Shown: piece after piece, positions 1 to 64,000 of the stretch | How positions within the stretch are numbered: the stretch's first letter is position 1 | How the letters are laid out: each line of letters starts with the position of its first letter | Source of the DNA: Symbiodinium sp. CCMP2592 | Taxonomy: Eukaryota; Sar; Dinophyceae; Suessiales; Symbiodiniaceae | Assembly: GCA_905221615.1 (NCBI GenBank) | Contig: CAJNDT010002035.1 | Span: forward strand, 491,501 to 555,500 | DNA: 64,000 nucleotides | Direction: 5' to 3' | Program-made: the position numbers and the translations under genes | The notes under the pieces: model-generated | What the model was told of the DNA's origin: nothing | Database searches by the model: none | What the model saw: only the letters and a program-made list of their open reading frames with translations

Positions 1-615
1 AGCAAACTTAGAACAGAATTCCGCCTCCAAGCCTGACTTCCCCACCCCTTTCCCGCCCTTGTTCTCCTGCGCCTTGTCGCGCTCGCCATCCCGCAGCTGG
101 CCCATCGTGACCGAGTTGGCAAGGAGGGCCTGAAGTCCCCCTATCTGCTGGTCCTTGAGGTTCAGCTTCGCCAGGAACTTGGCCGTGATTTTCTCCCTTG
201 TGACGGACGAGGCGTTCCCCTTCTTGCGGCGATTCTCCTGCTTCCTCTTCCGTGCCTGTGCCTTTGTCTCGTGAGACGACGACGGCTCTGCGGCAGTGCC
301 CCCTGGCGGTACCCAGCTCGTATGCCCCGTGGAAGGGTTCCAGTAGTAAGGCTGGCCACTGTGGTCGTCGATCACCTCCTCCCAGCCTGCAGGAAGCTCC
401 GCACTTGCACCGCTCGCTGCTGGGCCCGTGCCGCCCTTTCCAGCCGCACTGCGGCCAGCCTCGGCCACACCTCCGCCACGGCCGCCCTTCGCACCCCCAC
501 TGCGGCCACCCTTGGCCGCACCTCCACGGCGGCCACCCTTGGAGTGGGAGCTGCGCCAATCCCAGCCACTCGTCTGCGAGCTGCTCCAGTCCCATCCAGA
601 ATTCTGCCACGCCAT
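1..615 (-). CDS. WW-domain protein, C-terminus cut by window edge
   Basis: An open frame of 205 codons starts at ATG 615-613 and runs off the left edge without a stop. Residues 1-20 repeat a Ser-Gly-Trp-Asp-Trp motif. Residues about 26-62 are Gly/Arg/Lys-rich (repeated KGGR). Residues about 74-105 form a clear WW domain: LPAGWEEV, then the YYWN aromatic core, TGHTSW and the closing proline (key positions W, YY, W, P). A basic stretch (KAQARKRKQENRRKK) and a helical, charged region follow. WW domains bind proline-rich ligands. With an RGG-like N-terminus, an RNA-processing or transcription-linked nuclear role is plausible but inferred. The opposite-strand frames here are shadows. Confidence 0.8.
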   Translation of the reverse strand, partial: MAWQNSGWDWSSSQTSGWDWRSSHSKGGRRGGAAKGGRSGGAKGGRGGGVAEAGRSAAGKGGTGPAASGASAELPAGWEEVIDDHSGQPYYWNPSTGHTSWVPPGGTAAEPSSSHETKAQARKRKQENRRKKGNASSVTREKITAKFLAKLNLKDQQIGGLQALLANSVTMGQLRDGERDKAQENKGGKGVGKSGLEAEFCSKFA

Positions 616-3400
616 TGTCAGGGCTGTGTTGCTCAACACAGATGCTCACAAGATGAAGAGGTCATGTCATGTTTGGTGCACGTCTGTATTTGCGGATATC
701 CCTGCATGCAGTGCGCAAGTTCCAGCTGCTTTAGAAGGTCATGTCACTGTGTGTTCAGCATAGACGTCAATGACTTCACATTGCAGATGTCTCTTCTTGG
801 ACAAGTATTATAACGGACCTATTGTCAAGAACATGCAGGGCTGGGAGCATGCAAGAATTGTTTGCTTAGGGCTTTCCCAGCAGAAACCCTGCCACTTATT
901 AACCTACCTGCACTCCTATGCAGCGTGGGCATGGCATTAGCATCTAATTTGCGCACGCGAGTGCTCTGAGCATACAACGGCGGTTCTATAAGTGGTTGCA
1001 GGCTTGCATGTCATGTTGCCTCTTGTCAAGTGATGCCCGACAGCTGAATCTGCAGTGATGTTATCAGCTCTCTTTCCAGGACACCCTGGTCACTTATCAG
1101 CTTCCGAGGTGCCGACCGTCCCGCCGCTGCTTCGAGTGCATGCAGGCCTGCATGCAATGGATGTTCAGTGCTCATGCACGCAGATTTCACACGCTGCCGG
1201 AGTCGGCTCTTGCATGGGGACTATATTATATAGAGCCGCTGCCTATAAGAACCAGCGACATGTGTTCTGCGAAGTGCTTGGCTCGTGTTCAGAACATGGG
1301 TATATGAACTGTAGCAAGCACTGCAAAGACATTCAATGAAATGTGCACGGAGGCTGGCATCAAGATCACTGCAGCAGACATATTCAACGTAGTGGTCGTG
1401 GTCGTCATAAACTCCAACCACAGACCCGTAAACTGACTAAGCCGTGCACCCCGAACTTGCGAAGCGTGATGGCAACTTCTGTTCAATGTATAAAGCACCG
1501 AAGATTTCTAAACCCTATAAGCCCTATACACTAAACCCTGAACCCCAAGATTCAAAATCCCAAGCCGTAATTACACCCTCGAAATCCTTATATACACATC
1601 CACACGCCACCCCAAACCATCAAACCATCAAACCGCAAAGCTCTGAGAAGTAACCCACGAAGGTCGCAGAGTCCCACATGCGCAAAAGCCCCAACACCTT
1701 AAGCTTTACCACCCCGGATGCCCCAAACGCAAAACCCCAACATCCACGAGCGCTTGACCGTTGCCGGCTGATGAAAACAAGACATCCATGCAAGAGGAGC
1801 AGCCCGAGCGAAATGTCCACACAAATATAGGGACCGTTAACCGTTAACCCCCGGAACCTAAACCCTAAACACAGACCTCGGAGCCTCGAAGACTCGGAGT
1901 ATCCGGGTTGCTTGTCGGCGTGAGGGTTAAGGCTAACGACGATGGGAAATCAAATATGGTTACGATATATTACGGTTTGTTGTCGAATGCTGTCAATTGG
2001 CAATCCTGGGTCCCGGCAACATCGGCAAGCTCTACATGCGTCAGATCTGACTCAGTTGCGAATGTGTGCAGAGAAACCGCCCAAAACAAGAACACGCGAG
2101 GTTGAAACCGGACAGCGAAAGGGAAGCCACAAAAGTGCAACCCAAACCCGAACCGTTCAAAACCCAAAACCGCGAACGCCGATCAACACGTAGGCACCAG
2201 ACCGACAGTCTCGAAATCGGTGAAGGATGTGGTCCACCTGGGCAGTGCTGAGCAGCGCAACAAAGTGAAGATACATGCGTGCACACCGGAGGCAGAAAGG
2301 GACCCGAAAGGGAAGCCGCAAAGCGCAAAACCCGGCCCAAACGCAAACCCAAACCGCACAAACAACCGACACCTCGAAATCGCTGACGGCGAGGAGCTGC
2401 TGACCTGGGCAAAGCAGTCCAATAAAAGCTGCAATACCAGTAACTACAACTACATGGCAGAAACATGTGGACGGCGACTTGCGGCTCAGAACTCAGAACT
2501 ATTGGAAAGGGAAGCAGCCCCAAATCTAAACCCGAACCCGAACAGCTATCAAACAGTAGGCACCAGACCGACGGTCTCGAAATCCAGTGGCACGACGATG
2601 TAGTAGACGGTAGACCTGAGTGAGCCGAGCATGCGACATTGTTCGGTATCGGCGGCGGTATCGGTTTGGTTTTCGGGGTAGGAGTTTAGTAGTATGTTAT
2701 AGAAATGTAAAACGACATATAAACGAGATGTATGTCCAAAATATATTCCTAATAATATTCAATTGGATTTCAAACTATCCTGCCGGATAGAAACCTAACA
2801 AAGCCCAAAACTCGCCCTGAACCCTACAGACCCTACATGCACCTGAATCAAAAGAATCCTCATACGAAAGTGCAAGGGAAGCCTTAAAACAAGCCGTGCA
2901 GCCTCGAACTCTCGAACCCGGGAGAAAGCGAAAGGATGAACCCAACCCAGACCAAAATCCTCCAATGTTCCGAGGGCCAGAGCCGAACTAAACCCCAACC
3001 CCCAACCCCAAAAAACCCTCAACCCTTAAGGGACCCTTAACCCTGAGTTTGGGAGTTTCGAAGGCTCAAGGACTCGGCGACTCGGGCTCCAGGGGTCCAA
3101 GGGTTTAGAGGTTTGATTTTATGGTTTGAGGTTGAGTGTTATTGGGTTGGAAAGTTTAGCGGCTGATGCAAACGAGGTCCAGGCCCAAAGTCGATGATGT
3201 CGAAGGCGCAGCCTCAGCAGCAAAGGGATTAGGAGGACGGAAGAGACAGGAGGGAAAAGGAAGCCTATGCAATTCGATGGAGTTCGGCGGGCCCGGGTCC
3301 AGGTGCCCTGAATTCTTAGGGGTTCGGGATTCGGGAAAACCGGTATTTAGGGGGACATATAAGGAAACCCGCACAGCACTCAAGCACACTTTTAGACGCA
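616..3400. other. Gene-poor spacer with degenerate telomere-like motifs
   Basis: I find no convincing coding frame. From about 1,500 to 1,870 and 2,760 to 3,160 the sequence is dominated by drifting CCCTAAA/CCCTGAA and TTTAGGG-like heptamers, as in interstitial telomeric DNA. Between 2,080 and 2,600 a loose unit of roughly 190-200 bp recurs about three times: 'gggaagc' near 2,121, 2,310 and 2,510, and 'ctcgaaatc' near 2,209, 2,372 and 2,576. Confidence 0.5.
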
Positions 3401-3550
3401 GAACAGATCTACTTTCGATCATAGCCATTCGGCCGAAGAAGGAAGGCCGACATGATTTGCTGAACAGATCTACATTCGATCATAGCCATTCGGCCGAAGA
3501 AGGACGGCCGACATGACCTGCTGAACAGATCTACTTTCGATCATAGCCAA
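3401..3550. repeat. 61-bp tandem repeat, about 2.5 units
   Basis: Units beginning 'gaacagatct' start at 3401, 3462 and 3522 (spacing 61 and 60). Each carries 'cattcggccgaagaagga', which contains the palindrome TTCGGCCGAA. No coding sense is evident. Confidence 0.85.
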
Positions 3551-3690
3551 AAACTCACCGAGAACGGGCTGCCACACTGCGGCCGACGTCTTGAAGTACC
3601 CAGACAGACGATTTTCATGAATAGCCAGCAGACAATCAGCCAGTCGCAGTCGCAGCATCTTGTTCATCAGTAGGGTAAAGCTGACCTGTC

Positions 3691-4002
3691 TCAGCGTCGC
3701 CTGCGCTTCGGAGCCGGCTCTTCAGACTCAGACTCCAGCCCCGATGCACCGATATCCGCATCCTGCAGCTCCTTCCTTGTCGGAACCCGGTTGCCATTGG
3801 CCTTGGTGCAAACGCCGAGGATGTTCGCGATGTCCTCGACAGACGTGTCGCCCTGCGACTCGATGTCGCGGATGATCCGCGCCATAATGGAGTCGGACCA
3901 CTCCAGCATCTTCAGCAGCTGCTCCACCTTGCCAGCGGTCAAGGTCTGCAAGCGCAGCAGCGTGCCGATCTGCCGACGCAGCTGGCCAACCGTTACCACC
4001 AT
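3691..4002 (-). CDS. Small basic-tailed protein, unknown function
   Basis: A 103-residue frame starts in a good context (gccATGG) and ends at 3691. The first 70 residues look like a helical protein with regular Leu/Ile spacing (GQLRRQIGTLLRL, VEQLLKMLEW, IMARIIRDIES). The C-terminus is acidic and then strongly basic (ESESEEPAPKRRRR), resembling a nuclear localisation signal. A GT donor-like 'ggtaagc' lies just upstream in gene orientation, so this may be one exon of a longer gene. I do not recognise the family. Confidence 0.5.
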   Translation of the reverse strand: MVVTVGQLRRQIGTLLRLQTLTAGKVEQLLKMLEWSDSIMARIIRDIESQGDTSVEDIANILGVCTKANGNRVPTRKELQDADIGASGLESESEEPAPKRRRR

Positions 4003-4805
4003 GGCTTGGAGCTTACCTTAGGACACCTGCGTTATCATTCAACAGATGTGCCGCCTCAGCCAAAGTCCCCACCTGACTGGTGACTATGTCTTCCGCACAG
4101 ATGAACTGCCAAAAGAGGCAATGCTTACATCAAAAACTCACATTCGCTCGACTTCCCCGATACCTTTCCCCCTCATGGACCCATGGACCTCCTAAGTTCC
4201 GAGGGAGAGGAAACGGAAAAGCCGCTGTTCATTCAGGGCCCGAGAGCTTATATAGGTCTGGTTGCCAGAATGTAGTTATGCTATGATGAGCTAATCTCGC
4301 ACGAGAAATGCTCAGAATGTTGTCTGCAACATGATGTGAATGCTCCGACTTGGGCCTCAGAAAATGCATCTCCGGACACTTTTTCGGTTTAGGGCCTCCG
4401 TTTGGACCGTCTGAAAGTAAGGACTCCGTCTTAAAGTTCGCACGTTCCAGGCAGGTTAGGATGTTGAGCACAGGGGTTCAGGAACAGGGAAGTTAGAGCT
4501 TCGGGATTCGGGTTGGGGATTCAGGCTGTGAAAGCTCGGCTCTACCCACCCCGTAATCTCAAAGCCGACCCTACATCCCTAGTACGTGAAGCCACTGACG
4601 GTGAACTCTGTGAACTGAAAACCGCAGCAAACCGACCCAAAACAGAGACGAGCCCTCGAACTCGAACCCTCGCACCCGGGTGCCCGACTGTCTCGGGGCC
4701 ACCCGGCTCCAGGCAGGATGCGGGATGGCAGGATGCCTCGGCGCTTTTGCGGCTCCGTGTGTGTGTGTGTGTGCGCATGTGTGTATATATATATATATAT
4801 GTATT

Positions 4806-4836
<31 letters not shown>

Positions 4837-5802
4837 GTATATCTCTGTGTACAAACATACATACCACACAAATGTGTATATATGATATAAAATATATACA
4901 TATACAGGATCCCAAACAAGTTCAGGTTTTAGTATATGGGTTTAAAGCAGGGGCTTTGGTTTAGGCTTTGGGTCCGAGGTCGAGGGCCGAGGGGCGAGGG
5001 TGTCTTTGTGTTTACGATTCGGGGTTCTCAAGGTCTCAAGGCTCAGGGTTCAGGCTGAGGGTTGAGTTCTGCTAGTGTTGTTGCTGGTACAGTGCTGTTC
5101 TGTGATTTTGGCACGATGCTGCCTACCGTCGGAAGCTAACCAGGAGCCTTGAAAGATGCGTCGTCGGCCAAGCCACAGGATTTCATCGATGTATCATGAA
5201 TCACCGCATCAAGTCGGACACTCCGCCTGAGTTGAACCTTATAATATTATACAGTATCACTATGAAAGTCCATATATAAGGCTCATCCTAGACCCCCCAT
5301 CGCGCGGCCGGATTTCTGGTTTCTGAAAAAAATCCAGTTTCCACGAAAAAACGTTGCGCACATCAGCCGACCCCAACGAAAGTGCCCAAACGCTTATCCC
5401 ACGCCTTTGCCGCCTCAAACCGTCAAACGGCCTATCCGAGCAAGTCCTTACTCCAGACTTCAAGAAAGAACCCAGAAGTCTCAGTTTGCCATGTCGGCTC
5501 CAGAATGCTAAAACACCCTTATAACTGAACCTGCAGGTCTTTGAACTTGAAAATCAGCATAGATCATATACACCTTTACCGGGCTTTCTTGTTAAGGGTA
5601 TAGTGTATACAGGGTTTAGGTCAGTATAAGGGTTTATTCGGCTTTGAGACCCGACCTAGCACATGGGTCTGTTTAGATTCTGGGGGGGAACATGCATGCG
5701 CGAGGCCGCGAGCACCACGGCCCTGCAAGCCTGCATCCGCGAGCCTGGCCCTGCGGATGTTTTTATGCACTGTCGAAAGCCCTCCATCCCCGAATGAACT
5801 CA
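4003..5802. other. Non-coding spacer
   Basis: No supported gene. Contents are telomere-like and GGTTCAGGG-type drifted repeats, a compound microsatellite at 4,757-4,895 (listed separately) and AT-rich stretches near 5,240. Frames overlapping the TA/CA tract are repeat artefacts. Confidence 0.5.
4757..4895. repeat. Compound (GT)n/(TA)n microsatellite
   Basis: A (GT)n tract beginning near 4757 passes into several (TA)n blocks interrupted by 'gtat' and 'cat', ending near 4895. Confidence 0.9.
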
Positions 5803-8074
5803 TCACTCGTCGAACATCTGTGGTGCTATGCGGCAGATGCCTTCGTGTTCCTGCCAGATGCAACAGCCTCGTATGCTGCTGGTTCTGACAATGCATGCGC
5901 AATCTCTGTCTACATTGAAATGATTCGGTTCATTCCGGCTGGAATACAAGAAAACACACGTGAACATGTCGCCCTGGTACGTGCAGTGATATAGAACTTC
6001 CGCTATGGATTCGGGCTCTCGGAGAAGGACGATGTCGCCAGTGCTCGCCGAACAGTTTGCTTTGTAGAAGGCCTTGCATGAAGCTTCCAAGCCACTGCAA
6101 CTGGTCAAGCCCGCCATGTTGGCAAAGTGCTCTCGCACCTCTGGTGCTGCAGGCTTCGGCTGACAGAGCCCTGGGGTCGTCACCATCTGCTCACCTTGCA
6201 GGTCTTCTATGTGACACAAGATCATCTCTTCCATATTTCCTTTCTCTGTGCCAGGGAGACTATGCTGTTGGTCAGTGGCAAAGCGTTTCAGCTCTTTGTG
6301 CCGGCGCTCTTGAGTCCAGCATGCAAGTAGAAACCCGTGCAGCCTCAGCATTTGAGGCAAGTGAACGGCGTAATGGTGCTTCGGCAGGAAGTGGTCTGGT
6401 CCATGCACACGGAGAAACTCGGCAGAGTGCCGCTCAATGCTCTCACGAAGCTTGTCTGCATGAGAAGCACCCCCGTCCCGCGAGGCGAGCATCAGAATGT
6501 CCAGCACATTGCAAAGCAAAATGTAGCACGTCATTGCGTCACGAGCTTCATCGGTCAGCTCGGTGTTCCGCTGCCGAAGATCGGAGATGAAAACACGAAT
6601 AACTGGATAGGCACTCAGTGCCTCTGTTGCTGAACTTTTTAGTTCGTCCTCAGTTTTTTTTACGTTCTCGAAGATGTTGCTGCCTGAGGCTGCTCTGTCC
6701 GTTATCCATGTTGGCCATGTCCAACGCTGCAAGTTTTGGTGGAAAGCAGGGCCCTTGATGTTGCACTTGGCCAGCCGCTGCAACAGCAAATTCGACTCGA
6801 GATGCCACACGCCCGAAACGAAATAGATGTGCATGTAGTCGTAGAGCAACATGCGTGGGACGTCCAGCTTGGACATCAGTTCTTCACAAGCCTACACACG
6901 GAACTTGGCGCCCTTGTCAAAATTAAGTTTCCATTTCATTTTCATACATTATATATACTTATACTTACCATCTCATACATTATTTACGAACCATGCCATA
7001 TAACATTTCCAAATACCCCGAAGAAGCCAGTATGCCCAAAGGTGCGTGGTTGAAGCCGAGCTTTGTCTGCAGATCCTGCATGGCTCCCTTGTTCAAGGTT
7101 CTTGACTGAGTCTCCAAGTACTCCGCTGTTTCAGCAAGTGACTTTTGAGTGTGCAAGATGAAGTGGTCGTAGTTGATGTCTGTGTGTGTCACCAGTGGTT
7201 CTCTCATCTTCTCGGGCTTGTACCTTCTATGAATCACGTTTCGGCATAGAACGCAAGGTAACTTGCCCGACGCCCCTTTGTTGTTTGCCATATACTTCAA
7301 CGCGCTTTCGTCGGACAACAGGATGCCCAGCTGGGCACACAGGACAGGACGAGACTCCCCGCAGTACAGCTGGATGCCGCTGCTCAGGTCTGCGCCGTGG
7401 GTGCGGAAGCTGAGCATCGCGGCTCTGCACAGCTGCCCCATGCCCGACTGCAAGCTCTGAACAGTCTTGCTGCGCACGGCGCAGAGGAGAAACCACGATT
7501 TCTCCTTTCCCAGAGCAGCCGATCCCAGGTTGGCGAAGGAGAAGTAAATGGCTTGGAGTTTGCGGGGGTTCCGCGAACGCAGCTGGTTTCCAGGCGTTAT
7601 TTCATCTGAGTAGAAAACTACTCTCCAGGGCGCCGCGAGGCTGCAGGGCTCCAGACCCATGCGTTCCAGCAACAGGTTTTGCAACGGCTCGCTGCTGCTG
7701 CAAAGATGCCAGACAAGCGCTGCTGGATGACAATAGTCAATTGCCACGGTCCCGCCGTCTTCCGTCTGCAAACGCCACTGCTGAATCACGTGTCCGTACG
7801 GAGTCATGACATTAGCGCGTGCCGATCTCTTGCGTTTGATGTCTGACCGGGACGTTGTCGATGGCAATCCGTGTTTCTTCACGGCTTCAAGAACTTCGGC
7901 TAGCCCTCTTGTCGTCACATAGGATTTGCGTCCAACGCGAGTGATGTCTAGCGGCATCAACCCTGTGTGCAAGCCATGCCCTGCACAGTCATGCAAAACC
8001 CTAAGGATGCGAGCTGCATGGGAGCCCTGCAATCCTGTGTGCGAGCATTGCCCTGCACACTCAGCACCCCTCAA
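5803..8074 (-). CDS. DDE transposase-like protein with one intron (dinoflagellate family)
   Basis: Two minus-strand open segments belong together. The upstream one (8074-6980) carries a family signature: a YSDEITPGN motif followed by a Lys/Arg-rich turn and IYFSF, then LLSDESALKYM, KGASG and a C-x2-C pair (PCVLCRN). The downstream one (6891-5803) has YDYMHIYFVSGVWHLE and PKHHYAVHLPQMLRLHG followed by CWTQERRHKELKRFA. The DxMH, HLP and ERxxK pattern resembles CACTA/Plavaka-type transposases. Between them an intron is likely: the acceptor is at TAG 6894-6892, and the donor lies somewhere in 6960-7040 (the 'ggtaagt' near 6,970 would leave a stop in frame, so the exact site is uncertain). The first 40 codons overlap a low-complexity repeat, so a start at ATG 7957 is more credible than 8074. 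Catalytic residues are inferred from motif spacing only. Confidence 0.65.
8009..8056 (-). promoter_or_regulatory. GCGAGC/GCCCTGCA motif pair upstream of the transposase-like gene
   Basis: GCGAGC occurs at 8009 and 8041, each followed within 20 bases by GCCCTGCA. The pair lies about 50 bp upstream of the ATG at 7957. The same composite motif precedes other minus-strand genes in this window. Its function is unproven. Confidence 0.4.
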
Positions 8075-8397
8075 TATAGTATGTGGAGACTATCTCCGGA
8101 ACCTCATCCTACATTACCCTGGCCAGTTTGTGTCAAAATTATTATGTTGCCTCGTTGCATTCTACAACGGTGTCATGCACGGCATTTGGGAAAATAAACG
8201 ACAAATGGACGCTGCTCCTAATGCATCTAGCACACCACAACAGCTGCAACAAAGTTCTTCGCTGGAGAGCCAAGCAAAGAGCGGTCAAGAGAGATCCTGG
8301 GATGAATCAGCGATCGCGAACACTAAGTCCGAAACTGCAAAACCCTCGACTAAGAAACCTAGAGCTTGCATGGAGGCATGAAGCCATAATGAGTATG

Positions 8398-8730
8398 CAG
8401 AGGAAGGCAGGCTACCAGCAGAAGCAGTCGCAGTCGTCCTCGTAGTAGCAGTAAAGTAGCAGTATCACTGGGAGTAGCAGAAACAGTAGTGGTACCGGTA
8501 CCGGCATCAGCAGCAGTGGTATAGCGGTATCAGGAGCAGCAGCAGCAGCAGCTGCAGCCGCAGCAGCAGCACTAGCAGTATTATAGGAGTAGAAGGAGCA
8601 TGCAGGAGCCGTAGCAGCAGCTATATCAGCAGCAGTATATAGTGGAGATGGAGTATATGCTGCAGCAAGAGTTCTTCTAGTTGTAGCAGTCGAAGTCGTA
8701 GTAGCAGCAGTAGTAATTCCTGAAGTCTTC
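8398..8730. repeat. AGC/AGT trinucleotide-rich low-complexity tract
   Basis: Dense 'agcag', 'gtagcag' and 'cagcag' runs produce poly-Ala, poly-Leu or poly-Ser frames in several registers. These frames are not credible genes. Confidence 0.85.
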
Positions 8731-9060
8731 GGCGGCTGTCTGGTACGCCCTGGCATGACTGGAGCGCAGGAGTCAGGGCCTGAAGATTCCACAAACCCTG
8801 TACTGCATGCACCTGCATGGAGCCATCCACCGCGAAAGCTCAACCAGGAACATCCAACTCCCCAAAGAAATGCAACACGTGGAGCATCAAAGAAGAGTGA
8901 CGTGGACCGGAACTGCATGCATGCTCTGAGTATCAATACTTCCAGCATATCATACAAGGACAGGTCAGAAATCAGTCTCAGGGTGCTACGAGGTCTGGAA
9001 CTCGCTTCAAGTTCATCACTGAAAAGATGCGTCCGATTCAAAAGATGCCTCCGATTAAGA

Positions 9061-9215
9061 CATCAACATCAAGAGAGCCCCGCTATAAGCCCCCATCATG
9101 AACTGAACAGAAACGACATGCAGGCCCAAACCTGCACCCAAACCAAAACTTCCACCTTAAATTGAAAAACCCACAAAACGCAGACTGTATATTAGCAGAG
9201 CTACAATACAGCGGA
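9061..9215. repeat. Dispersed repeat R1, copy 1
   Basis: About 150 bp from 'catcaagagagccccgct' through 'gcagactgtatattagc' recurs with roughly 90% identity by eye at 21,551-21,695. Here it lies downstream of the gene that ends at 9436. At the second site it lies in an intron. Confidence 0.85.
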
Positions 9216-9435
9216 CAGCAGCAAAGCAGGGCCGCTTTGCGATATGCAACATGCACTGAAGAACTGAAGCTCCCGCGACCGCTTGTTGGCCGTGCGTGAC
9301 CACGCTGTTGATTCTTCGATCACTCTTCGATCCTGCGGGCAAGCAAGTGCAACCCAGAAGCAACTAACAGAAAGACCATCGCACGGCAACCCCATGGAAC
9401 CCCATCTTGCGACTGATTTTGCTGCCTGCATGATC

Positions 9436-10791
9436 CTAGTCCTTGTATCCGGCTGCCTCTGCTTCGTGCCTCAGTCGGTACTTCTGCCCGTCTGGGGCGA
9501 CGTAGTATTTGTCCACCTGCCCTGTCGGCCGGGTCCTGCACTCCAAGCACCACCCCTTGCTCGCCGGCTTCTTCGTTGTGTGTTTCTGTGTCCCCTGCAA
9601 AGCGGCAGCGGGGCGCTTCAACGAGGCTGCCTTCGGTGTGGTCTTTTTCTTTGGTTTATCATCGAGCCACTCTGCCTGTTCGGCTGGAGTCACTGTTGCC
9701 ACATTCATTTCTGCGTCTGGCAGGGCCAGAAGAGGAGCTCTCGGCTCTGCGGAGCGAGGCTTTTGTTCCGGCAATGCTTCTGCAGGCTTGTGTTCGGGCA
9801 ATGCTGCTGCAGGCTTCTCGAGCAATGCTGCTGCAGGGTCCTCGGGCAATGCTGCTGCAGGGTTCTCGGGCAATGCTGCTGCAGGCTCGGCGGGCAAGGC
9901 TTTTGGCTTCTTTTTTGTGGGGAACGTGAAGGTCACACCGCCGCTCCCCTGTTGCTGCTGCTGCTGCTGCTGCATGTAATTGAACATCATGTGCATGAAC
10001 TGGTACCCCTGCTCCGGCATTGACGCATTCCGCGATGTCGAACTGGAAGAAGGCACCAAAGCAGCCGCATTCGATTTGATCTTTTTGTGGTTCTTCCGCA
10101 GGGCGCCGATGTCGTTCGTGATCTGCCGCATGACACTCGCAGGGATCTCCTCCGCCAGCTCGTCCTCGCCGTACACCTTCTGGAACACGGCTTGAGGTAG
10201 CTGCTTTGGCGAAGCCGGAAAATTGCGATCGTAGGGCTCGTGCTTCAAGGGTTCCCGTTTGTGCTTCAACTTGGCCTTAAGCTTAAGCACATGCTCCATG
10301 AAGTCATCGTGGTTCTGGCCTTGCAACCCCGCGGCCATACCAACGGCCACCAGGTGGCCAAATGTTGACTCAGTGGGGTAGACCAGCCCCACAGAGATTG
10401 CACGGATTGCCAGCCTGTCCAGCTTGTCGACCTCCGCGGTCTCGGGGTCGCCCAGGATCTCCCTGTCCTTCTTCGACAAAAAGGACCCGAACGTCGCGCA
10501 CGCCTGCAAGGCCCTCTGCGACCCCTGCGGCTTCGGCGCTCTCAGAAGCACCTGATTTACCGCCTCCGAAATGTCCTGCTTCACTTGTGCTTCAAAGGGA
10601 AGCCCGTTGACTGCCTTCAGTAGCTCCGTCCCATCCCTCGTTCCCAAGCTGGGCAAGCCGCTGATTCTACGTTTGACATTTTCCGCATGCGATGAGCATG
10701 CCACGCCGAAAGCAGCATCGTTCATGACTTGTCGTTGTCCTTGCAGGAAGCCGGACAGCTCCTGGAGGTCTTGGATGAGTTCTTTCGCCAT
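9436..10791 (-). CDS. PolyQ and PAAALPE-repeat protein with C-terminal MBD-like module
   Basis: A single-exon 451-residue frame starts at ATG 10791-10789. Residues 1-250 form an alpha-helical, charged region without a domain I can name. A polyglutamine run follows near residue 270, encoded by CAG/CAA (read as CTG/TTG on the plus strand). Residues about 300-350 are tandem copies of a PAAALPE-type heptad. A Lys/Pro-rich segment precedes the C-terminal module at about 412-447: GW, then CRTRPTGQVDKYYVAPDGQKYR, then a helix. The GW...R.R..G..D.YY..P.G...R pattern is that of methyl-CpG-binding (MBD)-type folds. A nuclear, DNA-associated role is inferred. Composite GCGAGC/GCCCTGCAGCC motifs lie 80 bp upstream. 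Confidence 0.7.
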   Translation of the reverse strand: MAKELIQDLQELSGFLQGQRQVMNDAAFGVACSSHAENVKRRISGLPSLGTRDGTELLKAVNGLPFEAQVKQDISEAVNQVLLRAPKPQGSQRALQACATFGSFLSKKDREILGDPETAEVDKLDRLAIRAISVGLVYPTESTFGHLVAVGMAAGLQGQNHDDFMEHVLKLKAKLKHKREPLKHEPYDRNFPASPKQLPQAVFQKVYGEDELAEEIPASVMRQITNDIGALRKNHKKIKSNAAALVPSSSSTSRNASMPEQGYQFMHMMFNYMQQQQQQQQGSGGVTFTFPTKKKPKALPAEPAAALPENPAAALPEDPAAALLEKPAAALPEHKPAEALPEQKPRSAEPRAPLLALPDAEMNVATVTPAEQAEWLDDKPKKKTTPKAASLKRPAAALQGTQKHTTKKPASKGWCLECRTRPTGQVDKYYVAPDGQKYRLRHEAEAAGYKD

Positions 10792-10871
10792 TATATTAGA
10801 TTACATTCTCGCAACTAGGATCTGCTACACCAACTCCTGCGATCCAGAGACAAACAAAAGAAAACTAGCTC

Positions 10872-11056
10872 GCGAGCCGTGATCGCCCTGCAAGCATGGG
10901 CTGCGAGCACACATGCCCTGCAGCCCTTCTTCGGACCTTTGTTTTTTCTCGGCAAGCTGATGACTCCCCTGCTGTCTTTCGCGGACCCCCTAGAAACAAA
11001 AGATCGCGAGCTGTGCCCTGCGAGCTTGGGCAGCGAGCGCACATGCCCCACAGCCC
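10872..11056 (-). promoter_or_regulatory. Two composite motif blocks upstream of the MBD-like gene
   Basis: Two related blocks, 10872-10926 and 11006-11056, each hold two GCGAG(C) cores followed by a GCCCTGCA- or GCCC-type core, with GCCCTGCAGCCC at the end of the first block. They begin 81 bp upstream of the start codon at 10791. They resemble the elements before the genes starting at 16743, 20895 and 22007. Confidence 0.4.
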
Positions 11057-11682
11057 TTCTGAGCGACCTTTGGTTTTCCCAGCAAGCTGCAGGCTCCCCT
11101 GCTGTCTTGCTGACCCCATATACACACACCAGCTCCGGTCTATAGGTTTGTCACCTCAGTTCTCATTGTCTTCTGATGGGTCCTGGCAGAAACAGGCAGC
11201 CTCTGCAAAGACCTGGGCCTGTGCCGATCATGCTGCGAAGCAACTTGCAGAATCCCGGCCAATGCCGCCGAGCCAAGGCAAACCCATGTTTTCCGACACG
11301 ACCCCCAGGCATATCCGTTTTGTTCGGTGCAGGAATGCATTCAACAAGGCTCAGAAACGGCAGGGAAGACTGAAGATCTCGGCTTGAGAAAACAGTGTGG
11401 GGGAAAACGATATGTGTCCTAGGTCGTGCCCAAGACACGAGAGTACAGAGCTGACATGTAACATGTGCCTGCTTGGGCGAACAAAAAGTGTTTGTTTCCG
11501 AGAAGGACTGTCGTCGGGACCACTTTCCCAAAGAAGGCTGCCACATGACCAGACAATGATTTCAAACAAAAAAACTCCGGTCCTGAGCCGGAAGCACCAT
11601 CTCAGGTATAGAGTTGTTGCTGGCTACAGCACAGGTCGGCTTCCCCACGCTGGGGTGGGAGCACTGCCTAAAATTCATAGGT

Positions 11683-11834
11683 TTTTGGCGGCCATAAAAA
11701 TAAATATTTTTTTTTAATGGCGCCATAAATCTGAGAATTTATTGGAAATTATAGAATCCAGGTTGCCATTAAAAAAAAATATTTATTTTTATGGCGGCCA
11801 TAAAAATAAATAATTTTTTTTAATGGCAGCCAAA
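11683..11834. mobile_element. MITE-like foldback element with three related arms
   Basis: Arm 1 (11687-11721) and arm 2 (11765-11799) are inverted copies of a 35-nt A/T-rich sequence ending in GGCGGCC, differing at about two positions. Arm 3 (11793-11827) repeats arm 1 in direct orientation and overlaps arm 2 through the GGCGGCC palindrome. The outer ends read 'ttttggcggcc' and 'ggcagccaaaa', which are inverted complements apart from one base. There is no coding capacity. Confidence 0.75.
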
Positions 11835-12241
11835 ATCGTGTTGTTTTCTTACAGATCCGCTGATATTGGGAGGGGGCCACTATCGCCGATTTTTTTTTAG
11901 GATTTTTGCACTTTTGCATCGCCGAAGCATCTTTTTCAAGCATTTAGCATTTTCTAGCAGCTGCAGCTTATGGAAAAGATAGGGACTGTTCAGAGATTTT
12001 ACCGCCGACTAATTTCATGCCGCTGGGCGGAGATCGATTTCGGTATCCTTGGGGGGGGGGGGGGCGGACGGTAAATCAAGTTAAGTCAAGACTATAGTTT
12101 TGTTCACTGCATGCATGCCGACATCCAGGGTACTAACAAATTACACCGAGCTTGTATTCATTTAATCCAGTCTTCCTTGCAGAAGGCGGCCTTGTACACC
12201 CGCTGCGAACGCCTGACACAAACAAACATACCTCACGACGG
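11835..12241. other. Short AT-rich spacer with a poly-G run
   Basis: No gene is seen. A run of about 13 G lies at 12,052-12,064. Confidence 0.5.
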
Positions 12242-12360
12242 ATCCGCTCACAGAACTTTGAGCGAGTCTGAAGTCTAGCCTGAACAACCATATGCCCTGA
12301 TGGCATATCATTGAATGACCACGCACGAGTATTTGTGCTTGCCCATGTAAGATGCAAACT
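12242..12360 (-). pseudogene. Decayed fragment related to the exon at 21.7-22.0 kb
   Basis: The stretch around 12,290-12,350 ('tgatggcatatcattga', then 'ccacgcacgagtatttgtgc', 'ttgcccatgtaa') matches 21,790-21,846 closely. It carries a 4-nt insertion inside 'ttgaatgacc' compared with 'ttgacc', which shifts the frame. The encoded NDMPSG core is still visible. It is a broken partial copy. Confidence 0.6.
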
Positions 12361-12581
12361 GCATGCTGCTTTATTTACACCTTGCAGCCTCAGCTTTGGC
12401 CAATAAGCCATGCTTTCTGTGCACCATACAGTACACTGCAGTACACCGGGAATTCCGCGAGAATATGATGCGATCTTTCTTTTATGTTGACTCAGCACGC
12501 ATACACTCGATGCCGCAGCAGGCAGTGCATTTGGCTGACACATATGGCGCGTCCGCCGATGGATCCAGTCATTGACACACT

Positions 12582-12787
12582 GATAGCTCTTTCCTCCGGA
12601 ATGAGAGCTTGATAGCTCTTTGCTCCTAGGTCCTAGCTCTTTCGTCTGGATTGACAGATTGATAGCTCTTTCGTCTGAATCGACAGATTGATAGCTCTTT
12701 CGTCCGGATTGACAGATTGATAGCTCTTTCGTCCGGATTGACAGATTGATAGCTCTTTCGTCCGGATTGACAGATTGATAGCTCTGT
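12582..12787. repeat. 29-bp minisatellite
   Basis: Units starting 'gatagctcttt' begin at 12582, 12611, 12661, 12690, 12719, 12748 and 12777. The last interior units are identical (…'cgtccggattgacagatt'), and the first ones are diverged or shortened. Confidence 0.92.
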
Positions 12788-15019
12788 TACCCGACATCGC
12801 CTCCATATAGGATGCCAGTCGCCCTATGAACTTGCACTCGAGTGTGCCCTAGTCGCAGCTGATCCATCACCCCCGGAAAACATGCAATCATTGTCTTGTG
12901 CTTCCACAGGACATTTGCTCTTATGAACGAGAGCATGCAGTCGTCGCCGTGAGTGCAGCCATTCCCCTGCACAACTGATAACACCCTTTGGGCAGAATCT
13001 TTGAAGCCGCACCTCGACGGAACCCCGAATGAAAGAGGATGTCTGATATTCAGGACCCGGCACATGCCTGAAACTTCTGGGTCGTGCTCGTTGCCAACGT
13101 ACATAGACTGACTCGGAACTGGGTTTCTGGTTTATGACCTGTGTAAAGAAGACTTCCGGAGTGACGGATAGTCATACTCAAGTTCGCTTGCATAAGCCTA
13201 TGCAACAACTTTACTCGACAATTGTTAATGTCAGAAACACCTATCGAGAACGACGTATCCCCACACCATCCTTGAAATACTTAGCCATACAGCTTCCGCG
13301 TCTATATGGGCTCGAGTCCAAGGAAACTTAGGTAAGTGTGACACCCGCTTGTAAGAAAGGTCCTGTTGCTGAAGTCAAAAACTGCATCATAAGTCTTAGC
13401 ATGGTGGCCGAAGTCTGGCTTTCGTTGAATGTCCGAGGCTGCGCACACGGCGATTTCTTTTTCAATCCGAAGCCTGCAAGTGAACGTCGGCAGGGCCCAG
13501 AAGCATAATGCACAAGCGGGCACGAAGAATGCATAGATGCCTGGATGTGTGTGTGTGTGTGTGTGCAGCATGGCAATATATACGTATACTTGCGCACAGG
13601 TTGCATGATACGTGTCTCATTGTGTTTCTGCCTCTATATACAGTGCTATAGCAGCTGCTTGGACTACGTGTGCAAGTCTCCTGGCAAGTCGACATAGGTG
13701 CACATATATATATATATATATAACATGTAGCACAAAGTGGCAGTCCATGCATCCTCTGCAGCCACAAAAGTCACGGCATCGAAGACATCAGGCAGGGACA
13801 TGAGATGACGACAGATAGCCGTGTTGCAGGACAGACAGCCATGTCATGTAGATGTGCTATATGACATGTCCATGTACATAAAATTATATTATGTGGAGAT
13901 AGTTTGACTGCAGGCCTGCACATGTGCGGTGAACAGAGCCACGCGAAGACCCTTTGTGCTGCCATTGGCCTCTCTTTTCTCAGCTGAAACCATAAACCCT
14001 GCATGAAGCCTAAATCCCTGTAGATATATAAACCCCATGCAAGCCCTCGACACCAAACCCTCAACCCTTTAATTCATATATAGCATAATTCCTAGAACCG
14101 ACACCCCCCACAAACCCTATAACCGGGCACCGAAGGACCGCTTACAAACCCCTGAGGCCGGCATGCACAGCGACTATAGCAGTGCACAGCTACAGACTGT
14201 CAGGAGGAGCCGACGGTTTAATATTTGGGCTTGTGACAGCTTGTGTATCGGTTTACGGCAGATGCTTCAGCGCTGCCCTCCTGACCGCCACAGAGCTTGC
14301 GCAAGGAGGCCGACAGTATGCATCGCCTGGTTCATCTGAACCCGATGCTCTGCCTCGAGCCTCTTTCTCTTACCCTGCTCCTTCTTCCCGGCGCGATGCC
14401 TCACTCGCTGGCGACCACCGCCGGGCCTGCATGCATATAAGATGTGCGTAGATTTCGACGCGACACGCACTGCAATTACATCCGAGTCGCTCCAGGAACT
14501 CTCCACCATCCCCAGCGGCCGTCCGATCCTGGCTGCAAAGCGCTGCGGCAAATGATGCACGCGACTCGGACTATGCGTCCTCTGATGCCACCACTTGTCC
14601 ATGACCATCACCACGTCGCTGTCGTTTCCGCTCCTAACGTGGAAAACAACCAGGCACTACGGCAACAGAAACCACAACACAACAACTCTCCTCGTTCCAC
14701 TCCGAAGCGTTCCAGGTCGCAGAGGATGACGATGGCTCCTGACGTCGACCACTGAAACGAAACAACAGCCAACTCTCCTTCTTCCAAAAGCAGTCCTCCC
14801 AGGCCTCGCCCGTGGATGCTGATTCTGCAGGTGCAGCTGATGGCTCCTGCATGCAGAACAATACAGCTTCCATATCACCGAAGTGGCACCTCCGAAACTC
14901 CTCCTTGGACCAATCAAGCCAATCGCCAGCTCCCTGCTCCTGTCAAGGCCGATAATTATAAGCCCATGAAGCCAGTACAACGGCACACGATTCGGAAGAC
15001 ATGCACGTCCTCCTTTGTC
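12788..15019. other. Gene-poor spacer
   Basis: No coding frame I trust. It contains a (TG)n tract near 13,543-13,566, a (TA)n tract near 13,704-13,722, and telomere-like CCCTAAAC/CCCTCAAC motifs at 13,990-14,140. Confidence 0.45.
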
Positions 15020-15320
15020 CATGACCACGTGGCTCCCTGCTCATCCTGCGAGTTTGTATATTCGACAATCAGAACTCCCACATGAGATTGAGGCTTATTC
15101 TTCGGTTAGGATCCTTGCACCATGACCATTGCCAATCGGAGCTCTCATCCTGCCAGTTTGCAAGACAAGCGCAGAACTCGCGCATGAGAGTTGTTCTATG
15201 GGGCTACGGTCACAGTCCTTGCTCCATTGCCAATAGGAGCCCTCATCCTGCCAGTTTGTATTGGACAAACTCAGAACTTGCACACGAGAGTTAGTCTGCG
15301 GCTGCGGTCACGGTCCTCGC
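15020..15320. repeat. About 100-bp tandem repeat, three units
   Basis: 'catcctgc(c/g)agtttgta/caa' recurs near 15,040, 15,145 and 15,248, each followed by 'cagaact' and a CACATGAGA/CGCATGAGA-like element. The period is about 100-105 bp. Confidence 0.7.
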
Positions 15321-15722
15321 ACTGCGAAGCCTGCCACCCACTCGACGCCTCCGACCATGAAGCTTTTCCGCCGTCCTGCATGGTGGGCAGCGCTATACTA
15401 CTTCCAGAAAGAGAAAGGCAGTCCTCCGTCTCGGCTTGGTGGTCGGCCACGTCCAACCACCTGCGCGCGGATTGGGGGGTTTCTGGGTCCTGAAACTTCG
15501 ATGCACGCGAACCTGCAGTCCACCACGCCCACGCTTTCCTCGGACTGCTCGATCTTCAAGTCGGCCATGGCCATGGCGAAAAAGGAAACACCCGTTGAAA
15601 GTGTTCTGTCTCTATCTCTGGCTCTCTCTCTCTCTCTCTCTGCCGTGCCAGCATGATGCAGCAGTCTCCAAGTTCAAGGGTGGAAAGTGTTGAACCCAGA
15701 ATTGTTGTTGCATCTCTTTATA

Positions 15723-15850
15723 GGATCCTTCAAGGGGGGAGGGTATAAGGAATCCTTAGGGGACTGTAAGGGAACCTTAGGGAGTACTAGGGAGAATTAG
15801 GGATCACTAGGCTATATACCCCCCTTGGACCCCCCTCCCTTAAGGATACT
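15723..15850. mobile_element. Short foldback element, MITE-like
   Basis: The left end 'ggatccttcaaggggggagg' and the right end 'cctcccttaaggatact' are near inverted complements (ATCCTT, A, AGGG, GGGAGGG cores). The interior is made of short GGGA/TAGGG repeats with a second mirror block 'taccccccttgg'. It is non-coding. Confidence 0.55.
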
Positions 15851-15987
15851 ACAATCTCTAGACTGCTTTGCCGGACGATCCCTTACATTCACGTCATGGA
15901 CACTCTGACACTCTGTAGCCTATGGCCGCGTCATGTCCCAACTTGTGCCTTTGCAAAGACGCTAGAACTTGCGAGGCATATAGGCTG

Positions 15988-16743
15988 TCAAAGAAAACCA
16001 TGCTCTGGTACCGCACATGAACAAACATAGGAAACAGCTAACTTCTGCATGAACCCAACCTCGTCATCAGAACGAGGAGCTGGTTGTTGGTCACCATCAC
16101 CGAGGGCTGCAACTGGACCTGGACGGTCACCATCGCCGAGGGCTGCAACTGGATCACGTGGCACCTTGCGAGGTCGTCCAACTTTTCTGCCAGACATGCG
16201 CCGCTGAGCTGCAGCTTCACCCCTCACTATCGTCGGTGAAGCCCGTATGGCTGCACGGACGTACTTGAGGTTGGCGACAGTCAGTTGCATAAACAAGGCT
16301 GAGTTGATGCCCCACAGGAATGTCATCACCAAGGGCCCCTCGCCGACGTCCGGCATGCACACCGCGACGGTGCGGCTCACGATCCAGGAGTCCTCCTCCC
16401 TGGCGTTGCGGACCTTGTCCGGTCTGTCCGCTTCGGCCTCATCTGCGGCCCGATAGAGAAAGTGCTTCAGGGCTTCGTTGCAGGCTTCTTTTCGCCGGGC
16501 TTTCGTTTCGGGGAAGAAGTGGACGTGGATGTTGTGCTTCGGCTGCTGCCGCTTCTTCTTCATCTGCATGTAGATCCCCGTGGTGAAGCGACACAGATCT
16601 TTGTCCCAGGGCGATAGCTTCAGGTACTCGATGCCATCTACCAACTTCACGTTGGGATACCACGCAGAGAACTTCGCGCTCCGCACACACGTCACCTTGC
16701 AGATCTCGAGGGTCTCTTCCTCGTCGACTTCGTTGTCCGACAT
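15988..16743 (-). CDS. AT-hook-bearing protein, unknown function
   Basis: The frame has 251 residues from ATG 16743. The N-terminus is acidic (SDNEVDEEE). The middle, about 20-165, reads as a folded domain with no family I recognise (aromatic-rich, WYPNVKLVDGIEYLKLSPW, HVHFFPETKARRK). Around residue 185-195 the string GRKVGRPRK matches the AT-hook core GRP(R/K), implying minor-groove DNA binding. A duplicated PVAALGDGD unit follows. The last 20 residues (SYVCSCAVPEHGFL) are less protein-like, so a splice donor may lie near 16,035. Composite GCGAGC motifs lie 52 bp upstream. Confidence 0.65.
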   Translation of the reverse strand: MSDNEVDEEETLEICKVTCVRSAKFSAWYPNVKLVDGIEYLKLSPWDKDLCRFTTGIYMQMKKKRQQPKHNIHVHFFPETKARRKEACNEALKHFLYRAADEAEADRPDKVRNAREEDSWIVSRTVAVCMPDVGEGPLVMTFLWGINSALFMQLTVANLKYVRAAIRASPTIVRGEAAAQRRMSGRKVGRPRKVPRDPVAALGDGDRPGPVAALGDGDQQPAPRSDDEVGFMQKLAVSYVCSCAVPEHGFL

Positions 16744-16794
16744 GCTGGAAAAGCGAGCTCTTGCCCCTGCTGACCCCGACCGCTAACCCCGACC

Positions 16795-16871
16795 GCGAGC
16801 TGTGAGCCCTGCAGCCAAAACCCAGTCAAAGGGACCGCTAACCCCGACCGCGAGCTGTGAGCCCTGCAGCC
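16795..16871 (-). promoter_or_regulatory. Duplicated GCGAGC/GCCCTGCAGCC motif upstream of the AT-hook gene
   Basis: Two near-identical blocks, 16795-16816 and 16850-16871, sit 52 and 107 bp upstream of the ATG at 16743. Each reads GCGAGCTGTGAGCCCTGCAGCC. Confidence 0.45.
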
Positions 16872-17014
16872 AATTCAAGTTGTACTGGCGCATGATAAGC
16901 GCAGCCCAAGATTGACGCGTCTGCAAACAGCACATGTACACCGTATTTTTAACGCCTGGCCTCATCATACTCTGCGGCTTCTGCATGCAGAAGCAGCAAC
17001 TATAAATGTGGTCA

Positions 17015-17260
17015 TTAGTCGAGCTCCGACAAACCGTCCGAGGCTATGCCTCGGGCATGAAACGATGCTTTGCCCAATCCGGGGCCTCTGCCCTTGGCAA
17101 GACCTTGGCCCTTCTCAGATCCCCCGCCCTTGGCACCATATACTTTCCACTGCTGGTGGCATTCATGACAAGAATGCCGACCGGGATGCTGGCTGCAGGG
17201 CCGCTTGCGACCACACAGACCGATTCCGCAATAAGAACAGATAGCTTTGGGAACATCCTG
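17015..17260 (-). CDS. Terminal exon with Cys/His zinc-binding cluster
   Basis: An 82-residue segment starts just after a splice-acceptor-like site (ccagctgctgtgcag|G at 17,262) and ends at 17015. It contains C-x2-C (CSYC), C (GLCG), C-x2-H (PCSQH), H (GRH) and C-x2-C (CHEC) in 30 residues. A Gly/Lys-rich tail follows. The spacing suggests a compact zinc-binding module. I could not locate upstream exons with confidence. Motif copies (GCGAGC/GCCCTGCAGCC) lie at 17,519-17,569. Confidence 0.4.
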   Translation of the reverse strand, partial: QDVPKAICSYCGIGLCGRKRPCSQHPGRHSCHECHQQWKVYGAKGGGSEKGQGLAKGRGPGLGKASFHARGIASDGLSELD

Positions 17261-17421
17261 CACAGCAGCTGGCCGAGGTAACTGCTGGAAGAGCTACTAT
17301 ATAGTACCTGTATACAGCTACAACAACGAAGATGATTATGAAAGTGCAGAGGGTCTACCTTCGGTGACGGTTAACGCCCCCTCCCCTTCCGAGTTTTGAA
17401 AACCGACATGATATAGTGAAT

Positions 17422-17452
17422 GCCTATATATATATATATATATATATATAGG
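17422..17452. repeat. (TA)n microsatellite
   Basis: An uninterrupted TA-dinucleotide run. Confidence 0.9.
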
Positions 17453-18147
17453 TTGATGAGTGTCATTGCATGGTGTTGCTGTTGCACACGCGAAATGATG
17501 ATCATCATATGCTGGGAAGCGAGCCGTTCGCCCTGCTATCCCCGACCGCGAGCTGTCAGCCCTGCAGCCAATTCAACATGAAACACAGACCCTGACGTTA
17601 AGTGCCCATGAACATGCACAGAAAAAGCCGCTGAACCGCGGCCTGCGGACGAAAGAGGCCGGGGCAATCACGGCGAAGAATGTGGTAGAGCCGCTGCTTC
17701 TGGTGCACAGGCTGACCCTGCAGCCAATTGGCAACCTGGTCGTCCGTCATTCCACCCAGGTCCGCCATCAGTCAGAGCGCGAAACAGTCGGGAAGAGCTG
17801 GGGGAGCTGTCCGACCGGATTGGGCAGTTATGCAATGTCGTGTCTTCTTGTTTGTGGTCTCATCAACATGCAGAGCACGACGTGTATACTGGGTCATGCA
17901 AGTTCTCCGGCCAGCATGCAGCTGAACAAAACACAGGCAGATCCTAAACAACTTTTGTTTCTCACACGACGCAGGCTTCGGGGTGTTTTCAAAACTCATG
18001 ACAAGAAGGCTCGGCAAAACGGAGTCGACACGAAGGCCACAGCATGAGTACAGATGTACGTGTGCATGGCGCCTGCATGTGGCTGAGTCAACATGGTTCC
18101 TACCAAAATCGGCCTCTCTGCTTGGCGACATGGCGTGATTCGCACGT
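17453..18147. other. Intergenic spacer with a composite motif block
   Basis: It contains GCGAGC cores at 17519 and 17548 followed by GCCCTGCAGCC ending 17569. No gene is recognised between there and 18,147. Confidence 0.45.
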
Positions 18148-20895
18148 CTAGGCAACCTTAGCCTTCTTGGACAGAGGCTGCAACAGCTCCACTGGTGCTG
18201 GCGACTTGTTCCCGGGACGATAGAGCACGAGGGACTCGTTCTGGGAGATCTTCTTGAAATTCTTGATGACGGGCAGCTCGAATGGATCTGCTGGCTTCGC
18301 CGGAATCCCAACCAACTCACAGTTGGCTTCCTTGCGAACGGCGGAAGGTCGCATTAACCATGATGGGTTCAAGAAGCCCTCGCATGTAGCCGTGGGCCAT
18401 GTGGTCACCGGGGAAAGGATGACCCAGACGTCCTTGCCTGCTAAGGTTGTTCGTCCCACCACAATGGAGTTGCTCGGGTCCTCGGCGGCGGAACGGATCT
18501 CAATCCTTGTCGTCGTCACCGGAAGCTGAAGCTGCCTAACGGCCAAGTCTTCATGGGCACGAACATCCCTCGGCTTCTGGTAGACAATCAACCCGAGAGC
18601 CACCGATTTTGCACCCATGAGTTTCTCGAATTGCTCCTCCATGGCATGCACGATGCGAGCTCGGAGAAGAAGTGCCTGCATCTCGAAAGACTTGAAGCCA
18701 ACAACTGACGGCCAGGAATCGAATCGCACTGGATCACTTCGTGGAGCACTCTGTTTCCAGTGCCCGTCCAAGAAGGACTGTGCGGAGCCCTCAACCTGTG
18801 ACCCGTCTTGGAGCTCCAAGACCACTTTCTCGGCACCCACTACTTTCACTGTGGCTTGCAGACCGTCTGCCTTGCGCTCCACGAAGTCCCCCACCCGAAA
18901 GCCTTTGGAAACCACGCGAGCAGCGTTGACAACTGCTCCACTGGCATCTAGCTCGTGAATTGGCCTAAATGAGACGAGCGAGCTGTTGGTTACATTGGGA
19001 GAATGTGCAGTCTATAGGGCTACCGAACATGCACTTGCAACCAACCAACTCAGGCTGGTGCTGAAGAACTTCCACTGCAGGGGTGGGTTTCTTGGGCGAC
19101 ACGGTCGAGGTTTTCGGTTTCGGCGTCCAGGAATGGGGTATGACACGACCGATCTTCTGGCTGAGTGCTTCCAGTGCCGCATGGCAAGCCGAAGCCACGT
19201 CCTAGTGACATCGCATAAATCTGGTTCATATAGCTTCGGTTATTGGTTTTCTATAGGCCTTCTACAATATGAGGGCTATGGGAAATATCTGAGGCCATAT
19301 ACGTCAGACAACCTGAAACGTTCTCGGCATCGGTATACCTATATACTTCTTGAGAGCACTATAGTCCTCATATTTGCGGAATTTCTTCACAAGCACCAAC
19401 GCAGCCACTTCCTGTTCCAGAAATGCCATGGCTTCTTGCGCTTGGATAGAATCGATGCCTTCCTTCGCCAAGATCTGCCTGAACTGGATGAAGGCATCCT
19501 CTGCTTCATCCAACTTCACAACCGCATCTCTGGAGCTCAGGATCTTACGGACATCGCTGGCCGTGACTGCCTTGCTGTTTTCTTCACAATACGCAAGCTT
19601 CAGCATCGCATGTTTGAAAAGAACTCGGGGCTTCTGACCTTTCGCGTCGGCGGAGATAGCATCCCACCATTCCATACCCAGAACACGGTCACGCCTGCCG
19701 TGTGTTCTGATGTGCGCCTCGGAGTCCAGAAGGAACGAAGTCGAGGAAGATGCCGGAGACAAGCCACCCGCTGCCTGCAGGACGAAACGGAAGATGAAGC
19801 AAACCCAACCAGCACAAGGCGGTTTGCTGCGAAGTATTTCCTTGGAAACGTCCTCATACTTCACCTGGTTGGTCCCGTTGAGCTGCATGAAGCCCTGGAC
19901 GGACAAGAGGATCTTCTTCGCAATCTGCATTTCATCTTCGGGTTTCGAGATCTGTCCGCAAGCGTTGCCTGCGGCCTGGAACAAAGTCGCGAACTTAACG
20001 AACTCATCCTGGATCTCATGACCGACGATAACCCATTCGATTCCTTCGGTGATCCTGCAGAGAACGACTTTGTCACACACCGCCAAGGTGTGTGGTAGAC
20101 ACAGTCGTTATTATAAACTCCGAAAGCATAAACCCCCAACGCCTTTTCATGGAGTTTGCTGAATGCTTTTCTTGATGTGTTTCACGTTGTTCTGTGTTTC
20201 TGCAGTGTCAATGTTTGTTTGTTGATTATGTTTAGTGTCTTTGCTGGTCGTTTTAATTGCAAGTTTGTATTGTGCTTCTATAGATACGTACATGCATAAA
20301 TACATGCATACATATACATATACATACATACATACATATACGTATTACAAACACACACTTCTTGCGAAGGAAGCTTCGCGTCAGCTAAAGCGGCGTCGAC
20401 CTCCCGAACCTTCTCGATGTTCAAGAATCCGTCGGAAGTCAACGCAGCATTTGCGTGAGCCAGCTTCGCCACCACTAGCCGAAATGCTTGGTTGGTGTGT
20501 GAGCCCAGGATGGTGGAGTAGCGCAGCGGGCCAAGGCTGAGTGGTGCCAGTTTGCCGCCTGCTCTGTCAATCACTGCCTTGTTGAAGGCCCGGGTGGCGT
20601 CGCCGCGGGAATCAGGGGGGCATTCGAGGCATACCGACTTGCACTGTCCGGGGACAAACCCCAGAGATGCTAGTGAGCTCAAGAGCTCGTGGCAGTGTTC
20701 CGCGCTCACTCCTTGTCCGTCCCTGTTGAGTTCGTGGCAGCCTATGTGCTCGCATCGGATGCGCTGTTTGTACGCAAAGCTGTGCTTGAGGAGGTATTCC
20801 AGGAGGCAATCCATACCCTGCACCAAGCTGCCACTCTCGGCTTTGGCCAGGAAAGCCGCGATGTTTGTTTTGTGCTCGGCATTCAAGGTGGGCAT
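18148..20895 (-). CDS. Four-exon gene, unknown function, basic C-terminus
   Basis: Exon 1 runs 20895-20359 (ATG 20895; CEHIGCHELNRDGQG, then FNKAVIDRAGGKLAPLSLG). The donor GT follows the SQE codons and the intron contains a TACATACA microsatellite. Exon 2 runs about 20054-19336 (acceptor ctctgcag; ITEGIEWVIVGHEIQDEF through AEDAFIQFRQILAKEGID). Exon 3 runs about 19202-19026 (acceptor cactag; DVASACHAALEALSQK, Lys/Pro-rich end). Exon 4 runs 18964-18148 (acceptor catttag; VGDFVERKADGLQATVKVV, which resembles a small beta-barrel, then a folded region ending LSKKAKVA, NLS-like). The phase at the exon 1/2 junction is not resolved, so the splice ends are approximate. I do not recognise the family. 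Nuclear location is inferred only from the basic tail. Confidence 0.6.
20284..20345. repeat. TACATACA/TATACA microsatellite inside intron 1
   Basis: A tetranucleotide-rich run lies directly after the exon 1 donor of the gene 18148-20895. Confidence 0.85.
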
Positions 20896-20942
20896 CGCGG
20901 CACTACCATATAAAACACACTAGCATGCAACCCTAAGAAGCT

Positions 20943-20990
20943 GCGAGCAAAAGCCCTGCAGCCAAAGGCGCGAGCAAAAGCCCTGCAGCC
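20943..20990 (-). promoter_or_regulatory. Two copies of GCGAGC-AAAA-GCCCTGCAGCC
   Basis: GCGAGCAAAAGCCCTGCAGCC occurs twice (starting 20943 and 20969), 48 bp upstream of the ATG at 20895. This is the cleanest example of the composite motif. Confidence 0.5.
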
Positions 20991-21160
20991 ACTGATACCC
21001 CGAGTGTACACGAGACGCTGCCAGATTCATGTGCAGGCATGGGGAAGCATGCACTTGCACGAACTTTAGATAGCAGCATTTTTTCAAGCCTGAAGATCCA
21101 CGGATGCATAGATGGCCCCCCTCAAAATTTCGCACCATGTGCATGGTCTACGTACAGTGC

Positions 21161-22007
21161 TCACTCCTCAGGATGCATGAAGTATTTTCGGAGTGTCACT
21201 TCAGAAGGCCTAGACTTTCTAGTGACGCGGCGGGACGGCTTAACCGAACTCACAAGATCATCACCCCACAGCCATCCGACCACATCCGGTAGAACGCCAC
21301 CCGTGAAGGAGGCAACGAGCTCCATGCTCTGGCCCGGCGTGATCTTTCCGGCTTCGACAAAGTGAGAACGGAACTCCGCCCGAAGCATCTTCACATGGAC
21401 ACATTTCGCATCAGGAAACGTGATGGAGCACAAGTGGATCCCAGTGACGCAGGAACGAGCTTGGAACCTGCATGTGTGTAAAAAGGAATATAGACATCAA
21501 GAGAGTCTGCAGTGTTTTCGGTTAAGTATTATAGAGTCTCTCAATAATATGAACATCAAAAGAGCCCCGCTATAAGCCCCCATCATGAACTGAACAGAAA
21601 CTGGCCCAAACCTGTACCCAAACCAAGACTTCCACCTCAAAATGAAAAACCCACAAAATGCAGACTGTATATTGGCACAGCTACACTACAGCATTCTCGC
21701 TGGGAACGTGCGCCGCGTGAATCGAGAGCAACAACGCCGGCCCGATTTCCCGAACCATGATTTTGTGCATGGCGCTAGTCTGGAAGATCATGATCCCTGA
21801 TGGCATATCATTGACCACGCACGAGTATTTGTGCTTGCCCATGTAAATGAAATGGATGCCGGCTCGAATGCGTTCGTTCTGCTTCTCACGCAGGGGCGAC
21901 CACTCCGACATGGGAGGGAGGCCGTCGGCCCATCGCCAGGTCTTACCCAGCACACACAGTTCGAACCGACGCAGGCTCGACATGGTGCCCTGGCTTTCGG
22001 CGTTCAT
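21161..22007 (-). CDS. Two-exon gene, unknown function
   Basis: Exon 1 starts at ATG 22007 and runs to about 21690 (LGKTWRWADGLPPMSEW, IHFIYMGKHKYSCVVNDMPSG, ending SENA before a GT). Exon 2 begins after a clear acceptor (pyrimidine tract then catgcag at about 21,478) and runs to 21161 (RSCVTGIHLCSITFPDAKC, ELVASFTGGVLPDVVGWLW). Repeat R1 occupies most of the intron. The junction phase is unresolved. Exon 1 has a decayed relative near 12.3 kb, so this is a multi-copy gene or a mobile segment. The function is unknown. Confidence 0.5.
21551..21695. repeat. Dispersed repeat R1, copy 2 (intronic)
   Basis: It is homologous to 9,061-9,215, with the same order of 'agccccgctataagccccc', 'cccaaacctg', 'aaaaacccacaaaa' and 'gcagactgtatatt'. 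It overlaps the intron of the gene 21161-22007. Confidence 0.85.
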
Positions 22008-25000
22008 CTCTGGAGATTTATCCAAACTAAGACCTGATAGGCACCTGTGCTGCAGAAATGCAACAATACAACCAAATCATTCCATGCCCAGTCCAGTCTA
22101 ACACACATGCATCCACTCGCGAGTATACATGTATACACCCTGCAAGTGTCATGCAGCGAGCAAATGCCCTGCTGCATGTCCTTCCGCAAACCCCCTGCTC
22201 GTGGCCGCTATAATGTCTGCCTGCCATGCATGGGCGGGACAGCTCTGCAACAATCACTTGCATCCAAGTGCATGTCGCGCCAAAAAGCAGAGACACAACC
22301 ATAATTGCAACATTGCTCGGTTAATTTAGATTTACAAAAACCACGGCTTCCAACCCGCCATGCAACTCGGCCGAACGTGGGATTTTGCGACTTGTCCAAG
22401 CCAAAGCAACTGGATGCAATGGAGAATCATGCTTTCATCCCCGTCAGCCATGCACACATACACAGCCAATGCCAGCAAAAGCCCCAACCCGCTTGTACAG
22501 CCACAGATCCCTTGCCTTTCAAAGGGCTTGGAGGTGCATACTCCGCCATGTTTGTGCAGATACACACATACAGATAACCTGCTGCAATTCGATGCAATGT
22601 GGTTTCGCTGCGCAATGGAGGCTCAGACAATGGAGGCTCAGAATGGCAAGGTCTCCGACTGCGACTTGCAGTAAATAACCTAAATCTCAACTTGCCGAGC
22701 TCACAGCGGGAGTCCTCGTCGTCGTGTTAGTATAGTGAAGAAGTATAATATAGTGTATATATCAGCTATAGATGCGATAAAGACCTATGTATACTATAGC
22801 TTTCACAAGCTTCAAAGTCATCGGTATACTGCGTAGGATTCGAGACATGAGACCTATATAAGTTGGGGACATAACCTTCTTTTCTGGCTGGGTTCCGGGA
22901 ATCTAAGTCGAGTCTCTTCGGATGCTTTCGCGAAGCTCCCAACCCCCGGATATCTCGAGAGGTTTCCGAAGTCAACTTCACAGCCTCAGCCTGCTTCGAT
23001 GGGCATTGAAGTATAGGTTTTAGGACATCCAATGCTACGACCCCGATTTACACTTATCCGGTTTAGGGTAGCTAAGTGTGCTGGGTTAATACGGTTAATA
23101 CTCGACATTCAGAAGGGGTCAAATGAAGTTCACGGTCGACCTGGATGTAAGAAGGGGAACAACCAAACTTTCCCGTCAGAAGCCAGAGCCCTGTTCTGTA
23201 AAACTCCGAGAATCCTACACCCTATATACAATCCTATAGCACTGAACCCCAGCGACATATCAACTGCGCCATTCCGCTCCCCTGCCTCTGTTGGGCTCTC
23301 CTCGACGCTGGCTTTCGTTGGCGTTGTGGAAGACCTCCGACTCAAAGGCTCTGCAGACGGTTTATAAGGTTTAGGGGTTTAGGGTTTATAAAGGGTTTAG
23401 GGGTTTATATATAGGGTTTAGGAATTAGTGTTTCGGTGTCCAGGTCTTGGGGGACATTTAGGATCGAAGATTTAACTCCACCAGACAAGGTCTCACGGTT
23501 CACAGGCACATTGACTGCACTGCACCTAGGTCGCAGTGATCACTTCTATACACCACAAGCACACTCAGGCAGTATCAGGATTGAGGATGTAGCGTTCAGA
23601 GTCGAGAGTTTCAAGTTTCAAGTCTACAAGAATATTACAAGAAATGCAACACAGATCATGCCACCGAATAGTAGCTGATGCTACTTTAGTGGTGTATGAA
23701 TGTGTGCCATACGACTCATATACAGTATCCCTTATAGGCTGAGTCCCAGGTCAGAGCACCGCAGCAGATTCTCGAAACTAAGGAGTATCGCTGTCTGAAC
23801 CCAACCTCCTCACGTGAAGAGGCACTGAAGGGATGAGGGTTTCGGGCCAGCCCCCCAAAACAAGATCGTGACTACAGCTTCAGCTGTAACCCAACCTCAA
23901 GCAGTTCGAGTCAATTCACTTGTCAACCCGAGCCGCTGGTCCTGCACCCAGCTCCCAGTAGACTTTCTCGGTATATCTCCGAACCCGAACATTGAACAAA
24001 CTCCAGATGCCAAGCTCATAATTCGCTTAGGGAAGGCTGCTTGTGTGAGCCCCTTGATGTTGCCCCAGCCCCGCGACGGCATGGCTTGCCTTGACTGCAT
24101 GGGCCCGTCGCGCGTGCATTCCAACCTGGCACCCTAAACCTTAAACCCTGTAAAGGTAGCTCTCTAAATGAAGGTCCCTTTGAGAAGTTCCCTTTGCAAG
24201 CCCGTCGCAATATCCTCTCGTTGGGAGAGAGAGAGAGAGAGAGACCAAAAATAGATGAGGTTTAGGTTTCTATATAGGTTATATATACGGTTTTTTCCGG
24301 AGGTTTAGGGTTTAAGGCTTCCTGCTTCTAGCCCTTACAATATAATGTAGTATTTCTGGTTTTAAGGCTTAGGCTTTCGCTCAATTGGCGTTCTTCATGG
24401 GCTCTGGCAAGGAAACTCCCTGCGTGTCTTCAGGACCCATGACTAGGTACGTTACTTGGGTTTCGGCTACGACACTTACGTAAGTGTTCATCTATATATA
24501 GATGACTCAGAATAACTGTGATTAACAGGATAGGAGCAGAAAGATTGTAATCTCTGCATCGACTCTTGCTGACGTTCAGCAACATGTCGTGAATGAGGTG
24601 TGCAGCCGCATGCGATGGGACGTCGTGGACATGTCGCCGAAGTCATCAGCGGTTCGCTGTCCAACAGTCATCGACATGTCTTTCTGAGTAACATAGGTAC
24701 TCCACTTGATGAGTGATGAAATTTTGTGCTTTAAGCAAACACTATATGGCGCTGTGTTGGTTAGCCTTGGAATACACCCATGTAGCATAGTTGATTCTGG
24801 CTGCAAGTGCGAGTGCCATGGAGGCTTGTCAATGGGAGAGGGCTGCGGCCTCGCTAGCAGCGGCAACATCGCATCCAGGGGCACGGACCTGAGTGGTCAG
24901 TGAGTTCAGAAAGACGAGTCAGCATGCCAGAGTTTGTTGCCTGCAGTGTGCACGGACATGGCATGAGTATCTGATTTGCGCACTGCTCTCAGCATGCAAC

Positions 25001-25590
25001 ACTGACATCAGGTTGGTGGCTTGGGGTTCGGGGTAATAGCTTAATAAATACCGAAACTACTTTGGTGGCTCCTTGTAGAATATACCCCAAAACCCTATTC
25101 TAATCATTACGGCCCCTATATAGTATAAGGTAGGCAGAACTCCCCAAACCATGTCATTCTGACATCGCCTGGCCTTAATTTCCATTACCAAACCCTGAAA
25201 CAACGGTCGAGCTATAGCCGAAGAGCCCACATCGGGTATATAGGCAGACTTCAGAACTCCAATCATTGCCCCCGTCCCTTACTCAATCCTCAACCCGAAA
25301 CCCTACACACCCCCTGAGGCTTCCTTCCGGGTGCTATGGATGCAGACCTCTCCTCCCCTCGGGAAGTTTATGGGTTTCGGGTTTTATGCCTATCTCCATG
25401 TCATGAAAGTCTACATACAAACGTTACCACCCAAGCCCTGCACCGCCACAGTCCCCAAACCTTTAAGCCCTCGATCCTGTTATAAACTTGAAGTCCACAA
25501 CCTCGAAATTGAAACACAAAAGCAGAACTCTAGGGTCAGGGCATGGTCGTCCTCGGCGTCATCGTCTCGTCGTCTCATCGTCGTCACCGT
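22008..25590. other. Gene-poor spacer with interstitial telomere-like tracts
   Basis: A composite motif occurs at 22,156-22,175 (GCGAGC then GCCCTGCTGC), about 150 bp upstream of the ATG at 22007. A dense TTTAGGG-like block lies at 23,361-23,425. A (GA)n tract lies near 24,223-24,244. Short open frames here look like chance. Confidence 0.45.
23361..23425. repeat. Interstitial TTTAGGG-type telomere-like repeats
   Basis: Six or so variants of GGTTTAGGG/GTTTATAGGG occur in 65 bp. The heptamer matches the telomere type of plants and dinoflagellates. The block lies well inside the window and is degenerate, so it is not a chromosome end. Confidence 0.7.
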
Positions 25591-25623
25591 CGCAACTGCT
25601 CTCTGCAGCGTCGTCGCCACCCG

Positions 25624-25947
25624 GCACCGTCCCGGTGCACCAAGGGTCGGCCTCAGCGCCTCCCGGCGCACTCATCGAGGTCTTTTGAACCCGGCACCCT
25701 CCCGGTGCACTACAGGTCCACCCAGGCGCCCTCCCGGCGCACTTTCAGGATTTCTCGACCCGGCACCATCCCGGTGCGCTGTGGGTCGGCCTCGGCGCCC
25801 TCCCGGCGCGCTTGAGGTCTTTGACACCCCGCACCATCCCGGTGCACTGAGGGTGTGCCCCAGCACCATCCCGGTGCATTTGCGGGGTCTTTAGCCTGCT
25901 GCCGTCCCGGCGCCGACTTGATCTCTGTTCTGGCGCCATCCCGGCGC
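25624..25947. repeat. Array of ten small GC hairpins with alternating stems
   Basis: Mini-hairpins start at 25624, 25656, 25694, 25726, 25763, 25795, 25831, 25863, about 25899 and 25933. Each is a 5-bp stem closing a (N)TCCC loop. Type A is GCACC-NTCCC-GGTGC and type B is GCGCC-NTCCC-GGCGC. The order is A B A B A B A A (weak B) B, with spacing alternating about 32 and 36-38 nt, so the larger unit is about 69 bp. The middle base pair switches A-T to G-C with both sides changed together. The ninth hairpin is imperfect. Confidence 0.85.
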
Positions 25948-25969
25948 ACGGGAGGTCGTGCACGAAGGC

Positions 25970-27375
25970 GCCGAAAAAAAACCTGACATCCTGACAAGTC
26001 ACAAGCCTGAACGAGACAGGGGGGGGACGGGGGGGGGGGCCTACCTGGAACTACCTGTATAACCTGAGTATAGGACTCTCCTTACTTTATCTAGAATTAA
26101 ATCTTACACTATCACCAGCTCTTCTCGGGCACTATAGCTTCTATATAGCAGCATATTACCACTATCATATATAGGATCTATATTCCCATAAACAGAAGAA
26201 CCCCAATGCTCTGTCTAAAGCCTGCTATGCAACAACAAGTCCACATAATTAAGAGCCTATAGAGGTCACGGCAGCACACACCAAACAGGCATACATGCAT
26301 GCAAAAATACATGCATACATAAGTACTTACTCATCTACTTACTTCCCCCATGTACTTACATACTTACCTGCTTACCTCTACTTAGTTACATGCATACATA
26401 TATGTGCATACAAACATGCATGCATGCACAACATGTAAAAGCACGCATACATGCATGTTTTCATGCGAAGCAAAAATTTCGGAAACATGCAAACTTTTCC
26501 ACGACATGGAAAACCATTCTAATCGAGCGGCAAAACTTGCTTTGGTTCGATCGCAAAAATGTACATCGGGAAAACATCTTCTTCCGAAAACACATGCTTG
26601 GGATTTCTCAAGCTTGTATTGACGCAGTATGTTCGTAGTATCTCTTTTGTATATTGTTTGTATACGTAGAGTGTTGCGACCAAAAAAGCAGAACAGCAGA
26701 ACAAACATATTTCGATCAACCATGTAAATCATGTAAACCTACAAAAAAATCTACCGCGAGCATTTGCCCTATAAGTGCTTGGAATTCCAAATGTGCAGTT
26801 CTTGTTCTGCTTTCTTTTTTGCCCACACGCTTCTCTTTGTTTCTGCATACGTGCCGAACTTCCTTTGCAATTCCGGGCCCTCCTGTGCCATATCTATACC
26901 CATGCCTGCATCAAAATGCATCAAAAATACGGTCCCGCTAAGTCGGCTTAGTCGACTTAGCCAAGTCACCGGCTATGTCGACATAGGGCTGGAAAAATCC
27001 GCTGGCTAGCTCACTTAGATAAGTCGACTTGCCCGACATACCCTATGCCGGCGATATCACTTAACATTCGTTTACTAACACACATGATACACTTAGCATA
27101 TGTCACTTACATATGTCTGTCAACTTACTTCCCTTTTGTTTGCTAAGTCTGCTATCTACTTACGACACTTACTAATCCTTTACTATTCAATTGCTGTGTC
27201 ATGCATGTTACTTGCCACAGTTGTCATCGACTTGTCTCACATAATAAGTAGGGTTACAGGACTTGCTATCTCATGTTAACCAATATAGCCAAGTCGACGA
27301 TATGGGCCAAGTGATTACTAACCCAATAGGGCCTCCAAGCAGTAGTTGCGGTCTGGTCAGAGGCGGGAGGGCACT
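25970..27375. other. AT-rich, repeat-bearing spacer
   Basis: It contains poly-G runs at about 26,021-26,039, an ACATGCATAC-rich tract at 26,287-26,460, and a cluster of GTCGAC-centred palindromes at 26,940-27,060. A single GCGAGC/GCCCT motif lies at 26,756. No gene is supported. Confidence 0.5.
26287..26460. repeat. ACATGCAT/ACATACTT tetranucleotide-rich tract
   Basis: Many copies of 'acatgcat', 'catacat' and 'cttac' occur in 170 bp. Confidence 0.8.
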
Positions 27376-29978
27376 CTATTGGCGGGAAGGCGCTGTCGCC
27401 CCACAGTTTGCGGAGAAGCACGCCAACGAGAAGCCCCTGACAGCAGGCCGCGCAGGGCTGATACCAGAAAAGGCAATGCACAGTGCTGCAAGACATGCAG
27501 AGTGTGGGTCCTGCAAGTGAGAGCTGCGGCGAGCTTTCTGGAGCTGCACCGTAACCGCTCGGGTCTCCGGACCTGTCATAGAAAACCTCACCCCCAACAT
27601 GGCATGCGCTAACTTGATGACCGGCAATGGAGAGAGCAGGATGCTAGTGAAACGGCCAGTGGCACGCGCCGATGCCGTCGCCGACAGCTTGTCACAAGTC
27701 TCGGCGAGGCAGCCGGTTGGGCCATAGCACTGGACAGAGCACATGAGCTGCCAGGCATCACTGCGTGCCGGGGCGCAAAACGTGCTGGCTCCGGAGCACT
27801 CAATGCGCACCTCCGTGACCGGAGGGCAACCTGCCGCCGGGTGGTCATCGTCATCTGCATGTGCCATGTCAAAGCCTTGGACAGCACGGTACAGGTAGGG
27901 CACCAGGCAATGGTCCGTCATGTCAAGTGTCAGCATTTGCTCCCCTGCGGGGGAAGGGGCAGACACAGCCGCGACTTGCTCCAGCTCAGTCGCGGCGGGC
28001 AAGAGGGCACATATCCGCCAGCGCGCCCACGTGCGCATGTGCTGCGAAAAACGATGCCGTGTGACACGCCGAAATGGGAGGACCCGCCTCGCCCCGGGTC
28101 CAGGAAAGTGCTCGGGGGCTATCACGCTAAAGCCAGGGGCTCCCATCAAACCTAAGCTAGAGACTGCCCACCAGGGTGGGGCGTCACGCCACCCCCAAAG
28201 TGTCTCTGCGAGGGTGGGCAATGAGCGGAGGCGGCCCAGCTGCGCCAGAGGGGCCTTGCCATTGGCACCGTATCCGCGCACGAAGGCCGGGCCAATACAT
28301 TTGCGGTCCGGGGGAAGCGTTTTAGCCATGAAGAGGAAGGGCTACACACCCGGCAGTGGTCGGAGCTCAAGGCGAAGAGGGTGGAATTAGCACACTGTTC
28401 ATGGGCTCCTCTAGCCCATCCCAAGGCATCCTCATGTGGCTGCAAGGTCTCCCGCAAGGAGTCATCAGGGTTAGGTGTTTTCATGCTGGCGTTAAAGCAG
28501 CCCTGTGCATCGGGGTGCCAGTAAGGCTGCTGCAGGACCGCTCCCAGATACACCCAAGTGGTGACAACGTCGCCGCTGTGCCGCGCCTGCGCACCAAAGA
28601 GTGGCGTACCTGCCAATAGCTCGGCAGTCCGACGCTCCCGAGGTCTGCGACGCGGCAGCGTTGACAGATGTGCGAGTTTCGACAAAAGGAGTGGGACAAC
28701 TTCGGCAGCCCACTCCGCCAGTACCGCCTGGGTCAGGCCAAAGCGACGGCAGAGTTGGGAGTCCCCGATGGTGCTGCCTCCTCCTTCCTCGTCACAGGCA
28801 GCCACAAAGGCCTGCCAAGACCGTCGGCCGCGCAGATGTAGCGGCACTATGCCAACCTGAAGTCGGCCAGGCTCTTTAGCGAAGACAGAGAACCCTCCCT
28901 GGGCGTCGGTGGACGGCTCCGTCACAAAAACGACTCCCACTGACTCGCGTGTGCGCCGAGAGCAAGGGCTGCCCTGGTCAGGTATAGTTGGCGCGAAAGA
29001 CCAAACCGTATCGTCTGGGGCCGGCATCCCAACTCCAGCGGAGGCCTGGAACTCCTGCGTGTCAAGGCACAGATCTTGGAGGTCAGCGACCTCAAATAGC
29101 GCCGTCGGCGCCGCATCGTGATCTGACAGAATGATGTGTTTGCCTGGGAGCAGAACCCTAAGAACCCACAGCGCGTAAACCTTGCCCCACCAGACCACCG
29201 CCCGACGCAAGCCTGTGGCTTGGCGGAGTGGAAAGAAGACACAGGTGTGCCGCTCGTTATGCCGACCGATCCAGCAACACCTGTTGAGAATATGTGGTAG
29301 GGTGTGGCGCGTATGGTCATACTCCTCCAACGAGTCCGTGTCCGTGAACAGCCACAAGGTGTGGCAATGCACAACCGCGGGATCTGCGCAAAGCCATACC
29401 GCATAACGCGCTAGAGAGTCCAAATTTACTGGTATGGTTGGCTCATACTCGCACGGGGTCGTCGGAATTTGGCCAAAGGGAAGCAGGTCTGCACTGATCG
29501 GTAGCTCCTGGAAACCGTAGATAGAGTCAACGGCATCGCTGCTGTCCTCAACCGGTGCACGTCGCGTGCCTCCCGCCCGAGTATTCAGTCGGGTGACCAG
29601 CATGCCCACAAAGCCGTGTCCTAGTCGGCGATCGTGCGAGCAGACAAGCACGGGCAAGCTGCCACACAGTGCCATATAGTCAAAGGCTTCCGCAACCGTC
29701 GCAAGGTAGCCCGCAACGGAAAAAGGGGCGTCGTCCGTGTGCAAGGGGGCACCTTCCTGAAAGACACGCCAAGTTGCCGGGTATTCGGTGAAGTCAGGCA
29801 CGTCCGTGAGGCCGGGGAGTACCTGCACCAAAAGGTGCCCCTCGTACACTTGAAGGTGAAGGTGCTCCATACCCGAGATCGCATGCTGTATAGACGCCAG
29901 AGCCAGGGATATGGGCCGATGAAGTTCGGTACCCACTCCGCTGACCACATGGCGCGTGGAGAACAATTGGACAGCCAT
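27376..29978 (-). CDS. Long DHD-motif protein, possibly glycosyltransferase-like; frame change near 28.3 kb
   Basis: The upstream segment starts at ATG 29978 (gcgccATGG) and stays open to 28152. The downstream segment (28329-27376) is in another frame and similar in composition. They probably form one gene joined by an intron or broken by an indel at about 28,310-28,400, where the upstream frame turns Ser-rich and unprotein-like. The central region reads LWLFTDTDSLEEYDHTRHTL, then RRAVVWWGKVYALWVLRVLL, then HIILSDHDAAPTALFEV. An Asp-x-Asp (DHD) after a hydrophobic strand is typical of nucleotide-sugar glycosyltransferases, where it binds the metal ion. That assignment rests on the motif only. 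The C-terminus is Cys-rich. Confidence 0.5.
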
Positions 29979-30251
29979 GGCGCATACTACCACCGATGAA
30001 CAGGTTGCCCCAACCCCTGGCTGGCGACGTATGTCACCGCCTGAGCCGCGATTAGAATCATCAGCATGCAAACGGCTCAGGGCAGAATTCAAGCCCCCCC
30101 CCCTACCCACAGGACCTTTTGCCACTCCAATCCTCCCTCAGCCTGTGGCATGTAGAGCATGACGCACTGGACCGCCACTGCCTGTTGACAAAAAAGGGGC
30201 GGATACCGGTCCGGTTTATTGGGCCAGGGCCCAAGATCCACCACCGGGCAA

Positions 30252-30734
30252 TCAGCCCAAGTAAAAGGTTTGGTAGCCCTGTCGGCCACTGGTGTCCCAG
30301 TCGCGGTGGTTCGCAATTTGCTCCACCACGCTGGCCACCTGCTTAAACCAAACCCTCACCGTTTCGTTTCCAGCATTTTGCCAGTTATGATGTAATTCGA
30401 TCACAACCAGGTTGGCGCGCATGCCCAGGGCCGCCATGAGTATCACATCGGTGTCGCTTGAGGTGAGCTGGAACTCGGGGTCCGCAGCCAAGTCGAAGTG
30501 ACACAGGTCACCATGGCGAACGTTAATGTGCGGGTCCAGGCGCCTCCACATCATCGGCAAAGGCAAAGCCGCCATAGCAGAAGCAGGGCGGGCGAGAGTG
30601 GAAGCTGTACGCGAGGTGAGGGTGCTGGCGACGTATGTCACCGCAATCTGAGCCAAGGGACAAACACGGAAGTAGGGTGGGAGCAGTGCGCACGCAAGCG
30701 ACCCAGAAGCACGCCTTTTCCGCAGAAGCGACAA
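30252..30734 (-). CDS. Unrecognised exon, member A of a tandem exon pair
   Basis: The useful part is about 30,560-30,252: PHINVRHGDLCHFDLAADPE, then FQLTSSDTDVILMAALGMRA, ending GRQGYQTFYLG and a stop. A partly similar segment follows upstream at 30,814-31,070. The shared 'ctggcgacgtatgtcaccgc' near 30,020 and 30,627 supports a tandem duplication with a unit of roughly 600 bp. The function is unknown. Confidence 0.4.
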   Translation of the reverse strand: MSLLRKRRASGSLACALLPPYFRVCPLAQIAVTYVASTLTSRTASTLARPASAMAALPLPMMWRRLDPHINVRHGDLCHFDLAADPEFQLTSSDTDVILMAALGMRANLVVIELHHNWQNAGNETVRVWFKQVASVVEQIANHRDWDTSGRQGYQTFYLG

Positions 30735-30813
30735 AAAAAATGATCCGGGTCACGGTGGCGTACCACCAAGCCCTACTTCAAAAAACCGTGTTGGCCAGAA
30801 GGAGCGCCGGAGG

Positions 30814-31070
30814 TCACTCGGCCCCCTCACGGAGGAAGGCCTGGTAGCCGTGCCGACCGGCGTCGTCGTTCCTCGTGCGCGAGACTCGTCGGGGATCATC
30901 AGGAAGGAACTTGACCCAGGCCCGCCGAATGCGTCCTTCAAAGACCACGCAGTTCGCACCGCGCTGGGATGCAAGGGTCAGCGCGAAAGTGACAAAGAGC
31001 GGGTCGATGTCGCTGGAGGAAGCAAGCTGGAAACATGTCGTAGCCAGGGATGTTGACGTTGACCGGCATC
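30814..31070 (-). pseudogene. Exon copy B, frameshifted
   Basis: In one frame PVNVNIPGYDMF is seen. In the next, FQLASSSDIDPLFVTFALTL, RGANCVVFEGRIRRAW and DDAGRHGYQAFL, ending at a stop at 30814. This parallels copy A (NVRHGDL, FQLTSSDTD, GRQGYQTF) with a frame change near 31,030. Confidence 0.45.
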
Positions 31071-32376
31071 TCGTTCCACGAACTTGCCATGTTGAACAAG
31101 AGGCCGGGGCGGATCAGGGAACGGAAAAAGGACGTCGTCGTATGCCGACGTGCTGAAAGCCCACACAATAGCAAGACTGAAGGAAGCCAAGGCAAAGGAC
31201 CAATGCCAAATGCAAGCACAAAAGGATGCCCACCCCCCCTTTTTTGGCGACAGCGGCCTTGCTTTCGCGGCAGGCAGCAATATTCTGCGACCTCCAGGCA
31301 CGGGACCTGCGACGCAAGAGCAGCCAACGTCGAATCGAGACACCAACCTCCTTGCCATGTAGCACAGAGATGAAGCAATTCTGAGGCCGTACGGCTGCAG
31401 TGGCTGCAATGCCTGGCCAGACTCAAACTAGTGATGCGTTGAGGCTGAGACAAAGCATGCGGGCGCATTTACCTTTGTTCCAACGCAGACGGCTTGGCAG
31501 AGGTTCAATCCATGTCCTCCAAACCGGCAGCTCTGGGCGAGGCCGTGGCTCAAGGGATGCAAGTCAATGAAGGTCGCATCTCCATCGGATAAAATGTCTG
31601 CAACCGCGGTCCAATGCCTGGCACTCCGCTCGCTTCCCGGGAAGCGGCCTCTGGCAAGTCGTCACGGGAAGCCGGAAGACCTGCAGGTTCCTGCTCTTGG
31701 TTCTCGTCAGCGGTGGTTGTGCGTCATTGCTGTCCGACTCAGGTGGTGCACTGTATAGGCATACCCGGGCAACGTTTTTTTTTTTGGCGTGAATGGGCCT
31801 CGTCGACTACAACTGTTGCACTCGGTTCCTACAAGCAAACAGTGAAACAAAAGCGAAGCTCTGCAAGCTGCGGCGCATGGCTTTGCCGGTGGAAGCTGTT
31901 CAGCAACTACGAAGCCTCAGCGACGGATCCGAAGCAATGAAGAGCCGTCGCTCTGAGCCGCCCAAAGCAGCTGGTGGAGCCAAATCCAAGCTCCGGCAGC
32001 CGTTCTAGTGTCGACAGACAACGGACAGCCCCTGTGCTTTGTTTCATCACGATCAAGCACACCAAAGTCCAAAGTCCAACGCCCACCGTGGCGAGCGGCT
32101 TCTAGACATGATGCGGAGCGCAACAGCCAGGCAACGTGCCGCTCATATCGATCAGTGTGTTGCCCCACGCTGCATAGGGAGCAGCAGTGGCGGTGCCTGC
32201 CTTTGAAAAGTGTTGCGGAGCTGCGCACTTGGATCATTCAGAAGGTAAGACTTAGATTTTAAAGGAAAAGTCGGTCAGCCTGCCATTACCTCGCTCCCGT
32301 CTAGACTTCTCTCGGACAGCTGTCGCTTGCGTGTCGTGGATTTTCTGCACTTTTAGCCAAGACGCTGCTCTTGAGG
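31071..32376. other. Spacer, no confident gene
   Basis: A plus-strand frame at 32,008-32,247 ends at a canonical donor-like 'cagaaggtaaga' and might be an exon (RTWIIQK). The evidence is too thin to call it. A run of T lies near 31,773. Confidence 0.3.
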
Positions 32377-34308
32377 ATACAGTGCCGGGAAGCTAAAGCA
32401 ACACCAATCTTTCCCTGCACCAAAGTCTGTACCAAAATTGTCGGCCTTTGGGCAAAAGTTGCCGCAGCTCCTCTGGACTCAACGGGTTGCCGGAAAGAGG
32501 CGGTTTTCCGTCAGGGAAATATTCCTGCAGAGCCCGTGTGAGGTGCGAATGTGGACAATCCAGAATACCCACCTGCTCAAAGGCAGTGGCCCACCGAACA
32601 CTGCACAGAAACTTACTGGAGATATCGGACATCAGCTTCAAGAACGCATGAGGATTGAAATCTCCAGCAGACCGGCATTGAGTATACCGTTCACGTATGC
32701 GGCGCTTCATTGCGGCAAAGCAATGCGTGTCCAGGGGCTGCACGAGACTTGTTAGGCCGGCGGGCACGGGCACAACCCGAAAGTTCAATCTGCGAGCCTC
32801 CAAGAGGACATTCTTGGTGATGTGCGGGCTGGCTGTATCCCAAACCAGAAGGACTTTCTTGTCAACTCCAGACAAAGCGGCTTTCAAAGTGGCGAGAATC
32901 CACATCATGCTTTCCTCTGTACTCCACGCCGTCTTTGCCATCCGCAGATGCAGGTTGGGTACTGTGGCTGCTCCGGCTGTTCCTCTCTTTGAGAGCCACC
33001 TCCCATTGCTGAGTAAGAATTGTGGCAACCGTGGCTGTAAGGAACTGTCCGTCGTTATCAATGCCACATATGTACAGAAAGCCTTGTGAAGACGCTTGTC
33101 CTTCATGGGAATCCTGCCACGTAATCCCTTGTCGATCAGACCCTTCGGTCTGGAACCCCCCAAACATATGGAAGTCTCGTCCAAATTGACGACGATAGCC
33201 GCACCACCCGCCCAGACTTGCTCAAGGTGCTTGATATGCTGCCAGAATAAGCAAACCTGCCGCCAGAAGAAAAGCTCCTACCCGAAGCCCAAAAGGGGAA
33301 CACCGGGAGCCCTCTAGAGGCCATAGCGCGGGCTTTACGTGCTCAAAACTGGCTTGGTTTCTGAGGACAGAACAGACCTCAACAACGGGACCCACAAGTC
33401 ACCAGTTTGGGTGCCCTGGCCTTGCAACGCACATCTTCTGGAGACAAGTCCATACCAGGCTTGGGCACTTGCAGGACGAAGTTGGCACGAAGGCGAAACT
33501 GCTGTCCCCATTTGCGCACGGCCCTCCCGCGATCGTGGCAAGCGCGCCCATCCTCGATGGAAGCGGCCAGCTTGTCAGCCACCTCACACGCGCCCACGCG
33601 CCTGCAGAAGACCACAAATGCCAAAGCCGCTTGTTTCAACGTTGGGGCGACGCCACGCTCACGATTTTGACAGCGAACCCAACGGGTAACTTCAACTTGT
33701 GCCCAAAAACGCACTGCTGCATTAAAAGCAGCATGTTCGCGCTTTGTCTCCGGCTGCTGCAGCTTTAACAACGCGCTAACATCCATTGACAGCACAGAAC
33801 GCTCCACAAGTTCCTCGGCGAACGGCATCGCAACTGGCGGCAAGCTCTGCCGGCGCAGCTGCTCATGCACGTAGGCTGCAGCTACGAGTACGTCCCACCC
33901 AGATATGAGGAAGACGGTAATAGCCACGGTCATTTGGTAGAGAGTGAGGCCACCACGCTGTTTTTTTGCTTTCGCACGTTGACGTGCTTTCTTGGCAGCC
34001 GCTACAGCCCGTGTGACTTTCTGGAGTGGATCCTTACCACCAAAATGCTTAACAAACATGTTCATCTTAACATTGCGCGTCTACGCGGCCCGCCATTGAC
34101 TACAAAAGCGTCCGACTTGCAAACTCTCCACTCTCCAGTAAAACCAACCTGTCCTGAGTGGTTACCGGGGGCGCGGGCGCCGCAGCAGAAGACTCCTGCA
34201 ACTGGACCACGGAAGCAAGAAGCTCTGCTGCAGCACTGTACAAACTGTACACACGGTACTGAGCCACACCTGCAGCTGCTGACCGACTGTAGCATACGGA
34301 TGGCATTA
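32377..34308. repeat. Tandem duplication, unit 1 of 1,932 bp
   Basis: Unit 1 matches unit 2 (34309-36240) at a constant offset of 1,932. I saw only two substitutions near the end (34219 G versus 36151 A; 34241 C versus 36173 G). The borders share ATAC, and the unit begins 'atacagtgccgggaagc'. It contains the 3' exons of a pogo-like transposase. Confidence 0.95.
32393..34065 (-). pseudogene. Extra, 5'-truncated copy of the pogo-like transposase
   Basis: The exons at 34065-33379 and 33277-32393 are identical in protein to those in unit 2. The copy lacks the coiled-coil exons, because the duplicated unit ends before them and the sequence upstream is the start of unit 2. The catalytic exon is intact, so a truncated transposase could in principle be made. 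Confidence 0.6.
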
Positions 34309-36240
34309 ATACAGTGCCGGGAAGCTAAAGCAACACCAATCTTTCCCTGCACCAAAGTCTGTACCAAAATTGTCGGCCTTTGGGCAAAAGTTGCCGCAGC
34401 TCCTCTGGACTCAACGGGTTGCCGGAAAGAGGCGGTTTTCCGTCAGGGAAATATTCCTGCAGAGCCCGTGTGAGGTGCGAATGTGGACAATCCAGAATAC
34501 CCACCTGCTCAAAGGCAGTGGCCCACCGAACACTGCACAGAAACTTACTGGAGATATCGGACATCAGCTTCAAGAACGCATGAGGATTGAAATCTCCAGC
34601 AGACCGGCATTGAGTATACCGTTCACGTATGCGGCGCTTCATTGCGGCAAAGCAATGCGTGTCCAGGGGCTGCACGAGACTTGTTAGGCCGGCGGGCACG
34701 GGCACAACCCGAAAGTTCAATCTGCGAGCCTCCAAGAGGACATTCTTGGTGATGTGCGGGCTGGCTGTATCCCAAACCAGAAGGACTTTCTTGTCAACTC
34801 CAGACAAAGCGGCTTTCAAAGTGGCGAGAATCCACATCATGCTTTCCTCTGTACTCCACGCCGTCTTTGCCATCCGCAGATGCAGGTTGGGTACTGTGGC
34901 TGCTCCGGCTGTTCCTCTCTTTGAGAGCCACCTCCCATTGCTGAGTAAGAATTGTGGCAACCGTGGCTGTAAGGAACTGTCCGTCGTTATCAATGCCACA
35001 TATGTACAGAAAGCCTTGTGAAGACGCTTGTCCTTCATGGGAATCCTGCCACGTAATCCCTTGTCGATCAGACCCTTCGGTCTGGAACCCCCCAAACATA
35101 TGGAAGTCTCGTCCAAATTGACGACGATAGCCGCACCACCCGCCCAGACTTGCTCAAGGTGCTTGATATGCTGCCAGAATAAGCAAACCTGCCGCCAGAA
35201 GAAAAGCTCCTACCCGAAGCCCAAAAGGGGAACACCGGGAGCCCTCTAGAGGCCATAGCGCGGGCTTTACGTGCTCAAAACTGGCTTGGTTTCTGAGGAC
35301 AGAACAGACCTCAACAACGGGACCCACAAGTCACCAGTTTGGGTGCCCTGGCCTTGCAACGCACATCTTCTGGAGACAAGTCCATACCAGGCTTGGGCAC
35401 TTGCAGGACGAAGTTGGCACGAAGGCGAAACTGCTGTCCCCATTTGCGCACGGCCCTCCCGCGATCGTGGCAAGCGCGCCCATCCTCGATGGAAGCGGCC
35501 AGCTTGTCAGCCACCTCACACGCGCCCACGCGCCTGCAGAAGACCACAAATGCCAAAGCCGCTTGTTTCAACGTTGGGGCGACGCCACGCTCACGATTTT
35601 GACAGCGAACCCAACGGGTAACTTCAACTTGTGCCCAAAAACGCACTGCTGCATTAAAAGCAGCATGTTCGCGCTTTGTCTCCGGCTGCTGCAGCTTTAA
35701 CAACGCGCTAACATCCATTGACAGCACAGAACGCTCCACAAGTTCCTCGGCGAACGGCATCGCAACTGGCGGCAAGCTCTGCCGGCGCAGCTGCTCATGC
35801 ACGTAGGCTGCAGCTACGAGTACGTCCCACCCAGATATGAGGAAGACGGTAATAGCCACGGTCATTTGGTAGAGAGTGAGGCCACCACGCTGTTTTTTTG
35901 CTTTCGCACGTTGACGTGCTTTCTTGGCAGCCGCTACAGCCCGTGTGACTTTCTGGAGTGGATCCTTACCACCAAAATGCTTAACAAACATGTTCATCTT
36001 AACATTGCGCGTCTACGCGGCCCGCCATTGACTACAAAAGCGTCCGACTTGCAAACTCTCCACTCTCCAGTAAAACCAACCTGTCCTGAGTGGTTACCGG
36101 GGGCGCGGGCGCCGCAGCAGAAGACTCCTGCAACTGGACCACGGAAGCAAAAAGCTCTGCTGCAGCACTGTAGAAACTGTACACACGGTACTGAGCCACA
36201 CCTGCAGCTGCTGACCGACTGTAGCATACGGATGGCATTA
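34309..36240. repeat. Tandem duplication, unit 2 of 1,932 bp
   Basis: See unit 1. Unit 2 is contiguous with the upstream coiled-coil exons of the transposase gene, so it is probably the original and unit 1 the extra copy. Confidence 0.95.
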
Positions 36241-36856
36241 ATACTGTCTGGGACCCGTCGCCCGTCCCCTAGAAAAGCTTTGGTTTTAGAGGACACGGAA
36301 GGCCTCGGCAAGGGCCTCCATCTTCACAGAGACAAACACCACAGAGTTGAGCAAAAAGCTTTGGCGGTAACAGCAGTCATGTAAGAATCATGTCCTGCTT
36401 CAGCGAATTCGTTGCTCCACTGCGCACCACGGCAGAATAGGAACATTTGTTCTTTTTCCCCAGGCTTACACTTGAGGCACCTGCTCGCCCATTGGGCTGC
36501 ATCCAGCCGCACTGTACGCACATGTCGCGCACAATTCAGCTTACCAGAAAAACTTACACGTTTAGGAGTTACCCTTCATGCGGAGGATCTCTTGGAAATC
36601 TTCCGTGCTCAGCTCTTTCACGCGCTTCAAAAGCCTTGCACTTTCAAGACGATCCCAACCACCCATGCTGCAAGCTGTCCAGCCTCTGCTTCTTCTGCTT
36701 TGCGACTTTCAAGGCTTTCTGGGTTGCTTTGCTCTCTTCCTTAAGTGCTTTCTTGCGAGCCCGCAAACGCGCCAGACGTTGCTCCAGCGTCTCCTGGAGT
36801 GTAGCAGGGCCAAGGAGGATGTTCTGTCTGTCGTGTGGCACGTGTCGGTTGTCCAT
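34325..36856 (-). CDS. Pogo/Tigger-like DDE_1 transposase, several exons
   Basis: Exon 1 (36856 to about 36,680) starts MDNRHVPHDRQ and forms a coiled coil (LEQRLARLRARKKALKEESK). A small exon at about 36,633-36,575 reads LLKRVKELSTEDFQEILRMKG. The 35997-35311 exon is helical and probably DNA-binding (TLKQAALAFVVFCRRVGACEV). The 35209-34325 exon begins after a TAG acceptor (QHIKHLEQVWAGG) and holds the DDE core: the first Asp in LDETSICL, the second in LLVWDTASPH, the third in TSLVQPLDTHCF. The PAGLTSLVQPLD box is characteristic of the pogo/Tigger DDE_1 family, which normally cuts and pastes at TA. Several splice ends are inferred and at least one donor looks non-canonical. There is no visible lesion in the catalytic exon. 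Confidence 0.65.
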
Positions 36857-37262
36857 TCTGTTGGAAAAACTTGCCCAAAAACTGCGCAGGAACGGGGCAG
36901 GACCAACTACAGCGTCTCTTCTATTGGGAAAACCATTAGCGCAGGACCGTGCAGGACCACACTAGATGCAAAGCTGCAAGGTGGGGAGGGCGGTCCTGCA
37001 AAAACGCTGTGGGAGGATAGAATTATCTTCCAATAAAACGAGTTTGCAGGACCACGTGTTTTGCGGGCCTTCACACGGCTGATTACCGACAGCAGGCCTG
37101 AAGCACTGGCTTTGGGCTCCAGGCTGTTACTTGCAAACGATATCCAGGCAACGTCCTGCTCACTGTGCTGGGGACAAACATCACTACTAGTGGTCTCCAG
37201 TCTGTCCCTCGTCAAACTCTCTATCCAAAAAAGCCGTTTACATCCGGACATGCTGGCCGCGC

Positions 37263-37480
37263 TAGCGCCCACGTGCTGGTTTTCCCATGGAAATCACGCT
37301 TTACGTTCCTCTACCTTTGGCCTTACCTCCCCCTATGGCGCGCACACATGCTGGTTTTTGCCATGGAAATGACACTTTACGTCCCTCCACCTTTGGGCTT
37401 CCTTTGGGCTTACGTCCCCCTCTGGGGCCCCCACATGCTGGTTTTCCCATAGAAATCACGCTTTACGTCCCTGCACCCCG
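37263..37480. repeat. About 86-bp tandem repeat, 2.5 units
   Basis: 'gctggttttcccatggaaat' followed by 'cacgctttacgt' and 'ccacctttggg' recurs from 37,272, 37,350 and 37,438 with internal indels. Confidence 0.8.
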
Positions 37481-37659
37481 CTTGGCTGTTTATAATATTA
37501 ATAGACAAACGGAGCGCGGGGAAGTAAGAATTGAAGACCTTGAGGGCTCTAGCGTTGTACGGGGCACCCGTCTGTCAAGGGGGCCACACGTTACTCGTGT
37601 GCAATCACTGGAACGCTGGTGTTCTGTCACAGTTTGATGCCTTGTGGGTTTAGAGCTGT

Positions 37660-37845
37660 GAAAACACGCATAGTCTTTGCGCAAGGATGACATTCACAAC
37701 ATGTGCGAACAAAACGGACTGTACTCCGAACGCAGTCTCTGAGAGCTCGAAAACACGCATAGTCTTTGCGCAAGGATGACAGTCACAACACACGCGGACA
37801 AAACTGACGGTACTCCGAACGCAGTCTCTGAGAGCTCACAGGCAC
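37660..37845. repeat. About 87-bp tandem repeat, two units
   Basis: 'gaaaacacgcatagtctttg' to 'gcagtctctgagagctc' occurs twice, with small substitutions. Confidence 0.85.
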
Positions 37846-38179
37846 ACTTGAGACCTGGGCCGAGCGAAGCACTTTCAAGAGCTTCCCCAAAGGAACTTGC
37901 CAAGGCTGTCACGCAATCGAGATTTGAAGCTTGACGGACCTCAGAAACGAACTGCTTCAAGCTTCTCCGACCCACAAAGACGTCTTTCAAGAGCTTCTCC
38001 AAAGAACTTGCCAAGGCTGTCACTGAAGTTGAAGACTGTCACGGTTTAGGCTCTTTCTCCAAAGAACTTACCACGGCTGTCAACAGAGTTGAAGACTGTC
38101 ACGGTCTAAGCTTTAAAGGTTTAGGGTTTGGGGGAGTTTGCTTCTTCAAAGAAGACTGTCACGCTTGCGGCGTTAGGGT

Positions 38180-38480
38180 TTAGGGATTGGGGGAGCTTCT
38201 TCAAAGACTTGCCAAGGCTGTGACGAAATCAAGACGGTGGGCATCAGAGCCTCAAAAACAAAGTGCTTGCCAAGGTTTAGGGTTTGCGGGGGTGCTTCAA
38301 AGACTTGCCAAGGCTGTGACTCGAGATGATGACTGTGGGCATCAGAACCTCAAAAAACAAACTTATTTAAAGAACTTGCCGAGGTTTGGGGTTAGGGGAG
38401 CTTCTTCAAAGACTTGCCAAGGCTGTGACGAGATGAAGAAAGACTGTGGGCATCAGAGCCTGAAAACAGAAAGTGGTGCT
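38180..38480. repeat. About 100-bp tandem repeat, three units
   Basis: 'cttcaaagacttgccaaggc' occurs at about 38,200, 38,297 and 38,403. Each copy is followed by 'gtggg catcaga(g/a)cctcaaaa'. Confidence 0.85.
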
Positions 38481-38561
38481 TCAAGCTTCTTGCAAGACTG
38501 TCTCGGTGGAGGCTGAGGATTCGGCCGGCACGCGGAAGCTCAACGAAGCGGGCGTTACAGA

Positions 38562-38583
38562 CACACACACACACACACACACA
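38562..38583. repeat. (AC)n microsatellite
   Basis: An uninterrupted AC-dinucleotide run. Confidence 0.9.
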
Positions 38584-39782
38584 AGGACCAGGCACATTCA
38601 ACATGTTTGCGCAAGGGCCGTGCTCATTTTTTGCGAGTGTAAAGCTTCTAAACCAATCAAACTCTGACATGAGCAGAGCTTGTACCTTGTGAGCGCGTGT
38701 CGAGTTCAAGCCCGCTGTAGGTTCTGTGGGACACTAGCACAGGGATTCCGCGCAAATGCACGGCCGCTTTGAAACAGCCGCTGCACTGCACAAGTGACAA
38801 GGGTGGCACGCACGAAGCTTGAGATGGCCACTGCGCAAGGGTGACACGCACAAACCACGAGATAAGCACAGCCACTGTGCAAGGGTGACACGCACAATCC
38901 ACGTTCATGCCTCAGTCTCAACAGCAGTTGGAAGCTTGACAGTCTGATGATGTCACTTTAGACCAGGCCGCACAATCATGTCTGCTGCTTCCACTTTTGG
39001 CAAGGACAGAATGCGGCCCTTAGAAAGCAGAACGGCTTTTTGGAGGCAAAACCTCAGGTATTAGCTGCCAAAACAAAGAGCTTCCGCAGTTAAAGCCTCC
39101 GAAGGCAGAGTGCAAAATCACGTCAGCTGCGCAAGGGTCTCAAGCCTGAGCTCTCAGAGACTTCCAAGACAAGGCACGCTGAAACCCGCACTTGCTTCAC
39201 AAACAGGAGCGGTCCTGGGGACGTGGCCTGGTACCCGTGCATTACTAGGCAGAAGAACAAACGGATGCCCACCAAGACACTACCCGACGCTTTGCCTTGT
39301 CGTCGGTTGTGCTAAAGGTGGAGAACAGCTTGGCACATACGTGCTTGGCTTATCCTGTCCCAATGGCTTTACGCCATCGCAGAACACTTCTCGCATCGCC
39401 AAAGCGGCAACTCCGCTCCGGCAACCCTTCTGCGGATGGAGTTTCGTCAAGAGCACCTCCTACCAGTCTCAGCAGAACTGGTGGTTTCTAAAAATGGTCA
39501 ATGGTAAAACCCGCAAGCAACGCAAGGCACAAATCTTCTGCTTGCATTCTGCGCTTACAGCAGTCGTGTGTTTGCTTCCAACCTCTTCTAACCCACAGTG
39601 AGGTTCTCAGTTGTTGATTTGGAAAATCTTGCACAGCCTTGTTTCGCATGTCATGCTAATCCATGTTTCAAAACTGCGCTACACGGACCTGTGAAAGTCG
39701 TGCCCGTTTTTGTGTATGTACAGCAGAGCATGCGGGGAAGCTTTCCGATAAGTCGTGCCCACAATGCTAAACGCCTAGTACT

Positions 39783-40831
39783 ATGGGGGTACCTTAATGC
39801 GTCCTACAGTTTTCGTGGTTTTTCGAACACTGAAAATGGCCTCGCGCAATAATACAATTTTGGAATTGTTTGTCCACAAATCTTGAAACCTTCCAGACCC
39901 CCCGCTCCCCCCAAATTCAATGTTTATATAGAAGCGCCCAATCAGCATTGCGGCACACATTGCGGCACACATTGAAATTGAAGGGGCGGGGGGGAGGTTG
40001 CTGAATATGCAAACAAGAAGACTGTCAATGACTGACTGCTGCTGCACTCGATAAAAACCATAACTCCTTCATAAAGTCTCGTTATAGATCCTCCCCGAAG
40101 TCCTGCCTGATCTTTCCCTAAACCCTCGCATGGCCAAGGCCCCCGTAAACTTGTAGATAGACTACCCTACAATTTTTTGCACATGCCACCCCTCATGTTT
40201 TTCGTGTATGCTCCTCCAAACGCTTGCTTGCGGACCCTCCCCCAAATCCTGCCTTGCAGATCCTGCCCTAAACTCTGCAGATCCTTCCCTAAACCCCCCC
40301 TTTGGCATTCCAAACCCTGCCCCGCAGATCACTCCCATGCCTCCTGCAGCACAAATTCCTATTCTTCGTGCGCATTTCCGGTGTTTTGGTGGTCCTGCAG
40401 GCCTCCCAACCCTTAGCCCTCCAGATAATGCCGCCCAAGCCTCCACCTGGCATAGTGCCCGAATAGTGCCCGAAATAGTGCCCGAAATAGTGCCCGAATG
40501 AACCCTTCATAGTGCCCAAATACATTTCCTTTCGTAAAAGAAGGAAAATCTCCTTTTTCTTCGCGAAAAATCATTTGGGCACTATGAAGGGTTCATTCGG
40601 GCACTAGTTCGGGCACTATTTCGGGCACTATTCGGGCACTATTCGGGCACTATTTGAAGGCGTCTACTATTCATGCACCGCAGCCTTGCCAAGTCCCTCC
40701 CAACACTTCTCCAGGCCTGAAAACCTCCGTCCAGGGCTTCCCTACCCTGCCACACTTTCGACGAGCTTTACGAGCCCATTTTCGGGGCCCGGAAAACAAC
40801 AAAAAACGTAGGACACATCAGAGTACCCCCA
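39783..40831. mobile_element. Non-autonomous foldback element, copy A
   Basis: About 1,050 bp matching 41,311-42,370 at more than 95% by eye. The left end 'tatgggggtac' and the right end 'gtacccccaca' are inverted (core GGGGGTAC). There is no transposase. The interior contains the large hairpin listed separately. Target duplication is unresolved. Confidence 0.75.
40452..40653. repeat. 70-bp foldback hairpin of iterated units, copy A
   Basis: The left arm 40452-40521 and right arm 40573-40642 pair over 70 bp with one mismatch. Both arms are made of 11-12-bp units with the core ATAGTGCCC (left, 5 units) or GGGCACTAT/G (right, 6 units, extending to 40653). The 51-nt loop contains a second, smaller stem (ATTTCCTT/AAGGAAA). 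Confidence 0.93.
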
Positions 40832-41310
40832 CAGTTACAGTGGCAAACAACGGTGCTTAAGCAGCACAAGCCCAATCACCAGGGTAGCAACGGAGCGTTT
40901 TGATTGATTTCAACAGACGCGGTCGCTCGCGACACTGGTCGCCGCATGTCGAGCAAATCTTTGGTAAAGCTTCAAACACGTCTCCCTCGCAGAATTCCGC
41001 AGTTTTTGAGCTCGGGTTGGTCCCCATTTTGAGGCCAAAAATTGGTTCCCAAAGCTGAGACCGCCTGATTGGAAACTATTAGGGGAGACCCCATTTTGGG
41101 CTTCGTTTTTGGAGCTCGAAAATGGGCTCTAGAATGGATCGAAAACCTTTGGACAAAGACGCTCCCAATTGGATTGGAACTTTGCTCGAAAAACAACCTT
41201 GTAGCTATGCGCGGGGTCTGTGCGTGGTCAGCTTGAGACTGTTGACCATGATGTCATGACAACTACTTGTCATAAATACCACAGCATGGCAAGCAAGGCG
41301 GCAACTGACT
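40832..41310. other. Spacer between the two foldback elements
   Basis: No gene is recognised. Confidence 0.4.
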
Positions 41311-42370
41311 ATGGGGGTACCTTAATGCGTCCTACAGTTTTCGTGGTTTTTCGAACACTGAAAATGGCCTCGCGCGATAGTACAATTTTGGAATTGTTTG
41401 TCCACAAATCTTGAAACCTTCCAGACCCCCCGCTCCCCCCAAATTCAATGTTTACATAGAAGCGCCCAATGAGCATTGCGGCACACATTGCGGCACACAT
41501 TGAAATTGAGGGGGCGGGGGGGAGGTTTCTGAATATGCAAACAAGAAGACTGTCAATGACTGACTGCTGCTGCACTCGATAAAAACCATAACTCCTTCAT
41601 AAAGTCTCGTTATAGATCCTCCCCGAAGTCCTGCCTGATCTTTCCCTAAACCCTCGCATGGCCAAGGCCCCCGTAAACTTGTAGATAGACTACCCTACAA
41701 TTTTTTGCACATGCCACCCCTCATGTTTTTCGTGTATGCTCCTCCAAACGCTTGCTTGCGGACCCTCCCCCAAATCCTGCCTTGCAGATCCTGCCCTAAA
41801 CTCTGCAGATCCTTCCCTAAACCCCCCCTTTTGCATTCCAAACCCTGCCCCGCAGATCACTCCCCAATGCCTCCTGCAGCACAAATTCCTATTCTTCGTG
41901 CGCATTTCCAGTGTTTTGGTGGTCCTGCAGGCCTCCCAACCCTTAGCCCTCCAGATAATGCCGCCCAAGCCTCCACCTGGCATAGTGCCCGAATAGTGCC
42001 CGAATAGTGCCCGAAATAGTGCCCGAAATAGTGCCCGAATGAACCCTTCATAGTGCCCAAATACATTTCCTTTCGTAAAGGAAGGAAAATCTCCTTTTTC
42101 TTCGCGAAAAATCATTTGGGCACTATGAAGGGTTCATTCGGGCACTAGTTCGGGCACTATTTCGGGCACTATTCGGGCACTATTCGGGCACTATTTGAAG
42201 GCGTCTACTATTCATGCACCGCAGCCTTGCCAAGTCCCTCCCAACACTTCTCCAGGCCTGAAAACCTCCGTCCAGGGCTTCCCTACCCTGCCACACTTTC
42301 GACGAGCTTTACGAGCCCATTTTCGGGGCCCGGAAAACAACAAAAAACGTAGGACACATCAGAGTACCCC
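41311..42370. mobile_element. Non-autonomous foldback element, copy B
   Basis: The second copy has ends 'tatgggggtac' and 'gtacccctaca'. It differs from copy A by scattered substitutions, a 1-nt indel and one extra 11-bp unit in the hairpin left arm. Confidence 0.75.
41982..42194. repeat. 81-bp foldback hairpin of iterated units, copy B
   Basis: The left arm 41982-42062 and right arm 42114-42194 are both 81 nt and pair nearly perfectly, with six units on each side. Copy A has five units on the left and six on the right. Confidence 0.93.
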
Positions 42371-42861
42371 TACAGTAAGTGCATGATTTTGCACGCAAGC
42401 CGTTTCAGTGCTGTTTAACATGTTGAAGGCATGTAAAACACCAAGTAAGTGCAAGGTTCGGCAGTCGCCACCGGGACATAGTTCGAAGTGCATGTTTGTT
42501 GCGCTTACATGGTGAATTGCTGTTCGGAGTGGTTAAGCAACCGGCGAAAGGAACACATTTGTGAGCTCCTTCTCTGCGGGGAAGTCTTTTGGTGGCGCCT
42601 GTCGACGACTGAAACCCACAAGACAATGCGGGAAAACATTTTGCCGTGGCACGGTTTCCAAGATGATGATCTGCGGTGTTTGTTTGCTGCAGGGCACAGG
42701 CCTGTCGTCCCAGGTCCTGTGTGCAGTTGGGGATTCCGCTAAACCGCATCAATCGGGATCCTCGGACATGCTTTTTTCTCCTGGATGCTCCACCCAGTGT
42801 GCAGCTGTTATTTGCGATTCCAACAGAACTGCTTGGTGCCTGCGAAAGTCGCAACAATCTC

Positions 42862-43240
42862 GCGTCACCTTGCGGAAACACACGGTCAAACCATACAATC
42901 CAATTCTTTGATGACGTCTTGCATGCTTTGTTTCGCAGCGTCAGCTTGCGGAAACACGTTGTCAAGCCATACAATCCACTTCTTTGATGATGTCTTGCAT
43001 GCTTGTTTGCGCAGCATCACCATGCGGAAACGCATTGTCAAGCCTTGCAATCCAGTTCTTTGATGATGTCTTGCATGCTTGTTTGTGCAGCGTCACCTTG
43101 CAAAAAACATATTGTCAAGCCTTGCAATCCACTTCTTTGATGATGTCTTGCATGCTTGTTTGTGCAGCGTCACCTTGCGGAAACACAGTGTCAAACCACA
43201 CAATCCGCTAATAGCGGTAGGATCGGTAGGTTTAAGTCGT
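42862..43240. repeat. 76-bp satellite, about five units
   Basis: The anchor 'gc(g/a)tca(c/g)c' lies at 42862, 42938, 43014, 43090 and 43167 (spacing 76, 76, 76, 77). Each unit contains 'tttgatgatgtcttgcatgc'. It is not CRISPR-like, because the whole unit is conserved and there are no unique spacers. Confidence 0.92.
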
Positions 43241-43399
43241 TCCTGCCGGGGCGAAGTCGTCCCAACTCCACGTGCCGCAGGGTTTGGGCTAATTTTCCAT
43301 ATCTTTGTTCCCTTCTCCAGTCCTTAGTTTCTACGCGATGCAGCACTGTGCGCGGTCTTTTCTTGAATTTGGATATGTTGTGATGGCACTTACGCTTCG

Positions 43400-44100
43400 A
43401 GGTGGTGGCGTGCGAAATCGAGCCTCTACACGGCGAATGGCTGCGGGGATTCCACTGATATGTTTCTTGCGTAGGTACTTGCAAAATCGAGCGTCTACTT
43501 GGCAATTGGCTTGTTTTGATTTGGTGTCTGCTGCGATGCCACTGATGTCTTTCTGAGCGGCTGCTTGTGAAAGCGAGCGTCTACATGTGGACATGTGGAT
43601 GGGCTGGTTTTGATTTGCTGCCGCCGATGTGTTTCTTGAGCGAGCGCTGGCGAAATCGAGCCGCTACATGGCGAAAGGTTGGTTTTGATTTTCTGTTTGC
43701 TGCGATTCCACTGATGTGTTTCGGCGTAGGCTTCCGTGTTTCAGTGGTGCGGAATAGCAGGATTTTCTGCTTTCACAAGCGACTTTCCTTTATCTTCTGC
43801 TGCTATCGAAAAGGGGTCTCGGTCACTCCGTTTGGTCGTGAATCAACACATCTATCTCCCTTCAGCGCACTCTTGTGCTTAGCACCTGTCGTATCAGGTT
43901 TCGCAAGCCGGTTGGTATGGCTTAAGGTTTGGGCTGGTGGTTTGATGGTGTATGTGACAAGACAGTGGCTCGGCAGGAGCAGCTCCACATGCCGATGTAA
44001 CTCCAAGCAGCTCACGGGCTCTTTCTCCCCCAACTCCACATGCGAAATCGGGCGTCTACATGGGGATTGGTTGGCTTGTGTGTGCTATGATGCCACTGAT
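43400..44100. repeat. Degenerate satellite of roughly 90-100 bp
   Basis: 'gcgaaatcgagc(c/g)tctaca' and 'ttccactgatgtgtttc' alternate about five times with variable spacing. Confidence 0.7.
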
Positions 44101-45149
44101 GTGATCGATGTATGTCTCGCGAGTATGCTTGTGACTTCGCGCGGGGACCAAGTCAGCTTCCGAAATCGTATGTAGATGCGCTTGTACGCAATGGTTTGGT
44201 TGTTTCGTGCGGCACCACGCGTCGGCTCCATGCACTTGCGGCTTTCGCCATGCATCCTGCGAGGGGGACACGGGGACACCTTAAGACTTTAAGATGAGTG
44301 CTCCGTTTCCTGCTTGCTGTGCGGAAACGCTTCCACATCGAGGTGGAACAGGACCTACGTGGGCCAAGGCCTTCAAATCACATGTGGAGGTATCGGTCGG
44401 GGTATCGGTTTCAATTAGAAAGGGGTATCGGTCAACCTGCATGCAATTTCCCGAAAAACAGCTCATGGAGAAGAAATACAACATTATATAGGGTTTGCAG
44501 CCTCTTGAAGATCTACACTCGATACGTGCGCTTGGGGTTCGGGCGGCAGCGGCTTGAAGATCTATGCTCGGTACGCGGGTTTGGGAGTGCACGGGAGGCC
44601 TTGGGACCTCCGTTCCCCACTTGTCCCCGGAAGTGTGCACTTGCGGAAGGGTGCAATCACGAACCGCAGCACGCAGGTATAACTGCATGCATATCAGGGT
44701 CCGTTCTTCACCTGTCCCCGGCGGTGTGCACTTGCAGAAGGCTGCAAAAACGAACAGCAACACGCGGGCTTTCAAATGAGTTCTTCACTCTTGGGGGACG
44801 GTGTGCGGGAGGTGTGCCCCTGCGGAAACGGCAAATGCAAGGACTTTGCAGCGACCCTAGTCGTGGCGTGTGTGCAGATGGGGGAAGCATCCAACATGCG
44901 AAATGCAAGGACAAAGGCGCGTAGGAGTAAGAACTCCTTCTATGCGGCACTATGCGGGGAAGCTTTTTGGTTGTGGCGCCTGTCGACGACTGAAACCCAC
45001 AAGACAATGCGGGAAAACATTTTGCGGTGGCGCGTTGAACAAGCTTGCTTGAGCTTCCACTAAGGGGTCGCAAGTGCATTGTTTTCAAGCCATGTTTTCA
45101 ACACGTTGGAAGCATGTAAACACCAAATAAGTGCAGGGTTTGGCAGTCG

Positions 45150-46270
45150 CCACAGGGAAAAAGCACTGCCGATGTGAGCGCTGCATGTTGATAGTTGACC
45201 ATGTAAGACTCCAACAACCCTTTGATGCATGTGCTTACATTGGGGAAACTTCGGTGTTTGCCCGCTGTTTTGTACGTCACTCCTAAAACGGTTTAAATCA
45301 TCGCATACATGGGGAATCGCCTTCCGCGCTGATATTAACGCCGGTCTGGCTGTCATGGAAAATCATGGGAGTCTGGAACCGTAATGCAGGACAGTCCACG
45401 AAAAAGACATTGCCGATGCCGATGTGAGCACTGCACGCTTAAAATTGACAATGTAATACAATGTATGACTCCGACAACCCTTAGATGCATGCGCTTACAT
45501 CGGGGAAGAGGCTTTCGGCCACTGTTTTTCGCGTCACTCCTGAAACCATTTGAATCAAGCGCTTACATGGGGAAAGGCCTTCGGTGCTGATATTACTGCA
45601 GGTCTGGGCGTCATGGATGTCTGGAGCTGTATACTGCAGGACTGTCTAGGCAAAAGGCACTGCCGATCTGAGCGCTGCACGTTTAGAATTGAGAATGTAA
45701 GACTCCAAAAACCCATAGATGCATGCACTTACATCGCGGAAAAGGTTTTCGGCCATGGTTTTTCGCGTCACTCCTGCAACAACTTTAAATCAATCGCTTA
45801 CATGGGGAATGGCTTTCCGTGCTGATACTACTGCTGGTCTGGGCATCATGGAAATCTGGAGCTGCGATGCGAGATTGTCTAGGCAAAATGCAATGCCGAT
45901 GTGAGCGCCGCACGTTGAAAGTTGACAATGTAGGACTCCAACAACCCTTAGATGCATGCGCTTACATCGGGGAAAAGGTTTTCGGTCACTGTTTTTTGCG
46001 TCACTCCTGAAACCATTTGAATCAAGCGCTTACATGGGGAAAGGTCTCCGTGCTGATGTTAATGCAGGACTGGGCATCATGGAAATCTGGAGCCGTAATG
46101 CAGTATTGTCCAGGCAAAATGCACTCATGACGTGAGCGCTGCACGTTTAAAGTTGACCATGTATGACCCCGACAACCCTTTGATGCATGCGCTTAGATGG
46201 GGGAAAGGGTTCCGGGCGCGACTTGTCGTGACTTCTTGAATCATGCGCTTACATGGGGAAAGGCCACCCG
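45150..46270. repeat. About 230-bp satellite, about five units
   Basis: The anchor 'gcttacatggggaa(a/t)gg' lies near 45,558, 45,795, 46,023 and 46,240, with an earlier diverged unit near 45,302. Each unit holds 'gccgatgtgagcgctgcac' and 'gatgcatgcgcttacat'. Confidence 0.85.
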
Positions 46271-46524
46271 GGCACGACCAAGGCATGACTTTCGCAGTTG
46301 CTTGTACGTTCTAGTGCAGTCTCTGGCTGTTTCATTCATGGTGTAAGTCCTTCTCTCTCCAGAACGTGGCCTGGAAGGCCCAAGGCTGGCTTTCAGAACG
46401 CTCGAAAGTGCGCGCAAAGTCATGCAAAATCTTTCGGGCCGTACTTGGCAGGGTCGAAGTTCGCTGGGTTCACGTTTGGATTCTGCTAGATGTGTTCTGT
46501 GCCTCTCTTTCAGCAAGTTCCATG

Positions 46525-47149
46525 TTATTGCTTGTTGCAACATGGAAATTCGAGCTCTTGCAGTTGTAAACAAACTTCATCGGAGCAGCGTCGAAACGAT
46601 TGTGGCGTGTATGCTGCCAGCGCCCACATGTGACCTTCATGTGGCTCAATTTTATGAGAGCGTCGCGCGTGGTTTGTCAGGAATGTCGATCCATAAACCT
46701 TTGAGCTTGCGAACTGTGCCGTTTTTGCTGATTTTTTCAATTGAAATTCCTTCATCATCTTCAATCCAAACTCTGCCTCCCGTAAAATTTCCGAGAGTGA
46801 TGGCATGGTTCAATTCTCCAACCATATTTTGCATGTCCCGATGCAGTCCGATTCGAGGATTGAGCAGCACCGCTGTGGAAGTCCAGGTTCCGTTTGGAAA
46901 GCGATGTCGCATGAAACGGTTGACTGCTATGCATGCTTCTTTCATCGAGGAAGCCCTAGACACGTTCGGAGCATTGCCTCCAAAAGCATAGAGGCCTAAA
47001 GTGCAGTACCGCTCATATGCTCCTGTTCCAATGGCTCGTTGTCGACCCCACCATTTCCATTGTGGCGACCACAGGTCAAGCAAGGCCACCAAGTGCTCTT
47101 CGGAAGGCGCCTGCATGACAGCTTCGCATGCGGACGAAAGCTCGGTCAT
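46525..47149 (-). pseudogene. 2OG-Fe(II) oxygenase-like domain, frameshifted
   Basis: The frame from 47149 reads through FPNGTWTSTAVLLNPRIGLHRD (HxD pair), then NHAITLGNFTGGRVWIEDDEG and KGLWIDIPDKPRA. It is then lost near 46,665, and the next frame continues with SHKIEPHEGHMWALAAYTP and a GFP-like end. HxD plus a distal His is the iron-binding set of the 2OG oxygenase fold. The usual 2-oxoglutarate-binding Arg is not obvious. Similar domains occur in dinoflagellate retroelement proteins, as I recall. It follows the integrase by 20 bp on the same strand, so it is either viral cargo or a neighbouring retroelement remnant. Confidence 0.5.
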
Positions 47150-47168
47150 TTTTGTTCATGCTGGAAGA

Positions 47169-48021
47169 TTAGGGTGGAGGTACGGGTCCGGGATTGAAGT
47201 CTCGAAGCTGGCGAATGGCAAGGGGCACGGGAGGTCGGGTCAGTTTGGCTTTGGGTTTGGCGCTGCCTCTTGGAACTGGAAGTGCATGTTTCAGCAGAGT
47301 TTCGGTTCCATCTGTGGCTCGAACAACCATGGAATCAATGCTGGCAACATCGCGAGCAGGTCCGTACTGCGGTTCGAAGCTTCTTCTTGCATTTGTCGGA
47401 GCTCTGAATGCGCCCGCTTCTTCCAATCGGCGTTTGCGACCTTCCGTGAGCTCCTTGTTGTGCTGGAACTTGGTTGCATTGTCTTGATAGACCCGGAACG
47501 TTGTCGCCGGCTGCGTCTCCACGTCCTCGGGCGCCGCGTGCACCGCCTGGTGCGGTCGGGCATTGTAGGCCTCCGTCACGTTCTCCACGTGCTCGCCCCA
47601 TCCGCCGCCGTCCCGAGCCACCTTTCCCGCCAGATCCTTCTTCAGCGTTTGAATGGCCCGGTCGACGACGGCCGTGGCGTTGCGGTCGCTCGGGTCCTTC
47701 TGCCGATGCACCACGCCTCCGGGCAAGGCTCCTTCCAGGCCTTGGAATTCGTTGCCTTGGTCCGTCGTGACTACATAGTTCCTCTCGTCTTGCACCAGAT
47801 CGGGAATGATTTCTGCGGCCGCTTGCGTCACCGTTTCCGCCCGCTTGTCGGGCAGCGCCTTCGTGGCCACCTCTCGGGTGAACACGTCCGTGACCACCAG
47901 CCCGAACTTGTTCCGGCTCCGGGTGTTTTGGCCGGGCTATTTGGAAAAGCTTTCGGGGGTCTCTGACGTTGAAGTCACGGGCCAGCCGCCCGAGGAGCTC
48001 CATCGCGCCGTCCTCTGCCAT
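47169..48021 (-). pseudogene. RVE-type integrase, N-terminus damaged
   Basis: The start ATG 48021 opens MAEDGAMELLGRLARDF, then the frame changes near 47,935. A TAG lies just upstream of PGQNTRSRNKFGLVVTDVF in the core frame. The core has the first Asp in VVTDVFTRE and the second in VVTTDQGNEF. The position normally held by Glu falls in NATAVVDRAIQTLKKDL and looks like Asp. The C-terminal part contains AYNARPH and RRSFEPQYG, typical of retroviral/Polinton-type integrases. It lies 2 bp after the fibre gene. Integration into host DNA would be its role. As it stands the gene is broken. Confidence 0.65.
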
Positions 48022-48023
48022 TT

Positions 48024-51000
48024 CTAATCCGAGTCGCCCTTGCGCCCCTTCTTCCGCTCAAGCTTGTCGACCCGCTTTTGCAGCTTCTTGACCACGCCCC
48101 AGAGCACCACGGAGAGCTTCTGATAATCGAGGGCCATCAGCTCCCTCCCGTCCAGATTCTTCGTTTTGCACATGGTCTCTCCTAGTTTCCCGCTGGCTTG
48201 TACGTCCTGGGCCACGAAGCCGATCTGCTCCTTGCCGCCGTCGATGCGGTCGAAGATCTGCGCCTCCACCGCATCGAAGGTCTGCTGCAGCTCCTCCTCC
48301 GGGATGGCCCGGACGTTCTGTTTGAGCGCCCGGTCGCTGAGGTTGACAAACCCATACCCAAAGATGACCTCGCCGTTGTTGCTACCCCCGATATTGGGCT
48401 CGATGGCCAAGTTGGCCAACCCTGAGGTGTTGTTGAAGCTTATGAACTGGAACTGCGCGTTCAGCTCGCAGTTGCCGCCCGCCAGCACCTTGAGCTCCGC
48501 CACGCCGCCCTGATTGTTGGCGTCGAGGAGCAGCTTGGCATCCCCCGTCGCAGCCGCATTCCGCACCACAACGCCCACCGTGCCGTCCGTGGGCCCCACG
48601 GCGATTTGCTCCAGCAGCGGGCTGAGCACTTGGACTCCACTGGTGCCGCCCGACAAGCTCAGGAAGGGCAGGCTGGCCTCGGGGCCCAGCACCCCGTTGA
48701 TCCGCACGGTGTCGTCCATCAGAATCCCATTGGTGCCCCCCTGCACCGTGAGCCAGGGCGCCGCCGGATCGGCGCGCACCAGGGGCGCTTCGAGCCTGAG
48801 GTCGCTCGTGATCTCCTGCGTGGCCGTCACCGAGCTGCTGCTCGCAAAACTCCCCGTGGCAGCGGTGCTGCCGACGAAAAACTGGGCGAAGTCCGCCGTG
48901 GTTGCATTCAAAGTGCCGTCCGAGCGCACGGTGATGTCTTGCTCCAAGCCGATGCTTCCGGCAGCGAAGGAGGCCACCAATGTGCCGTCTTCGGCGCGGA
49001 TGGTGGTGGTGGCGTTCCGGAGCTGCAGATCTGCAGCGGCGCTCTGCAGCAGTGGTGTCTGCACGAAGCTCGTTGCTGTGAGGCTGTTGACGGTGAGGTC
49101 CGCCGTGGGGTCCACTCCTGGGCTGTTCTCCAGGTCGGTGACGCGCTGGCCCAATTGAAGTTGGCTATCAATGGATAGCGGGTGTCAGACTGTCCCTTGC
49201 TGATTTGGAGGGTCGACCCATTCCCCAGGATGGGCTGGGCGGAGAGGGGCGATTGGCACAGAAGGTTTCTGATGATGCGAGGGGTGAACTGGGTCTGGGC
49301 CAAATTGAAGATCCCACCGCCCTCTGCACCGGGGCTGTTGACGAAGTAGCGGGCATCCAAAGGTCCGAGGTCGTTGGTCCTCAGGAATCGGCCGTCTGCC
49401 TCGGCCTTGGTCCAGGAGTCGCAGCGGAGCCGCAGCGTACTTTGATTGCCCAGAATTGCGTCGCCCACCAGGGGCGCCTCCAGCAGCAAATTGCGGATGA
49501 TCCTGGGCGTGAATTGCTCCTGCACCAAGTTCCAAATCTGCCCCGACTCTGCGCCGGGAGCCCGCACGAAGTAGCGTAGGTCCGCATCCGCCTGGGTCTG
49601 AAAGCCCGCGCCGGCGATGGCATCGTCGATCTCCGTTTGGGTGCGCCCTGACGTCCAGTACTGCGTGAAAGTGGCCGTGAGCAAAGAGTCCAGCTCGGTT
49701 CGGGGGTAATATGCCAGCAGCTCGTTGGCCACGTAGGCCTGCGTCTGGGCCTGGTCGTAGTAGGCGGAGAGATCCACGTTGCCCAGGGCGTTGGCTATCT
49801 GCTGGTCTACTTCGGCCCGCGTGTAGAAGTCCAGCAGAGCAGTTATTATCTTGCTGTCGACTTGACCGGAATCATCATAGCTCGACAGCGCCGAGCTGAT
49901 GCTGGAGCTGACGGAGGCATTCGTTGCATAGTTGGCCAGCTCTCCCGCCACGAAGCTCGAGACCTCGGCTTGGGTCCAATAAGCCAGCAGGGCCTGGTCG
50001 ATCAGGAACTACACCCCCGCAGCGTCCTGGTACTGCCCGACGTTCAGGGCAGCGATGGCATCGGAGATGGCGGTGTTCATCTCCGAAGTGCTGCTGTAGG
50101 CTCCCAGGGCGTCGGCGATGGCCGTGCCCACCTGCACCGTCGTGCTGTAGGCGGCCAGGGCGGCCAGAATTTCGTTGCTGACCCAGGCCTCGCTGGCGAG
50201 CGGTGCCAGCAGGGCGTCCGTCTCCTCGCGCCTGTAACTGTTGCAGGCGAAGCTGAGGGTCCAATTGTCGTTTGCAAGCTGGATGCTCAGGGGGCCCGTG
50301 GCGTGCAAGTTGCGGATCTGATTGGTCCCGGCCAGCAGGTCCCAGGTAATCTCGCCGGGCCAGGCCGGAGCGTTCACGAGATTGGTGGCTCCGCCGAGCG
50401 TGGCGATCTCCGCCAAGATGGCATCGATGCATGCCTGCAGCGCCGTGATCTCGCTGGGCAGGGCAAAGGGCCCCGCGCTCTGCAGCGCCAAGATGTCGGC
50501 GTCGTGGCCGTCCAGCCTGCCGTCTCTGACCGCCAGGGCGGCGTCCAGAGCCGCCTGCTGGACGTGGGCCAAAAGAGCGGTGGCGACCCGCTGGTCCACG
50601 TCGGCGGCTGTTTGCCGGGCCGCCAGATCGATCGCCAGCTTACCACCGATTTCAGGGCGTAGTTTGCAGCAACAGTCGCCAACGTTGCGTTGTTTGTGGA
50701 GGCGATGCTGCTGTTCATCGCAGCCGTCGTGGGATGGGTGGCCAGCTTGAGGTCTACCGAAGCGGGCGTGCTCTTGCCATTGACCTCCACCTGAAGAGCA
50801 TCCAGAGCCGACTGGTTTGCCTTGCCCGCCAGGCCCTGGGTCAGGCTCGTATTGACGGCCACGAGGCCGGAGGCGTTTGCCGCGATGGAGCCCTCTGCTG
50901 CGGCGAGGTCCGCGGCCAGAGCGTAAGGAGTCAGATCCGGAGCTGCGGGCAGGGCGGCCACCTGGCCCTGCAGAGCTGCGATGGCGGCGGCGTTGACTCC

Positions 51001-51159
51001 GATGGCCGCGGTGTGTGCCGTGTGCTCTGTTTGCGGGGTGTAGGCTGTGAGGACTGTGGCGAGCTGCCCGGCGGAGATGCCCTGGAGCTCGATGACCGGT
51101 GGTGCCGTGACGCCGTCGTCGAGGATCCGCCCGGTCAGGGTGGAGGGAAAGAGTGACAT
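48024..51159 (-). pseudogene. Virion fibre with C-terminal peptidase S74 chaperone, three lesions
   Basis: The start ATG 51159 reads MSLFPSTLTGRIL. The body is a long Ala/Ser/Thr-rich fibre of short repeats (YALAADLAAAEGSIAAN; two DLRYFV/DARYFV-PGAE-FTPRIIRNLL repeats). Lesions are a frame change near 50,640, an in-frame TAG at 50011-50009 with good fibre sequence on both sides, and a frame change near 49,165. The last 100 residues are an S74 intramolecular chaperone (SDRALKQNVRAIPEE, IGFVAQDVQ, LDYQKLSVVLWGVVKKLQ), which trimerises phage and viral fibres and cleaves itself off. The total is about 1,045 codons. It lies between the capsid gene (97 bp upstream) and the integrase (2 bp downstream). 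Confidence 0.75.
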
Positions 51160-51256
51160 TTATCTAGTGCCCCCGGGCTCTGCGCCGCCGGTCCAGGCTA
51201 GCGGTGTTCGAACAGGGCAAAAAAGGTGAAACAAATCGCTCAAAACGCCCATATCA

Positions 51257-52463
51257 CTAGTCGAGGACTGAGACGCCGGACCCTGAAACCGTGACGATCT
51301 GATATGAGAGGAGGTGGATGTATATTCTTTGGACCCGGTCCGCCTGCATGTTCTTAAACGAAAACCTCGCAAGGTCGCCGGAGCGTGTGCTGATGCCGCT
51401 CAAGGGGTGTTTCGGGACCCTTTCCACGGGGAAGGCGCAAATGAATTGATTGTTGTTCCACAGATTGTCGGCGATTCGCATGTTCTTGATGCTCGAATCG
51501 TAGGTTCCGGCCAAAATCTCGAGGAAGTGGAAGTGCTCCGCGTCGCTGGCCATAGGGTATCTGGGGTACTGGAGCGCCCCCAATTGCATCTGGGACTCGA
51601 GGGAGTTCGCCGAGAACTGGCTGCCGTCGCCGGGGTGCTCGAAATTGGAGCACTCGCCGAGCAAATCGTCCGAGTCCCGGAAGGTGACGAAGGCCCCTAG
51701 CAGCTTTGTGAAACTTCTAGCTACAGTAACGGCGAAAGAAGTGCTGCCGGCGGGGATGCTGGAGACCTGCGTGTGCATCGTGGGATACGCGAAGACGAGG
51801 CTGCGGCCCGAAAGGAGGATTTTTTGGTAGCTTTCGTACAATGCCGAGTCCAGGGTGACCTGACTGGCCAAAACTCGGACGTTTTCGATGGTGCAGGGCG
51901 TCGGCGGCCTCTGCAAACTCCAGCTCCAGCACCAAGTTCAGCTGAGGGGGCAAGAACTTGCCGGCTTGGAACATCCCGATGAGCGTGGGCGCCATCAGGA
52001 CGTCCTTGAAGTTCTCCGCGGGGATGGGCGCCGGGGTGCCTCCTGCGAGCTCCCAGAAGCCCGTGATGCCCTTGTTTCTAAACCATTCGGCCGGTTTCAG
52101 TAGCGAGTACAGGTGGCAGCTGCGCCCGTACTCGGAGATGTCATCGCAGCGCTGGCCGTTCGCGAAGAGCTGGACCCGCTTGATGAAGCACGAGGGTTCC
52201 TGGGTGCCGGGGTTCAACTGCAGAGTCGTCGAGTTGTTGCGCACCCGGAAGGCGATCTTGACGCTCTCTGGATCGATCAAATCCATCCCGGAGGTCAAAG
52301 GTATTCTTGCCACTCGGGATGTGGTGGGAGTGAAGGTACTGAGCGAACTCGGGAAATACTGGACGTCTTTTCGACTCTGAATGTAGTTCACATTGGATGA
52401 ACCCAATTTGTAATCGAGGCTCTTGACGAGCTCGTCTTGCACCGCTTCGATGACGTTTTGCAT
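51257..52463 (-). pseudogene. Double-jelly-roll major capsid protein, one frameshift
   Basis: ATG 52463 opens MQNVIEAVQDELVKSLDYK. Residues 100-160 contain CFIKRVQLFANGQRCDDISE and YSLLKPAEWF, and the frame is lost near 51,905 after LVLELEFAEAADA. The next frame continues with ENVRVLASQVTLDSALYESY and KILLSGRSLVFAY, then AGSTSFAVTVARSFTKLLGA, to a stop at 51257. This N- and C-barrel layout and these motifs fit double-jelly-roll capsid proteins of Polinton-like viruses. I rely on pattern memory, so a structure prediction would be decisive. A single indel is the only lesion I see. Confidence 0.65.
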
Positions 52464-52478
52464 GACCCTTTACTATAC

Positions 52479-53292
52479 CTATGCAAGTTCTGGTTCGTTC
52501 CTCAACTGGTCGAACGACGGCTGGGTGCCGAGAGGCCCGCGGTCCGAGCGGGACTGGCGGCTGATGCGGTCGCTGTCGGAAGAGACCGGGATCGGGACGT
52601 TGTTGAGCCCGAAGGGCGTCTGTGCCTGGGGCTGCTGCCGGCGTCGCACCGGGCGGGCCACGATGCGTTGCTGCGGCTGCGCCTGGGGCTCCTCCTCCGA
52701 GGTGTTGATCCTGAAGACCTGCGGGCGCTGCTGCCGGCGCAGCTCCTCACGGCGCCCGATTCCTGCATCCCATTCAAGGTCTGCACATCCGTTGCGCGGC
52801 TGGCCCTTGAGGCGTCTGAGTCCGTGCCGCCGCCCGTGGCTGCTCCCCAGCCGCCAGCCCATCATGTGCGAAGCAGCGTTCAACCCTCCTTCGATGGCCC
52901 AGGCCGTTCCCACGAGCGCTGCGCCTGCGCCCGCAACGGCCAGGCCTCCCGCCGCAGCGCCCACCGTTCCCGCGGCTGCGAGGGCTCCCTCACCCAGGAG
53001 CGCAAGAGCTCCTCCACCCACTTCCGCCGCAGTTGCTCCCTGCCGCCGCAGCCTCCGCCGCCGTGGCAAAGCCTTCCGCAGCTTCCGCCTCTGCCATCTG
53101 CTGCGATGCAAAAGCCTCGATGTCTTGGGCGGCCGCCCGCTCGACCTCCACGGCTCTCTGGCCCGCCTGCTCGAGCAGGGGCTCCACCTCGCTGGGCCTC
53201 CCGATGATTTGCGGCGCAGGGACCGGCGCCAGTCCAGGCGGCCTCCTGGGGATCCTCAGGGTTCTGTCGAGCCAGTCGCCTCCGCCCCTCAA
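52479..53292 (-). pseudogene. Virion-type protein with Gly/Ala hydrophobic segment, frameshifted
   Basis: The first part (from about 53,290; DWLDRTLRIPRRPPG, PSEVEPLLEQAGQRAVEVER) is helical and Ala/Glu-rich. Near 53,040 the reading switches to the next frame, which carries about 50 residues of Gly/Ala/Leu (GGALALLGEGALAAAG to WAIEGGLNAASHMMGW), membrane-like. A basic, Gln-rich tail follows, ending NEPELA. It stops 15 bp before the capsid gene. It could be a minor capsid or membrane protein; no family is recognised. Confidence 0.45.
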
Positions 53293-53724
53293 AATGTTGA
53301 AGGTCTGGTTCTCGGCGACGCTTCGGGTGCCGCCGCAGCGCCCGCAGCGCCTCCGGCGATGATCGCTTCCGCGGCTTGAATGCCTGATTCCCTCATCCGA
53401 CCTCCGAGGCTCGGTGGCCTCGGTGCATCGAGCCCGTCGTTGCGGAGGGCCTGGCCTGGATCCATGCCTCCGTCGTCGGAGTCCGGCAGGAAGCTGGGCC
53501 GAGTGAACTCGGGCGGGCGGGGAAACGGAGTTCCGGAGTAGCCCTCGTCGGCCGTTTCAAAAGCAGCCGCCGGGTTGATCTGGGTGTGGGGCATGGGCGC
53601 CTCGCTGACGGGCTCGGGTGCGTTGGGGTAATCATCGAGATAGAAGTGACTGGATGTGTAGATGCTCGCTTTGCGATTGGGCAGGTCCAGGTTCAGGGGC
53701 TCGCCCTCTTGGATGAAGCCTAAA
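53289..53724 (-). pseudogene. 3' part of a viral gene split by LINE copy 1
   Basis: From the inserted element's left border the frame continues IQEGEPLNLDLPNRKAS and then a Pro/Asp-rich body to a stop at 53289. A start at ATG 53753 exists, but it lies inside the retroelement sequence. The natural 5' end is at 56813-56875, on the other side of the insertion, in the same codon phase. The product has no recognised family. It was about 160 residues before interruption. Confidence 0.65.
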
Positions 53725-54690
53725 ACCGCTAAATCACTCAAGTCGGCGGTCATGCGACAATTGAGGTCTATTACCAGCATGCCAGTGCATAAAACACGCA
53801 TTTCAGATGACAAGTTGCTTGATATGTTTGGTCTGCAGTCTCCGATTGCTATGTTGTTACATTCTACAACTAAAGAGCTGGAGAACGCGAAGGTGGTCTC
53901 ATCGTATGTGGATGGTCAGGAGCCTTACGTGCTGCAGGACATTGCTTCGTTAAAGAGTGTTGTTGATGCTCTTCGAGGTCTTCATTCTGAAATGCAGCCG
54001 CTACCTGATGTGCACGACGATGCAGGTGACCATGCTGAGGAGCAACTTGCAATTGTTTCAGGTGGCCATTCGAACACAGATCAACAGCTGTCAGGAGAGC
54101 AAGATCTACCATATCGGTGTGAGTTATGTCAGGATGCGTTTGAAACGCAACGGGCCCTCAGAGTGCACAAGTGGTGCAAGCATCGTGTGAAGGAGAATAC
54201 AGCAGTGTTTGATAAACAACGGCATTCAATGGAAGGCCTGCCTATATGTAGGTATTGCCGTCAGAAGTTTACACGATGGTCAGGGCTTGAAAGACACATC
54301 GTCAATCGCCGATGCACTAAACTTCCCATTGAGACTGATGTTGCTATTGAGATCATTGAAACAGAAAAACCTCACACAAGTGCTGATGCAGACTCTGTTC
54401 CAGTCATCCTGCGTTCGTGTATGTCGACCATGGCTGAGAACCCGGCGACTATTCACGACATGCCTGAGATTGCAGCACACTTATTACATCATTGATTGTG
54501 GAGTGTGTAACCAATGGCTGGTTTCCCCAGGTCTGATGAAACAGCATTACCGCTACACTCACAAGAAGGAGTTTGACCTGCTGCAGTCCCAATGTGAATC
54601 ATTGCTTAAATCCGTTGTGCGCGGATGCATCCAAAGCCTGGAAACGTCACAAATGCACGGTGGCTTGGCAAGTATCGGCTTTGAGTAGTT
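53725..54690 (+). pseudogene. Copy 1: RT C-terminus and zinc fingers, frame-broken
   Basis: The first frame to 54495 contains CELCQDAFETQRALRVHKWC and CRYCRQKFTRWSGLERHIVN. The third finger (CGVCNQWLVSPGLMKQHYRY) is in the next frame from about 54,480. The last Cys/His group (NPLCADASKAWKRHKC) is in the third frame from about 54,590. The order matches copy 2, with two indels. Confidence 0.6.
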
Positions 54691-56471
54691 TAGTGAATGC
54701 TGGGTACCATGGAGACGCCGATGGATCAAATCATGGAGATGTTCGGCGCGGTAAATCCCAATCCTCATCTACGCAAACGAGAGTCTCAGGAAGAGCCGAC
54801 ACAAGCAGCAGCAAAGTTCATCAAGGGCAAGGGCAAGGGCAAAGGAAAAAAAGGAGGCTTCGGACCAAGTCCACAGCAGCAAGGCTCTTTCGGTCCCCCA
54901 GTCCGATACCATCAAAGCCCATTCGTAACCACGCCAGCAACAACATCAACGATGGATCAAGAGCAGTGGGAGCAGTACATGCAGACTCTGCTTGCAGCGG
55001 TAGCTCGGCTTGCGCTACGGGTGGACAACGAGGTCCAAGTCCTCAAACAAGACTTCAGCTTGGTTCTATGGATGAGGCCAGGCGAACATACTGCACTACA
55101 GATGATGTTCAACAAGGCCAAGGAGTGGAAGGACAAAGCCATGAAAACCGATGTGGACGAGACTCCCACGTTGCGAACAACGCTTGCAATCGCCATGGTT
55201 CAGGAAGTGATCAACCGAGTAGGGCAAGTGGCAGGGGATGCGGACAAAGCCCGCAAACTTCAGGAAGTGGGGTGGAGAGATCCGACAACGGGTTGGCCTT
55301 ACCAAAAGTGGGATCCGGAGTCCAAGATGCTCGTGACGGTGTCGGAGCGGGCACCGTTGAAGGATATGGAAATACTCCAGCTCTTGGAAGAATTGAAGAC
55401 GAAGCTGCTGGGGCAGACCGTCATGAGATTCCACTCAACACGACCATTATCGTCCGACATGAAAGGATTGGCCACGTTCCTGCTCGAGATCAGCCAAAGA
55501 TCCAAAGAAGCACAGCGCGCATGGGAGCTTCTACATGTTCTCATGGGTTCATCGGTGTGGCAGCTGACTGCGGTTCAGTACAAGCGCGAGGGTTGGAAGA
55601 AATCGATCCTGAACAAGATGGTGCGAGAATACTTGGGACAGTGCCTCAACTCATTCTTTCAAACCCCCAGAATTTCTGCTACATGCATGCGCTCATTCAG
55701 TGTTTGTCATGGTGCGTGGCTAGGGCCTTTCATCCAGATTGGTGTACGGGATTCGGTCGAGGTGAGAAGGCATGGCGACTTTTGCTTGCCAAAACAGGCC
55801 AGCCGGTGCACATTTACCACATGATGCTATGGAAGATCCTACTGTTTAACTGGCCATACCCTGATCATCAACATGATGTGTGTGAATTCTTTTCCTTTCT
55901 CAGTTCGCGAATACAGGTTCCGTGGCTATGTGGAGTATGGCAAGCCAGGAGCCCCATGGCAGGGTTACCAGCTACAGTGATGGAAGTGGGCGATTCGGGC
56001 TCCGAGGCGATTACATTATGGTTCCACGAATGCTCACTGCGCGAGTCTCATTCTTCACATTCTGGGGACTCTTTGCAGTCCATGCTAGATAGATGGAGTC
56101 AGCAAACTCACGTATGTGCTTTCGTACATCCTCCTCATGTTCTCGCGTTGCGTCTGGAGCGGACAGTTCAGTCGGAGCAAGTGGGTATTGTGAAACATGA
56201 GTTCAGGTGCTCATTGGAGCATCCTCGATTGCAGATTCCTCAGTTCATGAATAATCAAACTGATGTGCAACATTGCTCTTACGAGATCGTGGGTGGTATA
56301 TGTCATCATGGACCAACATATTCATCTGGACACTATCAGGCTTTTCTCTATGCTCCAGCGAGGGGCGTATGGATTTGCGATGATGACAGGCCTGCGGTAT
56401 TCCACATGCGAGCTCCGGAATGGTTAGAACGCAAAGTTTACATGATCTTTGCTCGCAGGAGCGGTGAGTGA
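54573..56471 (+). CDS. Copy 1 polyprotein end with USP/C19 ubiquitin protease
   Basis: The frame of 632 codons stays open from the last zinc-finger group to TGA 56469-56471. Residues about 45-360 are low-complexity (Gln/Gly/Ser/Arg) and lie over the +1-frame gene. The USP domain follows: the catalytic Cys codon at 55677 in SNPQNFCYMHALIQCL, the QQDxxEF-like box DHQHDVCEFF, and the His codon at 56331 in SSGHYQAFLY. WICDDD may supply the acidic residue, and the end is VYMIFARR. All catalytic positions look intact. USP enzymes remove ubiquitin from substrates. In a retroelement the enzyme may shield element proteins from degradation (inference). Confidence 0.7.
   Translation: MTCCSPNVNHCLNPLCADASKAWKRHKCTVAWQVSALSSLVNAGYHGDADGSNHGDVRRGKSQSSSTQTRVSGRADTSSSKVHQGQGQGQRKKRRLRTKSTAARLFRSPSPIPSKPIRNHASNNINDGSRAVGAVHADSACSGSSACATGGQRGPSPQTRLQLGSMDEARRTYCTTDDVQQGQGVEGQSHENRCGRDSHVANNACNRHGSGSDQPSRASGRGCGQSPQTSGSGVERSDNGLALPKVGSGVQDARDGVGAGTVEGYGNTPALGRIEDEAAGADRHEIPLNTTIIVRHERIGHVPARDQPKIQRSTARMGASTCSHGFIGVAADCGSVQARGLEEIDPEQDGARILGTVPQLILSNPQNFCYMHALIQCLSWCVARAFHPDWCTGFGRGEKAWRLLLAKTGQPVHIYHMMLWKILLFNWPYPDHQHDVCEFFSFLSSRIQVPWLCGVWQARSPMAGLPATVMEVGDSGSEAITLWFHECSLRESHSSHSGDSLQSMLDRWSQQTHVCAFVHPPHVLALRLERTVQSEQVGIVKHEFRCSLEHPRLQIPQFMNNQTDVQHCSYEIVGGICHHGPTYSSGHYQAFLYAPARGVWICDDDRPAVFHMRAPEWLERKVYMIFARRSGE
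54709..55824 (+). CDS. Copy 1 overlapping +1-frame protein
   Basis: ATG 54709 has a strong context (taccATGG). The N-terminus METPMDQIMEMFGAV is followed by a Lys/Gly block (KGKGKGKGKKGG), a Gln/Pro linker and a helical core: RLALRVDNEVQVLKQD, EVGWRDPTTGWPYQKW, and VMRFHSTRPLSS. It aligns with the copy 2 protein at 62271-63227 across its length. It lies one base (+1) from the polyprotein frame and runs 140 nt into the USP region before stopping. Its basic block suggests nucleic-acid binding, perhaps a nucleocapsid-like role (inference). Confidence 0.7.
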   Translation: METPMDQIMEMFGAVNPNPHLRKRESQEEPTQAAAKFIKGKGKGKGKKGGFGPSPQQQGSFGPPVRYHQSPFVTTPATTSTMDQEQWEQYMQTLLAAVARLALRVDNEVQVLKQDFSLVLWMRPGEHTALQMMFNKAKEWKDKAMKTDVDETPTLRTTLAIAMVQEVINRVGQVAGDADKARKLQEVGWRDPTTGWPYQKWDPESKMLVTVSERAPLKDMEILQLLEELKTKLLGQTVMRFHSTRPLSSDMKGLATFLLEISQRSKEAQRAWELLHVLMGSSVWQLTAVQYKREGWKKSILNKMVREYLGQCLNSFFQTPRISATCMRSFSVCHGAWLGPFIQIGVRDSVEVRRHGDFCLPKQASRCTFTT

Positions 56472-56811
56472 ATCCAGACATGCATCATGCTTCTTGTACA
56501 GAGTGCTTTTGGTGAATTGGGATTCGCTGCACTGGAGTTGTGATGGTAGTTTGATTCGCTTGTGCATCTATGGAGTGCATTTTGCACTTGTTCCTACAAT
56601 GTTAGTAGCGCTTTGTGTGATAACACATGAGCGAAATTAGGCACGCTTCGAGTTCTGTACAGTTCGCTTGGCTCTTCGGGGCGGTTCTGTTGTTGCCAGT
56701 CCAAGAGACTGTGTTACTGAGTTGACACAGTGTGCTACTTCAAGTACCGGGCATAAACATGCCTGCTCAAGACCTGCCGCTTGGCAGCTTCGACGCTGCT
56801 GCGATCAAAGT
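56472..56811. other. 3' untranslated tail of LINE copy 1
   Basis: There is no frame of note and no poly-A tract. It ends 'gcgatcaaag' directly before the right target-site duplicate. Confidence 0.6.
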
Positions 56812-56812
56812 G

Positions 56813-56875
56813 AAGCCTAAACCCTGACCAAAGCTGGGCTTGACGCGGAAGCCATTGCTTCGGCGCTCCTCCATT
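56813..56875 (-). pseudogene. 5' part of the viral gene split by LINE copy 1
   Basis: ATG 56875-56873 lies 4 nt after the stop of the preceding viral frame. Twenty-one codons (MEERRSNGFRVKPSFGQ and four more) reach the target-site duplicate in the same phase as the frame resuming at 53714. The tight spacing matches the compact layout of the other viral genes. Confidence 0.7.
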
Positions 56876-56878
56876 TAC

Positions 56879-57106
56879 TTACAACAGCCCGCCGTAGACC
56901 TGGGAGTCGCTCGTGCCTCTACCAGCGGCCACGTCCCGCGCCATCCTGTGAACGCCCTGGCGCTCCGCGGGAGCATAGCGCAATTGGGGGATGCGGCGGT
57001 TGACCACCTCCGTCATCCGGCCGAGCTCGTCGGCGTAGGTCTCGCCCTCTTGCCGCAACCGGCGTTTGGAGAGCCACTCGTTGAAGGCCTGCGCCTCAAG
57101 CACCTC
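56879..57106 (-). pseudogene. Viral gene remnant truncated by LINE copy 2
   Basis: The C-terminal 74 codons of a minus-strand frame end at TAA 56881-56879 (AFNEWLSKRRLRQEGETYAD, then LRYAPAERQGVHRMARD, ending VYGGLL). The frame has no proper start and is lost near 57,107, where the plus-strand element begins. The family is not recognised. Confidence 0.5.
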
Positions 57107-57344
57107 GGCTCAAGTTTTGTTTGTAGTGTTTGGGCGGGGTAGTCTTTGCAGTTCCCTGGTCCAGCGCTGGGCGCACCCGGCTGGTTCAGGAGGCGCAGTG
57201 GGCTGACCTACTGTGACGTAGTGGAGGGAAGCCATTGGTAGCTCCAGCTCTTGCGGTGCCTCTGGAGTGCCATACAGATCGTGCAGTGAGTGCATCCGTG
57301 TTCCAGGAACACCCAACAATTTCCGGCTCTGCATTCATCCACGC

Positions 57345-57980
57345 ATGGTTTTTACATTGCTGCTGATTTTTCTGTTACATTGGAGAACTTTTCTGGACAG
57401 AACAGACGGCACTGAAGCCCCACCTGGCCACTACGCTACAGGAGAGATGGAAGAAGCATTCGAATGCCTACTGGCATCAGAACCTGGAAGTGGTAGCAGA
57501 GCGCATGCGAGCGCTGACAGTGTTGCAGAGGCCACGAGAAGGGCCACTCCAATATTGGAGAGATCCATATCTGAAGCTCTGGACACTGGGCAGCTGGCAT
57601 TTTACCTCTGTTTCAGAGGCGTACCCCAACGGGCTATCACAGACATCGGGATCCATGTATATTTTAAACAGTACGCAAACCCAGATGCTACAGCGCGACG
57701 TGAGATCACTGGGCAACTGGAACGTGAGATCAGCGGGAAAGACATGGCAGGAACCCTGGAACTGTTTCGCCAACTTTTGGAGGGAGACCATCGTGAGCAG
57801 TTTTATGAAGACATTTACAAGCTGCTGGAGCGACATGTGCGTAGCATGCAGAGACCGACTCCGCTTGAAGACTTGTTGCTTCCTCTGCCCGAAGCAAGTA
57901 ACACACCCGAACCTTGCTCCCCTTCAACAGTTCTGGACTCTGACTCTTCGGAGTCGAACGCCACGCTACCCTACTGCTGA
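57345..57980 (+). CDS. Candidate ORF1 of the retroelement
   Basis: ATG 57345 gives 211 codons. A hydrophobic start (MVFTLLLIFLLHW) is followed by acidic and then helical sequence (DTGQLAFYLCFRG, REITGQLEREISGKDMAGTL, EQFYEDIYKLLERHVRS) and a Pro/Ser-rich tail. The helical middle looks like real protein. It resembles no ORF1 family I know. An overlapping frame (57505-58578) competes for the same region. Confidence 0.5.
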   Translation: MVFTLLLIFLLHWRTFLDRTDGTEAPPGHYATGEMEEAFECLLASEPGSGSRAHASADSVAEATRRATPILERSISEALDTGQLAFYLCFRGVPQRAITDIGIHVYFKQYANPDATARREITGQLEREISGKDMAGTLELFRQLLEGDHREQFYEDIYKLLERHVRSMQRPTPLEDLLLPLPEASNTPEPCSPSTVLDSDSSESNATLPYC

Positions 57981-58578
57981 CCCTAAGCCCCAGCACTATC
58001 TACCTTCTCGTCACGTAGCTCTGTTGGTACCGATGATGTTCAAATGCAGAGGCGCGAAGCTCAGACTTTACACGTGCTGTGGGGCTATCACATGGTTCTG
58101 GTTTGCCTGTTACGGGTTCTCCAGGTTATCGAGATTCTACGGCAAACGCGGCCATGCGTCGCTGCACAGATGCAATGTACAGAGGCCCCAAAATGCACAT
58201 CCATCTACGCCCCAGTATCCTGCAAACGCCCCACCCCTCTCTCCAGGAAGAATGAGCCGCCTCGGTCCCAAGTCCGAGGCTAGCAGGCCGGTGAAGACAT
58301 TAAACTTCAGTGGAATTGTGCGTGTCATGCTGCTCTGGATAATCGCTGCACAATTTCTGTCTAAGCCTGCTAGTGGTGCGAGGGTTGCTGCTGCTTCCAC
58401 AACAGCAGCTGGAGTCGAAGCACATCAGGCTCCATCGAGCTCGCTGCCTCAGGCGGCGAAGCCCTGTGGGACCCGTGAAATCAGAGCGCAACCGGCATAT
58501 AGCAACGTCAGGAAACGTGCCTTTCGGCGCGCGCTTGTGCGCGCAGGCGCAAGGCTCCACCATGTATCGAGGACGTAG
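57505..58578 (+). CDS. Alternative upstream ORF overlapping ORF1 and ORF2
   Basis: It stays open in the frame after ORF1 from ATG 57505 to TAG 58576-58578. It is Trp- and Cys-rich at first (CVACRDRLRLKTCCFLC), with a hydrophobic segment near the end (IVRVMLLWIIAAQFL) and a basic tail. Its stop overlaps the ORF2 start by 17 nt, which would suit termination-reinitiation. Whether it is translated is uncertain. Confidence 0.35.
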   Translation: MRALTVLQRPREGPLQYWRDPYLKLWTLGSWHFTSVSEAYPNGLSQTSGSMYILNSTQTQMLQRDVRSLGNWNVRSAGKTWQEPWNCFANFWRETIVSSFMKTFTSCWSDMCVACRDRLRLKTCCFLCPKQVTHPNLAPLQQFWTLTLRSRTPRYPTADPKPQHYLPSRHVALLVPMMFKCRGAKLRLYTCCGAITWFWFACYGFSRLSRFYGKRGHASLHRCNVQRPQNAHPSTPQYPANAPPLSPGRMSRLGPKSEASRPVKTLNFSGIVRVMLLWIIAAQFLSKPASGARVAAASTTAAGVEAHQAPSSSLPQAAKPCGTREIRAQPAYSNVRKRAFRRALVRAGARLHHVSRT

Positions 58579-61500
58579 ACTTACTTGGCAACAGCTTGCG
58601 GGTGCCAGAGGTCCTGCCGAACCAGCCGCACAGCCTGGCAGACACAGGCGGGAAGTAAGGCAAGAGTGCAGTGAGAGTCCGCATTCTCCTTGCATGATCA
58701 GTTGGAATGTGGGAGGGCTCTCGAACTCCATTCTTGATGAACTTATCATCTGGCTTGAAACTCGTAAACACATCAAGATTGTTCTGCTACAAGAAACACG
58801 GTGGCAGTTTAGCTCGGAATGGTCCAGTGAGCATTGGAACATCATACATGCCGGAAACACCAAACAAAAAGGCTCGGGAGTCATGACCATGATTTCGAAG
58901 TCGCTGTGCAGTGCTGAAGACATCAGAGTTCAGGAGATTGTCTCGGGTAGGGTGCTGCATACGCGAATCCCGGGATATGGAGGCCATAATCACATTGACT
59001 TGCTCAATGTCTATCAGCATGCGTGGGACCAGCGCGCAGAGGCGGGCGAACTGAAGCGCAAACGCGCGTGGATCCTTGCGAAGATCGATGCGTGCATTCA
59101 GCAGATTCCTTGGCGCAACTTGTGCATATGTGCAGGGGACTGGAACGTCCAGTTGGAGCCGATGTCTGACCTGATTGGTAATAGCACTAACATCCGTGTG
59201 GGACAAGCGCAATCTGCCCCGGATATGGCGTCCCTTACAGATGTCATGATTGCACGCCAATTGGTGGGTTTGAACACTTGGACGGGGCCCAAACGCAAGG
59301 CTTACACCTTTACACACAATGGGGGACGCACCCAGATTGACTTTGTTTTTGCTCGCAAGCACCAGGTTACACGCCAGATGCGCAGTTGTCATGCTCTTGA
59401 GGGCTTCCCGGTTACTGCCTGGCGTCAATCAGGACTGCATCGCCCCCTCCAGGTAAGCTTGGATTACCGCTGGATACCGAGCAGCACGCCTCAGCAGTCC
59501 CGCCGCATTGACCATGATGCCATCGCCACGGCGGTCAGGCAGTGCACACCCAAACTTCATGAATACCAACTTGATGTACAGACTGTCCTGGCCCGGAACC
59601 CCCCTAGGGATACGAGTGCATTGCATCAGGTGCTGTATGACTGCTGCCTTCGCCACTTCCCAGCCTCGACACAGAGGCGAGAATATGCCCACAACCACGC
59701 TGAAGTCCGTAATGTGGTGCACAGCCGCTGGTTGCACCTGCAGAGAGGCAAGTACCACAGGAGGTTTGCAGCTGCTTGCATGTCCAGCGCCTGGCACTGC
59801 TGGCATCATTTTGCGAGATTTAGAGCCCTCCGCAGAGAGGCCAACAAAGCATCCAGAACTGCTCGAAGACAACGGTACGAGAACCTGTTGCAAGAGGCGG
59901 AGAAATTTGCCAGACAGCAAAACACACATAAGATGTTTTCCATCATTAGGCAATTGGCGCCGAAACAGCCGCATCGCAAAGTCAAGATTTACGGCAAAGA
60001 AGGCGAGATTCTCAGCCGTCAAGAGGAGGTTGCATGTCTCAAAAAGCACTTCTGTGATATCTTTCAGGGCGCAAGTTGCGATTGGACTCATCCCATAGAG
60101 TCCCCTGCTTCTCCGCCAGCCCCTGAGACAATTTGCGCGGCGCTGGAGCGCATCCCGTTACGCAAAGCGGTCCCTGCACATATGGCTCCGGGCGCAGCTT
60201 GGAGAGCAGCTGCACGTCAGGTCACGGACTTGGTTCATCAGGAAGCCTGCAAAGTCTGGGCGGCTGCCTCAGTACCGCAAAACTGGCGTGACGGGTGGCT
60301 GGCCCTAGCTGCCAAGCCTCAGAAATCAGGTCGTGGCCCGGCCGATTACCGGCCATTATGCCTGCAGGACCCGAGTGGCAAAGCAGTGATAGGTATATTA
60401 GCGGACCAGATCCGACCCACAGTTCGCTTGTATGCCAACAGGTTCCCACAGCATGCATACTTAGCGGGCAGATCAACTGAGGGTGCGTTGCTCAGTGTGT
60501 TCCACAAGTGCAGGGAAATCCGTGGCCTCACGCAAGCAGCGGGGAACAGCGTCTTTGCCAGGCGCAGTGGCCATACTGCGGAGCCGTACACAGGTGGGCT
60601 GATTTTGTCATTGGACATGACGACTGCATTTGACACAGTTCCGAGAGCGCATGTTCGCGATTCCCTGATTGAAGCTGGCGTTGCACAAAGTGACGTGTCC
60701 ATCATCATGTCATGGCTCACAGGTGCGACGTACCATCTCAAACATGCTCACATTAACCTGCGTATCATCACGGAGAGAGGCGTGCGCCAGGGCTGCCCAC
60801 TTTCGCCACTGGTTTGGGCCTGCTTTACATGCTACATTGCTAAACGGCTGACTGACGTGATCTGTCTTGATGACTTGCAGATTTACGCCGACGATTTCAT
60901 TTGGAGTTGCATTTTCCACACTAAACAGCAATTTCTGCACACACTCAGGACGGTGCCACTCTTCATACAGAAGCTTCGGCAGTATGGACTCAGGGTAAAT
61001 CTCAACAAAACGGCTGTTTTAATTCGCATGGCCAGGCAAGAGGGCAAAGCTTTACTTAAGCTGCACCTGTGCAAGACCGCCCAAGGCACTTTCCTGAACA
61101 TCTTGAGTGATAAGCCCCTCCGTATCCCGGTGAAGAAATCGCATGTATACCTTGGATGTGTCATTTCGCTGTTTGATTTTGAAAGCTTGACGGTTCGTCA
61201 CCGAATCGAGGCCGCTCGGAATCAGTACTCTAGGCTACGTAGTGTTTTGACCTCCACAAGATGCATGAGCATGAAACGCAGGGCAAGGATTTGGCTTGCG
61301 TGCATATGGTCAACCTTGACCTACGGCTGGACCTGTTGCGGTTGTTCGGGCTTTCTCTTCACTCAGGTCTGCGGTCTTGTGACCACACAGATGCGAGCCA
61401 TCGCACGGTCACCACGACACATCGCACACACCACGAATGAGGAAGTCTTTGCTATGTTGGGCTTACCAGGACCGGCTGCGCTGATGCAGCACGCCTTGGA

Positions 61501-64000
61501 AAACTTGCGCCAGCGCCTTCAGTTTGTCCGGCAGACTGACGACACCATCATGTGCAACCCGACGCTGCATGCTCAGGCCAACTGGGCGTTTGAGGCGCTG
61601 ACTGATGCCATTGCCAGCAAAGGCAGATTAGAGCGTGTCACCGGAACCCAGGGCGTCGCTTGCACTGAGTGTGGTATCTACTTTGACACTGAAAGTGCTA
61701 TGCGCAAGCATCGTACGCGCCAGCATCCCGAGGCGACAGGTGTGCAGAAACTTGAACTCAGTCAGGTACGGCGTGAAGTTGTGTGTGTCGACGGAATGCC
61801 TGTCTGCCGAGGGTGTGGCAAAGCTTTCCACCATATGCACACATTGCTCAAACATGTGCGCAATCAGCGTTGCCCAGGCTTGCTCAACTTAGCCAATGAC
61901 AGTTCGCGTGCACCGGATGAACCCGTTCCTGTTGTGCAGCGCGGTGACCTCATTAATGCATGGGGCAAGGGGGGCACTTGTGCGCTTCTCGCCTCGCTCA
62001 AGTCACAGCCTGAGCTTAGAAAGGAGCTCATGCAACACTGTTGTCTCTGCCGTCAGTGGTTCTCCGATTGGCGCCACATTAAGACACATATGCAAAAGTC
62101 GCACAAGGAGGATTACCAAGCTTGTCATGAGGGTGCAATTGCAGACTGCAGAGGCTTGACTGGGGCCGTGCTCAATCCTTGTGAATACTGTGAGTCCTCT
62201 GTAACTAGACGTTCCCGGCATGCTGTAAGCTGCCCTATTCTCTATCAAGTTGCCTTTGCTTGCAGAGTTCATGGCAGACCTCACGAAAGACCAGATCGTC
62301 TCACTCTTCGGGGGAGTGCTGCCAGCAGTGAGCTTAGCCGCGGGCTCGCAGAGACCGCCAGCCACCCCGCAACAGGCGGGGAGAGGGTCGCAGAAGTCGG
62401 GGTTGACGGAGCGACCACCGAAGTACCACAAGCACCAGACCAATGGCAAAGGCAAAGGCAACGGCAAGGGTCGCTACAAGGACAAGCGGCCCAGAGAGGA
62501 CTCGGAGCATACTTCGGCTCAGGAGGGAGACAATCTGGATCCTCAGTTGATACCCCTCATTGCTCAGCTTTGCCTTCGGTTCGAAGACGCAATAAACATA
62601 TTACGGTTGGACCGAGCGTATGTGATGCTGTTCAAAACAAAGTCGGAAGAGTCGATTGTGAAGACCCTCCACGATCTCTCCCAGAGATGGGAGGAACTCA
62701 AAGAGGCCAAACAAACGGACTCAGCCAAGAGGATCGCGCTCTTCAAGGGCATGCTGATGGAGCTCCAGACGAGGATCAAAGGCATGATCGAGAAGGAAGA
62801 CAAGGTCAAGCAGCTGATTCAGATGGGGTGGATGTCCAAGCAAGAGGGTCGGGAGCCGATGTGGCTCCCACTCGTATGGAATGTGGAACAGCAGAAAGAC
62901 GTGCCGTGCCCCGACATGGGACCCCTCCCCCACACAAAGGCCATGCAAGCTCTGGACACATTGCTGGAATACGCATGCGGCCAGGTGATACACAGATTTC
63001 ATCCCACGAGGCCACTGGTTCCGGAGCACGCAGGCGAGATCCTGGAGTTCAAGATGGAGGTGAGCCTGAAGGGCGTTGCGCCGACTCAGGTCCACGATGC
63101 ATTGACGCAACTCAGCAACTCAGCGCTCTGGTTGTTGATCGGCGCCCGGATGCGCCCGGACGGCCTCCGGAGATCAGCAACGGCACAGCAGTTGCAGAAG
63201 CTGCTCGCAGGAAGGTGCTGCGCCTAGCACTCCGAAACACTGGAAACACATGTTACCAGAACGCCTTTGTGATGTCCTGGCTTTGGGCCCTTGTGAATGC
63301 AAACGCCAATCAGGTGGGCGGATACAACGATGAGGGATTAGGTCGCGGGCGTAATATCATCAACGCACTCCTTACGGGCTCCTGCGACAGGCTCTCCAGC
63401 ATTTTCGCATGGTCGTCTATCATGCAGAATTGGCCGCGCCCTCAACAGCAGCATGACGTCTGTGCATTTGCGTCACACGCTTTAGCCAAACTCAAAACCC
63501 CACTGATGGGGGGCAGCTGGGAGGCTAGGCGCGAGGATCCTGTTTTCCGCGTCGTGGATATGGGGTCCCAAGCTCTGCCCATCACCATGGCCATCCCTGA
63601 AGGCAAACACACACTGCGTGAATGCATTGAGGCATGGCAACATCAAAATGCCAAACATGCTTTGGGATATGCTCCAGACTTACTTATGCTCCAGCTCGGT
63701 CGCTTCCGTCAAAGATTGCACAGACGTGTTCGCAAATACCAGGGCATTGTGATGCTGCCTTCACGAGTGCAGATGCCGTGCTTTACGGCACCCAATGAGC
63801 TCGGCACTCACAATGTGGATTATAGGATCATTTCGGGAGTCTTCCACCTGGGGAACACGCCGGCCTCAGGTCATTACCGGACCTTTCTGAGCGATGCTGA
63901 AGTGCGCGGGATTTCGGATAATCCTGGGGAGCCCCATGGTGCTCTCGCGAATGCCTGGGAAACTGATGACGGACGTGTGCCTATCAAGCTTGACCATACT
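58562..64000 (+). CDS. ORF2 polyprotein: APE endonuclease, RT, zinc fingers, USP (3' end off window)
   Basis: I read every codon from ATG 58562 (ccaccATG) to the window edge, 1,813 codons with no stop. Residues 40-300 are an APE-type endonuclease (ISWNVGGL, LLQETRW, ICAGDWNVQLE, RTQIDFVFA; the last motif is GLHRPL rather than SDH). Residues about 580-900 are the reverse transcriptase (YRPLCLQD, LSLDMTTAFDTVPR, GVRQGCPLSPL, IYADDF with Asp-Asp at 60890-60895, LRVNLNKT, YLGCVIS). Residues 1033-1226 hold four Cys/His modules (CTECGIYFDTESAMRKHRTR; CRGCGKAFHHMHTLLKHVRN; CCLCRQWF…H…H; CEYC…H…C). A low-complexity link over the +1 ORF follows. From residue about 1555 it is a USP/C19 protease: Cys codon 63251 in GNTCYQNAF, box QQQHDVCAF, LLMLQLGRF, and His codon 63872 in ASGHYRTFL. 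No lesions are seen, so it may be active. Confidence 0.85.
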   Translation, partial: MYRGRRLTWQQLAGARGPAEPAAQPGRHRREVRQECSESPHSPCMISWNVGGLSNSILDELIIWLETRKHIKIVLLQETRWQFSSEWSSEHWNIIHAGNTKQKGSGVMTMISKSLCSAEDIRVQEIVSGRVLHTRIPGYGGHNHIDLLNVYQHAWDQRAEAGELKRKRAWILAKIDACIQQIPWRNLCICAGDWNVQLEPMSDLIGNSTNIRVGQAQSAPDMASLTDVMIARQLVGLNTWTGPKRKAYTFTHNGGRTQIDFVFARKHQVTRQMRSCHALEGFPVTAWRQSGLHRPLQVSLDYRWIPSSTPQQSRRIDHDAIATAVRQCTPKLHEYQLDVQTVLARNPPRDTSALHQVLYDCCLRHFPASTQRREYAHNHAEVRNVVHSRWLHLQRGKYHRRFAAACMSSAWHCWHHFARFRALRREANKASRTARRQRYENLLQEAEKFARQQNTHKMFSIIRQLAPKQPHRKVKIYGKEGEILSRQEEVACLKKHFCDIFQGASCDWTHPIESPASPPAPETICAALERIPLRKAVPAHMAPGAAWRAAARQVTDLVHQEACKVWAAASVPQNWRDGWLALAAKPQKSGRGPADYRPLCLQDPSGKAVIGILADQIRPTVRLYANRFPQHAYLAGRSTEGALLSVFHKCREIRGLTQAAGNSVFARRSGHTAEPYTGGLILSLDMTTAFDTVPRAHVRDSLIEAGVAQSDVSIIMSWLTGATYHLKHAHINLRIITERGVRQGCPLSPLVWACFTCYIAKRLTDVICLDDLQIYADDFIWSCIFHTKQQFLHTLRTVPLFIQKLRQYGLRVNLNKTAVLIRMARQEGKALLKLHLCKTAQGTFLNILSDKPLRIPVKKSHVYLGCVISLFDFESLTVRHRIEAARNQYSRLRSVLTSTRCMSMKRRARIWLACIWSTLTYGWTCCGCSGFLFTQVCGLVTTQMRAIARSPRHIAHTTNEEVFAMLGLPGPAALMQHALENLRQRLQFVRQTDDTIMCNPTLHAQANWAFEALTDAIASKGRLERVTGTQGVACTECGIYFDTESAMRKHRTRQHPEATGVQKLELSQVRREVVCVDGMPVCRGCGKAFHHMHTLLKHVRNQRCPGLLNLANDSSRAPDEPVPVVQRGDLINAWGKGGTCALLASLKSQPELRKELMQHCCLCRQWFSDWRHIKTHMQKSHKEDYQACHEGAIADCRGLTGAVLNPCEYCESSVTRRSRHAVSCPILYQVAFACRVHGRPHERPDRLTLRGSAASSELSRGLAETASHPATGGERVAEVGVDGATTEVPQAPDQWQRQRQRQGSLQGQAAQRGLGAYFGSGGRQSGSSVDTPHCSALPSVRRRNKHITVGPSVCDAVQNKVGRVDCEDPPRSLPEMGGTQRGQTNGLSQEDRALQGHADGAPDEDQRHDREGRQGQAADSDGVDVQARGSGADVAPTRMECGTAERRAVPRHGTPPPHKGHASSGHIAGIRMRPGDTQISSHEATGSGARRRDPGVQDGGEPEGRCADSGPRCIDATQQLSALVVDRRPDAPGRPPEISNGTAVAEAARRKVLRLALRNTGNTCYQNAFVMSWLWALVNANANQVGGYNDEGLGRGRNIINALLTGSCDRLSSIFAWSSIMQNWPRPQQQHDVCAFASHALAKLKTPLMGGSWEARREDPVFRVVDMGSQALPITMAIPEGKHTLRECIEAWQHQNAKHALGYAPDLLMLQLGRFRQRLHRRVRKYQGIVMLPSRVQMPCFTAPNELGTHNVDYRIISGVFHLGNTPASGHYRTFLSDAEVRGISDNPGEPHGALANAWETDDGRVPIKLDHT
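62271..63227 (+). CDS. Overlapping +1-frame protein in the ORF2 linker
   Basis: It has 318 codons from ATG 62271 (gttcATGG) to TAG 63225-63227, just before the USP Cys box. The start MADLTKDQIVSLFGGVLPA parallels METPMDQIMEMFGAV of copy 1. A basic Lys/Gly/Asn block (NGKGKGNGKGRYKDKRPRE) comes next, then a helical core (QLCLRFEDAINILRLDRAYV, IQMGWMSKQEG, QVIHRFHPTRPLVPE). The frame offset from ORF2 is +1, as in copy 1. Expression could be by internal initiation, or joined to the USP by a -1 shift; neither is proven. Confidence 0.75.
   Translation: MADLTKDQIVSLFGGVLPAVSLAAGSQRPPATPQQAGRGSQKSGLTERPPKYHKHQTNGKGKGNGKGRYKDKRPREDSEHTSAQEGDNLDPQLIPLIAQLCLRFEDAINILRLDRAYVMLFKTKSEESIVKTLHDLSQRWEELKEAKQTDSAKRIALFKGMLMELQTRIKGMIEKEDKVKQLIQMGWMSKQEGREPMWLPLVWNVEQQKDVPCPDMGPLPHTKAMQALDTLLEYACGQVIHRFHPTRPLVPEHAGEILEFKMEVSLKGVAPTQVHDALTQLSNSALWLLIGARMRPDGLRRSATAQQLQKLLAGRCCA

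Follow-up and report, generated by a model that had tools for sequence, protein, structure and literature searches.

How is a single stretch of DNA kept open in two reading frames, and what is each reading kept for? Long overlaps between genes on the same strand are familiar from viruses, but cellular genomes rarely have them, and proof there is difficult. The question is raised by two retroelement copies in the window (the whole stretch of DNA analyzed here, 64,000 nucleotides from Symbiodinium sp. CCMP2592), in which the initial annotation had proposed that both frames between the zinc fingers and the USP domain of a polyprotein are selected, one for a protein and the other to stay open. It is very likely that a second gene, designated X, is nested at +1 between the zinc fingers and the USP, and that the ORF2 frame is read through it as a spacer tethering the USP to the reverse transcriptase (RT). 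The features concerned are the following.

53743..54628, forward strand: remains of the RT end and zinc fingers of copy 1, in two other frames; nothing matches farther upstream
54540..56471, forward strand: ORF2 frame of copy 1, spacer through USP (UCH 47.6 bits, residues 373-617)
54697..55824, forward strand: X of copy 1 (distant lineage), with an in-frame stop immediately 5′ of its ATG
57447..57980, forward strand: ORF1 of copy 2, no Pfam match above the cut-off
58343..64000, forward strand: ORF2 frame of copy 2 (EEP endonuclease, RT, C2H2 zinc fingers, spacer, USP), leaving the window
58697..59377, forward strand: endonuclease domain (Exo_endo_phos 26.3 bits, cut-off 24.5; ORF2 residues 119-345)
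60329..61054, forward strand: RT domain (RVT_1, E=1.9e-17; ORF2 residues 663-904)
61652..62269, forward strand: zinc-finger region of ORF2, C2H2-like motifs of which the last is CxxC..RHxxxC, directly 5′ of the overlap
62226..62228, forward strand: TAA in the X frame, 14 codons 5′ of the X ATG
62263..62267, forward strand: CAGAG, with acceptor-like AGs 3 and 5 nt 5′ of the X ATG, preceded by a pyrimidine-rich stretch; candidate trans-splice site
62270..63229, forward strand: stop-free ORF2-frame spacer over X, rich in Gly/Arg/Ala/Ser/Pro/Gln
62271..63227, forward strand: X of copy 2, 318 aa in the +1 frame, ATG at 62271 (whole +1 ORF 62229-63227)
63230..63892, forward strand: USP/UCH domain of copy 2 ORF2 (UCH 35.5 bits, cut-off 23.9; Cys box NTGNTCYQNAF, His box ASGHY)

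Judged from its domains, the element is a LINE-type retrotransposon. Its host is a Symbiodinium-like dinoflagellate, and the ORF2 of the element carries a C-terminal USP deubiquitinase. The endonuclease and the RT share one ORF with both Pfam matches above their cut-offs, as in EEP-type LINEs, and the ORF2 of copy 2 runs without a stop from 58343 to the end of the window (1886 aa). Because the proteins P0023 and P0024 match copy 2 in frame 1 up to about 58545 and in frame 2 beyond, its extreme N-terminus appears to be out of frame. The zf-C2H2_4 match in the zinc-finger region lies below the Pfam cut-off; the Cys/His columns are invariant in an alignment of four lineages. In both window copies the UCH match is above the cut-off, and the catalytic Cys box and the GHY box are present there (read by eye) as well as in P0021, P0023 and P0024; we take this deubiquitinase to belong to C19. 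Copy 1 is damaged 5′ of the spacer, with RT and zinc-finger pieces in frame 1 and then frame 2 and the USP in frame 3, and it lacks upstream parts, as does the copy L040; both may be 5′-truncated in the manner typical of target-primed reverse transcription. A tblastn search of the window with 25 proteins found no further copy outside 52-64 kb (E<=1e-4). The ORF1 of copy 2 resembles the N-terminus of P0025 (64% identity over 164 aa). An overlap over ORF1 was also considered and rejected: its offset-1 frame has 0 stops (permutation P=0.03), but the endonuclease control behaves alike (P=0.02), and in this register the upstream part of P0024 fails to match ORF1.

The +1 frame encodes a protein family. 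X has 20 homologues at 41-69% identity, and the X proteins of copies 1 and 2 align with each other (24% over 216 aa, E=8e-16), which bears out the earlier observation that the copies match in this frame; the +1 ORF of copy 1 begins at 54697, not at 54709 as first annotated. The polyprotein frames do not match there, again as had been noticed: the USP part alone aligns (30%, E=3e-27), and the spacer yields scraps of at most 20 bits. For a wider comparison, 72 of 120 other scored X matches in the host genome were combined with both window copies, giving 74 copies, of which 70 fall on the overlap side of the X tree. The X frame is stop-free in 69/74, divergence increases from codon position 2 to position 1 to position 3 in 15/15 lineage pairs, and identity between lineages is 57-65% in X versus 28-35% in the ORF2 frame. 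X is under purifying selection at the protein level, which is what is expected of the nested frame in an overlapping gene pair. Its N-terminal part is rich in Lys/Gly and the predicted structure of its C-terminal 218 aa is an alpha/beta domain (pTM 0.73); this conserved accessory protein, with its basic segment, presumably binds nucleic acid. A LINE ORF1p-type RNA-binding protein, recognized by an RRM or another known ORF1p fold, was among the identities considered for it. A scan of the X alignment against viral contigs and genome contigs for relatives outside the host gave no match.

The ORF2 frame across X is also maintained, in a different manner. On the overlap side it has no stop in 65/70 copies and a single stop in 5/70 (L010, L034, L037 and L040, which are damaged elsewhere, and L073, which was read over X only), and the third frame contains 6-21 stops on that side, at least 6 in all 74 copies and 15 in each window copy. 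When the X amino acids were held fixed and codons were resampled given the next base, 18.2 ORF2-frame stops were expected in copy 2 and 13.1 in copy 1, with 0/20000 samples stop-free; when each copy's own synonymous codons were permuted, the expectations were 6.5 and 8.5, with 5/20000 and 0/20000 samples stop-free. The open polyprotein frame seen at the outset in both copies thus contains 0 stops against the 6-18 predicted from synonymous codons. The same avoidance is visible in 26 cluster representatives at X third bases where T would create an ORF2 stop: T stands before A at 0/460 such positions versus 46/409 in matched contexts, and before G at 0/224 versus 176/440, although context may explain part of the G contrast, since T is less frequent before GA (22/41) than before other G codons (68/94) in the non-overlap copies too. 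Between 15 pairs of copies, C/T differences occur at 0/274 sites where C to T would create a stop versus 137/950 elsewhere; copies and clusters have common ancestry, and these counts are not fully independent. In four other subfamilies, the X and ORF2 proteins fit a single DNA without gaps over 355/356, 312/315, 338/352 and 291/294 codons.

An open frame of this kind could in principle follow from base composition or codon usage alone, and T is indeed scarcer at third positions of copy 2 X (25/91) than in its endonuclease-RT part (186/419) outside stop-risk contexts. However, both resampling and permutation of synonymous codons expect many ORF2-frame stops, T frequencies differ between matched contexts, the third frame is closed 15 times in each window copy, and non-overlapping relatives carry 10-19 stops in the same frame; this explanation is already refuted, and its probability is negligible. 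Stops that are rare or absent, together with the matched avoidance of T, mark the second frame as one selected to remain translatable, and the ORF2 frame is held stop-free by selection across the 26 clusters. The initial annotation had made its proposal depend on constraint in the +1 frame and depletion of stops in the ORF2 frame among many genomic copies; both were found in the host-genome copies, and selection on the two frames, one for a protein and the other for openness, was thereby upheld.

Whether the spacer is conserved as a protein region in its own right is a separate matter. The 28-35% identity of the ORF2 frame between lineages points that way, as does third-base identity above permuted values in 3/6 lineage pairs (P 0.02-0.03), but the other 3/6 show no such excess, the amino-acid composition of the spacer equals that obtained from permuted X codons, and variation at the four-fold sites of X (each the first position of an ORF2 codon) is close to that at single-coded ones. 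The last comparison covered 13 pairs, with RT-ZF rows left out for 8/13 as their RT-ZF stretches do not align, and holds for the five pairs with aligned flanks; for L012-L017 the four-fold values are 0.61 in X versus 0.58 in RT-ZF and 0.50 in USP. The near single-coded rate of X-synonymous sites in these five pairs gives no sign of protein-level purifying selection on the second frame. A functional spacer sequence is therefore very unlikely; weak constraint on the ORF2 reading may still act. The ORF2 reading over X shows no visible sequence conservation and seems to be constrained only to stay open.

The openness of the ORF2 frame probably serves to keep the USP attached, since one ORF covers the zinc fingers, X and the USP in 27/40 host copies with flanks. 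By best hit, 35/40 of these copies have X at +1 relative to a USP in the ORF2 frame, and 27/40 have both zinc fingers and USP in that frame. The arrangement is not uniform. In the five near-identical copies L036-L040 the zinc fingers, where found, are in the X frame and not in the USP frame, and L036 and L038 contain a 1308-aa RT-ZF-X ORF, which implies that copies can spread without the tether, at least when helped in trans. P0012, P0013 and P0028 change frame within the spacer or at its end, P0026 terminates just past the overlap and P0027 ends within the spacer. In L031-L033, four-fold differences number 1/125 in the USP versus 25/108 in X, which looks like recombination.

The same approximately 300 codons would thus be read in two ways, the X frame yielding the accessory protein and the ORF2 frame a translated, presumably disordered spacer as a tether between USP and RT; the tethered USP may protect or activate the RT complex. 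Translation of X probably begins at an AUG of its own, possibly from a distinct mRNA that carries a spliced leader. Programmed frameshifting from ORF2, which would produce an EN-RT-ZF-X fusion beside EN-RT-ZF-spacer-USP, is an unlikely alternative. In its favor, RT-ZF and X already form one open frame in L036 and L038, near-identical X-USP parts occur at five places, the ORF2 stretch immediately 5′ of X is well conserved, and in some copies, L017 among them, the X frame has no stop over about 200 codons 5′ of X. Against this, the stop abuts the X ATG in copy 1, leaving no X-frame codons before it, and only 14 codons separate stop and ATG in copy 2, so there is little room for a slip site; the Met of X is kept in 15/22 aligned rows, namely those that reach it in the X frame; and X has its own start in the sister clade described below. 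That X and its neighbors are exons of one spliced gene, with the overlap never read twice, is still less probable and can be considered remote. The gene models P0022, from the window itself, and P0025, from Symbiodinium sp. CCMP2592, do splice from the zinc fingers through X to the USP, but they leave out conserved portions, one zinc finger among them, a stop-free ORF2 frame would have no reason if the spacer were removed, and LINEs copy through RNA, whereby introns would be lost.

Initiation at an own AUG is favored over frameshifting. The dinoflagellate spliced leader is absent from the window, and a low-power search of the host genome with one strict pattern found no relic leader joined to X, results of little weight. 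Of 23 ATG starts of X, 21 have an AG 2-13 nt upstream, many of them in near-copies, and chance often gives this; L033 lacks it, in WIN1 it lies at 15 nt when read from the second ATG, and on hand reading the P0001/P0021 lineage has no AG near the X start.

The sister clade L061-L063 is a natural control for the overlap. It resides in the same host genome and has the same parts, including homologous X and USP; unlike the nested copies, it has the order RT-ZF-USP followed by X as a separate ORF (three copies read with flanks), and the frame that would overlap X contains 19, 14 and 10 stops. T before A-risk codons is not avoided there (21/73 vs 14/65). The first ATG of X lies 21-66 nt after the ORF2 stop, so X has its own start there. 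L061-L063 form one clade in the RT-ZF tree (100/100), from which the two short rows L011 and L046 were dropped, and one clade together with L066 in the X tree (97/98). On these unrooted trees a single change, in either direction, therefore suffices.

The hepadnavirus PreS region in the polymerase spacer appears to be the closest analogue. According to PMC5604429, the PreS/S ORF is nested in the polymerase polyprotein with a shift of one nucleotide downstream, its N-terminal part lies over a flexible spacer, and the related nackednaviruses lack the overlap and have stops in the S-congruent frame. Both systems thus have a complete ORF inside an RT polyprotein, the same one-nucleotide shift, a spacer and overlap-free relatives. 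The present case differs in being an algal LINE, in having a spacer that links zinc fingers to a deubiquitinase and is itself the site of the overlap rather than the RT, and in that X, as far as can be told, is no envelope protein. NeSL and Utopia LINEs also combine a ubiquitin-like-protein protease with RT and zinc fingers in a non-LTR retrotransposon ORF, but theirs is an N-terminal Ulp1-like cysteine protease accompanied by a restriction-like endonuclease, in contrast to the C-terminal USP/UCH domain and EEP endonuclease found here, and no nested gene is described in the portions of PMC4640811 consulted. In the same algal group, SymbioLINE-Dnmt elements are Symbiodinium LINEs with an extra domain, which is a DNA methyltransferase, in most cases encoded by an upstream ORF; neither "ubiquitin" nor "protease" appears in the main text of PMC5890265. 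A literature search found no LINE with such a nested gene.

It is tempting, if tentative, to speculate that a gene-sized overlap has been kept over deep divergence with one frame selected purely for the absence of stops, that it arose when a separate ORF3 came between the zinc fingers and the USP (or that a nested gene later freed itself), and that internal trans-splicing supplies the mRNA for X; the odds are rather against this full scenario. Dozens of copies, a stop-avoidance test at synonymous sites and un-nested sister copies make the case quantitative, and provide a clean instance of a frame selected for openness whose sequence is selected little, if at all, as well as a setting for reconstructing the origin, or the undoing, of a gene overlap. 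The USP deubiquitinase is added to the kinds of protein seen in LINEs and, if the scenario is true, internal trans-splicing would be available to this element because its host is a dinoflagellate.

In copy 2 of the retroelement, the features of the window are arranged as follows.

57447-57980, + strand: open reading frame ORF1
58343 to beyond the window end, + strand: open frame of ORF2
62271 (ATG) to 63227, + strand: X, an ORF in the +1 frame relative to ORF2, 3′ of the zinc fingers and directly 5′ of the USP

The ORF2 frame of this copy encodes EEP endonuclease, reverse transcriptase (RT) and USP/UCH domains, all above the Pfam cut-offs, as well as zinc-finger (ZF) motifs, and X overlaps the spacer between ZF and USP. 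Copy 1, a distant relative, comprises only the RT-end, ZF, X and USP parts and has frame disruptions 5′ of X. At the protein level, the two copies can be aligned over X (24% identity, 216 aa, E=8e-16) but not over the ORF2-frame spacer, which agrees with the initial annotation on both counts. A search of 5.8 billion proteins identified 20 homologues of X with 41-69% identity, including Symbiodinium microadriaticum AK812_SmicGene44675. In an alignment of these homologues and both window copies, the start methionine is kept in 15 of 22 rows, namely all those extending to the start in the X frame; the remainder consists of copy 1, truncated rows and mixed-frame gene models. Judged by its sequence, X is a real protein family. 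The structure prediction for its C-terminal domain is of fair confidence (mean pLDDT 72, pTM 0.73), and fold comparison of this model gave no convincing match to known folds. The Lys/Gly-rich segment of X, together with its context, suggests a nucleic-acid-binding role.

Genomic copies were collected in number, as had been proposed with the initial annotation. Of 1625 candidates in the host genome, 121 were scored as X matches, one of them being copy 2; 72 of the other 120 were read. The 40 top-scoring of these 120 were read with flanks, 12 X pieces were taken from weaker rows (picked before the ORF2 frame was seen, partly for long open frames), and the next 20 unread rows were read over X only, so that with both window copies the sample amounts to 74. 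Judged by best match, 35 of the 40 flanked copies carry the USP in the ORF2 frame and X at +1, and 27 carry both ZF and USP in that frame, the rest having a part missing or frame-disrupted. A single ORF2-frame ORF spans the whole of X plus a minimum of 60 codons 5′ and 200 codons 3′ of it in 27 of the 40, a set not identical in membership.

Across X, the ORF2 frame has no stop in 65 of the 74 copies, one in five, and four in copy L066, and the equivalent frame has 19, 14 and 10 stops in L052, L056 and L060, respectively. On the X tree, these last four copies group in a single clade (support 97/98). In L052, L056 and L060, which were read with flanks, RT-ZF-USP is followed by X as a separate ORF, the first ATG of which lies 21-66 nt 3′ of the ORF2 stop; the sequence of L066 covers X only. 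Outside this sister clade are 70 copies, 65 with no stop in the polyprotein frame and five with one; the third frame has at least six stops in each of the 74 copies (mean 11.4). Among the one-stop copies, the RT of L010 and L037 is scattered in pieces over several frames, L034 shows no USP, L040 shows neither RT nor ZF, and L073 is represented by sequence over X only, without flanks. The X frame itself has no stop in 69 copies, one in four and two in one.

Each ORF2 codon begins with the third base of an X codon. An ORF2 stop therefore requires T at that base before AA, AG or GA, and replacement of this T by C is always synonymous in X. With each of the 26 overlap clusters (90% nucleotide identity) represented by its longest copy, picked without regard to stops, T occurs at 0/460 sites before AA/AG vs. 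46/409 before AC/AT, and at 0/224 before GA vs. 176/440 before GC/GG/GT. In L052, L056 and L060, the corresponding values are 21/73 at AA/AG vs. 14/65 in matched contexts, and 22/41 before GA vs. 68/94; a weaker GA contrast thus exists even without overlap. In 15 copy pairs, into which some copies enter twice, C/T differences are found at 0/274 stop-risk sites vs. 137/950 others, and 10 pairs sharing no copy give 0/122 vs. 11/103 and 0/60 vs. 15/118 in matched contexts. By resampling, 18.2 and 13.1 ORF2-frame stops are expected in window copies 2 and 1, respectively. Five single-coded control regions show neither significant T avoidance (lowest P 0.16) nor a significant permutation result for that frame (lowest P 0.08). 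Both the depletion of stops against simulation and the avoidance of T bear out the proposal that the ORF2 frame is selected to stay open.

The further proposal that both frames are under selection stands for X as a protein and for ORF2 as an open frame, but the ORF2 reading is not visibly conserved as sequence. Between four lineages, identity is 57-65% in the X frame and 28-35% in the ORF2 frame, and the second X-codon base, which is the ORF2 wobble base, is the least variable in 15/15 pairs of six lineages. The hydrophobic fraction of the spacer equals that of permuted X codons (0.161 vs. 0.164; 0.174 vs. 0.176). Weak constraint on the ORF2-frame sequence may exist, because third-base identity between lineages is slightly higher than permuted in 3/6 pairs (P 0.02-0.03). 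Four-fold differences in the five pairs with RT-ZF aligned are tabulated; of the remaining eight pairs, six have values of 0.222-0.292 in X and 0.143-0.299 in the USP, and the USP of L034-L033 gave no alignment.

Four-fold differences between copies (pair: X, RT-ZF, USP)
L028-L027: 0.200, 0.261, 0.186
L031-L030: 0.222, 0.262, 0.204
L041-L044: 0.088, 0.073, 0.082
L012-L017: 0.610, 0.581, 0.495
L020-L017: 0.595, 0.583, 0.484

L031 and L033 differ at 1/125 four-fold sites in the USP and 25/108 in X, a contrast that likely reflects recombination or gene conversion between copies.

In other subfamilies, too, pairs of database proteins fit a single DNA read in two frames. ORF2 residues 1270-1850 as a query matched five proteins, one being the window's own P0022, and P0021, P0023 and P0024 each run through the spacer into the USP. 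When +1 proteins were mapped onto these codon by codon, P0002 fitted P0021 at 355/356 codons, P0006 fitted P0023 at 312/315 and P0004 fitted P0024 at 338/352, all without gaps; cross-subfamily pairings fit at about 70-75% only (e.g., 242/324 codons). A further protein search gave eight matches, two known already, and contributed P0026. This protein fits with P0007 at 291/294 codons and ends in a stop just 3′ of the overlap. Among the remaining matches extending into the spacer, P0027 ends within it, and P0012, P0013 and P0028 (the last judged by reading) change frame within the spacer or at its end, through either an indel or a gene-caller effect. In the public gene models of the element, P0022 and P0025, introns are placed between ZF, X and USP, and conserved domains are lost; annotated intron-bearing genes here may therefore be mis-annotated retrotransposons.

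Around ORF1, a frame-1 ORF (57367-58578, + strand) overlaps ORF1 and runs on into the ORF2 N-terminus, as in P0023 and P0024. ORF1 has no stops in that overlapping frame (permutation P=0.03; control region P=0.02). A second overlap at ORF1 is possible from the sequence, but P0024 gives it no support. Elsewhere, the window contains:

48908-53915, - strand: GC-rich ORF block (GC 0.62-0.63)
45154-46211: long-period tandem repeat, 231-bp unit, 4.4 copies
42862-43206: long-period tandem repeat, 76/153-bp unit
39946-40654 and 41474-42195: one set of short tandem arrays that recurs some 1.5 kb away, probably through duplication of a segment

We take the GC-rich block to resemble a DNA-virus gene cluster, its 51717-52469 ORF being capsid-like by eye. 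The best Pfam match among four ORFs scanned had E=0.08, the best PHROG match among three had E=0.02, and the 51717-52469 ORF gave no tblastn match in phages.

The nearest analogue of the nested X is the hepadnavirus PreS/S ORF, which is nested in the polymerase ORF with a one-nucleotide shift, PreS lying over a flexible spacer, and is absent from non-enveloped relatives (PMC5604429); X is likewise nested, at +1, over a predicted flexible spacer of an RT polyprotein. NeSL and Utopia LINEs are described as bearing a protease, an N-terminal Ulp1-like domain (PMC4640811), whereas the USP of the present element is C-terminal. Symbiodinium LINEs carrying methyltransferases are already known (PMC5890265). 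A full-text literature search, with subscription papers mostly outside its coverage, gave no paper that reports, in its title or the opening of its abstract, a LINE with a USP or an ORF2-nested gene; PMC9412976, one of the papers it gave, concerns host genes.

Translation of ORF2 probably continues across the X DNA, producing a low-complexity, flexible spacer through which the USP, whose catalytic boxes are kept, would remain joined to the RT. X probably initiates at its own AUG: its ATG directly follows a stop in copy 1 and lies 14 codons after one in copy 2, and in the sister clade X is an ORF with its first ATG past the ORF2 stop, although in some copies the X frame stays open far 5′ of the start. 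Dinoflagellate mRNAs receive a trans-spliced leader. In the nested and the separate layout alike, X is an internal or downstream cistron, which makes a spliced-leader mRNA of its own the most plausible route for its expression; AG sites before the X ATG and a spliced-leader search do not settle this route. Leader remnants on retrogenes are mentioned in PMC12014239. Near-identical X-USP parts with differing 5′ extents occur at five places (L036-L040), where the ZF, if found, shares the X frame; L036 and L038 have one 1308-aa RT-ZF-X ORF, and their USP stays in another frame. This layout implies that the USP tether is not strictly required for the spread of a copy, at least with help from others.

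Of the two layouts, nested X and separate X, either may be the older. If the separate ORF3 is older, reconnection of the USP would have come after the loss of some 10-19 stops; if the overlap is older, X would have escaped from it later.
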